Positions 1 through 64,000 of a stretch of DNA of 64,000 nt are shown here, in pieces. Location: assembly GCA_963691705.1 (NCBI GenBank), contig OY829539.1, positions 9,178,501 through 9,242,500 on the forward strand, in the 5' to 3' direction. The notes beneath the pieces were generated by a model, which saw nothing but the letters and a program-made list of their open reading frames with translations, ran no database searches and was not told the origin of the DNA. How positions within the stretch are numbered: position 1 is the stretch's first letter; each line of letters opens with the position of its first letter. Source of the DNA: Viola odorata. Lineage: Eukaryota; Streptophyta; Magnoliopsida; Malpighiales; Violaceae. The position numbers and the translations under genes are program-made.

Positions 1-18
1 CATGATTAAATGCGATGC
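1..18 (-). repeat. First bases of the Athila 3' LTR
   Basis: Bases 1-18 are identical to 20951-20968, the outer edge of the complete Athila LTR. On the minus strand this is the start of the LTR, and the rest of the 3' LTR would lie left of the window. The next base (19) differs from the LTR's terminal base at 20969, so the join is one base short of a clean LTR start. Confidence 0.7.
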
Positions 19-1350
19 TTGACCAAAAACTATTGCAAATAATTCTTTTTCAGTCGTAGTATAATTTCTTTGGGCATCATCCAGCATCTTTGATGCATAA
101 TAGATCATGTGAGGATCTTTCCCTTTCTTTTGCCCAAGAACAGCTCCCACGGCTGCATCACTTGCGTCGCACATCAGCTCAAATGGCAAGCTCCAATCCG
201 GCGCTTGGATGATAGGGGCTGATGTCAACCGCTCTTTAAGCTTGTCAAATGATTTCTGACAGCCCTCATTGAAGTCGAACTCCACCTCCTTTTGTAAAAG
301 CTTGCACATTGGCTCTGCAATTTTCGAAAAATCTTTTATGAACCTGCAATAGAAACCTGCATGGCCAAGAAAGCTTCGAACCTCACGCAAGCATGAGGGG
401 TAAGGTAGGTTCTTTATAATATCGATTTTTGCTTGATCGACCTCAATTCCTTTCTTTGAAACCACATGCCCAAGGACTATTCCTTGATCTACCATAAAAT
501 GGTATTTTTCATAATTTAAAACTAGGCATGTTTCAACACATCTTTTCAGAATATTTTGTAAATTAAATAAGCATTGTTCAAAGTCATTACCGTAAACGGT
601 AAAGTCATCGATGAACACTTCGATGCTTTTCTCCACATATTCGAAAAAAATGCTAACCATACACCTTTGAAAGGTGGCTGGCGCATTACACAGCCCAAAT
701 GGCATTCGTCTGTAGGCGAACGTTCCAAAAGGGCACGTGAACGTCGTCTTTTCTTGGTCTTCGGTTGCAACGGGAATTTGATGAAACCCCGAGTAGCCAT
801 CCAAGAAGCAAAAGTGAGACTTTTCAGTAAGTCTCTCCACCATTTGGTCGATGAAGGGCAATGGGAAATGGTCCTTCCGAGTGACTTGATTCAGCCTTCG
901 GTAGTCTATGCATACCCTCCATTCGTTTTGGATTCTTGTCGTTCTTTGTGTTCCATCTTCCCCTTCTATGACGGTAATACCTGTTTTCTTAGGGACTACC
1001 TACACAGGTGAAACCCAGCTGCTATCAGAGATGGGATAAATCACCCCTGCATCTAGCAACTTAATTATTTCCTTTTTAACCACTTCCATCATCGGAGGGT
1101 TCAATCTCCTCTGGGGTTGCCGAATGGGTTTCTTATCTTCCTCTTCGTGAATTTTGTGGGTACAGATGTTGGCTGATATTCCTTTAATGTCTGCCATGGT
1201 CCACCCAATTGCTTCCTTATGCATCTTCAAGACTGCCACCAACCTATCTTCTTCATCTTTTGATAACTTGGCCGAGATGATAACGGGTAGGGTGTCGTCT
1301 TGGCCTAGATAGGCGTATTTGAGGTGGTCTGGCAGGGCTTTCAAATCCAA
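19..1350 (-). pseudogene. Athila reverse transcriptase (broken, 3' truncated)
   Basis: The minus-strand frame 1350-1000 holds the RT N-terminal part (KKEIIKLLDAGVIYPI...SSWVSPV). Further RT blocks follow in shifted frames: a FIDD version of the catalytic YxDD box near 600, the GIVLGHVVSKKGIEVD block near 460, a DASDAAVGAVLGQKKGK block near 140, and TTEKELFAIVF near 30. The frame is interrupted around 1015 and again before about 650, so the gene is dead. No RNase H active-site region or integrase follows. The plus-strand open frame at 574-1011 is a shadow of this gene. Confidence 0.85.
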
Positions 1351-1359
1351 CTGTGGTGC

Positions 1360-2487
1360 CTACACAATAGAATGTAGGAATTTAGGAGCTGTGGATTGAA
1401 TGAATTGGCAACTTACCATTTTCTTCTTCGTCTTGGCAGTCTTGGCCGGAGTCTTGGCCAAGCTCGAGGCCAAGATTGAGTCTATTTCTTCCGGATCAGC
1501 TAAACTGGCCAGAACCTCTTGGAGTTCATTTTGATCTCCTGTTCTGTCCTCCAATTCTTGCAACATTTTTGTGGAAATTCCCCTGGTCAAAACATACTCA
1601 TGGGGATCGTTAATATATATGTCAGCACTTTCATCAGTAATTGGGTCCAAAACATCAATAAAATTCACACAATGCAAATCGTTAGGATGTTTTAATGCTT
1701 CAGTTATAGTGAATTTAATTTTTCTTCCACAAAATTCCAAGATTATGCTCCCTTCGTAGCAGTCAATCTTTGCTTTGGACGTCCTTAGAAACGGCCTCCC
1801 TAATAAGACATCAGTGGTGCACGAAGGCAATTGAACATTCATTTCTACAATGTAAAAATCAACCGGGTAAATAAAATCATTTACCATCACCAGGACATCA
1901 TTCACAACTCCTCTGGGCCGAATGATAGTTCTGTCGGCTAGCTGGATCACCAGGTCAGTCTCCTTCATTGTTCCTATTTCCAAGGTTTCGTATTCACTCA
2001 AAGACATGACATTGATGCTGGCTCCTAAGTCACAGAGAGCCTTCTCAATGGTCTTGTTTCCTATTTGACAAGGGATGGTGAAAGTCCCTTGATCTTTGCA
2101 CTTCTCTGGAAGTTGTTGTACTGCCGAGACTTCTTGAGCTAAATTCACCCTCTCTATTCCTGCAATTTTTCGTTTGTTAGTACACAATTCTGTAAGAAAT
2201 TTGGCATAAGAGAGGACTTTTGCAATTAAGTCTAACATAGGAATATTGACAGCTATTTTTCCAAAAACAGCCATGAAATCCCTTGCTTCATCTTGCTTTT
2301 TCTCCTTTGAAGATCTGGGTGGGAAAGGTGGAGGAATTTCTATCATTTCCTCCTTCTGGTCAGGTTTGGCCAAGGGCTTGGCCAAGACATGATCAGGTTT
2401 CTTGATTTCAGTGGTATCAGCAGGCTTTGCCTGAGGTTTGGCCAAGACAACTTCTACCTCAACTTCTTCCTCCTCGTCTTCGTCCAA
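1360..2487 (-). pseudogene. Athila gag-pol protease region
   Basis: This 375-residue open frame holds a retroviral-type aspartic protease. The catalytic motif is CDLGAS, where Athila-type proteins often have D-L-G instead of D-T/S-G, followed by the flap and a LLGRPFLRTSKAKID block. The N-terminal part is acidic and repeats a short AKPxAKP unit. It lies directly downstream of gag (2497-3246) and upstream of RT (from 1350), separated from each by a stop codon, and is part of the split Athila polyprotein. Expression as a working enzyme is unlikely because the RT downstream is broken. Confidence 0.85.
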
Positions 2488-2496
2488 TTCTTTAGA

Positions 2497-3246
2497 CTAA
2501 ATTTTCTCTAATTCTTTGTCTGTTTTCGCCCCTTCCCTTTCTGATAATACACTCCCACTTCTCAAACTCATTGCACTGACATTGTGGGCTGGGTTATTCA
2601 CCGTGGTGGGAGGTAATTTACCTTGGTTAGCTATCTGAGTGATCTGCTTCTGGAGCTCTACCACGCTGGTTTGTGTCGACTGCATATGATTTTTCTGCAG
2701 CTCTATCATGGTTTTGAGTGTATCCTCTACGGATGGGCCAGTAAGCTGCAAAGGTCGAGGAGCAGGCGGTAGCTGGGCCAAAGGAGCTTGACCGGGAGCT
2801 TGGCCTAGACTCAGATTTGGAGGGCGTGGTACGAAATGTTGGAAATTGATAGGAGGTTGTTGTTGCTGCTGAGGTACACCTTGATTCTGGTTTGGAGGGA
2901 GTGGATCCCTCCACCTGAAGTTTGGGTGTGCCCTCCATGAATATTGATTACTTCCTTGAGGGAAGCTTTGCATGCTTCCTTGATTCTGTTGGTAGGCTGC
3001 ATTAACCTGACTTACATAATCTGGATGTTGCACCATATAACAGTTATTGGTCTGATGGTCTTGCTGCTGGCATATTCCGCACACTGAAGCTATCTGCTCT
3101 TGATTCTGATTTCCTGAAGGCATTGATCCTGAAATATTAACAGAAATGTTTTTAACCATATCAGTTAAATCATTAAGCTTTTGTTCAACATTAATTGTAT
3201 TTAGGGAAGAAGGTAAAGTATTTCTATCCGAAATGGTGTTATTCTG
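2497..3246 (-). pseudogene. Athila gag, C-terminal part (left of the nested insertion)
   Basis: The minus-strand frame running away from the Tat insertion reads Gln/Asn/Pro-rich sequence with a CGICQQQDHQTNNC zinc-knuckle-like motif near residue 70 of the fragment and a long QQQQQPPINFQ-type tail. It continues the frame that stops at 18554-18558 on the other side of the Tat element, because both sides carry the duplicated TTCTG. The ORF overlaps a few bases of Tat LTR only because the frame stays open there. Confidence 0.85.
3242..3246. repeat. Target site duplication of the Tat element, left copy (TTCTG)
   Basis: TTCTG stands immediately before the 5' LTR and again immediately after the 3' LTR at 18554-18558. 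A 5-bp duplication is the usual Ty3-integrase footprint. The perfect match shows that the element is still at its original insertion site. Confidence 0.95.
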
Positions 3247-3816
3247 TGATAACAATTCACCCAAAAGAAGGGGTATTTTCGTCTATCACCCGGGGGAAGA
3301 GACACCGCCACTGTTTCGCACCACCACGGTAGGGACAAGATTGCTACCTTCCCCAAAGGCTAACGCTACGAGGGCTAACGATGCCCTACCGGCTCCTCTC
3401 ACGGACCTCGTGGATGGCTCAAGGAGTTATCTCACCCCCGGAGGAAACCACGCGTCAGGGTTAACGCTCCGGCCAGTATCCTACCGTGGCAATACCTACC
3501 TACACACCTACCGCCAAGGTAGCGTATCACGATAAGGGCGAACCACAGACCCTAACACGAGCGATAGCTCCATACTCATTTACTTGGGCAGGAACGCCCT
3601 ATTCTTCTATAAATACCTCCCCTACAAAGGAGGCAGGTAAGCGGACTTGACTGGCCAAAACTCTGCCAATTTCAGTACACATACTGACTTAAGCATCGGA
3701 GTGTTTCCGCCGGAGACCCCCTCCGGCGCATTGCAGGTACTGTGGACCGTCGCGCACACTGACCTGAGAGGAGCTGCTCCACCATACATCCTTCGGCAAA
3801 AGACAAATTATTATCA
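3247..3816 (+). repeat. 5' LTR of the Tat element
   Basis: It spans 570 bp from TGATAACA to AATTATTATCA, with short inverted ends TGATAA/TTATCA. It aligns without gaps to 17984-18553 at a constant offset of 14737. By eye about 8 positions differ, all transitions. A TATAAATA box lies at 3608-3615. The unit contains GCTAACG twice close together (about 3358-3385). Confidence 0.95.
3608..3615 (+). promoter_or_regulatory. TATA box of the 5' LTR
   Basis: TATAAATA lies 209 bases before the LTR end and is conserved at the same offset in the 3' LTR (18345-18352). It is the only well-formed TATA box in the LTR. Transcription would start about 30 bases downstream, near 3640. Confidence 0.65.
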
Positions 3817-3819
3817 AAT

Positions 3820-3837
3820 TGGTGCTCTCGTTGAGAG
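3820..3837 (+). other. Candidate primer binding site of the Tat element
   Basis: TGGTGCTCTCGTTGAGAG starts three bases after the LTR end. PBSs begin with TGG because tRNAs end in CCA. I could not match it to a particular tRNA. It differs from the TGGCGTC... sites of the Athila copies in this window. Confidence 0.5.
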
Positions 3838-3901
3838 TATTGGTTCTATTAAGTGAGCATCCTTAGTAACCAAGCTCCTCCTCCCCGAAGCTAGAAGGAT
3901 T

Positions 3902-5245
3902 ATGGCCTCAGAGTCAGATCCGGCGCTGTCCCGAACTTCCAACATCTCATACAACACCCGCAGACGCCTGTTTCCCTTCGCTACCTCTGATGCCCCCACC
4001 CTAGGGCAAGACGTCACTGCAGGAGAATTAGATCTTCCTCCCGGGTCAAGTTCGGAAGAAGTTACATTCCAGATTTGCTCTCCCTTCTCCCATATAGCAG
4101 GAACCAGTCATCCTACCCCCCAAGCGGGGAGATCTATGATAGGAGAAGCAGACAACCCTTTCGTGAACTCAATAGCAGCTCTCCAAGCTCAACTGGATCA
4201 GCTGACAGAGATGGCTGCTGGATTTACTCCTCATGCCTCAAGACCTGGTGTGTCCTCCCAAGTAGTTTTCACTCCATCCATTGTCAACGAATGACCCTTA
4301 TCGCCCCAACAATCTAGGGCACTCCCGTCTTCCTTACCTTTCCCTTTGGCCCCCATGAACGTCCCACCATTCACGCGCGGACCTGCCGACCATTCTGGAC
4401 AATACAGGGGAGGAATCTCTATCCCCGAAGCAGTCCGCCAGCGTGACGAGTATAGAGAACACTGGGATGATCGACGGGGGGATATAGTGAGAGATCCATC
4501 TCCTAGATACAGCGAGAGATCTAGCAGCAGAAGTCGACGAGCTCGAACTCCAAGGAGCCGCAGTCGTTCTCCTAGGAGACATCAGGAATATGACCCTCAG
4601 AATCCCAGATACGACGCTGAAATTCCACATCAGCGTCAGCCTCGCAGGATCCCCGATGCTAACGTGGGTCATCCGTTCAGTTACCGTGTCAGGCACCACA
4701 TAGTCCATCGACATGTGAAACTCTCAGCAGAGTCATATGATGGCACGAAAGATCCCATTTCTCACCTCAATAGGGTGAAGGATTTCGTGCAATTCCAAAC
4801 GCGCAGTGATGCGGCATTGTGCCAAATCTTCGTAATGACGCTGTCAGGAGTGGCACGTCTATGGTTCGAGGGGCTTCCCGCCGGGTCTATCGATAATTTT
4901 TCTCAGTTGGAAGAAAAATTCAAAAGTCGGTTTAGCACGGCTATTCCTATCAGAAAGTCAACAGCTGCGCTGTTCGATATCCATCGGAAACCACAGGAAT
5001 CGTTGAACGACTTTTTAGGTCGATTTGATCTTGAAATGTCCCTAACGCCAGGGGTCACTATCGATTTCGCGATTGAGGCCTTGAAACGCAATTGTCGATA
5101 CAGTAAATTGAAAGATACGCTAACGGTGGACCCCCCAATGGCCTTGGATGCGTTGAGGCTGAAAGTGCATAACTATGCGAGAATTGAAGAGGAAGAAAAT
5201 AGATTGGATCCAAGGCATGCCAACGGACCCATATGTGGCCCCTAA
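3902..5245 (+). pseudogene. gag: Tat element gag (one in-frame stop)
   Basis: The frame starts at ATG 3902 and is open except for TGA at 4292-4294, then runs to 5245. The second part carries Arg/Ser-rich sequence and then the retrotransposon gag capsid-like domain, with the conserved blocks RVKDFVQFQT, MTLSGVARLWFEGL and QLEEKFKSRF (residues about 140-190 of the 4346-start part). The zinc-knuckle part that should end gag (CKFHKVKGHSTDVC, 5544-5585) lies in the pol frame. The native protein therefore probably continued into that frame and a one-base shift has occurred in the 5175-5245 overlap. Gag would form the virus-like particle in the cytoplasm. Confidence 0.85.
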
Positions 5246-8200
5246 CGTCCTGAACAGCAATGCCCCTGACGCTAAACCCACCGACGATCACGGGCAGCGG
5301 AAAGAACATAACACCAAAACCCCTGGCCGGCAGAGAGGCAACTTCTCGAAAGGAAGACCCGGAGGGTCCCCCACTCGGAAGCAAACAGACCCGCCAAAGG
5401 GCCGGATATACGATCCTGACCTCCCATCTCTCATACTCCCAAGGGCGGAGATCTTAGCAATAGTCCAACAGAGAAATTTGCCCATCCGTTACCCAGCTCC
5501 CGTGAAACCAGGAGTAATCATGGGAGAAAGAGAAAATGCATACTGCAAATTCCATAAGGTCAAGGGACATTCAACAGATGTATGCAGAGAGTTAAAATTG
5601 GCTATAGAGCGATTGGTCGAGGAGGGCTACCTTGGGGAATTTGCCACAAAGGGAAGGGAAGGGGCCAGAAACAACCCAACTAGAAATACAACTGATCACG
5701 GGCAAGCGCCCTCGCGCGCCACAGGAGCTAACGCAGTTCCCCTCGGACCAAATAGAGAAGCGCTCGCTATCGATAGCGACCAAATGCCCATGATAAATAT
5801 CATTACGGGGGGAGCACCTTATTGTAAGGAAATTATGCCACAAACGCCCAACCCTGGAGAAAAGCGCAAACGGGAAAGCGCGCAAATGAAAATCGAGGCG
5901 ATAAGTGCCTTAGACAGAATGATATTGTCTTTCTCAAAGGAAGACGAAAAAGGCATCGTCTTCCCGCATAATGACGCGATGGTTGTAACGCCCGTCATTG
6001 GAAGTCATGGGATAAGAATGACCCTTGTCGATAATGGGAGTGCAGTGAATCTATTTTCATTGGAAGCGTACAACTTGATGAAACGACCTGACGGTGAACT
6101 ATCGTCTTGCACGAGGCCAATTATTGGGATTGATGGAGTATCGATTCCGGTAGCCGGAATAACATCCCTGCCGGTGTACTTCCGGGAAGACACATCCAAA
6201 CGCTCCGAAGAGTTATTATTTCTGGTCGTAGACCTAACGTTACCGTATAATTCCATTTTGGGGCAACCATTCCTTAATCGTTTTGGAGTAGTCATATCTC
6301 AAAAACACCAGCGGATGAAATATCCCTCATGGGACGGCGTGGTCTCAATCAAAGGGGACCAAAAGCTGGCAGCCGAATGCTACTTACTTATGACTCAAAG
6401 GAGCTGTGACCGCTACGTTTGCGTGGCAGACGACCCTTTCGATGATAAAGAAGAAAAGCGCACTCAGCCGCTAGATCAAATGGTATCAATCCCTATCGGT
6501 AAGGATAGTGAAACGAATCTCTTAGCCAGTGAAAAACTAAGCTTTGAAGAGAATGCACAATTAATCCGGCTGTTGAGGAAATGCAAGGGAGAATTTGCGT
6601 GGAAGCCAGCATACATGCCTGAAATCTCTCGGGAGGTTGCGGAACACCGGCTGAACGTTAGTCCTGACGCCAAGCCTGTTCAACAAAGGCGACGTGCTTT
6701 TTCATCGGAAAAGATAGCAGCCATCGAAAAGGAGTTGCTAAAGCTCACAGAGGCGGGGTTCATTCGAGAAGTCCAATACCCGACCTGGCTAGCTAATCCT
6801 GTGTTAGTCCCAAAGCCTAACGGGGACTGGCGCATGTGCATCGACTTTACTGACCTAAATAATGCATGTCCCAAGGACTGCTATCCCCTTCCGCGAATAG
6901 ATCAGTTAGTCGATCAAACCGCTGGGTATGCTTATCTAAGCTCCCTAGATGCAAATTCCGGATATCACCAAATCCCTATGGCCGTAGAGGACGAAGAAAA
7001 AACTGCCTTCATCACTCCTAGGGCTACATACTGCTATACCGCAATGCCGTTTAGGCTAAAGAATGTCGGTGCAACATTTCAGCGTATGACAAACAAAGTT
7101 TTTGAAAATCAAATCGGGAGAAATGTAGAGGCCTACAGAGACGACATCTTGATTAAAAGTCGGAGTTTCAGAGAACACCTCGCTGACTTGAAAGAAGTTT
7201 TCAATGTGATGAGAAAGCACAAGATGAAGCTAAACCCGCGGAAGTGCATGTTTGCATTCCAAACGGGAAAATTCTTGGGCTATGTGGTCAGCCGGAAGGG
7301 CATCCAACCGAACCCGTCAAAGATAAAAGCCATCCAGGATATGATATCCCCGCGGACTGTCAAAGAGATACAGAAGTTAACCGGGCGCATCATCGCGTTG
7401 GGGCGATTCATATCTAAGCAAGGCGAGAGATGTTTGCCTTTCTTCAAAGTCATCCGAAACAAGGCTCCTTTCGGATGGACAGAGGAATGTGAGAAAGCGT
7501 TTGCAGGACTAAAAGCTTACCTATCATCAGATTTAGTGCTGACGAGGCCTGAACCCGGCGATGAACTATATTTATATTTGGGAATAGCTGACGAGGTAGT
7601 CAGCGCCGTCCTTGTGCGAAGTGAAGGGCACGTGTATCGTCCTGTATTCTTCGTGAGTCATATATTGAAAGATGCCGAACTGCGATACGCTCTTATCGAG
7701 AAGATAACACTCGCTCTAGTACAGGCCACGCGAAAGATGGATCGATACTTCCAAGCCCACCCCGTCACTGTACTTACGGATCAGCCGTTGAGAAGAATCT
7801 TCAGAAAACCTGAATCTTCAGGAAGAATGCTAATTTGGGCTATCGAGCTCGAACAATACGGGCTGCAATACAAAGCTAGACCAGCCGTTAAGGCCCAAGC
7901 GTTAGCTAACTTCATAGCTGAGTGCACGTTCACAAAGGACACAAAAATAGATCTGTTAGAGGAAGAAGCAGAAAGTCCATGCCTACCGTCTCCGGAGACA
8001 TATACAGATACGTGGGTCATCCACGTAGATGGAGCAAAAAATCAAGAATTAGCTGGCGCAGGAGTTTTCTTAGTTGGACCAAACGGTCTGGAGATGCGAT
8101 ACGCCATCAGAATCCTACAGCCATTGTCCAACAATGCGGCTGAATATGAAGCGCTGCTGGCAGGACTCAGAATTGGAAACAGTTTCTCCATCGGAGCTAC

Positions 8201-9773
8201 CCCCGGTATGGAGAAGGAAGACAGAACACGTTTAAAGATCCGAGGAGATTCCAAGCTAATAATGGATCAGGTTCTGGGGAACTCCCAAGCCAGAGAACCC
8301 ATCATGGCCCAATACTTAGCCAAAGGGAAGCATGAGCTGTCAGAGATACAGGAAAAAGGCACCCTGGTCACCTTTGAGCACATTCCTAGAGAAAACAATG
8401 AAGAGGCTGATAGTATCGCCAAGATGGCAGCCAATCCGGAAGCCTCAATACCCAGTGACGTGCGCTATGGAGAACTGCCTACACCTTCTTTCATGGAAGA
8501 GCAGGTATCGCTCTGTGTGCAAGAAATGGAAAATGATTGGAGGATCCCAGTGATAGAATATCTGAAACATGATAAACTACCGGGGGACCAGACAGAGAGA
8601 AAGAAAGTCCTAAAACGGGCAGCACGATGCACATATTATAACGGAGAGTTAATACGCAGATGTTTCTCCCATCCGGCCGCTAAATGCATAACGGAGCAAG
8701 AAGGCTTACATGTGTTACGTGGAATTCACGAAGGGATATGTGGCATGCACATTGCTAGCGGTACTCTGGCAGCCCAAGTCTTTCTGTCGGGATTTTACTG
8801 GCCCACCATTCGACGAGATTGTCATAACTTCGTGAAAACCTGTCAGAAATGCCAGGAATATGCCAAGATTCCTCGAAAGCCGGCTGTACCAATTTCAGAA
8901 ATAGTTGCTCCCTGCCCATTTGCAAAATGGGGGATTGACATCCTGGGCCCGTTTCCAAAGGCCAGGTCTCAGTTAAAATTTGTGGTCGTAGCGGTAGACT
9001 ACTTCACAAAGTGGGCCGAAGTTGAGGCGTTAGCTACCATCACCACCGAAAAAATTTAGCGTTTCTTCAAACACCAAGTCATCATGCGATTTGGAGTACC
9101 ACGCGTGCTAGTTAGCGACAACGGGACACAATTTACAAGCCAGTTCTTCAGGGATCGATGTGCAGAATTCCAGATAGAGCAAAGATTCTCCTCTGTGGCA
9201 CATCCCCAAACCAATGGCCAGGCGGAAGTAACTAACCGCAGCATCCTTAGTGGCATCAAAAGAAACTTGGAAGGTTCCAAGAAGAAATGGCCAGACGAAT
9301 TGCCATACGTGCTATGGGCCTACCGCATGACTGTCAAGGCCAGCACGGGAGAGACCCCGTTCGCGTTAGCATTCGAAACCGAGGCTGTCACACCAGTCGA
9401 GATTGGCATGATGAGCCTCCGGGTGGCTCACTTCAAAGAAGAAAACAACGAAGAAAGGTTACGAGCTAACCTCGATACTCTACCAGAAACACACGAGGAA
9501 ACCCTCCTGAAAACCCTGCACTACAAGAGGAAAATGGCACAATATCACAACCGGCAAGTGAGGGAGCGATTGCTCAAAACCGGAGATTTAGTGCTCAGAG
9601 ACAGGCGGGCAGCAGGACAACGTATGGGAAAACTCAGTCCAAACTGGGATGGACCGTATCGTGTCACCCGCATTGTGGGAAAAGGAGCATACCATCTGGA
9701 AACGCTCGAGGGAACGCCCCTACAGAACTCTTGGAACATTGCTCGGCTGAGGTTATACCACGCCAGGAGCTAA
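5175..9773 (+). pseudogene. pol: Tat element pol: protease, RT, RNase H, second RNase H, integrase
   Basis: The frame is open for 1294 codons to TAG at 9057-9059 and continues in the same frame from 9060 to 9773. The order is gag zinc knuckle (about 5544), aspartic protease (VDNGSAV, about 6027), RT (about 6660-7380), RNase H of the RT (to about 7800), and a second RNase H with HVDGAKNQ, NNAAEYEALLAGL and GDSKLIMDQ (about 8010-8430). The integrase follows with its HHCC zinc finger (about 8730-8870), a core with GIDILGP and SDNGTQF, and its C-terminal domain. The stop falls between the first two catalytic Asp residues of integrase. The RT active site reads YRDD where YVDD or YIDD is usual, and MPFRLKN replaces the usual MPFGLKN. 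This copy is therefore probably inactive. Confidence 0.9.
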
Positions 9774-9863
9774 TCGGGTAACATCAAAGTTATTCTAATA
9801 AATGAATATTGAGATATTCACTGTGCGTTTGCTACTGGTAATATGCAGGTAGCGAAGAATGCC

Positions 9864-10344
9864 AGGAGTGAAAATCCTATCCTTGTGATGGCTGGTCCTG
9901 ATCAAACAGCTCACTAAGATGAGGCACGCCCTGGCATAACAAGGCGTTTGGGAGTGAAAATCCTATCCTTGTGGTAACCGTGCTCACATAGACGGCCCAT
10001 TAAGACTAGGCACGACCCCAAACGGCTTCCCGGAGTGAAAATCCTATCCTTGCGGCAACCGTGCTCACATAGACGGCCAGTTAAGATGAGGCACGCCCCG
10101 GAATCCTTGGGAGTGAAATCCTATTCTTATGGTAACCCCATAAGGAGAGGCACGCCCCAAGGAGAGACCAACTCCGTCCTGGAAGTGAAAATCCTATCCT
10201 TGTGGTAACCGTGCTCACATAGACGACCCATTGAGACGAGGCACGATTCCACGGACGTGAGGTACAACGCTTGGGGGTGAAAAGTCCTATCCTTGTGATG
10301 GCTGGTCCTGATCAGACAGCTCACTAAGACGAGGCACTCCCCAA
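9864..10344 (+). repeat. Six imperfect tandem units of about 50-90 bp after pol
   Basis: The core GTGAAAATCCTATCCTTGTG begins units at about 9868, 9954, 10034, 10112 (degenerate), 10185 and 10279. Most units then carry either GGTAACCGTGCTCACATAGA or GATGGCTGGTCCTGATCA, and end in GAGGCACGCCCC-like sequence. Two unit subtypes are interspersed. No coding potential is visible. The array lies directly behind the pol stop in the 3' untranslated part of the sense transcript. Confidence 0.85.
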
Positions 10345-10575
10345 AGCCAATCTGTGGCGAAAGGAAACAAAGGCATCCCAACTAGTAGCCGCGCGGTTGA
10401 TACCCGGTGAAGCGATGTTGGAGCCAATCTGTGGCGAAAGGAAACAAAGGCATCCCAACTAGTAGTCGCGCGGTTGATACCCGGTGAAGCGATGTTGGAG
10501 CCAATCTGTGGCGAAAAGAAACAAAAGAAATCCTAACTAGTAGTCACGCGGTTGATACCCGGTGAAACGATGATG
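10345..10575 (+). repeat. Three tandem copies of a 77-bp unit
   Basis: Units start at 10345, 10422 and 10499, each with AGCCAATCTGTGGCGAAA, then CAACTAGTAG and GCGGTTGATACCCGGTGAA. The first two copies are almost identical and the third has several substitutions. The array follows the six-unit array without a gap. Such arrays between pol and the 3' LTR are common in Tat elements and can seed satellites. Confidence 0.9.
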
Positions 10576-10962
10576 GAGAGGTGTCCATACTGCAACAACA
10601 ACGTTGAGACAGACATAAAGCCCCCTCTGGCAACAAGGGACGGCAGGAAGATGAGTGCAGCAGATGCGGAAGCAACGCCGATTTACTCTCAAAAATGCTA
10701 TCGGCGGATATAATGGTAATGCTACTCGAATGCAGCTGATGAAAAGCAAACGGGATACAACACGAAACTATGTGTCTATGGAAACCTAACGTCAAACGTC
10801 CTATGCGGACAAGAGATCAAACGGTATTATGAAGGAAAGCAGAAAAAGAACTTCTATCCAAAAAGAGTGGATTAACCCAGTCAAGGCCGACATTGTTTAA
10901 AGTACAAAATATGGACGGGCCCGTCAGCCACAAAAATGTAAAGCATCTAAACAACAAAAAGT
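10576..10962. other. Spacer between tandem repeats and antisense gene B
   Basis: I see no gene, hairpin or repeat here. It would hold the 3' end of antisense gene B (minus) and the trailer of the sense transcript (plus). Confidence 0.5.
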
Positions 10963-13251
10963 CTAAAGATTGGGCGGCGCGTTGACCCCTCCTTGCTGAG
11001 CAGCCTTCCACTGGTAGAAACCGCTATCAGTAATGGTTGAGGCTCTCTTGTCAAAATACGCAGAGAGATCGTCAATACGGAGCTCCTCAACTCCATAATG
11101 ATGCATCACGGCTTCCGACATAATTCCCCCACCCTACTCTAAGTACCAACGACTCTTCTCAGCGTTAAGAGAAAAATCGGCAGACAGCTCAGCGTTTCTC
11201 TGTCTCTCCAAACGCAGACTTTTCTCCTCCTGAGAGAGGCGTATGGCCAGATCGACACGTTGTCGCTTCTCCTCTTCCAAAGCCAACTTAGCAGTCTCTA
11301 GCTCTTGCTTAACAACGATAGCCTCTCCCCGGGCGGCCTCCACACCTTCGTTGGCAGCATTGAGGGCATTTTCAAGACGTTGTCGCTCTTCCAGCAGCCT
11401 GTTTATCTCTCCTTGCCCGTTAGCTACAACTCTGGCATTCTCCTCATCCATATAGTGAAGATGGCAAAGCATAGAAAACGCCTGAGAGCGAAGGAAATTG
11501 ATGCGCCCCTGCTCGCCCCGAGCCACAAAGGCATCCCTCTCTCTTGGAAGGGACAAAATCTCTGCCACCAGATAAGCGGTAGAGGAGAGCACGGTATCAT
11601 GATCAGCATCGGCAGGAAACTGCAGAATACTGTCCCTAAAGGAGCGCAAGCTGACGTGGTGAGTTGGCAGGAGAGGAGGCTCGTATGGAGAAATACCAGC
11701 CATTAAGGCAGGAGCGGGGCCATCCCTCGCAATAGTTGGGTGAGGCATTGGAACAAAGAACAACGCACCAGGAGAAGCTGGCCGGCTAGTGGGGCCTTCC
11801 GCGTTAGGCATTGAGACCTCATTACCTCCGGGCACCTCAGGATTAAGGGCATCAGAATCATAGCCCGTCGGGGTGTGCGAAGAATGGATCGGAGAACCAG
11901 GAGGCACATGGGGTTGACCGTCAAAATCAACAGGTTCAGATTGATCAGCAGACGCACCCTCGCCCCCAGGGACACTCGAACTACGATTGGCGGCCGAGGA
12001 AGAAGGGCTATTCTGAAGATCATAGCGAGCCTTCTTCTGACGCTCGCGAAGGACATCTGCAATAGCCATATCTCCCTGGGAGGTAGAGGGGGCAGAAGCA
12101 GCAACAACTTCCTAAAATAACGCAGAACGTGATAAGAAAATTGTGTAAAAAGAAAGACAAAGTTTTAAAAATAAGAAAAATGCACACCTGAGTGGTGGAG
12201 GACACAAGAGGAATCCCAACAGGAATCGGATCAACCGTAGCCTCTGAAGAAACAACAGTCTGGGACGAAACGGATGGGGCAGCACGTGCTTTCCTAGGTC
12301 GTTTCTGTCTTACAACCCGAGTGCCCGTAACGTTAGCGGTAGCAGTGGCCTCCCCTTCCTCGGCGTTAGCAGCAGCAGCAGCCCTAGCTTCAGCGGCAGC
12401 TTTCTTTTTCGCCTCCTGTTTCCTTCTCCTCCGGAAATACTCGGGCTCCCAACCAGGCGGAGTCACTGCACAGTCACAAAACGTTAGTGTTAGTACTTCT
12501 TGACAACGCAAAAGAAAAAGGTCAAACGCTCACCCTTCTTGCACTGTTCCACGGGCAACCCGTTGGCCACTTTTCGGGCATCAACACTAAAATCAAATTG
12601 AAGCAGCGTCTTCAACCAGCCATCCTCCGGGTCGGAAAGGGGTTTCTGATGACCCCAAGCCCCATCTTTAATTGTTTCGTTGAAGCCAGCCCTCCACAAC
12701 GGCTCAAGCAGATCAACAATAAAAAATTCCTCTTTCCAGTGAGGAATAGAAGACTCAATGCCCATAAGTTTCCAGGTAAAGGGCTTCAAAGAACCGTCTT
12801 CGTAGCGAGGCGATATCGATATCACCCCTTTACGGGAATACAATTGGAAAATGTCATGAAGCAACGCTAAAGTGGGAGATTCTATTCCCTTAAAACGGCA
12901 CAGTGCGGCAAAAGCACTAACAACGCAAATTGCGTTAGGACTCAACTGAGCCGGAGCCAAATCAGAATCAGTCAACAACAATTTTACGAGCGGGTCAAGA
13001 GGGAGACGAAACCCATGATCGAAGAGCTTAGCATACAACATTCTACTATTTCCGGGCAAAATGTTGTTCAGTCGAAGCGATTCAGAAGCAGAATGCACGG
13101 GATATTCCGTGGGAAATCGCGCAGAAAACCCAGCAAGTCTACGGTTAATTAAGGGCAGTGTGTACAGAGAAGTGGGAGTAGTATCAATTACTTCTTCCCC
13201 GGAGGACCTTTGAGGGTCTCCTTCTTCAGAGGATTTTTTAGTTCTAGCCAT
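10963..13251 (-). pseudogene. Antisense gene B: Transposase_28-like domain plus coiled coil
   Basis: The start is ATG at 13251 (MARTKKSSEEG). The exons are 13251-12534, 12465-12188 and 12111-11134, with GT-AG introns of 68 and 76 bases that keep one frame of 657 codons. Residues about 30-200 resemble the Pfam Transposase_28 ('putative gypsy type transposon') family, with LYAKLFDHGFRLPLDPLVK, LAPAQLSPNA and LLHDIFQLY. An Ala/Lys-rich middle follows, and the C-terminal 110 residues are a strong heptad coiled coil (NARVV...RLLEERQRLENAL). The TAG at 11134-11136 is followed in the same frame by 56 more sensible codons to a TAG at 10963-10965, so the stop is probably a recent nonsense change. Homology to gene A runs through the whole length. 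The function is unknown. Confidence 0.75.
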
Positions 13252-13357
13252 GGCTAACAAGGAAGAAACAAAGAGAAAAGAAAAAGGACGTGTACCTTAT
13301 ACCTTCGTGAAAGAGAATGCGAGGAGTCTTGAACCGGAAAGAGAGAGCGACGCAAAG

Positions 13358-13365
13358 TATTTATC
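13358..13365 (-). promoter_or_regulatory. TATA-like box of antisense gene B
   Basis: On the minus strand the bases read GATAAATA, about 107 bases upstream of the ATG at 13251. That allows a start site near 13330 and a leader of about 80 bases. Confidence 0.4.
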
Positions 13366-13878
13366 CAAAGACGCAATAGCGTATAAGGGAAAGATGGAAA
13401 AAGAAAAAGGGGGTAGAAGAAACAACAGATATAACCCTGAAAGGGCGACCAGTCAGCAGCAGACACATGGCGAAGTAGCGCGTCATAAAGTAAGGCACGC
13501 GCCAGAAGGTGCAAATTTGAAATAAGAACGAAACGCTGCTGCATTCGCAACTCCCTAGGAGACGCCTGCTCCAAACGCCTCTCTGTGGAAGGACACGTGT
13601 CTTCTTTCATCATTACCCTTCAAGTCGCATTAAATGAGGGACAGGGGGATTGATTAAAAAACATAAAAAGTAGCGCTGGCCTCGCCAAACGGCGCGATGA
13701 TACAAAGAAGATAAATAAGGACTAACGGTAATATCATGATGAATCATACAGTACGACAAAGGATACAAAGCGTTAGCATTATTACAAGAGAAACAATGTT
13801 CGAATGGTTTTCAAGAAATAACAAAAGAGGAGACAACAACATGAAAAACAAGGAAAGGCCCAGGCACCATCGCTAGCG
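13366..13878. other. Spacer between antisense genes B and A
   Basis: No reading frame of the family is visible. It would contain the distal promoter of gene B and the 3' end of gene A. It includes one CGTTAGC motif (about 13769). Confidence 0.5.
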
Positions 13879-15998
13879 TTAGGTTCTCTCCCTCGAAGGG
13901 TCAGAAGAACCGTTGCCACCTTTGCTAATCTCACCCATCACGATAGATATGTAATCAGCTATCTGGGCCGGATCTGAAGGGTTACCTTTGAAACGAGCCG
14001 CAAATCCAGAAACGAAGGCCTCCAGAACCCTCTTTCTCCATAACTCTTCCTTTAATGGCGCCCGAGCAGACTCCTCATCTCGAGCAAGTATCTCTTCGCG
14101 GAGAAAGAGATTTTTCTTCTTTTCTAGCGCCAATTCCGCCTCCAGAACCTCTACCTTAGCTTTCCCGATAGATTTTTCTCTGTCCAATTCTATTTGGGAC
14201 GATTCGCAAAGACGCGTCAGCGACCTAGAGTGCTCCACCGCCTTTTCAAGCTGCACCCTCGCAACACACAATGCGCTGGAAAAATTATGTGACTCGCGAT
14301 CGTGAATTTCGAATTGATAATTCAGATGACGGAAGAAGTCCAGAGAATCATTCAGAACATGGCGAAAGCGTGCCGAGGGAGGGAGTTGAAGAAATTCCTC
14401 TTTCTCCTTTTTGGAACTCAGCATCTCTCTTATCAAGGGTGCAGTAAACTCATCTCGAGAAAAAGGCTGGGGAACCCCGACAGCGCGAAGGGCATCAAAG
14501 CAAAACCCTGCAAGATTCATACGGTAGGTCGGGACCCCGTTAGGACCAAGATTGATCGAGGGAGGTGGAGGAGAGCCCTGAGAAAAAGTACTCTTGAAAG
14601 GAGTAAAAAACAGCTGTGGAGTAACCATAGGCGGTAGCTCAGCAGTCGAATCCGCCACAGGAGGTGTGACCACTACGTCAGGAATACAATGATCAATCGG
14701 AGAATCGGGAGCGTTAGATATGGGAGGAGGACATTCCATAGGTAGGCCCTCTCCCTCAGTAGAACAAGTTTTTTCCAACGCCTCAGCGGCTTCCGTTGGC
14801 TGAGAGGCGCCTGCCTCTGACGAAACAGCAGGCGTAGAAACAGTTGCCACATCCACAGGAGATGTCCCGGTAGCTTGTCCGCTAGGGGCCACTCGAAGTT
14901 TTTTCCGACGCTGGGAAGCAGCAAGGGAAGAAGCGTGGCAAAGGTCTGACTTAACATCCGCATCCTCGTCATCGCTAGTAATTACCGTCGTTGCGACAGG
15001 GCTGGAGTCCGTCCTCTTGCGGCGCTCCGGTAGCCAATTTTCCACAAAACGAGAAGTTCGCACAGAGCTAACGGGCCTTCGCCCTCCCCGGGCAATCGTC
15101 TTAGTTCTCTTCCTCAGAGGAGGAATGCCACCCCGACTAGAGCCCTCGGCCGAAGGCGAGGCCGGTAAAGTTTGAAGCGGCGTTACATTTAGAGGAGTAC
15201 CAGTGTCACCTGGGAATAAACCGTTAGCTTCTTATAGCAAACAAAGCGTGCGAGGATCAAAGAAAAGAAAATATGGAAAGAAATAGGCTCACCCATAATG
15301 CACTCTTCCAAAAGTTTGAACAGAGCAAAGGCACGAATGCGGTAGTGGGTATTCTTGTCTAACAAAGCGTTAGCCTGGTCCAACTCAGTTCTGGACAAAA
15401 TCGCGGGATTCGTCCAAACGGGGCCTATCAGTTCCTGATTGAAATTGATACGCCACAAACGTGACGGTAGCTCCAAAATAAAGAAGTTGCTCTTCCAATC
15501 AGCTACACCCTTCTTGAAGCCGTGAAAACGTTGCCAAAACGACTGCACGAGCGCATCATCCCACCGGGGAGTAATCTCGATTAAACAATTGTGGCAAATC
15601 ATGCTAAAGAATTTGCGAAACAAAGTGATAGATGGGGTAAAAATGTTCTTCAACTCGCAAGCGCGAAGAAAAGCATAAACCGCACACCAAGAGGAAGGAG
15701 TTATCTGGGCAGGATTAAGGCTATACTCCCGCAGCAGAGTTAGTATCGACTCATGAACGGGAAAGCAGAAACCATAAAGGAACATTTTAAAATAAAGAAG
15801 CCTACTGTGGCCCCACCCTGGATTATGAAGCCGCATATCACTTCCGGGAATAGAAGGCTCATGCCCAGGAGGAAAGGTAATACCATGTTCCTCCAATTCG
15901 GCTTTCAGAACCACATCGCAGGTAAAAATGCTTGGTGATTGGGCGACCTCGGGATCCATGGGCCTAGAGATAATCTGGCGAGGTCTATTCCTAGCCAT
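13879..15998 (-). CDS. Antisense gene A: Transposase_28-like domain plus coiled coil, intact
   Basis: The start is ATG at 15998 (MARNRPRQ), matching the MAR start of gene B. Exon 1 is 15998-15293 and exon 2 is 15209-13879, with an 83-base intron (GTGAGCC ... TTCCCAG). The joined frame is uninterrupted for 678 residues. Residues about 25-230 are Transposase_28-like (LLYFKMFLYGFCFPVHESI, LNPAQITPSSW, ITLFRKFFSM). The middle is Ser/Pro-rich. The C-terminal 200 residues hold a block shared with gene B (EFTAPLIREML...FRHLNYQ) and then a coiled coil (LEKAVEHSRSLTRL to EEILARDEES). It lies antisense to the retrotransposon. I do not know its function. DNA or RNA binding and a role in regulating the element are only guesses. 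Confidence 0.75.
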
Positions 15999-16460
15999 AG
16001 CAAACCAACAAAAAAGGAAATCTGAGAAGGGACGAATTGATACCTTAAAGGAGAAGAATCGCAGAGAAATCGGCGGACAGTGACGAGCGGCCGAAAAGGT
16101 ATTCGGAGAAGAAGACGAAGGAAGACAAAAAGGAAAATTCGAAGTGAGGGCAAAAGTTTTGAGAAATTGGAGAATGACCCTTCTTAAAGGATAAAAATGC
16201 CACCGCATTAATTGAGTCACCAATCGGGCGAAGAGGCGTGTAAAAGAAGTTGGCCACGTGGAAGCGCATTAAAGAAATTTGAAAAAAAAAAGAGAAGTTA
16301 TTCATCGAGACTCCCCGAAAGGGCGACAATGTTGACCCAGTCAGAGTAACCGCGAAGCGATTGCCTCAGTCAGGCCAACCGCTTGCGTTAGCTATCACCA
16401 AGAACCAGCAGGCTAACGGAAATAACGACAAAAAAGGAAAGGCAGAAAGCATCATTTTAT

Positions 16461-16918
16461 TCATAAAACGCCAATAAGCGGGTACAACGCAAAATGGCTA
16501 ATCCTCATCAGGCCAGTAAATGCCATGGTGATAAACCCCGTCATCATCAAGGAATGGCATCTTCCCGTTAGCATTCGGGACAGGCTGGTCTGCCTCCCTT
16601 TCTGGGCAGGACCCTGACGGGCATGACTTTTCTTTGACACTCGAATATGCCAACCCCCACCAGCACAGGTGGGAAAAGCCTCATTCAGCGAACAATCAGG
16701 GGAAGGAAAGCGTTTGCCACCCTCTTGGACAGCAGAACCAGAAGAAGTCAAAGTCGCAAAGGGCGTCTTGGAAGTCCGTTTCCCCTGCCTCTTACGACCC
16801 TTTCGGCGGACCGGAGGCCTCCATGGTGGTGAAGGAGGGGGATGATCTGAGTCCGGTGAAGTCGGGGGAGTCGGCAAGGAGTCGCGATCCATGGAACTCA
16901 AGAAATAAAAATCTGCCA
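16461..16918 (-). CDS. Antisense ORF C, short proline-rich, possibly frameshifted
   Basis: The likely start is ATG 16918 (MADFYFLSS) or ATG 16892 (MDRDSLPTPPTSP). The open frame goes on to 16461 through Pro-, Ser- and basic-rich sequence. In another frame the last 100 or so bases (about 16620-16498) read an acidic/aromatic ending (MPFLDDDGVYHHGIYWPDED), more protein-like than the end of the listed frame. A frameshift or a missed small intron is therefore likely. A clear TATA box precedes it. No family recognised. Confidence 0.4.
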
Positions 16919-16985
16919 TGTGACCTGCAAAAGCAAAAAAGAAGGAAAAGGATGAAGATGAACAGGAAAAGGAAACCAAACTCCC

Positions 16986-16993
16986 TTATATAG
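16986..16993 (-). promoter_or_regulatory. TATA box of antisense ORF C
   Basis: The minus strand reads CTATATAAGGG around these bases, 68 bases upstream of the ATG at 16918. It is a textbook plant TATA box at a usable distance. Confidence 0.55.
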
Positions 16994-17406
16994 CCGAGTA
17001 AGCACTTCAATCCCTGAAAAATCAATTAAGACGCTTGGGAAAAATAACTGCAATTGTAGAATCCGATCCGCCACAGGCACACCTGCTCGTTGAACGCACC
17101 AATCAAAGGGCACCAAAGAACCGCCCAACCACCTGCCACTGAAACGACGGCCCTGTAACAGTCAAGACAGATCATTTATTGCTAATTCCCGGAACACGAC
17201 CACTGCAATACAATGTCCCGAGGAAGACCCATTTTCAGTTGGGCTCATGACAAATATTTCCAACCAATAAAGCAAGCAACCAAGCAAGAAAAAGAGCAGA
17301 CTTGGGAAAAAGCAGAAACAACTATTTATTTATGGCCAGGTGGCCTTAGCATTCAAATATGTACAAGAAACATAAGAAAAACAACGAGAAGAAGCGAAGC
17401 CAGTGG
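16994..17406. other. Spacer between antisense ORFs C and D
   Basis: No coding potential is convincing here. It contains one copy of a 21-base sequence (17230-17250) that reappears against the 3' LTR. Confidence 0.5.
17230..17250. repeat. 21-bp repeat, distal copy (CATTTTCAGTTGGGCT core)
   Basis: The copy differs at one base from 17966-17986, which overlaps the first bases of the 3' LTR. The spacing is 736 bases. See the finding on the missing polypurine tract. Confidence 0.8.
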
Positions 17407-17790
17407 TCAGATATTGGACCCCGCATCATCTTCCCCTAGCACAACGGGAACCTCCCTTAAAGCGTCAACGACGGAGGTCAGTTCGACAAAGCAGGCTCTC
17501 ATGCCCTTCAAGCAGTAGGCCAGCAGATCTTTCCTCTGCTGCAGCATCGAGGCCACCACATCAAGGTGGGCACTGACAGTGGCCAGTTTCGCCAAACTCT
17601 CTAGGGGACTAAAATCCTCCAGAGTTATTCCCAGCTGCCTAGACAAAATAGGGGTTAGCACCCCCTGCAACTCCAGGACATCCTCGGAGGTCTTGGTGAT
17701 CATCCTCTCCAGGAAGCCGATATCGCCCTCAGTAAGATTCTTCAGGGTCAGAGTTTTAGAGATCAGGAAATTGCGAGTCAGTTCATCCAT
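17407..17790 (-). CDS. Antisense ORF D, 127-residue helical protein
   Basis: The frame from ATG 17790 (MDELTRNFLISKTL) is open for 127 codons. The protein is rich in Leu, Glu and Val and looks helical (LTEGDIGFLERMITK, SVVDALREVPVVLGED). No domain is recognised. A TATA-like box lies 61 bases upstream. It is the antisense ORF closest to the 3' LTR. Confidence 0.5.
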   Translation of the reverse strand: MDELTRNFLISKTLTLKNLTEGDIGFLERMITKTSEDVLELQGVLTPILSRQLGITLEDFSPLESLAKLATVSAHLDVVASMLQQRKDLLAYCLKGMRACFVELTSVVDALREVPVVLGEDDAGSNI

Positions 17791-17850
17791 GGCGAAATAT
17801 GAAAAGAAAGAACGTGAAAATGCGAAGAAATTGGCGCAGAGGAACCTCTG

Positions 17851-17857
17851 ATTTATA
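17851..17857 (-). promoter_or_regulatory. TATA box of antisense ORF D
   Basis: The minus strand reads CTATAAATCAG here, about 61 bases upstream of ATG 17790, a short but workable leader. Confidence 0.5.
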
Positions 17858-17983
17858 GATCCTGACACAAAACCGTCAGGACCATCTTCTGAGGCAAAAC
17901 TGCCCCGGTTTTAGAGGGACCCTTCATAAGAGAAGGAACGTTAGCCCTTGGTAAACACTCGGGCTCATTTTCAGTTGGGCTTA

Positions 17984-18553
17984 TGATAACAATTCACCCA
18001 AAAGAAGGGGTATTTTCGTCTATCACTCGGGGGAAGAGACACCGCCACTGTTTCGCACCACCACGGTAGGGACAAGATTGCTACCTTCCCCAAAGGCTAA
18101 CGCTACGAGGGCTAACGATGCCCTACCGGCTCCTCTCACGGACCTCGTGGATGGCTCAAGGAGTTATCTCACCCCCAGAGGAAACCACGCGTCAGGGTTA
18201 ACACTCCGGCCAGTATCCTACCGTGGCAATACCTACCTACACACCTACCGCCAAGGTAGCGTATCACGATAAGGGCGAACCACAGACCCTAACGCGAGCG
18301 ATAACTCCATACTCATTTACTTGGGCAGGAACGCCCCATTCTTCTATAAATACCTCCCCCACAAAGGAGGCAGGTAAGCGGACTTGACTGGCCAAAACTC
18401 TGCCAATTTCAGTACACATACTGACTTAAGCATCGGAGTGTTTCCGCCGGAGACCCCCTTCGGCGCATTGCAGGTACTGTGGACCGTCGCGCACACTGAC
18501 CTGAGAGGAGCTGCTCCACCATACATCCTTCGGCAAAAGACAAATTATTATCA
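17984..18553 (+). repeat. 3' LTR of the Tat element
   Basis: It is gapless against the 5' LTR with about 8 transitions. It ends TTATCA and is followed by the TTCTG duplication. TATAAATA lies at 18345-18352. Confidence 0.95.
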
Positions 18554-18558
18554 TTCTG
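18554..18558. repeat. Target site duplication of the Tat element, right copy
   Basis: TTCTG, identical to 3242-3246. Confidence 0.95.
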
Positions 18559-18981
18559 GCAATTGTCTGCCAATGTCTGGAGTAACATTTTGGCTCTAGT
18601 GACCGTCAGATCTTGTAATGCTCCACTAGCTGCGGAATCCACTTTTTCTTTGCAACTTTGGAGCATCCCATCATAGAAATATTGTATCATAGTGTTGTCT
18701 GCTACTCCGTGAGTGGGACAAACTTCTTGCAAATCACGGAACCTCTGATGATATTCACTGAAGCTCTCGCCGCTTCGTTGTTGAATTGCGGCCATATCTT
18801 TCCTAGCTATACCTGTCTTCGTTGCATTCCAATACTTATTAAGGAACATTGTAGACATCTCTGCCCACGTGTTGATGGTGTTATGGGGCAAACTATAAAA
18901 CCAGTTTTGAGCAGCCCCTTCTAGAGAGCTTGGAAAGGCCTTTAGCTTTGCCCTTTCCATGTTCACAGCAGTTGGTTTCAT
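18554..18981 (-). pseudogene. Athila gag, capsid part (right of the nested insertion)
   Basis: The minus-strand frame holds the Athila gag core (KLKAFPSSLEGAAQNWFYSL, TWAEMSTMFLNKYW, QRSGESFSEYHQRFRDL, IQYFYDGM). It runs into the Tat LTR at 18553 and continues at 3246 on the other side. Upstream at about 18990 a stop splits it from the gag start. Confidence 0.9.
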
Positions 18982-19382
18982 AATGTCACACTAAACATGG
19001 AGATTCCTCAGGTGCTTGAATGGATTTTCATTGGAATGGTCGTAGAATTTGGGAAGGTTGGCCACCATGTTGGTCTTTATGGACCAATCATTTACCACAG
19101 CAGGTAGGTTGATACAAGAAAAGGTCTCCTGTTCTGCTGTTCTGTTCAGCTCCCTCATTGTCGGTTCTGGTCCATGGCTAGAACGAATGGTTCGTCTTGG
19201 TCAAGGTGTTGGCCAAGATCGAGATCTGAACTGTAAGTTGTTTCGGAACTGGAGGTTTCCGATTCACTTTCTTCCTGGGCTGCTCTTTGTCGAGCTTGCC
19301 TCCTAAGTTGTGCTTCGGTCCTTGTGAGATTGGGATTGCAAGGTAACAAATCTTGTTCTCTGCTAGAGGACCTGGTCATCAA
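18982..19382 (-). pseudogene. Athila gag, N-terminal part (broken)
   Basis: Starting at 19382 (MTRSSSREQ) it reads LTRTEAQLRRQARQRAAQEE, an acidic Ser-rich stretch, then a stop at about 19155. A second frame carries VVNDWSIKTNMVANLPKFYD and leads to the capsid part, with a further stop near 18992. At least two lesions therefore break gag. A related N-terminus is readable at 23013-23280. Confidence 0.75.
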
Positions 19383-19426
19383 CTGTCATGAAATATAATA
19401 AAAGAAACTACAAATACCGTTAGAAA

Positions 19427-19444
19427 TCCCCGGCAACGACGCCA
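19427..19444 (-). other. Primer binding site of the Athila element (tRNA-Asp type)
   Basis: On the minus strand it reads TGGCGTCGTTGCCGGGGA, five bases after the LTR. It differs by one base from the tRNA-Asp-complementary TGGCGCCGTTGCCGGGGA used by many Athila elements. Confidence 0.85.
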
Positions 19445-19449
19445 AAATT

Positions 19450-20969
19450 TGATCGCGTGTCAAACACGTCAAATATAAGTGTATAATAGTTATGGAAATG
19501 GGGGTAGAAATACAACTTATCACTATCTACAAAGACTTATAGATCACGGTAAGAGGATCGGTCCACAGAGATCTCTAGGGAAACGTAGTTCCTGGTTGAC
19601 TTCCTCGTCACCGATTTTGGTTGGGTGAATCTGAAATTAAAGACGAAAACAAAGGAAATAAGACAGTTCAAAGTATTCTTGGTCAAAGGCTTGGTCAAGA
19701 CAGGGGTCAAGATTATGAGATATCAAATAAAAGGGAATCCTTGGTAAGGGCGATGTGAAAGCTTTTGTCCTTATGATTCGATCATTGATTCAAGGGTGTT
19801 TGGCCCTAAATTCATAGTACTGCTATAGAGTGGAGGTTCTCCTGTTTACTCCTGCTTCCCTCCTCTTCAAATCATCCGGCGGGTGCTCCCTTTCCTGATG
19901 ATCCTAGCCAAGGGACACCTTGCTGGTTAAAGGGTTTATCCGTTTGACTGCTGTCTTGAGTGGTTGTTTGCTTCATCAATATCATAGGGGAAGACAATAC
20001 CTAGTCAAGCTGTTTCCCTATGGAAACCCTAGGTTGTCAATCTGGTCTTGGTCTAGATCGTTTATTCCTTCTAGTCTAGTGCGAGACTAGTTACCTACTT
20101 GGCCTAGCCGACGGGTGCTCCCTTTCCTTCTAGGTTGGTTACAACTCTTCTCTACTAGGGTACAAGAATGATCAGATCTTGTCTCTAGTGAGTTAGCGGT
20201 TAAACTCAAGGAATAAACGAATACGAATTATAAAGACTTTTAAGTACGGTTTGATCTCACGAATGTGAATAAGGACACAACTCCTCAACCCTTACCAAGA
20301 ATATATGTTTAGCTAGACGTACTCATAGATGGAAGAATGGAAATATTTACTTGCATAAATAAAACTGAATCCGAGAATTCCACAATAGGAAAATTTCGGA
20401 GCACGAAAGTAATTTAATGTTGAAAACGGGAAAAGAAAAGAGATCGGGGAGAGTTGGAAAGGCAAGACAAAATCCGGCTAAATACTAGCTAAAGCCTCTT
20501 GTCCTTTTCCAACTCTAACTCTACAAACATATCTAAAAGGATAAAGATAGTAATATTTTCTATGGGAAATAAATCACAACAAAAGAGGGAGATCCTAAAT
20601 AGGATTCTACATAAAATTGTCTTCAGATCCCTCTAGAGTTGCTGGATGGCTATGACTTGACAGCTCGCAAGGTCCAGGTGAAACGCAGCCCAAAAGTCTT
20701 GCTGATGTTGTCGCTCGAGATGGCTTGTCGTGATATGAGTCTTGGCCAAGCTTGCGGCCAAGACGGACTGGTAATCGTTCCTTGCTATGCGAATGGGTCT
20801 TGGCCAAGATCTAGGCCAAGAAGATCTGGTAATCAACTCCAGCGCTTCACTGAAATGCTCCGCTTCAGAATCAGAACTGCCAAAGTATGGGGAAAGAAAG
20901 ATAAATCAGTAGATTTTCTGCCCAAACAACATGTAAATGGACAATCAAAACATGATTAAATGCGATGCA
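19450..20969 (-). repeat. 5' LTR of the Athila element, complete (1520 bp)
   Basis: The plus-strand edges are TGATCGCG and GCGATGCA, so on the minus strand it starts TGCATCGC and ends GCGATCA. A primer binding site follows inward. It includes the phrase GGTAAGAGGATCGGTCCAC, whose complement is the usual end-of-LTR phrase of Athila-like elements. The right edge abuts gag of a third element, and its first 18 bases recur at 1-18. Confidence 0.8.
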
Positions 20970-21843
20970 ATCACTCAATTTGCGCTCTTCCTAGTGCAAT
21001 CTCTAGCTCCTTATAATACTCATTCATAGATCGGCTCCCTTGGGATATGGCTTGTAAGCACTGATAGAGATCCCTTTGGAAGTAGGTCTGGACGAAGCGC
21101 CTCTTCATCTCTCGCTTCATCTCTTCCCATGTCCGAACCGATGGAGCGTTTGCTCGGCGCTTCAATTTGTGAAGCTGATCCCACCAATGTACGGCGTAAC
21201 CATTGAACTCTACTGCTTCTAAGCGAACCTTCTTCTCCTCGGAGTAATTATGGAGTCGAAAGATTGACTTGACTCTTTGTTCCCAAGTGAAGTAGGCGTC
21301 GGGATCATCTGCACCATCAAACGGTGGAATTTTGAGCTTGATGCTATTGAGATTAGCATCGATCCACTCTTCGTCTCTAGGCCACCGCTCATTAGCTCAG
21401 TCGCGCATAAAGAACCCAGGGTCATCTTCATCATACGCATCATTCCAATGCATGCGGGGTGCTTGGTGCCACTGTTCATCATCCTCGGGCTCGCGCTCCA
21501 TTCGCCTTTGCGCTCGACGTGCTTGGTGCTCCGCATTGATGTGTTGGCCGTGTGTGGGCGTGCGCCACTGCTCCTCATTATTCCCAAGCAATACAAAATG
21601 ACGATCTTCATTCCCTTCACCTACAAAACCTTCGGGTAAATTAGCAAATAAACCCGACTTGTTTTCCTTCTTGTCCATGTCATAGAGGTGAGCTGCGCTT
21701 TGTGGATTAAGGACTTGGGTCATGTGAGGCGTGGCCGCTGCCTTCTTCTTCTCATCCGATGGCTCCTTCAACTTAGGACTGTTGCATACTTCCATCTTGT
21801 CCATTCGGACCAAAACTTGGAGAAGGAGGTCATAGATATGCAT
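20970..21843 (-). pseudogene. Gag of a third Ty3 element, cut by the Athila insertion
   Basis: The minus-strand frame from 21843 (MHIYDLLLQVLVRMDK) continues in one frame to 20971, broken by a single TGA at 21397-21399. The gag capsid-domain blocks are clear: LKIPPFDGADDPDAYFTWEQ, HNYSEEKKVRLEAVEF, HWWDQLHKLKRRA, TWEEMKREMKRRFVQTYFQR and LQAISQGSRSMNEYYKELEI. The style fits a chromovirus-type or related Ty3 element rather than Athila. The remainder of gag and pol would lie left of the Athila element, outside the window. Confidence 0.8.
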
Positions 21844-21929
21844 GTCGATCTCTTCGGTCTTGCCTTATGTTTCCTTGATACTCTTGTTTCCTGAATCTTG
21901 AGATATTATTTTCTTTTTTCTTTTTTTTT

Positions 21930-23012
21930 TGACTCTATATAAAACGAAAATACGACTAGATGGATGAACGGTGATTTAGCTCCGGACTAGAGTAAATCGA
22001 CACAGGTATTAAAATAAAAACAGAAAGCAAATAAATTACCAAACTTGAACGGCCTTCACTCCGCTACTAACTGATACGATCCTTGCTAGGCTTGAATCGT
22101 TCTCCTTATGCGATCGTTGTTCAAGTGAGGATTTCGTGCGGATATACTTGGATAAACTCAAACGAGCGTTGACCCTTCTAGATCGTGATTGTCTAGCCAA
22201 CCCAGCTATGCAAATGAGATTCTTGATCGAACTCCTAACCCTCTAACCCGCAATTAGGCTAGCAACCTAGGTAGTCGAACAATGGGGGTTGAACTTTCAA
22301 TTTACTTGAGTTGTTCTTCGAGCGTTCGGACTCAAAGGATTCAAGGTTCAATGTTGAACAATTTTAGAGTAATTTAACTTACGGATTTTAGCAAAAGAAG
22401 TCTAAACTTTATTAGCCAAGCGGCTGCCTTTAAATAGGCGTAAAGAAATACAAATCTGACTAGAAATAGAACTTCTATCTATACTTAAATTCTACTAATT
22501 AAAGTATTATAATTAAATAAAATAATTATAATACTAATACTAATCAGTTTAGAAGAATAAAACAATCCTACGCTCGGTAGAATTGAGCAATCGCATTCTT
22601 CCTCAAGTCAGACTCTTATGCGCATTAGGACTTGCACATGCGTTGGTCAACTTGAGCCCTTTTCCAAATGTGTCGGGCGTTTGACTTAAAACTTCTTTAG
22701 CACCTTCTAGCCACTTCAAACTGTCTTGTAGCTCGGCTGGGGCTCGGTAAATATTTCCTAAGTCTGACATGGCCCGGGCGTCCATTCCGTAGACGCTAGC
22801 GTGTGCGCTAGGCGCGGCCAGCAGCATCACTAGCCTGGGCGTGTGCATGCTTAGTGCGGACTCGTCAGCCAAGGCCTCACGCTGAAGTTCATCTTCCATG
22901 AACACAGATAGCTGGTTGGAAAGGCACTTGCTGTGTTGGCGCGTCATCGGGCCAAGGGGGGCAAGGACACGCGTGAAGGTGCGACATGCGTGCGATGCGT
23001 ACTAAGGTTCGC
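21930..23012 (-). repeat. LTR-like upstream region of the third Ty3 element (tentative)
   Basis: It lies upstream of the third element's gag, starts TGCGAACC and could end at GAGTCA on the minus strand. It contains a TATTTAAA TATA-like box (about 22429-22436). No primer binding site was identified and no second LTR is in the window, so the edges are guesses. The open frame at 22603-22947 (minus) has no recognisable protein signature. Confidence 0.35.
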
Positions 23013-24747
23013 ATCAGTAATTGATTAATAAGAAGGTCTGTTGTTCTGCCCCTTGGTTGAGTTGCTTCAGGGTCTGCTCAGCTTAATCGACCATGTGATT
23101 CTGCTTCCGAGTCTACCCCTAGGTCTAGGGATGAGTCTTCTGATCCTGGCTCGGAATTAGAATTTACTAATGAATCTTCTCCGAACCTTTGTTGGGTGAT
23201 CCTTCTTAGTGCAATTTCTGTTCTGGATATCTCTAGATTTTACGGTATGAGTTGTAAACAGGACGATCTTGTCATGAAACGAGAAAATATAAATTAGTAA
23301 CCGTAGTCCCCAGCAATGACGCCAAAATTTGATGGGTGTTGAATCCAGCAAAAATAAATACAACTTAGCACTTAGCAACAAAAGGGAATATGCACAGTGG
23401 TAAGAGGTGCGATCCTCAGGGACAACCGCACTAATCTTAATTTCCAGCAAATAACCAAATTGAACAAACAATTGTAGTTTTCAAGCGATGAATTAAAACA
23501 GTACTGAAAGTAAATAGCAGATAAGATGTCATGAGACAAAAAGAGCAAGATGATTACAAATCCAATGAGAGAAATATTCCCGGTAGAGATCTCTTGAGGT
23601 CACAATTCAATGCCATTGATCATTGACACAAAAACATATTTAAAACTGGTTTTATAGGAAAGTTATAGAAGTCAGGTTCACTTAGACTTTCTACTCTCCT
23701 CCTTTAACAAGCCACTTAAAGAGACACTCTATTAAGGACCCTAATCTTCTAGCAACCCTAAGGTTCACTTATAGGATTTAACTAGTAAATTGATATAATC
23801 GGGGAGAGACTTTCCTAAGCCTAGAGATCGGTTCACTTGTCCCTATAAGCCTAATCATTTTCTTCCTCTAGCTTCAAGCAGCAACTCTTATGCCTTCTAT
23901 CCACTAGTTGTCTACTTATGTTCTTCTAACATTAGTCAAGTTTAAACCCACCATTATTAGAACTTACTGTAATTGTCCAAGTCAAAACCTAGGTTCGCCA
24001 AACCTAAACCCAACAGGAACAAATTAACGTAAAACCAAGAAGAGAAGAAATATAAAATTATTTCTATGAAGATCAATTAAGTCTTATAACAAGCATGAAT
24101 TATGCCTCTCGATCCCTACTAAGAATAAGGTGTTTAGCTATGACACATAATGGAAATAACAAATTGAAATTGATTAATCAAACTGAATTCAATGATGAAA
24201 ATGAAGTCTGGAAGGTAGCAAAGTGGCGCAACCGAGAGGGAGAACAAAATTTGGAACCTAAAAAACTCCTCTCACTCTCGGTGGCCAAATCTAACTTAAA
24301 TAGTCTCCTAAAATTCTTAACCTAATTTAAAAATAGAAATTAACTAAAATAGGAACAATTGTTTGAGTAGAAGAAGGAATAAAAGATCTAATTTGAGCGG
24401 GAATAGAATTGTCCAAGTCTCCAAGTCCTACTGGACTTCCGAGTTCCTTCTTCTTTCCGCGCTGGTCGACTTCTCTTAATTTCTCGCCAGGCCCAGTCCA
24501 TTTTGACGCGCGACCTCAGCTCCACTTTTGTGATCGTCATCTCTTCCCTAGGCCTAAGGAAGAGTCAGAAATGCCCCCATCTAGCCTTCAGTATAAGACT
24601 TGATCGCTTTTGCCCTTTTTGTATGCCCTCTACTTCTTTTCTTTCTGGTTGACACTTAAAGTCTGGTTCTGCCAAAAAGGAAGAATTAATCACACATTAG
24701 CAATATCATTAACTCAAATATGACTAAAATAGATAGCAAATATATCA
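23013..24747 (-). mobile_element. Athila-like fragment: LTR, primer site and stub of gag
   Basis: On the minus strand an LTR (about 24747-23330) ends CACCCATCA. It is followed by the primer site TGGCGTCATTGCTGGGGAC (23324-23306) and a gag start with ISRTEIALRRITQQR and an acidic Ser-rich stretch, resembling the gag N-terminus at 19382. It is cut at about 23013. The phrase GGTAAGAGGTGCGATCCTCA matches the style of the LTR at 19450-20969, but the two are clearly different families. The outer edge at 24747 (ATATATCA) is uncertain. Confidence 0.6.
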
Positions 24748-24813
24748 ATTATAAGTGATCAATTAGAAACACAAGAGAGTTGAGAGAAGAAAAGAGAAAA
24801 GATTAGCGAGAAT

Positions 24814-25620
24814 GTGTTGATTGTTAATGATCCGATGAGCGTGCCTTTGACCAATGAGGGTTATTTAGCTAACTCTAATACTAACACTTCTTTTTCTTGT
24901 ATTTGTGAGCCTCTTTTGCAGGAATTTCCTACTATTTTTGTTGCGGATTCAATAAAGACTAGTTCATTGACAACTAGTTCGACGTTGGTGGAGGAAAACC
25001 ACTTTGCTACCTATGCGGATTTAGGATCTCACGAGGATCTTTTCCTAAACTACACTCCTGGCCAACGTCGTGAGTATATATTGGTGTGTTCTTTGCTATT
25101 TCGTCCATTCCTTCTGAAGGCTAGCCAAGTCACATCCGTGGTGAAATTGGTTCCTCATGTGGAAAGCGCACACACAAGGAAGCGCTTGATTCATACCTTC
25201 CGAGAAATAGATTCGAGGGCGAATCCTCTTGAAGTGGTTGGTGATGATACGAGCATGAGAGGGGCAAAGTATTGGACAAGAAGGACAATGTCATGGCAAG
25301 CCAAAGAAAAATGGAGAAAGAGGTTTGAGGGACGAAACCCTAGCGTACGGGCGCTAGGGAAACAACGCGCAAGACGCGGACGCGGGGAACATGAGATGGC
25401 CGAGCAAACTATGAGGCCAACGCGCAAAACCCTAGCAAGCCATGAGGCCGAGCAGCAACGCGCAAGATGGGCGCGCGATACACATTATCTTGAGAGTGAG
25501 GATACCTTTCACTTAAATAAACTAGATCTTTGTTTAAAGAAGAAAAGCATACGACTTTCTTGTCACAAAGTTTCTGTTTTGGTGAGCAAAACATCATCCA
25601 AGCAAGCAAAGGAGCCGTGA
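24814..25620 (+). pseudogene. 268-codon open frame in an LTR-retrotransposon remnant
   Basis: The frame is open from about 24814 to the TGA at 25620. It reads EENHFATYADLGSHEDLFLN, GQRREYILVCSLLFRPFLL and then basic low-complexity sequence (GKQRARRGRGEHEMAEQT). No family is recognised. The sequence after it (25640-25860) resembles the end of an Athila-type LTR on the plus strand, with a phrase close to CTCTACAGACGATCCTATTACC. The frame probably lies inside or beside a degraded LTR and may not be a gene. Confidence 0.3.
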
Positions 25621-26212
25621 GCATATCATGACCTTAATCGCAATCGGAGATAGATCTTTACTAAGAAACCTTCTCCACTTGATTTTAGTTTAGTATTTAT
25701 TTTACTGATAGATTAATTCAACAACCTCAAAACTCCCTATTGCTACTTGTTCTATCTTGTTATTTTCGGTCACTACTAAAAGAATACGTCTTGCCCTAGT
25801 CTCTACAGACGATCCTATTACCACTCTACGCAATTTATTTGTGCATTACCTATTTAAAAAAAATCCACCTTAACAAATTCAATCATTCCTTAACTTTCTG
25901 TATTTTAAAATCACTTTGTATTAATTGATAAGGAAGAAAAAAAAGGATCGATTTTGTGTTCTTACCCTCGTTGTCTTTCTTCAAAAACCTAAATCTCTAT
26001 GCCTATTAAATCTAATTTGTTTATCTGAAGTGTTAATTATTGCTTAGTGATAAAAGAATGATCAATAGAAATGCTTGATACTGGAATTTATTTTTCTTCT
26101 TCATTAATCAATAGGCCTTTAAGTTTGCTTGGATCAAGTATGGAACTCCTAAATTTGAACATTTTATACGGAGAGGAACAAAACAGTTGTGTGTTTTGCT
26201 AGTAAAATTATA
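25621..26212. other. LTR-like tail and AT-rich spacer
   Basis: 25640-25860 resembles the U5 end of a plant Ty3 LTR in plus orientation. After that I see nothing but AT-rich sequence as far as the MITE. Confidence 0.35.
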
Positions 26213-26447
26213 CTCCCTCTGGACCTATATAATTGTTCACTTTCACTGTTTATGCACGCGTTCGAGGAGGCCGGATGACGCACTATTTGACCTCAAAAAC
26301 TTTCGAATTTTTTCTCGAACGTAGGCTAAGGATTAACGTACGTTCGAAAAAAAGTACAGATTTTTTTGAGTCAAATAGTGAGTCATTCGGCTTCCTCGAA
26401 ATACGTGCACGAATAGTAAAGTGACAGTTAATATGGGACGGAGGGAG
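26213..26447. mobile_element. Stowaway-like MITE, 235 bp
   Basis: The ends are CTCCCTCTGGACC and the complement of GGGACGGAGGGAG, flanked by TA on both sides (26211-26212, 26448-26449). Inner parts also pair (CGAGGAGGCCGGATGACGCAC with its counterpart near 26385), so the whole element folds into one long hairpin. These features match the Tc1/mariner-derived Stowaway class. Confidence 0.85.
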
Positions 26448-26980
26448 TACAAAATTATATATGCAACTTGAGGATCAAGGTTGCCTTCCTTAACATCTTT
26501 TCAATCTTAATCTACCCACCTCTCATTTCCATCTTCTAACATCCCTTTAATTTTTGTCCAATTGAATTGATACCAAGATGAACATGTAATTAGTGGAAAC
26601 GAAAACATAAATTTTAAAAAAGAAAGACATTTAAAGCATATATTTTCTTCTGTTAAGCGGCGCATCATTTTTGGATTAGCAAGTAATAGGGGTTTTGCTT
26701 ATCGAAAATAATAATAATATGGTTTCTAAAGTAATTTGCTTTTCATTTTTAAAATTAATTGTATCGCAATTAGTGATATGAAAATATTTCCCACCGAATA
26801 GCAAAAATGTGGATGTTTACATCTTGACCCACAAAACACTAGGGATGATTACTCACCTGATCGATTTTATCTTTTGAATAAATTATATATTTTATTTTGG
26901 AAAAAAGATAAACTAAATTTCGAAATTGGAGGCTTCCATGACGTAAAAACATATTTTTCTCTTTTTTAAAGAAATTTGGT
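26448..26980. other. AT-rich intergenic DNA
   Basis: No gene or repeat structure was found apart from long A/T runs. Confidence 0.5.
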
Positions 26981-27088
26981 TCACGCAGCTGCTTTCTTGG
27001 TCACTGTCTTGGCCAATACTCGAGAAGTCTTGTCTAATTCGATCATTTCTGTTATTTTTCTCTCCAAAGCTATCTTTAGAGCTGTTTT
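26981..27088 (-). pseudogene. Orphan terminal-exon-like block
   Basis: On the minus strand a TTTTGCAG acceptor is followed by exactly 36 codons ending in TGA. The frame reads KTALKIALERKITEMIELD, then SRVLAKTVTKKAAA, a plausible helical, basic C-terminus. The block is much richer in GC than its surroundings. No upstream exon is recognisable between here and the DUF1421 gene. It may be a captured gene fragment or the last exon of a decayed gene. Confidence 0.35.
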
Positions 27089-27656
27089 CTGCAAAAGTGA
27101 GGGAAATTGATTCTAATCGAAAGTATTACTATCTAAATTATAAAGAAATAGAGTGAAAAAAATATAAAATTTAGCACTTAATCAAAAAAATAAAAAACTT
27201 GCTATCATTTTGAGGGGACATGTAACAAGTATATGAGCGTCTCTTTTACTGGAAAATTGAAAAAAATAAGAAATATTTTTAAAATATTAAAAAATTTGTA
27301 AATAAAATATAAATTAATTTTTTCATTATCTTAAGTCCTAATATATTTGTTTGTTTTTGGCCAATTTTCATAAAATTTAGCTATTTTTATTGTTTTATTT
27401 AAAAAAATTAACTATTATTAAAATTAGACGTATAATATCTAAAAAGTTATAGAATTTAAATTGAAAACTTTTAAATTACGGGGAAAGTGAAATATTGCAT
27501 ACATGTTAATTTATTTATTTTTAGTGTAGAAAACGAACCTTCACAGCATTAGCATATACGGAGTATGAAGCAAGAAAAAAAAAATGAAGAAAAAAAGGAG
27601 TATAAAATGAGGTGTCTCGATTAGAGGCCAAAGCTTATCTAGTTCCAACTTGCGTT
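27089..27656. other. AT-rich sequence upstream of the DUF1421 gene
   Basis: Very AT-rich with poly-A and poly-T runs. A second TATAAAA lies at 27601-27607, 56 bases before the preferred box. Nothing else stands out. Confidence 0.4.
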
Positions 27657-27663
27657 TATAAAA
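27657..27663 (+). promoter_or_regulatory. TATA box of the DUF1421 gene
   Basis: TATAAAA within CGTTTATAAAAGCG, 178 bases before the ATG at 27835. It would start transcription near 27690 and give a leader of about 145 bases rich in C and A. Confidence 0.6.
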
Positions 27664-27834
27664 GCGTTTCTCCTCAATTCCATACGGTAGTAAAGAGTAG
27701 AAAACACACCTTTTTTCCTTTCAACCCACGCCAAGCCAAGCCAACCCTCACCGTCTTTTCTCCGTCAACAACAAACCCCTGAAAACTTTCTCTGAATCCC
27801 AAAATCTCAACTTTCCCGTTCCCCGCTCCCCAAA

Positions 27835-30800
27835 ATGGCATCTGGGTCCACGGGTCGAGCCAATTCGGGTGGCTCCAAGGGGTTTGATTTCGCCTCTGAT
27901 GACATTCTCTGCTCCTATGAAGACTATGGCACCAACCAGGATTCCCCCAACGGAACCCATTCCGATCCTGTCATCAGCTCCAATTCCACTAAGGTAACTA
28001 AACCAATATCTATCCTGCTGTGACCCTGTTGGGAATTAAGGATTGTTTGCTCGTTGACTGTTGATTTGGGGCTATTCGATGTCCTTGTTTCTGGTGGTAT
28101 TAAAGTGTTACGATTTAAGTGGTTCGCGCGTAAATCTCCCAATCCCCACCCTCTCCTTTAGAGATTTAAGGGTTCAAAGATTTTAGGATGCTTTATTTTT
28201 TTTGTCCCGATGATCGCTTGTTATGGTTGGATATCTCAATTCTGTTGACCCCTGTTTGGGAGTAAAGGGTTTTAAAGTTGTAGCGTGTTTACTCTTGTAC
28301 GATTGGCGATGTTCGTTTAGGGATTGATCCCTTTGGGTGGCTTCCGTTAATATCTCAGCTCCTGTTGACCCTTTGGAATTAATTTTTTTAGGGTTTTGGG
28401 GAATGGTTTATGTCATGATTTGGGAGAGCTGCTGTTGCCTTTTGTGCTAATGAATGTCGAAAGGGTTTGATTGGAGTCAAGATTAATATTTGTTTTCTTA
28501 ATAAGCGATGGGTACTTTGTTATTGTTGGTTGCAGTATTTGGTCTGGTGATTAACTAATTGGCTTCTTGTAATGAGGCATTTAGTGTTACAGTTGCTAGT
28601 ACTTTTTAAGAATGATTTTGACTGGATTTTTTTTTATCAAATTGTTTTTTTTTGTGTGTTTTGGATGAAAAAGAAAATAACACACTCAATTGTGGTTTGC
28701 TAAGAGACAGTTGTGTGAAAGTGTAATGGTTGAGATTTGTGGTAATTATAATGTGCTGAAGTTATACTATCAGTTTTTAGTTGCTGTATGATTTGACGAT
28801 GACTGATGTTATATCCCATCTTAAGCAGGACTATCATAAGAGCAGAATGAGCAGGTCATCTGTGTTTCCTGCTGCTTCGTACAGCCAGCCAGATGATTCG
28901 TTCGACCAAGATGTCGTTTCTGCTGTTGAGAAGAGCATGAAGAAGCATACCGACAGCATCATGCGCTTTCTCGAGGGACTCAGTTCACGGCTGTCCCAAT
29001 TGGAATTGTACTGCTATAATCTTGACAAATCAGTTGGGGAAATGCAAGCTGACATGGTTCGTGAACACGGGGAGGCAGATACAAAGCTTAAATCTGTTGA
29101 GAAACATCTCCAAGAGGTGAGTGAAAATAAATTGACATAGGATTATGGCTTCCATGTGTACAAGTTCGCAAACTTTATGGAATGGTTAGCTACCGTATAC
29201 TACTTGCTGCACTTTTACTGTTTTAAGTTCACGGATTATGTTTCTTGGCCTTGATCTTGTAGCCCCCCATTGCCCCTACTAGATAGTTGAGCTGCCACTT
29301 TGAATCCTAGATTACACATAAATTAGTCTTAATGAGGGTTCTTCTGTACCAAATTTTACCAAGGACTTGACTAACTTTTGAAGTGAAATTTTAGAGTGCC
29401 AAGTGCTTTTTGATCAATCTTTTTAAGAGAGAGTTTAGAGTCGCCAAGTGCTTTTGCATCATGGAACATGCACAACTGTTTTTTAAGTCTGGGAGTAGTT
29501 TTATCTATCCTTCTTGGAACAGCTTCACGCGTAATTGTCCAGAGGGAAGGCCTTGATTATGGAATCTTAGTCCCCTGTTGCCACTAGAAAGCCAAGCTCA
29601 GTGTAAAGCATCACTTTAACAGCCTTCTTGTGTTTAACTTTGTCTTCTTGAGCCATTGTGGAACGGATTTTCATTACAAGAATTGGGAACCATGGACTCC
29701 TTTTAGGAACTTGGGCCAAATCCACCCACTCTGTATGTGGAGATCCAAAATTGAATTCAACCTGAAAATAGGAAAATAGATTATTTTTTTAAGATGAAAT
29801 GATGTACTTCAGTTTATCTTTGAACCAATGAAGTTGCATATTCATGTGAGCACAATAAAAGGTTCATACACTATTCCGTGTTCCCTCTCTTCAAATTAAG
29901 GTTTGTACAAACAATTAGCTGTTGAAGAGTTGAATGCTTAAAGTAAATCCATCTCTTTCTTCTCTGGCTGACTGCATGGGATGGTCTTCCTTCTCTTCAA
30001 AATCATCATTTAAGCCTTTTGATACGAGAATATAACTTGCTATATGATGTTTGCTCAGGTGCACAGGTCTGTTCAGATTTTAAGAGACAAGCAAGAACTT
30101 GCTGAGGCTCAGAAAGAATTAGCCAAGCTTCAGCTCGTGCAGAAGGACTCTTCTTCATCAGGCCACTCTCATTCCAGTGACGAAAAATCTGCGCAGCCTG
30201 CCTCTGATCACAAAGTGACTGACAACTCCTCTGAAATGCATAACCAACAATTGGCCCTTGCTTTGCCCCACCAAGTAGCCCCACAGCAACAGCCACCACC
30301 AGTGACCCCACCTCCTCAAGCCCCTCCTCAGAACATGTCGCAACAGCAGTCCTACTATTTGCCTCCAGGTCCCCAGTTACCGGCTGGTGCAGGCCATACC
30401 CAGCATCCTTCTAGCCAATATATGTCGTCCGATCCTCAATACAGAACACCCCAAATGCAAGACATGTCTAGGGTGGTACCACAGCCAGCACAGACACAAG
30501 TAAACCAGACACCACCAGGCCAACAATATCCTCAGTATCAGCAGCAGTGGCAGCAGCAGTTACCTCAGCAGGGACAAGCACCGCAACAGCCCTCCATGCA
30601 GCCACAGGTTAGGCCCCCATCACCGCCTGTGTATCCTCAGTACCCACCACCAGGTCAACCGACAAATCCACCTCCACCAGAGACATTACCAAACAGCATG
30701 CCTATGCAAGTGTCATATTCGGCTGTTCCTCAGTCCTTATCCACTCGAACTGATGTCATTCCTTATGGATATGGACCTGGTAGAACAGTTCCACAACAGC

Positions 30801-31240
30801 CTCCACCACAACCAATTAAGGGCAATTTTGGAGCACAACCAGGTGATGGATACACAAATGCTGTGCCCCATCCTGGTCTTCCCCCAGGGAGTCAATACAT
30901 GATTTATGACAATGAAGGGGGGAGAGCGCATATGCCCCATCAACCACCTCATTTTGCTCAGGGTGGATATCCGCCAACAAATCTTCCGCACCAAAATTCT
31001 CAGGCTGCTTCCAGCCCGAATATGTTGCCTCGCAGCAATCCAGGCCATTCACCCTTCCTTCGCAACCATCCCTACAGTGAATTGATTGAGAAGTTGGCAA
31101 GCATGGGTTTCAGGGGTGATCATGTTGCCAGTGTGATTCAGAGGATGGAAGAGAGTGGCCAGCCTGTGGATTTCAACAGTGTGCTAGACAGATTGAATGT
31201 TCATTCTTCTGGTGGTTCTCAGCGCGGGTGGTCTGGGTGA
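27835..31240 (+). CDS. DUF1421 (UBA-like) Gln/Pro-rich protein, 542 aa
   Basis: The three exons are 27835-27993, 28829-29116 and 30059-31240, with GT-AG introns in phase 0. Residues about 65-165 are helical with coiled-coil character (VVSAVEKSMKKHTDSIMRFL, LSQLELYCYNLDKS, LRDKQELAEAQKELAKL). Residues about 190-480 are Pro/Gln-rich and probably disordered. The last 57 residues form the conserved UBA-like DUF1421 end (YSELIEKLASMGFRGDHVAS then IQRMEESGQPVDFNSVLDRL). The ATG sits in a good AAAATGGC context. UBA-like domains often bind ubiquitin, but this family's role is not well defined. Its neighbour is the callose synthase gene in the same orientation. Confidence 0.9.
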
Positions 31241-31286
31241 AGTCCCGGGTCCCAAACCCTGCTATGCTTTACTTTCACTTGAATTG

Positions 31287-31292
31287 AATAAA
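31287..31292 (+). terminator. Possible polyadenylation signal of the DUF1421 gene
   Basis: AATAAA lies 47 bases after the stop. Plant signals are loose and other A/T-rich options follow, so this is only one candidate. Confidence 0.3.
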
Positions 31293-32248
31293 GGTGTTAC
31301 TGCCTATTGCTGTTCCTCGCGCGCTATGTATATGGATGGTTCTGGACCCATATTAGTTCTTGTATTTATGAACTCGTATGATGGTAAGTACTAAGAAGTA
31401 GGCTAGTTGGTCTTGCTTGTCAAGTGTGTACTGGATTTTTCCCTATGGTTTTTTAGGAAGGGATAATCCGATTGCACTGTAAGTCTTTTTATTGATCATG
31501 GACTTGTGAGCATTTTAGTTTCTTCAAGTTCTTAATCTCTGTGGTGCGTGCATTAATATAAAAGAAATCGCTACATCAATGGTCTGTCTGTCTAGTAGCA
31601 TTGCGTCCAAATATGCATCAATACAGGTAAAGTATTGCACTAGTGTCTTCTCTCTTTCTTTTTCGAAGGTACACGTGTCTTCTCTTTTCTGTTTCTCAAC
31701 TTCACCATGATGTCCATAATTTATCGTATATTATATAAAAACTGCAAAACAAACAAAAATAATAACAGTAATAATAACGAGAACAGTCTGATCGGTCTAA
31801 ATGTGACTAATTAGGTTCCTGTGGTACGCTACTTTGCTAGAACTTATATTTTTAAAAATTTCAACCAAATGAGGTTGTGAAGCTCATAGCAATTGCATGG
31901 CTTTTTCCATTACAACGACCTTGTACCTGATATTTGGTCCAGTAATTTTTTATAATGCTTTTTATTTAAAGGTTTTAAATTCGAGCTTTACATATATAAT
32001 TATATTAAAATTTATAAAAAAAAAATTTATCGTCTTTTTGAATTTTACAATTTGAATTTAAAATAATTTGTACTGTCGCAATGTAATGGCCGGATTAAAT
32101 TATTGTCGAAAAGAAAGAAAATGAAAAAACAATAATATATTTCAAATTTGCTTAGCTCCATTAGTTTTGACTCTTTGAATGCATACGAATTTAACTCTTT
32201 TAAAATTAAAACTACTCCACAAACAAAAGAAGAGTCTGCCAGTTTTTC
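31293..32248. other. Intergenic DNA between DUF1421 and callose synthase genes
   Basis: The first part is probably the 3' untranslated region. From about 31730 on it is AT-rich. No gene or mobile element was recognised. Confidence 0.5.
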
Positions 32249-32382
32249 TTAGCTGAGAGGAGAAGAGAGAGAGAGAGGGACCAAACTGGATACAATTTGC
32301 CAACTTGCCAGAAACAAAAATTTAAATCCTTCCTCTCCAGTTTGACAGTTTCTTGCAGCTCCTCTCTCTCTCTCTCTCTCTA
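32249..32382 (+). promoter_or_regulatory. Complementary GA and CT tracts before callose synthase
   Basis: A GA-rich tract (32250-32280, with GAGAGAGAGAGAG) is followed 80 bases later by a pure CT tract (about 32362-32381). The two can pair with each other. CT-rich tracts are common in plant leaders. They lie 50-180 bases upstream of the ATG. Confidence 0.4.
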
Positions 32383-32426
32383 ACTTCATCAAAACAACTG
32401 TACACAACCAAATCCCGATCTCCCCC

Positions 32427-32507
32427 ATGCCATGTCGAATCTCCGCCACCGCACCAACCCTGCTCGACCCGACCCGGGTCCCGAAGATGAAGAACCCTTC
32501 AACATAA
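32427..32507 (+). promoter_or_regulatory. Out-of-frame upstream ATG overlapping the callose synthase start
   Basis: ATG at 32427 lies five bases before the main ATG (32432) in another frame and opens 26 codons to TAA 32505-32507. Its context is poor (C at -3), while the main ATG has a purine at -3. Leaky scanning is expected, with some loss of main-frame initiation. Confidence 0.5.
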
Positions 32508-35500
32508 TCCCAGTTCACAACCTCCTCGCCGACCACCCCTCCCTCCGCTACCCCGAAGTCCGCGCCGCCGCTGCCGCTCTTCGAACTGTCGGAAACCTCC
32601 GGAAACCTCCCTACGCCCAATGGCTCCCCTCCATGGACCTCCTGGACTGGCTGGCACTGTTCTTCGGTTTCCAGAAAGATAACGTCCGCAACCAGCGCGA
32701 GCACCTTGTCCTCCACTTAGCCAACGCGCAGATGCGCCTCTCCCCTCCCCCGGACAACATCGACCGCCTCGACCTCACTGTTCTCAGAAGGTTCCGGAAG
32801 AAGTTGTTGAAAAATTATACCAATTGGTGCTCTTACTTGAACAGGAAGTCCATGATTTGGATTTCCAGTCATGGTAATAGTGACATGGATCAGGTGCGTG
32901 AGATTTTGTATTGTGGGCTGTATTTGTTGATATGGGGTGAATGTGCGAATACTAGGTTTATGCCTGAATGTTTGTGCTACATTTTCCATAATATGTGTAT
33001 GGAGATGAATAAGGTGTTGGAGGATTACATAGATGAGAATACGGGGCAGTGTGTCATGCCGTCTTTGTGTGGGGCTGGCGAGAATGCTTTCTTGAATTGT
33101 GTGGTGAAGCCAATTTATGAAACAGTGAAGAGGGAGGTGGAGGAAGGGAGTAGGAATGGGACCGCCCCACATTGTGCCTGGAGGAATTATGATGATTTGA
33201 ATGAGTATTTTTGGAGTAAGAGATGCTTTGAGAAGTTGAAGTGGCCGTTGGATCTGGGGAGTAGGTATTTTGTGCTCGAGAAAAATAAGAAGAGAAAAGT
33301 GGGGAAAACTGGGTTTGTGGAGCGGCGATCTTTCTGGAATCTGTACCGCAGCTTTGATCGCTTGTGGGTTATGTTAATTTTATTTCTGCAGCTGGCAATC
33401 ATAGTCGCACGGGAGGAGGGTAAGGAGCCGTGGCAGGCCTTGCAAGTTAGGGATGTTCAGGTGTTGGCGTTGTCTGCTTTTTGTACTTGGAGTGTATTGA
33501 GGTTGGTGCAGTCGTTGCTTGATGCTGGTATGCAGTATAGTTTGGTTTCAAGGGAAACAATGGGGCCTTTGGTTAGGATGGTGTTGAAAGTGGTGGTTGC
33601 GGCTGGGTGGATTATTGTGTTCGGGTTGTTATATGTTAGGATGTGGACCCAGAGGAATCATGATCGCACCTGGAGTCCTGAAGCAAATAGGAGGTTGGTA
33701 AATTTTCTTATGGCGGCTTTGGTGTTTTTGGTGCCTGAGATTCTGGCTGTGGCCTTGTTTATAATTCCATGGATTAGGAATTTTATGGAGAATTCGAATT
33801 GGAGGATATTTAATGCACTGACCTGGTGGTTTCAGAGCAGTAGTTTTGTTGGTCGTGGTTTGAGGGAAGGGCTTGTAGATAACATTAAGTATACTTTGTT
33901 TTGGGTTTTGGTCTTAGCAACCAAATTTGTTTTCAGCTTCTTCCTGCAGATTAAACCTATGATTAAGCCATCAAGAGAGTTGTGGAGTCTGAAGGGTGTC
34001 ACTTATGAGTGGCATCAGTTTTTTAAAGACAGCAATAGATTTGCAATTGCTTTGTTGTGGCTCCCAGTGTTGTTGATCTACTTCATGGACTTGCAGATTT
34101 GGTACTCCATCTATTCATCTTTCGTGGGGGCAGGAGTGGGGTTGTTTGCACATTTGGGTGAGATTAGGAACATCCAGCAATTGAGGTTGAGGTTTCAGTT
34201 CTTTGCCAGTGCGATTCAGTTTAATCTAATGCCAGAAGAGCAGTTGTTGAATGCACAGGGGACCCTGAAGACCAAGTTCAAGGATGCTATTCATCGCTTG
34301 AAGCTAAGGTATGGGTTTGGCCAACCTTATAGGAAGCTGGAGTCCAATCAGGTTGAAGCAAACAAGTTTGCTTTGATATGGAATGAGATCATAATGACTT
34401 TCAGGGAAGAGGATATCATCTCTGATCGTGAGCTTGAGTTGCTGGAGTTGCCACCGAATAGCTGGAGTGTTAGGGTGATCCGCTGGCCGTGTTTCCTCCT
34501 CTGCAACGAGCTGCTACTTGCTCTCAGCCAGGCTAAAGAGTTGGTGGATGCTCCTGATAAGTGGCTCTGGTACAAGATCTGCAAGAATGAGTATAGGCGC
34601 TGTGCAGTTATGGAAGCTTATGATAGTGTCAGGCACTTATTGCTTGAGATTATCAAGGTTAACACGGAAGAGCATTCACTTATCACTGTCTTGTTTCAAG
34701 AGATTGAACACTCTCTGCAGATTGAGAGGTTTACCAAGACTTTCAGGATGACTGCACTGCCCCATTTCCATGTGAATCTCATAAAGCTGGTTGAGTTATT
34801 GAACAAGCCGAAGAAAGATCTTAGCCAGGTGGTGAATATTCTACAGGCTCTGTATGAGATTGCTATGCGAGATTTTTTCAAGGAGAAGAGGAGTACTGAT
34901 CAGCTGAGGGAGGATGGTCTGGCTCCTCGTGATCCTGCTGCCATGGCAGGGTTGCTTTTTGAAAATGCCATTCAATTGCCTGATTCCAGTATTGAGACCT
35001 TCTATAGGCAGGTAAGGCGCCTTCACACTATTCTTACATCCAGGGATTCGATGCACAACATCCCAGTTAATCTTGAGGCTAGACGCCGAATTGCATTCTT
35101 CAGTAATTCCCTGTTTATGAATATGCCACATGCTCCCCAAGTTGAGAGAATGATGGCCTTAAGCGTCCTAACCCCTTATTACAATGAGGAGGTGATATAC
35201 AGCAGAGAACAGCTGCGAACTGAAAATGAAGATGGGATTTCCATACTGTACTATTTGCAAACAATTTATGATGATGAGTGGAAAAATTTCGTGGAGAGAA
35301 TGCGTCGAGAAGGAATGCTGAAGGAAGAGGAGCTGTGGACAACCAAATTAAGAGATCTTAGGCTTTGGGCATCTTACAGGGGCCAGACTCTGTCACGGAC
35401 TGTTAGGGGAATGATGTATTACTACCGTGCCCTTAGGATGCTGGCTTTTCTTGATTCTGCCTCTGAGATTGATATTAGAGACGGTGCACGAGAGCTTGGT

Positions 35501-37762
35501 TCTATGAGGCCAGATGGTGGTTTGAATGAATTTAGCTCTCAAAGGTCTCCCTCTTCCAGGAGTTTAAGTAGAAACAGCAGCTCTGTGAATTTGCTGTTTA
35601 AAGGCCATGAGTATGGGACTGCTTTGATGAAATTTACATATGTGGTAGCCTGCCAGATATATGGGTCTCAAAAGGCAAAGAAGGAATCTCATGCTGAGGA
35701 TATCTTGTATTTGATGAAAAACAATGAGGCCCTTCGAATCGCCTATGTTGATGAAGTGAATACGGGGAGGGATGAGAAAGAATATTATTCTGTACTTGTG
35801 AAGTATGATCAACAGTTGGATAAGGAAGTGGAAATCTACAGGGTTAAGTTGCCAGGTCCATTGAAACTTGGGGAGGGAAAACCAGAAAATCAAAATCATG
35901 CTCTCATCTTTACTCGTGGTGATGCAGTCCAGACTATTGATATGAACCAGGACAACTATTTTGAAGAGGCGCTCAAAGTGCGAAATCTTTTGGAAGAATA
36001 CAAGTCCTACTATGGGATTAGAAAGCCTACTATCTTGGGAGTCAGGGAGCACATCTTTACTGGTTCTGTCTCGTCACTGGCATGGTTTATGTCTGCTCAG
36101 GAAACAAGTTTTGTCACCTTGGGTCAACGTGTATTGGCAAACCCATTGAAAATCCGAATGCATTATGGTCATCCAGATGTCTTTGACAGGTTTTGGTTCT
36201 TGACTCGTGGTGGAATCAGTAAAGCTTCCAGAGTGATTAACATTAGTGAGGACATTTTTGCTGGCTTTAACTGCACTTTGAGAGGAGGCAATATCACGCA
36301 TCATGAATATGTCCAAGTTGGCAAGGGAAGAGATGTTGGATTGAATCAAATATCCATGTTTGAAGCCAAAGTTGCTAGTGGAAATGGTGAACAAGTTCTT
36401 AGTAGGGATGTCTATAGGTTGGGACATAGGCTGGACTTCTTCCGGATGTTATCATTCTTTTACACCACTGTTGGATTCTTTTTCAACACAATGATGGTGG
36501 TTCTGACGGTGTATGCATTTCTGTGGGGTCGGCTTTATCTTGCTCTTAGTGGTGTTGAGGCCTCTGCTATGGCTAACAACAAGAGTAATAATAAGGCACT
36601 TGGCGCAATCTTGAATCAGCAGTTTATCATCCAGCTTGGCCTCTTCACTGCCCTTCCTATGATAGTGGAGAACTCTCTTGAGCACGGGTTTCTCCAAGCT
36701 ATCTGGGATTTCTTTACCATGCAGCTCCAGCTCTCATCAGTCTTCTACACATTCTCCATGGGAACTCGGACCCACTTTTTTGGGCGAACAATCCTTCATG
36801 GAGGTGCAAAGTATCGGGCAACTGGCCGTGGTTTTGTTGTGCAACATAAGAGTTTTGCTGAGAATTATAGACTGTATGCTCGCAGTCACTTTGTGAAGGC
36901 AATTGAGCTAGGTTTGATACTAACAGTTTATGCATCACACAGTGCCGTGGCAAAAGACACATTTGTTTACATAGCAATGACCATCTCTAGTTGGTTCTTG
37001 GTTGTGTCATGGATAATGGCCCCATTTGTGTTTAATCCATCTGGCTTTGATTGGTTGAAGGCAGTGTATGATTTTGATGATTTTATGACCTGGATTTGGT
37101 ACCAAGGGGGTGTGTTTGCAAAAGCTGAACAGAGCTGGGAGAGGTGGTGGTATGAGGAGCAGGAACATCTGAAGACAACTGGGCTATGGGGAAAGCTGTT
37201 CGAGATATTTATAGATCTGCGCTTCTTCTTTTTCCAATATGGCATTGTTTACCAGCTAGGTATTGCAGCTGGGAGTACCAGCATTGCTGTATACTTGTTG
37301 TCTTGGATTTATGTGTTTGTGGCGTTGGGGGTTTATGTGCTAATAGCATATGCAAAGCAAAAATATGCTGCAAAAGATCACATCTACTATCGCATGGTCC
37401 AGTTTCTTGTCATCATACTTGCAATCCTCGCGATAATAGCTCTTCTTGAGTTCACTTCCTTCAAATTTGTGGATTTTTTCACCAGTTTCTTGGCCTTTAT
37501 TCCTACTGGGTGGGGAGTACTATTGATTGCCCAAGTACTACGGCCCTTTCTGCAGGCCACAAAACTTTGGGAAGTGGTGGTTTCTGTGGCTCGGCTATAT
37601 GACATAATGTTGGGAGTGATAATTATGGCCCCTGTGGCATTCTTGTCATGGATGCCAGGGTTCCAGTCGATGCAGACAAGAATCTTATTCAATGATGCCT
37701 TCAGTAGGGGCCTCCGGATCTTCCAGCTTATCACGGGAAAAAAATCTAAGGTTGATTTGTGA
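32432..37762 (+). CDS. CALS12: Callose synthase 12-type (GSL5/PMR4-like) 1,3-beta-glucan synthase, 1776 aa
   Basis: A single uninterrupted coding exon of 1776 residues. Callose synthases make 1,3-beta-glucan from UDP-glucose at the plasma membrane. The N-terminus (NIIPVHNLLADHPSLRYPEV, WLALFFGFQKDNVRNQREH) is typical of the CalS12 branch. A Vta1-like and then an FKS1-type region fill the first 450 residues. Membrane helices follow at about 310-720, then the large cytosolic catalytic loop at about 730-1330 (HALIFTRGDAVQTIDMNQ near 1156, FAGFNCTLRGGNITHHEY near 1274), and a second helix cluster runs to the end. Length and lack of introns match GSL5 and GSL1, which have few introns, while other callose synthases have dozens. 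In Arabidopsis this type makes wound and papilla callose and restrains salicylate signalling. GTAAGT at 37769, six bases past the stop, may begin a 3'-UTR intron. Confidence 0.93.
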   Translation: MSNLRHRTNPARPDPGPEDEEPFNIIPVHNLLADHPSLRYPEVRAAAAALRTVGNLRKPPYAQWLPSMDLLDWLALFFGFQKDNVRNQREHLVLHLANAQMRLSPPPDNIDRLDLTVLRRFRKKLLKNYTNWCSYLNRKSMIWISSHGNSDMDQVREILYCGLYLLIWGECANTRFMPECLCYIFHNMCMEMNKVLEDYIDENTGQCVMPSLCGAGENAFLNCVVKPIYETVKREVEEGSRNGTAPHCAWRNYDDLNEYFWSKRCFEKLKWPLDLGSRYFVLEKNKKRKVGKTGFVERRSFWNLYRSFDRLWVMLILFLQLAIIVAREEGKEPWQALQVRDVQVLALSAFCTWSVLRLVQSLLDAGMQYSLVSRETMGPLVRMVLKVVVAAGWIIVFGLLYVRMWTQRNHDRTWSPEANRRLVNFLMAALVFLVPEILAVALFIIPWIRNFMENSNWRIFNALTWWFQSSSFVGRGLREGLVDNIKYTLFWVLVLATKFVFSFFLQIKPMIKPSRELWSLKGVTYEWHQFFKDSNRFAIALLWLPVLLIYFMDLQIWYSIYSSFVGAGVGLFAHLGEIRNIQQLRLRFQFFASAIQFNLMPEEQLLNAQGTLKTKFKDAIHRLKLRYGFGQPYRKLESNQVEANKFALIWNEIIMTFREEDIISDRELELLELPPNSWSVRVIRWPCFLLCNELLLALSQAKELVDAPDKWLWYKICKNEYRRCAVMEAYDSVRHLLLEIIKVNTEEHSLITVLFQEIEHSLQIERFTKTFRMTALPHFHVNLIKLVELLNKPKKDLSQVVNILQALYEIAMRDFFKEKRSTDQLREDGLAPRDPAAMAGLLFENAIQLPDSSIETFYRQVRRLHTILTSRDSMHNIPVNLEARRRIAFFSNSLFMNMPHAPQVERMMALSVLTPYYNEEVIYSREQLRTENEDGISILYYLQTIYDDEWKNFVERMRREGMLKEEELWTTKLRDLRLWASYRGQTLSRTVRGMMYYYRALRMLAFLDSASEIDIRDGARELGSMRPDGGLNEFSSQRSPSSRSLSRNSSSVNLLFKGHEYGTALMKFTYVVACQIYGSQKAKKESHAEDILYLMKNNEALRIAYVDEVNTGRDEKEYYSVLVKYDQQLDKEVEIYRVKLPGPLKLGEGKPENQNHALIFTRGDAVQTIDMNQDNYFEEALKVRNLLEEYKSYYGIRKPTILGVREHIFTGSVSSLAWFMSAQETSFVTLGQRVLANPLKIRMHYGHPDVFDRFWFLTRGGISKASRVINISEDIFAGFNCTLRGGNITHHEYVQVGKGRDVGLNQISMFEAKVASGNGEQVLSRDVYRLGHRLDFFRMLSFFYTTVGFFFNTMMVVLTVYAFLWGRLYLALSGVEASAMANNKSNNKALGAILNQQFIIQLGLFTALPMIVENSLEHGFLQAIWDFFTMQLQLSSVFYTFSMGTRTHFFGRTILHGGAKYRATGRGFVVQHKSFAENYRLYARSHFVKAIELGLILTVYASHSAVAKDTFVYIAMTISSWFLVVSWIMAPFVFNPSGFDWLKAVYDFDDFMTWIWYQGGVFAKAEQSWERWWYEEQEHLKTTGLWGKLFEIFIDLRFFFFQYGIVYQLGIAAGSTSIAVYLLSWIYVFVALGVYVLIAYAKQKYAAKDHIYYRMVQFLVIILAILAIIALLEFTSFKFVDFFTSFLAFIPTGWGVLLIAQVLRPFLQATKLWEVVVSVARLYDIMLGVIIMAPVAFLSWMPGFQSMQTRILFNDAFSRGLRIFQLITGKKSKVDL

Positions 37763-37952
37763 TTTATGGTAAGTCAATTTATGGTTTTCTTCTCCTGGAC
37801 AAATTTATTGCTAATGCTTTGGTGGGTGTTTGACAGCGCTTTCACAAGGTTAAGTAAACAAATTTGGCTAACTTCACCTCTATCTCAATTATGCTGTGAA
37901 AATATCAACTACCTTCTTCAGTTATCCCACTAGCTATTTTCATGACTTCTAA
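37763..37952 (+). other. Start of callose synthase 3' region with a splice-donor candidate
   Basis: GTAAGT lies at 37769-37774. A matching acceptor could be TTTGCAG at about 40102-40108, which would place the Tourist MITE and the ATT tract in a 3'-UTR intron. This is unproven. Confidence 0.3.
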
Positions 37953-38409
37953 GGTGCCGTTTGGCTGTTTGGTTCTACTTGGGAAATGACTTTCCCAAGT
38001 AGAAAATGAGTAGCTGTTTGGTAACACCTACTCCAACTGGGCTTGTTCAAGGCAAGGCCAACTCCCACTGGAAAATGCTCCAGTGGCCAACTTCTCTCTC
38101 TTTCTTTTCTTTTTTTCATTTCATTTTAATTTTTTTACTTTATATAACCAACAAAATAAATTAAAAACTAGCACAATAAAATCTCTACCTCAAGATAAAT
38201 AATTCTAGATCCACTTTTCTTATTTTTATTAATTTTTTAAAAATGGGTTTTATACCATTTATGGTCATTTTACATCCAAACCATAGTTTTGAAAAACTGT
38301 TTTACCAAACACCTCAAGTATCTAACTTTTCCATTTACCAAAAGTCATTTTCCCACAGAACTTTTCCCACAGAACTTTTTCAACTAGAATCGGAACACCA
38401 AACAGATCC
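37953..38409. mobile_element. Tourist-like (PIF/Harbinger) MITE, 457 bp
   Basis: The ends are GGTGCCGTTTGG... and the complement of ...CCAAACAGATCC, i.e. GGATCTGTTTGG, flanked by TAA on both sides (37950-37952, 38410-38412). The imperfect terminal inverted repeats extend about 34 bases. Inside the left end, 37975-38002 is a perfect 12-bp stem with a TGAC loop. TAA duplications and G-rich, TGTTTGG-containing ends are the Tourist signature. Confidence 0.75.
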
Positions 38410-38412
38410 TAA

Positions 38413-39574
38413 CTGTTGAAACGTTTCCATTCTTCTGGTCCCATCTTTTGCAACTATGTTTCAAAGTGGATTTTGGAATTGTTGGACCTCGGTGTTTACA
38501 AGCTTATGGTAATTCAGTGCTCGCAGTGTGCTTTTGCTTGTTGGTCTTTGTGTTTCCACTCCTCTGTGGGACTTCTTGGCAGCATGCTTAACCCTTGTGT
38601 AATGTGTATATGTTATTTTTCACTTTTAGTGCAGTTACTTGGCTGATAGGAACTTGGTTTGAATGGTTTATGATGAGAACAAGCTTAATAGGAAGGTTTA
38701 GTTGCCAATAGAAATCATGGGTAGCAGTTGCAGTAGCTTCTTATAGCTTGCTAATGATTTTTTTATCATGCTAGATATACTTAGTTCCTACCACAAATTA
38801 GTCTGTATCTAAAAACTGACTGTTAATTCTACTTATGGAATTGGAAGTTCATGGTAATAACTTTAATATAGTGGTGGTCTCTAATTGTCAGGTGGAAGTT
38901 GCTCAGTGCAAGCCTATTCATTAACGCAAGCATTAACTGGAAGAATCTAACTGCCATTTTACTGACTTGTAACTGTAATTTTGTGTTTAGTCCATTTCCT
39001 AGTCCAACCCACCTTTCCAATTACCACTCTCTGTTGCGTTTTATAGTTGATCAATTGTTCCTGCGTCGAGCTATCCGTCTCTTTTTTCTTGGACTCTTTA
39101 AATTTGATGGGTTGAGGGTGGTGGTTTTAATAAGGTGGACGTCTTGTTGAATGTGCATCATGAATTATCTTTATTGGTCGCACTTTTGTAAAAGCAAGTC
39201 AAATTTCTCTGTAGCCAACTCAACAATTAAGAATTTGAATTTCATGTTTTCAATCTGTTGGATATACCAACTCTCTTGAGAATAATTCTGCAAATTACGG
39301 GTAGTAAGTAAAATGACTAGTTCTTGCCCCTTTTGAGAGGTATGGTTCTGGAGGATATCATTGTATAAATGGTTCCCAGTTCCAAGCTATTAAGTAGAAA
39401 GATTGTAAGGCTGGTACTCAGGAGAAGAGCTTTGCATGGATACTGGATACGGGTGTGCTGGAAATCCATATAATATAGATGCAAAATTTTCCTATATGCT
39501 TGAATCATCTGCAATCTACACTATGCTAAAAATAGCTTAATTCCTAGCTATTTCTTGTCAGACTTTGGCCTAGA

Positions 39575-39642
<68 letters not shown>

Positions 39643-40690
39643 ATATTTTTGTCTATAAATTATGCACTTTGTTTTCTCTTAGAAAATGTATAGTTCACTG
39701 GGAAATGCCATTGCTTGGCTGTTTTGATGGGTTCCTACTTAAGGCTTTGATTCTGCTTGAGTTCGTAGCATATACTTTTTGCATTTTGGTCATAAAGGGA
39801 GCCTTCATGTCATCCACTTGATTTGAACCAATATCTAAATGATCTCTTTGTATCTTATTGAAGACGCAGCTCTTCAAGTAGCAACACGGTGCTTGTTTGG
39901 ATTAACATAATAGGCAAGGAACCTGGAGCTGATATGTACTTCTGCATTATTAGTTGATTGAGATGTATTTGACTTGGTTGTTTTTTTTCTGGCATGTGTG
40001 GATGTTTTAAAACTCTTTAGTGAATAGTATTTGCTTGATGATAAGTACTCTCTTTTGTTCAGTATATCATTTAGTCACTACTAAAATGATTGAGTTATAC
40101 TTTGCAGGTCTGAGTTCAGCATGAGGTGTAAGATAAATCAAGTTCAGCAGTTACGTTGTCCTTTAGATTCTTGCATGTGAGATTGACACGTCATGGTTAC
40201 CATACTTCTAAAGTTCACTGGGGAGTTGGAAGAAACTTTTGTTTTGATTCTTCGTTCCCAGGTTCATCTATTATCCTTGACTGATGTAAGTAGTCTACCA
40301 TCTGATATTCCCAATGATGTACATTTGGGAAGCATTTGATTTTGTTTGTGTGCTCATCTTTCACCGTATTTCTAAAAGTATATCTTTTTTGCATAGTTCC
40401 TGTACTAGCATAGCCTAGCCGTGGTAGTTTGCTGAGATTGGTAGATTTGTATTCTTTTGCCTAGCCATGAAGCTATATTTTTTTTACTCATTCCTTAGCA
40501 ACTAAACTGTGTTTAGTTTTGACTGTTTCTATGTTATCTTAGAACATACTCTAGCATCACTGCTGCTTTGGGTAACAGAATTGATTATGCAGAACAATCA
40601 GGCACAAGGAATGCACTCGCCTTTATGGAAGCATTTGTTGTGGTGCGCTATTCACTACTCAGAGACTGACATAATTTGATGTTTTAAAAA
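38413..40690. other. Noncoding stretch after the callose synthase gene
   Basis: Apart from the ATT tract I see no gene. 40109-40300 is moderately GC-rich and may be a 3'-UTR exon of the callose synthase gene. Confidence 0.4.
39575..39640 (+). repeat. (ATT)22 microsatellite
   Basis: 66 bases of pure ATT. The open frame across it (poly-Leu) is an artefact. Confidence 0.98.
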
Positions 40691-40850
40691 ACAAAAACAG
40701 ACCGGACTGGCCGGTCCAATCAGTGAACCGGTTATCTATAACTCAAACCAGTCCCCAGAAATACAGCTGAACTAGTAAAAGCCAGTTGTCCTGGATGGTT
40801 GAACCGGGCGACTCGGACAGTTGAACTGGTTTGCCCCTGGATTCTATATA
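40691..40850. repeat. Degenerate CCGGTT-rich repeat
   Basis: Contains GACCGGACTGGCCGGTCCAA and several GAACCGG/GAACTGG echoes such as AACCGGGCGACTCGGACAGT. This resembles dispersed plant repeats with ACCGGTT phrases. The ends are not defined and the class is unknown. Confidence 0.35.
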
Positions 40851-41639
40851 TATTGTTTTCATTTTTTAATTCTCGTTTTGGACTTTTAAGTTATAAATAT
40901 GTAATTTATTTGTTTTTTGACCTAGCTGTCAATTCCAGTTGAAACATTGATCTGTTGTTGCAAGAGCTCAAGCCTTTTAATGTCTGGACTGTTTATGATA
41001 ACTATGTATATCTTATGTTGTTCTTCAAAAGCATACTGGATATGGTAGATTTTGTTGTTTGATCTTGCTCACCTAGTCTGGGATAGTGAAAATATCTGGT
41101 GAAAGTTTTTCTTTTGGGATCGATCTCAACCTTATCTGGAGAAAGTTGAAGTTGGGTGTAATCTGGAAGCATGCTACCTCAAAAGGCTCAAGTAAGAGTC
41201 AGGTAAGATTTTAGGTTTGTATGACACTTAGGTGTGTAAGCAGGGAGATGTGGGACACTACCTAATAAAGGTAATGTTGATTTTTAACTAATAAATTTCG
41301 AGCTTACAGGCAGGCCCTGGTATGGAGGAGTTAGGGCAGGTCTTGAATTAGAGAAAAAGGGTGCTCAGTGGTGGAGTAGATGGAGGCACGAAGGTCAGAA
41401 GGTGGTGTTGATCCGATGAGTCATCTGAAAGGGAAATCTGAAGTATGGGTCCATACATTTAAGTTCATAAATTGATTGGATTCTTTATCCGAAAGTTTTT
41501 GTCGCATTTGGCTGACACTTGCCATTTGTTTGAAATGTTAGTAGCTGTAACAATCAGTTGACTAATCACTTAATGTTGACATGGCCTCGAGTCGTGGCCT
41601 CATGCCAATTGGCAAATGGTCGTCCGTTCCAGATGGAGC

Positions 41640-42829
41640 ACAATTTTTAATTTCAAGCACTAAAGCCAAAAATAGTCAAGTCACATGTAAAATCAATTTG
41701 AATTTGAGTATGAATGGAACTATAATATAAATTACTACTAGTCATGGAGTATAATTTAAAATATTATAATATTAAAATAGAAAATATGATGAGTTAAAAT
41801 ATTAAAAAAATTAATTAAAATTTAAAATGAAAATAAAAATAATAATTGAGAAATAGAAAAATAAAAAAAATATGAAAAATATATTGCTAAAGTTATGCTG
41901 CCAAGAATAATTTCGATTTTTTTTAAAAAAACGAGTCGTATAATTGGTTAAAGATATTTAAAAGGTTAGATAACTACTTTTTTTTAATTAAGGTAATGAA
42001 ATATTTTTAATATAGTATAAATGTGTGTATAAATAATAAATAAAAGAGAAAAAGAGAGGGAAAGTGAAAAATGGAAGATCGAAAAAAAGAGTAAAGTTGA
42101 TAAAAATGATAAAAAAAATTATAATAAAATGAACAACAAAGACGAGAGAATAAATGATGGGAAATAGTTCACATTATATTGTAAGAATCAATTTATTTTA
42201 ACTAGAAATAAATATATTACTCCTAAAGTCATGCTAAAAAATATAAAAATAAAAATAGTTATATAAGTAGATAGTGTTGTTTAAAGAGTTATAATAATTT
42301 ATATGGTGAAAAAATATATAGTAATGGTAAATTTGAGCTACAAGAATAGTTTGTACATTTTTTTTAGAATAAAGAGTTAGACAAATGATTTTTATTTTTT
42401 TTACATAGATAGGGATGTTGACAAAGAACACTCGAATTTGAAACATTACCTTATCTACTTTATAGGAACTAACCTGAGCTACGAATAGTTATTAATATGT
42501 AAATGGGTAGATATTATTTTTTCTAATTAAGATGATTGAATTTTTTTAATATAACTTAATTATATGTACAAATAATAGGTAAAAGAGAAAAAAAGTGATT
42601 GAGAAGGAATTCACTCAATTCATTTAATTGATCAAATAATTGGTTCTTATAAAAAATACAAATTTAGTAATTATAATTATAAAAATAAAATTTAACTTTA
42701 ATTTATAAACTCATTCAACCCATTTATAAATTAAAATATAATAAAATAAAAAACAGAATTTGTGATTATCCGTACGGGCCAATACTTTATTTAATTCCTA
42801 TTCCAATATATTCCGATCATAGATATATA
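41640..42829. repeat. AT-rich block with a diverged direct repeat
   Basis: Parts of 41930-42060 recur at about 42480-42600: both have TAATTAAGRTRAT, then TTTTTAATATA, then AAATAATA and AAAAGAGAAAAA in the same order, about 540 bases apart. No protein is encoded. It may be an old AT-rich transposon or a local duplication. Confidence 0.4.
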
Positions 42830-42956
42830 CTCCATCTGTTTTTGAATAATTGACTCTTTGAAACAGTAACAAAAAATACAACAACCACCAAAACGTCAAG
42901 TAAAGTGAATAGTAACAAAAAGTACAAAAGTGACGATTATTAAAAAACGGAAGGAG
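42830..42956. mobile_element. Stowaway-like MITE, 127 bp
   Basis: The ends CTCCATCTGTTTTTGAATAAT and the complement of ATTATTAAAAAACGGAAGGAG form a 22-bp imperfect inverted repeat. TA flanks both sides (42828-42829, 42957-42958). It lies 360 bases upstream of the TPC1 start codon. Confidence 0.75.
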
Positions 42957-43316
42957 TATATAACAAGAAATGAAATTTTAAAAAATTCTCCCATAAATTT
43001 AATGTTCAAAATTATTTAAAGCATAATAAACCCAAACAAAACCTTACCGATTACCCATACAAGAAACTAGGATATTGAAAAGAGAATTACTAGTAGGTCC
43101 TACGGAAGTAATTGTGGTCCACGGAACTAACTGGAAGAAGCAGAGGTATGAACACAACATCATCACGCGCCAAAACACACAATGATGAAATGAATAATTG
43201 AATATCAGAAGAACAACGCAGCACGTCCATATGTCCACATTTTTATAATTTATGTAAACTTGAAATCTAGTGTCCATCTCTCTTTCTTTTGACTTCCTTC
43301 CTTCCTTCCTTCTCCA

Positions 43317-46300
43317 ATGGAAAAGGAGAAGCCTTTGCTCGGAGATAACGGCGCCAGTGGTGGTGGTAGTAGCAGTAGTAGTAGAAGAAGTATCAGGCGG
43401 CGGGAGCCACCCAAGTTCACTCGCCGCTCCGACGCCATCACTTACGGCTCTCGTTATCAAAAAGCAGCTGCTCTCGTCGATCTTGTCAGTCTTTTCCCTT
43501 TCCTTTTTCTCCTTTTCTTTAACGTTTAGCTCTTTACCGAATCCCCAATGTGTTAGTGTTTCTGTTCTAGCAATCACTTGTTTCCACTCTACTTTTCAAA
43601 TTATTAGAAACTATTTTGGATCATTTGTTTTACTTTTTTCTTTAGTTATTAGTATTTCATGCGCGTTTCCATTCGTTAACTCTTGCGTTTTAGAATCTTT
43701 TAGATGTAAAAACTTTTGGGTTTTATAATTTTTAGAAAAAGGTTTAATTGGAAGTGACATTTTTTTAACGATCATCCCTGGGCATGGAAAAATAATTGGC
43801 TAATCCATTCACCGAATTATTTACTTGGTGCTAGTTGAATTTAGTGTTCAGGTAGTCACTGGTGATTGATGACATTGCACTAAGTTGGGTCTTCTTTTTT
43901 TTTTTGTAAGACCTATGTTAACTTGATTTTGGTAAGCTTGAAAGTATGTGAGCAATATGAATGGCTAGATTTTGCCTGTTATGCGGTGTCATAGTATGTC
44001 CTCGCAGAAATGCTGTCCAAAGTATTTTGTGCTTGTTTGATAATGCTGTACTTCTACAATGCTTCTTCGCTGATATTTTCTTTTTCCTTGATATTTGGGA
44101 TTAAAAGACTTGGTTGAGGTGACCTCTATTGTGATGCATTGTTCAGGCTGAAGATGGTGTTGGCATACCAGAGCAAATTCTTGACCATGAAAACTTTGAA
44201 CATGCTGCAAAGTTCTACTTTTTCTATATCAAGTTTGATTTCATTTGGACTCTCAATTACTTCGCAATGTTGGTCCTCAATTTCTTGGAGGTTAGTGCTC
44301 CCACTGATTGCTGAAACCCATTGTTTTGCTTTCTCCTACTGTTATTTAACTTTTTACTTGGTTAACTGGTGCAGAAACCTTTATGGTGCTTGAACTCCGA
44401 ACATTCTTGCAATGATAGAGAATACTTCTATCTTGGGGAGTTGCCATACTTAACGACTGCAGAGTCCCTTATTTTTGAGGTATGAGTATGGGTATCTTCT
44501 TTCACTCTTCTTTTGGCATGGTTCTGTTGTCATTCTGTTCTTATTTGCCTACCCTACTGTAATGTTCCCAAAATTAGTTATCCGATTCTACCGTACCTTC
44601 CTACTCAACCCACTTCATAGGCTATGAAGGTGCTCAAGATTTTCTTCATCTTGCAACTACATATGATGTGGAATATGGGCTTGAGAATCCATACGTTATA
44701 ATATTTCCATAGCTCAAGACTTGCTGTACTTTTGGGGCAGAAACTACTAGGTTCTTAGGCAGCTTTCTGTTTCCATATGGACAACTGTTTCCAGATTTAG
44801 GTGTTTTGCAAGATGCGTGAATTTTTGTTTTCTTATGCAGGGAATAACTCTTATCATACTTGTGGCACACATTTTCTTCCCAATTTCATATGAAGGGTTT
44901 CGTATCTTCTGGAATAATTCTCTAAGTCGAATGAAGGTACTTGGTCTTACTGTTCCTGGCTCCCCACCCCCCAGGTGCTGTGTTCATTATTACTTATAGG
45001 TCATTAAGCATCTTTAGGTCACCATGTACTGTTTTGTCCCGGGCACTAGTATAATCTCTGAACTCTGCAGTATCATGTTTCCTTCTTAGCGATTTATACA
45101 TGTTTGCTGTTTGTAGTTTTTGCAATACCTCTTTTCGGTATGCCAGTGCAGTTCTGATTCATTGACTTTACAAGCAGCAAGGACAAGCATATTTGTGCTT
45201 CTACAGGATTTGCATATTCTCCTGTGTTATTATTTCCATAATAGCCTGTTTCATGCCATCTAAAAGGGAATAGGGATAAATTTTCTTATCATCTTGCTAG
45301 TGTTTTGTGAATACATTTTCCACATGCATGATGAGGGCTTTGTGCGCTTCTGACTGTACTGCATTTTTCATGTACTACTCAACTCAGATAGCGTTAGTCC
45401 TACATCCTTATGTGTATACATTCTCTGTTCCAATCAGCTAACTTGCGAGTTCACAATTTCTTTCCACGTGATTCCACTGCAACCTCTTCATTTGTTTTTC
45501 CCATCGAAATCCTGGATTTAGTCACCCCACCATGGGCGTGCTGGACAGCTTGCTCTTTGCTGCGTTTGTACTTGCTTCATACCTTATTCTGTTATATAGT
45601 TTAATGAAAACTTATATCTGCTTATATTTTGGCTCACTTTGTTTCTTCACTGTGTAATAGTCACTCTATGGAGCACCACAAGTCTAATTGTGGACTTGTA
45701 AATTTTTTGTTTTACTTCAGGTGGGACTTTGGGGTCCATAACATCCCAATGCTTCTTCACTCTTTCAACCAGACTTTATCTTATGCCCAAGTTCTTCCTC
45801 TTTATCCTGTTCTTTACCTTACACTCTTCACACATCCCTTCCCATTACTAGGAGTACAATGCATGTATGCCACCATAGTGCTGCTTAGCCTAAAAACTCC
45901 GTTCTTCTAAGATACTTTGCCAAAAGTCGAATTTGTGGGCTAGATGTCTTCTTCAGTATGCATGATGTTGAATAGCTTTGTGCTTATTTTCTTGTTTCAA
46001 TCAAAGCTGCATTACAACATATTATATTGGTCTTACTTTTCTTCTTGATATGGGTGACCTAACTCTCTATATCACAAGAGTTTGCTTTCTGAGTTCATTA
46101 CTTTCCAGCACTATCTATATGGTCGAATAATCTTCTTTGTTAGGCTGATATGTATTTTCTTTTCCATTTTTTTATTATTTCTTTATCCTTGTGATGCAGT
46201 TTTGTGGGATTCTATTTTCAGGTTGCTTGCCTAGCAATTTTGGTTGCTGATATACTGGTTTATTCGCTCTATTTATCTCCAGTGGCTCTCAATGCTCTTC

Positions 46301-49300
46301 CTTTCAGAATTGCACCATATATAAGAGTTGTCCTTTTCATACTAGTCATCAGGTATCAAATGCTAAAATGTTTGTTTTGTGGTTCTTGTGATTTCATTCA
46401 TGGACTAAATCTGGCAAATGGTATTTTGATTGGAAGGGATTAGAGGCTAGTAAGTCTTTGGGCTGCATTTGATTTGGTACTTAAAATGATTTGGCTGATT
46501 TTTCAAGAAAAAAATTGATATTTATGAATAACTATGATGATTAACTTGTGGATCTGATCTTCATCCTTTATCTTGGACATTTCAGACAATCGATACTAGA
46601 TGAATTTTCTTATTGAACTGACATATATTTGGTCTATAGGAGGTTACTCAAAGTTATTATTTTTTAAATTCTTCTTCATGCTGTCACAATTTATTGTTCT
46701 TGATTGGAAATGCTTGAATGTTTCTCATGATGCCAGGGATTTACAGAAAACCATCATCATTCTGGGTGGAATGCTCAGAACATACCTAAATGTCCTGGTT
46801 AGTTCACAATTGTACCTTTAACAGTATCATTACAATTAATGATCTTGAATTAGTGTCAGTCTCAGATTGGTTAAGAATCTAAACCCATTGGATTTAACTC
46901 CCACCTGTCCTCCTTGTTCATGTTTAATCTGTTGTTACTTTTGGACGTGTGTATGATGTAATACTGTCTACTGTCCACCTCATTACTGTCTAATTTTTTT
47001 GTACAGGCTCTATGGCTGTTATTTCTTCTGTTTTCAAGTTGGTTAGCCTATGTCATATTTGAAGATACTCAGCAGGGGAAAACAGTTTTTACTACTTATG
47101 GTATCACACTGTATCAAATGTTCGTTTTATTTACGACATCCAACAATCCAGATGTGTGGATACCTGCATACAAGTAAGTTTGCACGGACAAGCGTGACCC
47201 ATTTGGTTCTTTAGTCCATTAGAGTAAAATACCTTGTTAACTGTAACTCTACCAAAATGGGTCCATTTGGTAGGTTCTGTCTTTCCACCTTTTGTCTCCC
47301 AGTTGTGCAATTACTTTGAAGCTAGGTCTCAGTTTTTCAATGAAAATGTGAGCTTTGACACTACTTGCTAGTTTCGTCCATCCCAAAAGAATGGACTTGC
47401 TTGTCTTCAGTTTTTGAAGAAAAAACTACAAGAAAAGATGCCACGTGTTATCTCATTTGTTAAACTTTATCACGTGCTTTCAGGAAATGTGATATGCACC
47501 CAAGAGTAATGGTTGTTAGGATTGATTCTGTGAATTGCCTATCTAGCTCTTTAGAAATTGCTGATCGATGCTATATTGACATTGATGTTTATCTTAGAAT
47601 TGTTATTGATGGATGTTTTTAAGTCAAAGGACTATGGGCCAACCGGCCAAGTATCTTTCAAAAAATGTAAGAGATGTGACAGGAAATATAAGAAAACATG
47701 TAAAAGTTTAATATACTCCCATCACTGTGACATACTGGGGTAGCTACTATTTCTCATTCGCTAGGAAAGATTGAGGGACATGTTATTGAGTATAACATTA
47801 AGGCATGTTCGTTGAAAATGTGGAGCTATTCTGGTGTGTTATTCTGATATATTTCCTATCAAGCTGAAAGTCATTTTGTTTTGGACAACAATAAAACCAC
47901 CTAATACTGTAGAAGTACAATGAGAACTTCAAAAAATGTTTTTGAAGAATCATCTACTGTTGTTTTACATCAGTTGTCTGATTCCAGTGAGTTTGTAGCT
48001 TAGTGATACTCTTCAAAATAGGCTAGGTCTTGAGTTCAAGTCCTAGCTTCTCATCCTAAAGACATAGAAGAAAATGAAAATAAATATTTTGGATGGTGGT
48101 GCTTGAGGAGATTTTGAAAAATATTTTAGAGTAGTTTGATAAGCCGAATTATTTTTGGATAACTATGCTGTCCTATCTTATCCATGGGTGCCAATCTCTC
48201 TTGAGGCTTTATACAGAGTATTGCTTGCATGTCCCTTTTTGGGTGGTTCATATGGTAGAGTACAGCGTATTAACATTGCTTTGAGCAGAGTGGTCACAAA
48301 ATACACATACCACCTGGATTTAATCTTGTAAGTGTCTATTCGTTTTCAGGACTTCACGTTTTTCCTGCCTGTTTTTCGTTCTGTATGTGCTATTGGGTGT
48401 GTATTTTGTCACAAACTTGATCCTTGCCGTTGTATATGACAGCTTCAAAAGTCAGGTTTGGTTATAAGCACATGATCTTCCTCTTATTTCCTACTGTAAT
48501 AAATTAAGGATTTTTATGCTTTCCCTGTCTTCTTGCTGTAGCTTGTAAAACAAATTTCTGAGATGGATTCTGGAAGACAAAGAATATTGATTAAAGCCTT
48601 CAATATGATTGATGAGGATGTAAGAATGTCATTTAACTCCATCTCCTGCGTCTAATAATTTGACTCACAAAAGTAAGAGTGGTGGACGAAATTTCCCATT
48701 CTGCAATCTCTGTTCTTTTTTATTATTATTATTATTATTATTATTTTATCTTTTTTCAGTACTACTACATGAGTTTCATCACTTAACTAACCCATTTGGA
48801 ATGAGAGGTCCCTGACTGAGGAGATCCCTCCTCGGGGCTCTATTTACACTGTTATTCCTATCGCCTAGTGGTCTAATCCTCAATGACAATGTTAATGTAT
48901 TCATCTAAACTACAAATTTGGTGGCATATCTAACGTATCATGTATGCCCTATTAGTCACTGAGCTTATCACCTCACATGTGCTTAGTCTGTATGCAACAT
49001 GTTGGGAATTTTATTGTTGTAGTTTGTCTAAATGTCCAACAATGTAAAACTGGTTTTTGGTGGCGTTTCTTGTGACACAAATCGGTATAGGAGCCTTCTG
49101 GGTTGGCATTACTTAGTTAAGGTGGCAAAAGATGCCATTACTCCAAAATTTATCGTATTTACTTTTAGGGAATGGTATGGCATGGAGGAGAAGTATGCTG
49201 TGATTTATATGCTTTAAGTATATCACCATTGCTGTCACTTTCTGATACTACTATGATTTTCCATTGTTGCACGTTGCTAATGGCATCCATCTTTATGCAA

Positions 49301-52300
49301 CAGAACATTGGATTCCTTGATAAGGAGCAATGTATTCTTTTGTTTCAAGAACTGAATAGATACAGGTATTGATTTTCATTTGTCACTGATTAAATACAAT
49401 ACTCCTTTGTTACTTGAGTTACATAATGTTTTTATTTCAATGGAATTGGTGCACAAAGAATGGAGTAATAGGTTCCAAGGACCTAGAAAGTACAACTGAA
49501 AGTATATCCACAAACTGATATATGGTACTCCTTACTAGATATCTATATCATTTTCTGCCATTTTGGTGAATGAAGCTTGGCAAAACATTGGGGAGATGCA
49601 ATATAGGAGCCAGTTTCTCTAAGCTAAACTTTAGGACCAGGCTGCAATAAAATTAAGTTCTTGTTGATCCATGGCTTTGGCGTGGATAACATTCCTTTGA
49701 ATGGACTAGGGAGATCACTTTCACTCTGTGTTTGCAAGCTGGATTAATTATACCCTTAACTGCTAAATCCCAAAGGAAAGAAAGATGTTTAGGTTCAGCT
49801 TTAACAGTTCAGTTTTTTACTATGATGCTAGATCTTTTATATAGCTCCATTTATATTATGTTTAGGACTCTGCCAAATATATCGAGAGAAGAATTTGAGT
49901 TGATATTTGATGAGCTCGATGATAGTCATGATTTCAAGGTACGTTTCACCTTTTGACTTTTTCTTAGGCAAAGTCCTTTAATGACTTTGTTTGAAGAGCT
50001 CTGTTATCACTGGTGTAATCTGTGTGATATGGAAATGGCTTTATATTACCAAACAATTATTGTACTTATGTGCAGTAGTGCACACCCACACTATCTGTAT
50101 GAATTATTTCTGATTTTTTTACTTTATGGTAGGGATATTTGCATCTTTTATATATGCATGTGAACTTTTCATGCAATCATTTGCACAAAAATATTTGGTA
50201 CCCAATTTGTAGCCATAAAGAATTCTGAGAAAAAATTAAGCTATGTGCAGAATTTCTTTCATGAATTTGCCTCTTCTTACAGAATCTCAACCAACTACAT
50301 TCCTCAGTATCAAAAGCTTCAGCATTAACCCTGAACTGTCTTGAAAGTACCTGCACTATCTCTTGGACTGTCTGTAATGGAACCCAATAAATGACAGAAC
50401 ACTGTAGAATAATTTCATTAATCATCAGAAATTGGTGGTTCAGTAAGCTAAGAATGCGTCTCTCTGTAGTCCTATGTTTGTTGGTGTCTACAAAAAGTAT
50501 GCTTTATTTGCTTTATTTTTTGTTTCTCCAGGACAATAATAGATAATATGGATTGTATCAAACTACTGGAATTTAATTCTATAAATGGTAGTTGACTTTG
50601 TATGACTTAGCTTTGTGCTCAGCTGAGCTCATAGTCATTTGAATTGTATGGATCTCTTGTTAGTCGTGGTTGGCATATTAACCATGTCTAAATATCAGCT
50701 AGTCATTCAGAAAAATACCTCCTCTTATTATTAACCCACAGTTAATGGTTATCCTTACTTTTCTGTAGATCAACTTGGGAGAATTCGCTGATCTTTGCAA
50801 TGCTATTGCTCTAAAGTTCCACAAAGAGGATGTTGTAAGTCATATCTTTCTGAAACTGAAGTACGAAGAAGCTTGACTGTGTTTTGCACCGGCTTTTTTA
50901 CAGTGTATTTTGGCTGCAGGAATCTTACTTCGAGTACCTAGCAATCTACCATTGGCCTTCCTCTGAGAAACTGAAAGCGTTTGTGCGAAGCCCCATATTT
51001 GGCTACATAGTCTCCTTCATTCTCACACTGAATTTGATTGCTGTAATCATTGAAACAACGGTATGCCATGGATTTTGCCATTTTTATAAAGTTTGAAGCA
51101 CGAGCGATAAATTTTGATTTTCTATATTAACTTTTAATCCTTTCATGATTAAAATTTTAAGCACTGGTTTGAACCTGTTGTCTTTTCTTGATGAATTTAT
51201 ATGACGTAAACCATCAGAAAATTAGCTTGAATTTTTATCGCTAAGAATGCTAGACCTTTTTTTCCCACTAATAACCAGTGTAGAATTTTATGTTGAGAAT
51301 AGCATCAATAAGTCCTCTCCTGATCATTTTCAATATGAAATACTTTTCACACTTGGCATCAGTAGCAAGCGGGGTTCTCTAGAAATGTTATGCAAGCAGA
51401 TAGTAAACTAGCACAAAGAAAGTGCCAAGGAAGTTTTCTCAGCTCACCTTGAGATGTTTAAGAGTATTGAAGAATGTTTTGCCTGTTTTTTTCTTTCTTT
51501 TTTAGTTGTAACAAGAAACGGTAATACGAAAGAGACTGCAAATTGGAATGAACACATGGAAAGTATTTCCTCCTTCATATCAATGCATTAAAAAGATAAG
51601 TGCCTTACATTTTCAAGATCAGTATAGGAAACAGCCTGAAAGAAGGCACCAGAAGATGAAAACCCACAGAGAACCCCAACTACCTAAGTGCTATGGTTTT
51701 ATTCATTTCCTTTTCCCTCTTCTCTGTGGCCTCACGAGGAGCACTTTTGTAGTCATCAAATAGTTATGCTTTATGTTTGATCCTAGGTCTGACATGAATT
51801 GTCATTGGAATGAATTACTAATCCTTCTTTCAATGTTATGTGAATTTGTTCGCAGCTTGATATAGAGAACAATTCTGCTCAACAAGTGTGGCAAATGGTG
51901 GAGTTTGTCTTTGGTAAGCACTTGCAAAAGTATTAATCTCTTGAAAAATATTTTTTCCCTTGCATTCAACTATGAACTCATCTGATATAGAAAAGAACAG
52001 TGGGCTCTGGATTCTATTGGAATCTACCATTGAAACTTACATTCCCCTGGTTACTTGTAGTAGTCTATGGGCAATGTTTAAATCGTCAAACTCTGAAGTG
52101 AGAGAATGAACAATGAAAACATTCCGAAATTCTGGTGATTACTGTGTGTGCCATTTCTATGGTACTTCTTACAACCTATTTGCATTGTTTCTGCATCTCT
52201 CACTACCACGGTTGGCAACTTTCATTCCTTTTACTACTTGACTAATGCTTCTTTAAACATTGGTTTAGATCATCTCTAGCCTTGTGCTTTGCTCCACTAT

Positions 52301-55300
52301 GGGTGAAGATATTATAAACTGACCTAAACTGAAAAATTAGAAACAGTTTATGGAGCAACATATTTAATTATATATCGGCATATTCTTAAAACTATAACAT
52401 TATCAAACAAGTACACCACTTAACTTACCAGTACTGTTATTCACAATATCATATCACTTTGTTGATAGTTTATGTTTGTTCTAAATGTCATTTTTTCTTT
52501 TCATTTAAAGTAAATATGAATATTATGCTAACCCAAATGAAAATTAAGTGTAAATGTTATTATTACAGCCCTTATGTAATGAATTCCTATTAGTTGTTGA
52601 TCTCATTAGAAATGGAAAGCATCACACTGATAAAATCTTAGATTCTGAATCAATGTATTTCATAGATCGATCATTCGAGCCCATAAAACTCAAAGGTGAA
52701 AATTAACTAATTGGCAAAAAAAAAATTGCATGAAGAAAAGAAGTGAAGTTAATGGGTATAACAATCCCAACTAACTATGGAATAAACTGAAGCATCACAT
52801 CCCACAAATCAGGCACAGTAAAATTTTAAAAATAGTTACTCTTTCTTCAGTGAGACACCTGTTGAATGATGGGAAGATGGCATGTAGAGAGGAGAAAATC
52901 TTCTCCATACTTCATTGTTCTTTTCCCTGCTATGCTGGTTAATGTGGGAGAGGGGTATGTAGTAATATTTTCTTTTTAATTGCAAATTGCGAATAAGGTG
53001 GTGTTGAATGTGTAAATTTTTCAAAACAGTGTTTTATCTTTGTAAAATCCCTAAGGCTATTGTGTTTCAGTTGACTGTAGCTATGCTTCAGTATTTTGGG
53101 TTTCTTAGACCATCCAAGGCATGTTGCGCAAGATTTGGATTTTTGCTGTAGCCATGCCATGAACAGTGCATCAAAATTTAGTATTTATCAATTCGATTGC
53201 TTGGAGCTGTATATATTAACCTTCTCAACTTGTTTGTGATGTTAAGCTCAAAAATAAATAACAGAGGAATCCATAGTAATATTTAGCACGCTATATGCTT
53301 GGATTTTATTACCTAGTTAATCAATTATCAAACACTATGTCAAGTGAAACTGGATATTATTGTCTCCCAAATCAGCCATTCACTATTTCTGCAATCTACT
53401 TTGCATTATGTTGATTTTTTATGAAGATCTATGATAGCATTTCTTGTTGTATGATTTTTATCATGATTTATGATAATTAATTTTAGGTATGAATTTATAT
53501 TGGTATTTTACTTTTAGATTCTGTATTGCAATACAAGCTTAGATAAATGCTCTTGTACTTGACTCATGGGCTGCCTTTTGACCCTCAGGGTGGATCTATG
53601 TTGTGGAAATGGCTTTAAAGGTCTATGCTTTTGGATTTGCAAACTATTGGAGGGATGGCAACAATCAATTCGATTTTTTGGTAACATGGGTTATAGGTAA
53701 TTCCTGATTGTCTAATATCATTTCCCACTCTAATTGAATTAAATGTTAAATGCGCACACTTCTTGCAATTCTTGGCAGTATGTTGCCATATTATAGAGGA
53801 TCATATATATACATATCTAATGTCCTACTCTGATCAGAGCTTTCCGGTCAACTAGCTCCTAGGGAACATCTGTGTTAAGTACGGCCATGGATCTCTGATT
53901 AGTTGAATGAGCCGATTCTTCTGGCCTATAATTTTTTGCTCACCAGGCTGAGATCCTACATCTCCTGCAGTATAAAATGTATATAAATCCTGCTCCTGCA
54001 TGTGGCTGCACTGAAAACGATTTCTAGGAGTGTTTGGCCTACTTTTCTGGTCTTTTATAATAAAATGGTTGCCCACAGGGCCCAGATCAACAACCTACAG
54101 ACTGACACCTCTCTGACATTTTCCACTGAGCATTGGTCTCAAATGCAAACAAATTACATTTTAATTAATGGCCTGGTCAGAGTACATAATTTGTTCTGTC
54201 CTTATCTTTTTGTTCCCTGTTAATCCAAGTTCAAGAGATTATCAGTCCTGTTATTTGATACATCAAGAGTTGCACTCACTTGCAACTTTTCAATACTTGA
54301 GTTATTTTATTTTGCTTGGACTAATTCTCATACATGCGAAATGAAATGGCCCCTCTGGATTCTCATAGAGTTTCCTTTGGGTCTCCTATTTCCTCTCAGT
54401 AGTACCGGAAAGAAACATAACAATTTCTTTTCCAAGGAATTTTCGTTTTATGTTGTGCCATATTTTGATGATTGGTGGTTCTCATAATTGCAGTTATTGG
54501 AGAAACCATCACTTTTGCAACCCCAAATGGAATGGCATTTTTTTCAAATGGCGAGTGGTATGACTACTTGAAATTCTATATTGTTGGGATGATTCTTTTA
54601 AGCTGTCTACATTCAAGTGGGTTCTTTTTTTCTTGTTATTTTTCCCACTGTTTTCTGGAAGGAGCACTTTTGGCTGTATTTTCTTTTACATGTCAATGAA
54701 AGTTTTACGGATTAAAGAAACATTTTAATTGAGATAACCTAATTATGATTAATTTCCTTGTGGATTCACTATGCTTGTAACTTCATAGTCATTTGGTGAT
54801 AACACTGCCTACTTTTTTATGTAGTTACATATTTTTGGCCTCCATTGATGAATATGTTTATGTTTTCTGCATCTATTTAGCTGGTTTGTTGTGGGAAAAG
54901 TTTGTTCCGTGGTTATTCTCAAATTGAAAGGAAATTTACTTTTGAATGTCCTCATTTCGATAGTCTTGGTTTATTGAAAAACAGTTTGCTTATCTTGAAT
55001 AGAAGTGTATGAACAATACTTTGAGGGAGCACAACTTTGATCATATTTCTTTTGTTCCTTTTGGGTAGGATTCGGTATCTCCTCATTGCAAGAATGCTAA
55101 GACTAATAAGGATTCTCATGCACATCCAAAGTTACCGAGCTTTTGTTGCCACATTCTTAACTCTCATACCAAGTCTCATGCCGTATCTTGGGACAATATT
55201 CTGTGTCATGTGTATGTATTGCTCTCTTGGTGTTCAGGTACATGTTACCATTTTCTTCATTTGTTTTCCACCATTTGTCTGTGTATTGAAGATGTTCTTT

Positions 55301-58300
55301 TTAGCAGATGTTCTTTTTCAGCTATATTGGTTTTTGTTGTTTATTTTTTTTTTATAAGAAAGTGAATACAGTCATTTATGCACGTATAGAATATTTCCTT
55401 AATTTTCAAGATCATTGACGAAAACCTATGGATCTAACTAGCACTGTCCCAAGCTCAAGTCTTTGGTTTTATCTTCAGGCAACATTTTGGTTCTGATAAA
55501 ATATAATGGTTAGGGACCTGTGAATGCTATAATCTTACATTGGAAATATCATCCAGTCTTAAGCCAGAGTTTTCATCTCACTGGCTAGATCATTATTTGG
55601 TTGAACATTTGCACAATCTTGGTATTCCTTGGGATGGCACTTCTTTGGGAAACCCATTAATATTCTATAGCCTGAAATGATTGTATTCCATTTCTTTGTG
55701 GTTAAAATTCTCTTGTTATTGTTGTAAATTTGTAGATCTTTGGTGGGATTGTTAATGTCGGCAACACCAAATTGGATGCAACAGACCTTGCTGACAATGA
55801 GTATCCTTTCACCTTAGTGGAATCCCCTTTTATACACCTTAACTTTTATTTTTACTCATGACCTCGAATCTTCCTGTCGGTCACCAATACATCAGTGAGA
55901 GCTTGTAGTTCCTTAGGCTTTCATATGGCATAACTTATAATAATTCTTTGCATTTGCATTTGCATTTTTCAGATGATTGCGTCTTAAACTTATTACTTTA
56001 TGTGAATTCCTTGGCTAATCTTGTGATAAAAGGCCACGCATTTATTAGCAGTGTAGCATTGCTAAAGTTCGCTTTCCTTGACAAAATCAGTTATTTACTT
56101 TTCAATTTCAATGACTATCCAAATGGCATGGTGACACTTTTTAATCTGCTCGTACTGGGAAACTGGCAAGCGTGGATGCAGGTACCATTACAGTGTTGAT
56201 AAATTTTGATATCATGTCTATTTTCTTGCTGTCTTTGTTATTTCTTAGTGAATGGTCAGAAACATATTAGTTCACATATTCCCTTTGTGTATGCTTCTGT
56301 TGGGAAGTAGGAATGCCCATGTTTAATGCCTATTTCAACATATTTCATGTCTATAAGTTGTTAATTTTGGGAAATTTTGTTTTATTCTAAGATGACAACA
56401 AATAATTTGGAACTCACTGGATAGAGCTAGAAATATGACTCTTCTTAAGATTGAGAGTCTGACGTGGACAATGAGGCCTTCCACCTTAAGAAGTTTCAAT
56501 TACATCAATTGTGTTAGGAAAAAAATACAATTTAGGATGTGCTCTTCTTCTCTAGTTCTTTTTAAGAATGTTGTTGGTTGGAACTGGAAGGTGTTTAACA
56601 TGACGGTATATACCCACTCCAGGGTAGGTTAGCACTCTGGAGAATGCATTGAAATTACAAAGGAATTATAATTTTTTCATGTGGTTTGGCTTTGAGGTGT
56701 ATATAGATGTTTTGGGTACTTTACCTGTTAACTACATTTTCTTAATTATGCTTGGAAAAATTAATTATTTGTACTTTGCTATTTCAGGGTTATAAGGACC
56801 TGACTGGAACTTGGTGGAGCGTCACATATTTCATCAGCTTCTACCTAATAACTATTCTATTGCTTCTGAATTTGGTATATTTTATTTAGTATTGTTGGAA
56901 TGAATTATTTTTGTCATTGCCTTTTATATCTTGGAAATGCATGTATAGTTGTTTTTTTTCCTGGTAAGCTGATGAGTTTTTTTTTTTTTCTTTCTAATAA
57001 GCAGCTGATGAGTTATTCACTATGCATTGGTTTCCTTTTGATTATGTGAACAATGTAAAACAAAAAGTAGGGGTCCAGTTTTCTTACATTGTCACTGATG
57101 AGGAGCACTTAAGCTCTGATCTGATGTAGGAGTGCTAAACCACATGAATAGCGTGAAAAAAACTATATTCATTGCAGAGCAAGTTAGAAACAAAAACATG
57201 AGGAAATACAACTGACATGGTCTTGTCAAGGTCAAGCTACTGATCTCTTTCCTTGACCAAAGCTCAAATGTTCATGAGGTTAACACTAATATAGGAAGCC
57301 AAGGCTGGCAAATCATAATAACTGATCGTTCGGATGTCAGAATGTTGCAATGGTTTTGCTTATGCATTTCTGCAGTTCTGTGTTGATATGGAATGGAAAG
57401 GAAGCATTGCTTTTTTTCCATACGTAAAGATAACATCATCCATTGCAATTGCCAGTACCAGTTTCTGTCTCTAGTTGGCGGATTGTGAGCGTCCATTTTG
57501 TTGCTGGTTGTCAATGTCTTAGCCTATTGTCCTGTAGAATCAAGTATCACCCGGATTTCTCTGGTTAGTTATTCAAGTTCATAGGACCTCTGTTTGACCC
57601 TAGGAACAGTAAGTAACTTGTGGCAGTTAGTTGGTTCAGTTCTAAAGTTCTATCCTGTTAATGGTCAAACAAACTAGTCCAAGTTAGACAGAAAAAACTA
57701 ATCCAAATTAGTTGGACGTGTCTATGTACTTGGTCTTTTTAGTTGTTTTTTCTTCCCTTGGTGCTATTTTTTTCTTCATTCCATTATGCAATCCACGATT
57801 TGGAAGTGTTGACATGAATAAATGTATTATCATCTGGGGTAGTGGATGTTTATCGTTTCTGATGATGCGTCGTCTGTCCTTAAGCTATTATTCAATATAA
57901 TCCTAATTCTAATTTATATTGATTTTCAGGTTGTTGCTTTTGTCTTGGAGGCATTCTTTGCAGAGTTGGATATTGAGAACTCAGAAAACGGTGAAGGAGA
58001 GGACAAGGTTGTTACCTTTTGATTGGTTTAGATCCAATTGCTCTTCTTTACGCCTGTAATAGGTTTTTGGGTTGATCACTCTGCTATTGGGTTTATAACC
58101 AGTACTTTCACACCACTAGCTTAGCTATTGAATCTGAATCATATGTTTTGACTTTCGTAATCTACAGGATGTGACAGATGTGAAGAGCAGACGCCGTCTT
58201 GCTGGGTACAGGCCTCTTGCTAATTCTTGTGGTGTACTGCTATCTACCTTTTCATACATTAAGTGCTATAAAATTCAATGAACTTGTTTGCTTCGGTGCA

Positions 58301-58395
58301 GTGCAAAAACTCGAAGTCAGAGAATTGATCTTCTTCTCCATCATATGCTAAGTGCTGAGCTGGGAGAAACAGAGCAGCAGTCCTCAGAGGCTTAA
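43317..58395 (+). CDS. TPC1: Two-pore cation channel 1 (slow vacuolar channel), 749 aa, 23 exons
   Basis: 23 GT-AG exons join in one frame: 43317-43484, 44147-44290, 44375-44479, 44841-44936, 46222-46352, 46737-46797, 47007-47173, 48350-48455, 48542-48619, 49304-49365, 49866-49938, 50769-50834, 50920-51060, 51856-51913, 53589-53696, 54494-54557, 55069-55237, 55736-55800, 56091-56181, 56788-56874, 57930-58007, 58168-58205, 58302-58395. TPC1 is the calcium- and voltage-gated cation channel of the vacuole membrane. Seen: an EKPLL motif at residues 4-8 like the vacuolar dileucine signal; two six-helix domains; pore-[13 protein letters not shown]-hands at about 340-410; the domain-II voltage sensor with R551, R554 and R557; pore-II GNWQAW. 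By hand alignment E464, D468 and E470 keep three luminal calcium ligands, while N471, D619 and N620 differ. A Stowaway MITE lies upstream and the E2 gene converges downstream. Confidence 0.95.
47990..48050 (+). repeat. SINE-like tRNA-derived remnant in TPC1 intron 7
   Basis: TAGCTTAGTGAT (47996-48007) resembles a Pol III box A and GAGTTCAAGTCC (48032-48043) a box B, with about 24 bases between them. The surrounding tRNA-like layout is typical of plant SINE heads. No tail or target duplication was found. Confidence 0.35.
48722..48745 (+). repeat. (ATT)n microsatellite in TPC1 intron 9
   Basis: About eight ATT units within a T-rich stretch. Confidence 0.9.
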
Positions 58396-59532
58396 CCTCA
58401 TGTCATATATGATTTCTGGTTAGTGATTTCTACCATATCTTTGAAGTTTCATTTTTGGCCCCCAAAGATCTAAATACACCAAAATCTGCAGACAATCACC
58501 TTCTGGGGTCATGATGTTAGAAATCTGCTAGAATTTTGTTTCTTTTCGGTTCATGAAAGAAATGTATGTGACGTGTGTATCATCATTGCCCCTTCAAACC
58601 AGGGCCTTAGTCACTACTCACTAGGTGATGTCCTGAATTAACCCTCCCCATAGGAGGACATACCACATGGTCCCACTTCTTACATAGTCCCACCTCCCTT
58701 GATTGCTCCTAAACTACAAACATGGCATCCTACTTGTAACTTGTACCGTGTTCTAAACTATGACTCGGATAATTCTTTGTTTCTTAACAGCGTTTGTGCC
58801 ACTCCTACTAGGGCAAGAGAATTGCTGAGAGGATGGATTCTCTTACTTGCTTTTGAACCTTGTTGCTGTTGGAAACAACTGTCCCGAAAAACGAACGCAG
58901 GTCTTTTCAGGTTTCACTATAATGCATGGGCATAGAAAATATGGGAAAGATCATCTGTGGTAGTGAGAAACTTTGAAATTAGCTACTATATATGCACATC
59001 ACTTTTGTTCGCAAAAGACATGTACAATTGTTATCACTGTCGATTTTTGTTGCTGTACAGTTTTGCATTAATTCGAGAGAAAAAGTACTGTCTTATGTTT
59101 TTTGCTATATCCTTTACTTACTGGGTTCTGATAATAAAATTTGCTTCTGTTTAGATTATTGTGAGGGCAGTGATATCCCTACGTCATATTGTTATTCCCA
59201 CACCCTTCCACTCAGAGAGAGATTTGGATTCCACGTGCTCCATTATGAACAAAATACCACCAGAAGAGAAGCATTATGACATGATAATGTAAAATCAGCA
59301 ACTGGTGAGTCACAAACTACATTATTCCAACCGTTATTATGCTCAGCAAAACATTTACAGTCAAATTAGAAAATTTGCATGAAACAACTGAGTCCCACAA
59401 GTTGGGAAGTAGTCATCCTCCCTACCAAACTGTACCCATCCATCCATCCCATAATCTCAAACTAGCATCGGTCCAACCACTTTTGTCAAAATTGCAACAA
59501 CAGTGGGTGGCCAGTTATTTCATTTCGTTCTA
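58396..59532. other. Convergent 3' region of TPC1 (+) and the E2 gene (-)
   Basis: 1137 bases separate the two stop codons. No other gene is seen. AATAAA at about 59134 (plus) could serve TPC1. The short open frames here lack any protein signature. Confidence 0.5.
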
Positions 59533-62500
59533 TTACTTCATCTGAAACTGCTCACAGTCAATCTTTCCGAATCTAGTGAATGTTGTAATGACAATCTTCA
59601 TCATCTGTCTTACATTATCTCGAAATCCCTGAGATCCTTTCTTGTCACAATCCCTGACATGCGCTACTCCATTCTCAACATTCACACAAGCCACTGTTGC
59701 ACCATCCACATATGCCTGACAGGCTACCAAAATATCACGTGCACGAACGTGGAAATGACCGGCGACAAAATCTTCAAAATGCTGCAATCAAACAATTGAG
59801 TAGTAAATCAGTCAGGGTATTAGTAAGCCACAACGTTAACAGTGCAACCCTACAAATGCAACTACACAGGACCTGGAATCCTTTCTAACATAGACAAGAC
59901 GGAAGAATATGAGAGGATAAAAAAATAAATTTATCCAATCTCTTCAAAACAAGAAACTAATGGCAAGAGGGCAATCAAAATGAGAAATAAAGTAGAATAA
60001 AAGGAGAGAATTTCTGTATGAAAACTTAATCTCCATATGCACAAGAGTTCAACTATCAACCCCAAACCGCCCAAGAGACAATATACAAGAACCAAAATAT
60101 TCTTCTAATTCACAGCAATTCAAACCATGTGGTACAAGTCAGTCCGGTTTTACCACAATGCAAATCATATACGCAAATCCAATAGAAGAATAAATCAGTG
60201 GATTTGATGTGGCCGAGTAAATAAAATGTGGAAACTTAAATGGAATCCATAACAGAACAAAAATAGAGGCCCCTTCACCTATTAACCAGACGTAGGTCTC
60301 TTGGTTTTGCTTGTTTCAATAATTAATGAAGAAAAGCCCTTGACAAAATCACGCCTACTTAACAATTTAAAAACACCATCATTTACACACCTACATTGAG
60401 GATTTACAAAAGCTTATAATTATTATTCAAAATTGAGGAAGCAAATGCTAATGGCAAATGATAGATGCATGGAAAATGCAAGAAATGAGATACAACAATG
60501 CCAGTGAAAATTTGGTCAAGCTCAAGTCATGAATGCCACAGAAAGAAGAGACAATGTTGACCACGATCAACCAAATCACTAGGCGAAAATATTTATTTGA
60601 CGAAAATAAAAATCTAAGTGTGAAAAATCAAACCATAAAAGCCTTCAGCCAAAAAGAGGCAATGCATCAATGAACAGCAATGGTTAGTGTAATCATACCT
60701 TTGGCGGTCTTCTTAATGTATACACCATAGTCTTCAAAGAAAGAATAAACACATTCTCACTGTACGCATTGGATTGTCTATCCCCCTCTGCCCCTGTATA
60801 TCTTTCATAACCAGGCTCATTGAAGAATGGTCTTGTATTTAGAATAAGTGCTTGTATAGAGACCAAAACTTGTAGCATGGTTGACTGCCCTTTTAGCCAC
60901 TGCTCTGTCTCTTTTCCACTCCAGGTTCCCAAAAGGCTGAGGCACACTTTCCCACATTCATACAGATTAGGATTTATTCGGAGCCCACCTGAGTAATAGT
61001 ATACCATCTGCCAGAAAAGTTCATAAGCTCATATTTAGATGGATTGTAAAATCCTCATAAATATCTAAACATGGAGGTGACAAAAATACATACTGGTGGT
61101 GAATCAGGATAGTTGGTAGGGAAAAGACAATCAAAGACGAAGAGGCCATCATGGTATGGAGTGCCAGAGGGTCCAAAAATTACAGCCCTCAAAAGGTCCA
61201 TCCTTGATTCATAGACTCTGACAAATATTGTATCTGGAAGCAAAAGAGAAAGACCCAGCCATCTAAATAGCTGATGTATTGTAATAAACAGCAAAAGGAA
61301 AGTGGAAATTTCTAGTGTGCAAGGATGGTTAAGATGCAATAACCTTCATAAAAAGAATGGATAACCTTTACTTTCATAAAACATATTCAGAACTTACCTG
61401 GCAAGTCCTTCTCCAGAATTTTATATTCATTTGTAATTTTCTTAAGCCAGTCATTAGGAGGCTACCAAAATGGAAGTTAAGAAGATTAGAAAACAGTAGA
61501 AGCAAGTAGATTGCACACACTAACATGTTATGCAATGTGTTCAGTGTATGACTTACCTTCTGCTCTATGAAACCCGCTCCCTTGTAGTGATGATCTGAAA
61601 AATCTTCCACACTATCAAACTGCTTAAATTCCTTGTATCTTTGCAATATGGTAACCACAGATGCTGCTTGACTTTCATTTCCTTCAGGAGGGCCAGAACT
61701 AATACTCTCCTTTTTGGTTTCGGCATCAGCAAAACCACAAAATTCACTCTTGCTATTAACACCCGAACTGCTTGCGCCAGACACATTCCCATTTCCACTG
61801 GGTATAGGCTCCTTCAACCATGGGAGTGAAATCTCTACTCCAGTAGGAAGATCCACGTTGTCAAATTGAGATTGTATTTTCAAGTAATCATCTTCACCAT
61901 CATCATATAAATAATCATCGTTGTCGTCATAATTGGAACCATCCTCATCCTCCAAATAATCCATGTCATCGTCGTCATCATGATAAGACAAATCAGAATT
62001 AGAACTATTATTATTAAGATCCTTTGAATTAATTGACGCAGAAGTAGATCCCTTCAGCTGATCACCACTGTCAGCTGATCCATTGAAGCTTACAGAATTC
62101 CCAACATCCTAAAAATCACAAACAAAACAAAGCGATGTGAATCAAAAGAGGAAAAATGAAAAATAACTAATGCATCAATCTTAAATTTAGCATCCACGCT
62201 GACTTCACATGTCACAAGCCAAACAATAGTTTCAACATAAAAAAACAGCATGGGGTGTAATAAGTAGTCCTATTCAATTGATATGACAGCATATCATGAC
62301 ATCAATGCATTAATACTGACTTCATTCGTGCATATGTGTGTGCATGCTGAGAATGATAAAACTACTGATATTTGCAGCAATTGTATGTTAGGAAGGAGAC
62401 TATTTAAGTTGTTTTTCTTAAGCAGTCTCAAAGAAAATTGTAAGTTAGACAAAATTCAATTGGAGTGTTTTGCAATCACCGAAAGAGAGCATTGTACAAA

Positions 62501-63202
62501 CAAAACATTGTTGTTTGATTTCCACAAACTAAAATACTGATTTTTTTTTTCTATAATGACCTGAATCAGTTTAGGTAATGTCAAATACACTCTATGATCT
62601 GTTTAAACAAGAGAATTGGTCGAACACATGGAGATAACCCAATTGCTTGAAAACATTGATCTAACTGGATAACATATAACCCATAACTGACACCAGGCAA
62701 GTTAGCAACAGACTAACAGGCAAGTTAGAAACTATTCATGTTTTGGTATAATTTCTTGACGGGTATAGCATTAACACTACCTTAATGGGTTGTTGGGGGT
62801 TTCCATCCGATACTTCAGATGGGTCTTCCTCACCATCAGCAAGCATCAAATTACAATCAGCAACCTAAACACCCAAACAAAAATTGCTGAAATAATTGAG
62901 CACTGAATCAAAGAATAAGACCAAAGATTTAAAATTTTGATCAACCAGAAGAGCAATTCACATATCCACCACTCCCACTGTGGTGTTACAGCATGTATTG
63001 AAAGCAATGCAAGTGCGCGCACTCACAAAATACAGGTAAAGCTATCCTCAGAAGGATGAATGAAATCAAATTAACAACAATTCAATTAGAAACCAAATAA
63101 GAAAAATCTTAAAAAATTGTTCGTCCATACCTGTTCCTGCTTGAGTTTTTTGTTGAGGTGAAGCGCGGAGTGAGACTGCATATTGCTTGCATCCAAATCC
63201 AT
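59533..63202 (-). CDS. Large ubiquitin-conjugating enzyme E2 of the UBC25/UBC26 type, 489 aa
   Basis: The seven exons on the minus strand are 63202-63131, 62864-62781, 62108-61557, 61461-61398, 61233-61094, 61007-60699 and 59781-59533. The joined frame is open for 489 residues. It accepts ubiquitin from E1 as a thioester and passes it to targets. Residues about 90-125 are strongly acidic (DDDDDMDYLEDEDGSN). The UBC fold covers about 230-400, with ESRMDLLRAVIFGPSGTPYH, then SGGLRINPNLYECGKVCLSL, where Cys326 is the catalytic cysteine, and STMLQVLVSIQALILN. The C-terminal extension ends KIDCEQFQMK. ATG 63202 fits the MDLDASNMQSH start in GAAAGATGG context. It matches the plant E2 group related to animal UBE2O and BIRC6. 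The exact orthologue is not certain. Confidence 0.9.
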
Positions 63203-64000
63203 CTTGAAAGAAAATAATTGAAAAAAACTCAAATTTTCCAGCTTTAACAGAAAAAAAAAAAGAGAAAAACAAAACCCAAAGCGAAGAGCTGATAAGAGGA
63301 AGAAACGGAGCATAATAATAGAGAGAGAAAAAAAACTCACGGACGGGCGTATAACAAACACGAAGCAAGAAGCACCAGAGGGCGAGGGTGAGAGCTTAAA
63401 GGCCGTCTCTAGTGGCGGCGATGGAGAGGACGTGATACAGTGATCGCATAGAGAAGAGGCGTACGCGCTCTCGCTTTTACATAGAGGGGAATTACTATCG
63501 TACGCAGGAAGGGAACAGAGCGGGTTGAGAAGATTGGGGGTTGAGATAGAGTGCGGAAGGGACTACGTTAGATGGGAACGTGGGATGTTTTAGTTGGTTC
63601 ACTTGTTTTGAGGGGATCTATGCGGTGGTGACGTGGAGGGGGTTCTCGTGTAATTTTGTACTTTTGTGTAGTTTCCAACTTCTCAGAATGTTTTTTGGTT
63701 GGAAAATGGGGATTGACGTGGAATAAAACATGGAAAGTGAGTTGCAACTTGCAAATATGGTTTACTTTTTTAGGATTTCTTCATTAGCAAAATCTAGCTG
63801 GGCAACTACCTCGGCTACAACCCAATTATTATTATCATTTGTGAACGATAAGATTATGAGATTGATCGTTGAGCAGCTGCTAGAAGTGACCGACCCTTAA
63901 AAGTAAGGTCAAAACGGATTGATAGACTTTACCTATTTAATAGTGATTTTTTTAATAAGCGGATTGATCCGGCTTAACTCGTTAATTAGAAAAGTTTAAA
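63203..64000. other. Promoter and leader region of the E2 gene
   Basis: The part to about 63350 is A/G-rich on the plus strand (CT-rich in the E2 leader). No good TATA box was seen. The remainder is ordinary intergenic sequence and becomes AT-rich at the end. No second gene is visible. Confidence 0.4.

Follow-up and report, generated by a model that had tools for sequence, protein, structure and literature searches.

Retand (Tat) elements such as Silene Retand, maize Grande with its gene23, and rice RIRE2 are retrotransposons that share a set of lineage marks and carry antisense open reading frames (ORFs) between pol and the 3' LTR, and known members also have the TRP28 (Transposase_28) domain and tandem arrays near pol. 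One criterion given for Retand, which Ogre also shows, is a second RNase H domain (aRH) that lies between RH and INT (PMC6317226). That one Retand element may hold several antisense ORFs is already on record: a survey lists 104 such ORFs (600 bp or longer) from 63 clusters, with TRP28 in 57 of them, and it reports antisense TRP28 ORFs for 97% of the Retand clusters that were active recently (PMC11963269), while gene23 of maize Grande is reported to have its own promoter (PMC7264820). Among other mobile elements, the VANC proteins of VANDAL form a transposon-encoded family that diverges along with a short word enriched in its own element; VANDAL is a DNA transposon whose words lie in tandem repeats that are non-coding, and unrelated elements, for example AT9TSD1, may share a word (PMC5735166, PMC10398659). 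The retrovirus HTLV-1 likewise has an antisense gene, HBZ, at its 3' end (PMC11963269, PMC7264820).

The window analysed here, 64,000 nucleotides of the Viola odorata genome, contains a Ty3/gypsy element of the Tat/Retand type (3247-18553), which sits inserted in another gypsy element. It resembles the known Retand elements in the Retand marks named above. What sets it apart is a block of four antisense genes, among them two ancient paralogues with TRP28 that share an intron, together with TATA boxes that are conserved and a dispersed word specific to the family. We know of no sequence kinship between these antisense genes and HBZ. The main text of the Retand survey makes no mention of an intron, a paralogue or two TRP28 domains (PMC11963269), and the region between pol and the 3' LTR (9774-17983), which holds the four minus-strand genes, is 8,210 bp long against a maximum of 6,556-6,566 bp in that survey, a difference that is descriptive and not lineage-defining.

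Structure of the element and its antisense genes

The features of the window copy are as follows.

3242-3246: target-site duplication TTCTG, left copy
3247-3816, plus strand: 5' LTR, 570 bp, with six CTAMCG words in U3
3327-17944: 49 dispersed CTAMCG words, 40 of them as SCTAMCGB
4346-5245, plus strand: gag ORF with a Retrotrans_gag domain
5175-9059, plus strand: pol ORF with RT, RNase H, RVT_3 (second RNase H-like) and the start of integrase
9060-9773, plus strand: integrase remainder, frame unchanged past the stop
9865-10578: tandem repeats in two arrays of periods 81 and 77, separating pol from the antisense genes
10963-13251, minus strand: gene A (TRP28, type A), exons 12534-13251, 12188-12465 and 10963-12111
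13879-15998, minus strand: gene B (TRP28, type B), 678 aa, exons 15293-15998 and 13879-15209
16464-16919, minus strand: gene C, 152-aa frame, TATA-like box at 16992
17407-17790, minus strand: gene D, 127 aa, TATA box at 17857, AATAAA at 17330
17984-18553, plus strand: 3' LTR, 570 bp, with seven CTAMCG words
18554-18558: target-site duplication TTCTG, right copy

The LTRs are 98.6% identical (8 differences), and the order of domains in pol (RT_RNaseH at residues 796-895, RVT_3 at 951-1085, Integrase_H2C2 at 1180-1229) places a second RNase H between RH and INT when RVT_3 is taken as aRH. The window copy is decayed, with stops in pol (in frame at 9057-9059, closing the ORF) and in A, and with C frameshifted.

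A sequence-only reading had described four antisense ORFs at this place, and the minus-strand ORFs were found there, in the layout LTR-D-C-B-A-pol. Its description of A and B as genes of 650-680 residues with short GT-AG introns was borne out: spliced, B encodes 678 aa across one intron (15210-15292, 83 nt), and A, with introns at 12466-12533 (68 nt) and 12112-12187 (76 nt), encodes 657 aa up to an in-frame TAG (11134-11136), beyond which the frame is open to the stop ending at 10963. This TAG is not present in L059, the sole other family copy alignable there, L060 having been left out for want of a match to A's end. The Pfam search that had been proposed detected PF04195 (Transposase_28, TRP28) above cut-off in both genes, at 2.9e-07 in A and 6.3e-09 in B. 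DUF1985, the VANC domain, was not seen in either, PF04195 being the only match at E<=1 in exon 1 and the later exons scanned giving none; a genome-wide search with PF09331 (DUF1985) had no match, and neither did its control. No relatives of B were found in protein searches with its exon-1 ORF and then the whole protein, nor in scans of viral contigs with the B ORF and pol, a PDB search with a 10-row TRP28 profile gave no match at E<=1, and a fold prediction from two input sequences was too poor for use (pLDDT 36.8).

The two shorter ORFs both exist, with the correction that the frame of C is shifted near 16641 in the window copy. C is a single 140-aa frame in four of the seven other family copies (L002, L003, L006, L008) and in a copy of the window family nested in L044, and is disturbed too in L004, L005 and L007. 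Its protein has a Pro-rich part followed by a basic one, with a conserved N-terminus and a conserved acidic C-terminus; no Pfam domain was found in D. Codon usage ranks the D frame first among the six, whereas the C frame, in the frameshifted window copy, comes first only against the codon usage of A and B, and weakly so. An ORF of at least 128 aa occurs in 47% of 200 shuffles of 9774-17983, and length alone is thus not significant for frames of this size; C and D are taken as real because they are conserved across families.

Conservation of the antisense block across Retand families

The families compared are diverged Retand families from this same 699-Mb genome, with antisense blocks that are 60-73% identical at the nucleotide level. 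The gene order, which the sequence-only reading had asked to be checked in related elements, recurs complete as D, C, B, A in L039, L041 and L043 (with one stop in L041's A). In L048 all four genes are present, but C is truncated and both B and A contain stops; L050, in which C was not recognised, has D together with stop-bearing copies of B and A; L042 has D, the N-terminus of C, and B, a second TRP28 domain being looked for and not found; and L040 has a single TRP28 gene, with D not found. C was identified by a tblastn match in L039 and L044 only, and from its shared N-terminal sequence in L041, L042, L043 and L048. Identity to the window genes is 60% for D, 42% for C, 71% for B and 73% for A in L039, and 60% for D, 53-55% for B and 46% for A in L041 and L043. 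In a tree of 17 TRP28 domains all six A domains fall in one clade (100/100) and all seven B domains in another (100/99), identifying A and B, on this tree, as two ancient sister clades of paralogues; the clades branch broadly in parallel, with L050 placed differently in each. We regard the four genes as almost certainly real.

The paralogues share an intron after the TRP28 domain. On visual inspection its donor is of the GTGAG or GTAAG type and its acceptor AG in 15 of 16 genes, L039's A having a weaker donor; the donor GTGAGC is found in all eight window-family copies, window included. Separate promotion, also part of the earlier proposal, is supported at the level of sequence for three genes: D has a TATA box 56-73 nt upstream in 7/7 families, C has TATATA or TATTTA 73-83 nt upstream in 6/6, and A has GGTTATA 170-180 nt upstream in 5/6; for B the box is weak (3/7). 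The boxes predicted for D, C and A are internal to the element, in contrast to the antisense promoter of HTLV, which is within the 3' LTR (PMC7264820). Among the six pairs of upstream regions in the window only C and D are alike, over 38 nt with a score above all 300 shuffles, and the similarity between A and B is not above chance. We infer that the antisense genes are expressed in the Viola odorata element.

A dispersed, family-specific word

SCTAMCGB occurs 40 times in 14.7 kb of element and twice in the other 48.7 kb of the window, and the word, ranked on the element without its 3' LTR, is first of 2080 hexamers (32 against 4.5 expected, p 3e-17), the best hexamer of 100 element shuffles reaching a p of only 1e-5. 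The words lie in one LTR, gag-pol, introns, intergenic stretches and the antisense genes, with none in the tandem arrays at 9865-10578. As in VANDAL, a short family-specific word is thus enriched in the element, and unlike the VANC words, which lie in tandem repeats, these are single, dispersed and also present in coding exons. With 22 words in sense and 3 in antisense, the block shows an orientation bias that might have marked an RNA signal; it was set aside, codon shuffles giving a similar ratio in coding sequence.

Other Retand families have variants of one core (TATCGC, TAMCGG, ATAACG), and a TANCG core is in the top hexamer of 6/6 stretches of 10 kb, the window and five others, of which L041-L043 form one group and which were picked for enlargement after the ranking of short loci was seen. 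It is also in the top hexamer of L050, a random 8-kb stretch that turned out to be Retand with D, B and A. A TANCG word ranks first in only 8 of 30 short loci with TRP28 (3.2 kb) and among the top three in 16 (manual count). Some words of L045-L047 lie within tandem arrays; with arrays masked, the TANCG word is second in L048, third in L045 and not in the top four of L046 and L047. L044 was left out of the ranking because of its nested window-family copy, and its outer 2,750 nt had no TANCG word among the top four; L049 was left out as entirely tandem repeat. The words are not concentrated on the LTR side in L039, L041 or L050.

Between the window and L039, 9 of 25 sites in the aligned block are common, as against 8.6% for all hexamers, and 16 are not; word sites turn over between families. 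Within the window family, the sites mostly fare no better between copies than other hexamers do (6/7 pairs lower), likely because of CpG decay. Judged by its sequence, the word is demonstrably enriched, dispersed and family-specific, with constraint at the nucleotide level, and a function for it is probable to a high degree.

Possible readers of the word

In the mechanism that we propose, D, C, B and A would be transcribed from their own promoters, opposite to gag-pol, and, since the genomic RNA represents the other strand, their GT-AG introns would not be spliced from it and could survive rounds of retrotransposition. The TRP28 proteins A and/or B would bind the word (core TANCG; here SCTAMCGB) across U3, genes and introns, and this would mark the element as 'self' and counter silencing or control transcription, as VANC does for VANDAL, with C and D as helpers. 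Regulation of the element by its antisense proteins, which the sequence-only reading had suggested, would thereby gain a concrete candidate target. We give slightly less than even chances both to this explanation as a whole, a conserved antisense island with VANC-like self-recognition, and to A and B being the readers; an anti-silencing outcome is more doubtful.

The genes could also be real accessory genes while a host factor, for example a MYB-like or chromatin protein, reads the word and TRP28 is otherwise employed, perhaps in nuclear import of the pre-integration complex. We hold this to be a serious possibility, though not a probable one. CTAMC is similar to plant MYB AC elements; CTAACC and CTAACT, which such an element would be expected to prefer, are nevertheless not enriched. 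Gypsy elements in which TRP28 was not seen also carry words, namely TCTTRGC in L055 and in the element that hosts the window element, and AWCGGC in L052, which shares it with the unrelated L047, a carrier of a TRP28 gene; a TRP28 gene predicted downstream of L052 was not found in the flank examined. The antisense protein of Grande is moreover nuclear, and roles of this kind have been proposed (PMC7264820). Against a host reader stand the presence of the word in coding exons and introns besides U3 and the differing variants of families that share one host nucleus.

It is improbable that antisense transcription is itself the function, with D-A transcripts pairing with genomic RNA, small RNAs tuning silencing and the proteins of minor importance, although this has been proposed for such elements (PMC7264820). 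Values of dN/dS are well below 1 (D 0.03, B exon 1 0.09 and A exon 1 0.13 between L041 and L043; D 0.24, B exon 1 0.12 and A exon 1 0.07 between the window and L039), which places A, B and D under purifying selection, and together with the conserved introns argues that the proteins are kept; B exon 1 is stop-free in 93 of 117 scored places, window included (manual count from a list ranked by score).

That the word arose as a by-product of composition, codon usage, CpG content or the copying of repeats is if anything less probable still. CTAMCG contains a CpG, which the rest of the window may have lost with age, array copies contribute words in L045-L047, and the excess over codon shuffles is weak in A (p 0.016), weak or absent in the integrase remainder and only p 0.02 in L042, while the coding segments of L041 have no TATCGC. 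The word nevertheless exceeds codon shuffles in the window's pol and B, as do the family words in L039, L040 and L043; a strong overall excess remains when order-2 or order-3 Markov models, shuffles of the element or codon shuffles serve as the baseline, and the 40-nt contexts of the sites are as dissimilar as random ones, so that these controls largely refute the by-product explanation. Chance ORFs, frequent as they are in shuffles, or a nested foreign insertion are refuted by the identical gene set and order in families with such diverged blocks.

The conserved four-gene island and its candidate word offer a testable handle on the function of antisense TRP28 ORFs. More tentatively still, plant Ty3/gypsy elements might carry a private 'address', a short lineage- and family-specific word scattered over coding and non-coding DNA and read by the element's accessory proteins (TRP28 A/B in Retand), which would distinguish self from non-self and lift silencing element-wide. 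We know of no earlier sequence-specific anti-silencing code in a retrotransposon, and this one would be run from an antisense gene island with introns. If so, abundant plant retrotransposons would have an addressable anti-silencing system of their own, and the dispersed words would allow readers and elements to be paired genome-wide.

The element and its antisense genes

The window element, bordered on both flanks by the duplication TTCTG, has LTRs that start with TG and end with CA, and it is nested in a second gypsy element on the minus strand. Its plus strand encodes gag, a protease region, RT, RNase H, a second RNase H-like domain and integrase, with a single in-frame stop (9057-9059). The minus strand of the 8,210-bp interval between pol and the 3' LTR, which includes two tandem arrays, carries genes A to D:

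3247-18553, plus-strand gag-pol: window element, whose 570-bp LTRs show 8 differences (98.6% identity)
1329-28 (RT), with protease also to the left of the window element and gag to its right, minus strand: surrounding gypsy element
10963-13251, minus strand: A
13879-15998, minus strand: B
16464-16919, minus strand: C
17407-17790, minus strand: D

Elsewhere in the window, a callose (1,3-beta-glucan) synthase gene occupies one open frame of 1792 codons (32384-37759), within which the snoRNA snoJ33 (Rfam, 86 bits) lies at 35400-35480.

This copy of the element is decayed, with the pol stop, a TAG in A and a frameshift in C. The frame of A is open as far as the stop at 10963 in the single other alignable copy of its end, and C is a single 140-aa frame in four of the seven other copies of the family, and likewise in L044's nested copy. 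A and B, both of which contain Transposase_28 (TRP28, PF04195), are paralogues, with 29% identity across exon 1 and a C-terminal part that is similar again (26% over 199 columns). A similarity of 38 nt links the DNA upstream of C (17230-17267) to that upstream of D (17966-18001); the D-side copy crosses the 3' LTR edge, and therefore the C-side copy could be left over from an earlier LTR junction, with the block growing by duplication.

Conservation, introns and promoters

Exon 1 of B recurs at 93-100% identity in at least 117 places of the 699-Mb genome, 93 of them (our count, the window's included) without a stop in a list ordered by score and hence biased to intact copies. Searching the genome for PF04195 gave 11,413 first-look candidates, of which 150 places were scored and 30 loci kept, ten of these being taken as longer stretches (L039-L048). 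The order D-C-B-A is kept in L039, L041 and L043, with one stop in A of L041. L042 holds D, the N-terminus of C and B, and no second TRP28 domain was found in its stretch; the segments cut from L048 hold D, a truncated C, B (3 stops) and A (4 stops), and those from L050, a control stretch taken at random, hold D, B (9 stops) and A (1 stop), no C being recognised there. L040, which its pol (66-70% identical) places in Retand, carries a single TRP28 gene and no D that we could find, and one TRP28 gene was seen in each of L045, L046 and L047. L044 belongs to a different Retand family (D 60%, B 56%), and a window-family copy has apparently inserted into its B gene. The A genes form one clade and the B genes another. 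Matches to C by tblastn were confined to L039 and L044 (outer element and nested copy), and C in L041, L042, L043 and L048 was identified via its common start (MAD..., PPTPPTSPD), the acidic end also being similar in L041 and L043.

Between families, dN/dS (NG86, own script) was 0.03-0.24 for D (15 of 15 pairs), 0.06-0.26 for B exon 1 (11 of 15, the other four saturated), 0.07-0.29 for A exon 1 (8 of 10, the other two saturated) and 0.27 for B exon 2 (the single pair computed), at dS values often close to saturation, the safest pairs being L041-L043 and L041-L042. Within the window family, pN/pS of B exon 1 was 0.25 (8 copies, 28 pairs).

A and B share an intron at equal place and phase (68 and 83 nt), directly after the TRP28 domain; a further intron, of 76 nt, occurs in A. 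The shared intron is framed, as judged by eye, by a donor of GTGAG or GTAAG type and an AG acceptor in 15 of 16 genes examined, namely both A and B of the window, L041, L043, L048 and L050, B of L039 and L042, and the lone TRP28 gene in each of L040, L046 and L047; in A of L039 the donor is weaker and the position unchanged. For window-family B, copies L002-L008 all agree. From established splicing we infer that these introns survive retrotransposition, because they are antisense to the genomic RNA. In A's first intron (12466-12533), TACTAAC-(A/G)CTAACGTT precedes the acceptor and probably unites a branch point with a fixed word; it is recognisable in L039, L041, L043, L048 and L050, though the dispersed words of these families differ.

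Upstream, D has TATAAAT at 56-73 nt (7 of 7 families), C has TATATAA or TATTTAA at 73-83 nt (6 of 6), A has GGTTATA at 170-180 nt (5 of 6; by eye, window A has GGTTATAT at roughly the same distance) and B has TATAAGG at 194-195 nt (3 of 7). Downstream, AATAAA follows C and D, B is followed only by AATAAT, and none of the patterns sought follows A.

A dispersed word and its variants

CTAACG, first spotted as recurrent on reading the antisense block, is the top enriched of 2080 hexamers in the window element, and CTACCG the third; the extended form SCTAMCGB occurs 40 times in 14.7 kb of element against 2 in the remaining 48.7 kb. Its sites lie on both strands in U3, gag-pol, introns, intergenic DNA and antisense genes, and, as their surroundings are unrelated, they were not copied. 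Codon shuffles never reached the observed count in 3000 trials for pol and for B, and gave p 0.011 for gag, 0.016 for A and 0.09 for the integrase remainder; D has 0 against 0.1 expected. Single-base neighbours show a preference for the word (CTAATG 0 against 4.7 expected, CTAACC 3 against 4.5), but CAAACG (21 against 8.9) and CTGACG (15 against 5.8) are raised too. The two longest CTAMCG-free stretches are 16567-17938 (most of C and D) and 9365-10785 (tandem arrays), the longest being within chance (p 0.31).

TANCG, contained in 32 of the 2080 hexamers, is in the first-ranked word of 8 of the 30 TRP28 loci of 3.2 kb and within the top three of 16 (our count); representatives for longer stretches were picked after this ranking had been seen.

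Top hexamer, observed/expected
Window: CTAACG, 24/3.0
L039: CTACCG, 15/1.7
L040: TACCGG, 22/4.0
L041: TATCGC, 17/3.6
L042: TATCGC, 17/2.8
L043: TATCGC, 26/4.0

With tandem arrays masked, a TANCG word ranks first in 7 of 11 TRP28-bearing stretches, second in L048 and third in L045; in L046 and L047 it is not among the four highest. Nor did a TANCG word reach the top four in any of 13 stretches that could be analysed and showed no TRP28 (L051-L057 and six window pieces). In a cross table whose words were chosen from the same data, so that its p-values are descriptive, the window, L039-L043, L048 and L050 (three variants) each have an excess of their own variants, no variant is enriched at p<1e-3 in L045 or L046, and host genes show no enrichment.

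Where window and L039 align (60% identical), 9 of 25 word sites coincide and 16 do not, against 8.6% of all hexamers, which is conservation together with turnover. Coincidence is 5 of 12 for L041-L043 (all hexamers 19.7%), 3 of 6 for L041-L042 (17.3%) and 2 of 7 for L043-L042 (14.4%). Among window-family copies, word sites are kept no better than other hexamers, retention being lower in six of seven pairs (0.53-0.82 against 0.74-0.90) and higher in one (0.94 against 0.90); such low retention would be expected from CpG decay of silenced copies.

Possible readers of the word

Against TRP28 proteins as the sole readers, dispersed words also occur where no TRP28 was detected. The surrounding gypsy element (1-3246, 18554-22000) has a partly palindromic word, TCTTGGCCAAGA (CTTGGCC 20 against 1.2 expected), and L055, also a gypsy element, in which gag, RT, RNase H and integrase were recognised and no second RNase H was seen, has the similar palindromic word TCTTAGCTAAGA (TCTTAGC 14 against 1.2); TCTTRGC, often palindromic, is found in both. 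AWCGGC is strewn through the TRP28-bearing L047 and through L052 (58 against 10 and 39 against 6 expected, respectively), which have no blastn match to each other; a TRP28 gene had been predicted beside L052, and none was found in the flanking DNA examined. A host factor is a possible reader of the word. VANC6 words, according to extracts of PMC5735166, occur in an unrelated element too, and therefore word sharing between elements is not decisive.

The excerpts retrieved in our literature search held no description of dispersed family-specific words in Retand or of a TRP28 binding site; those on antisense TRP28 ORFs give DNA binding as predicted and function as unknown (PMC11963269, PMC7264820, PMC6317226). 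In the sections consulted, sunflower Retand elements show local drops in CG methylation with CHG still high, and an influence on methylation of the additional ORFs carried by certain LTR lineages is treated as an open question (PMC12844716). For A and B the proposed parallel is the VANC system of sequence-specific anti-silencing (PMC5735166, PMC10398659, in part), in which, as a passage of PMC12859917 has it, unpublished work suggests that protein structure coevolves with target DNA.
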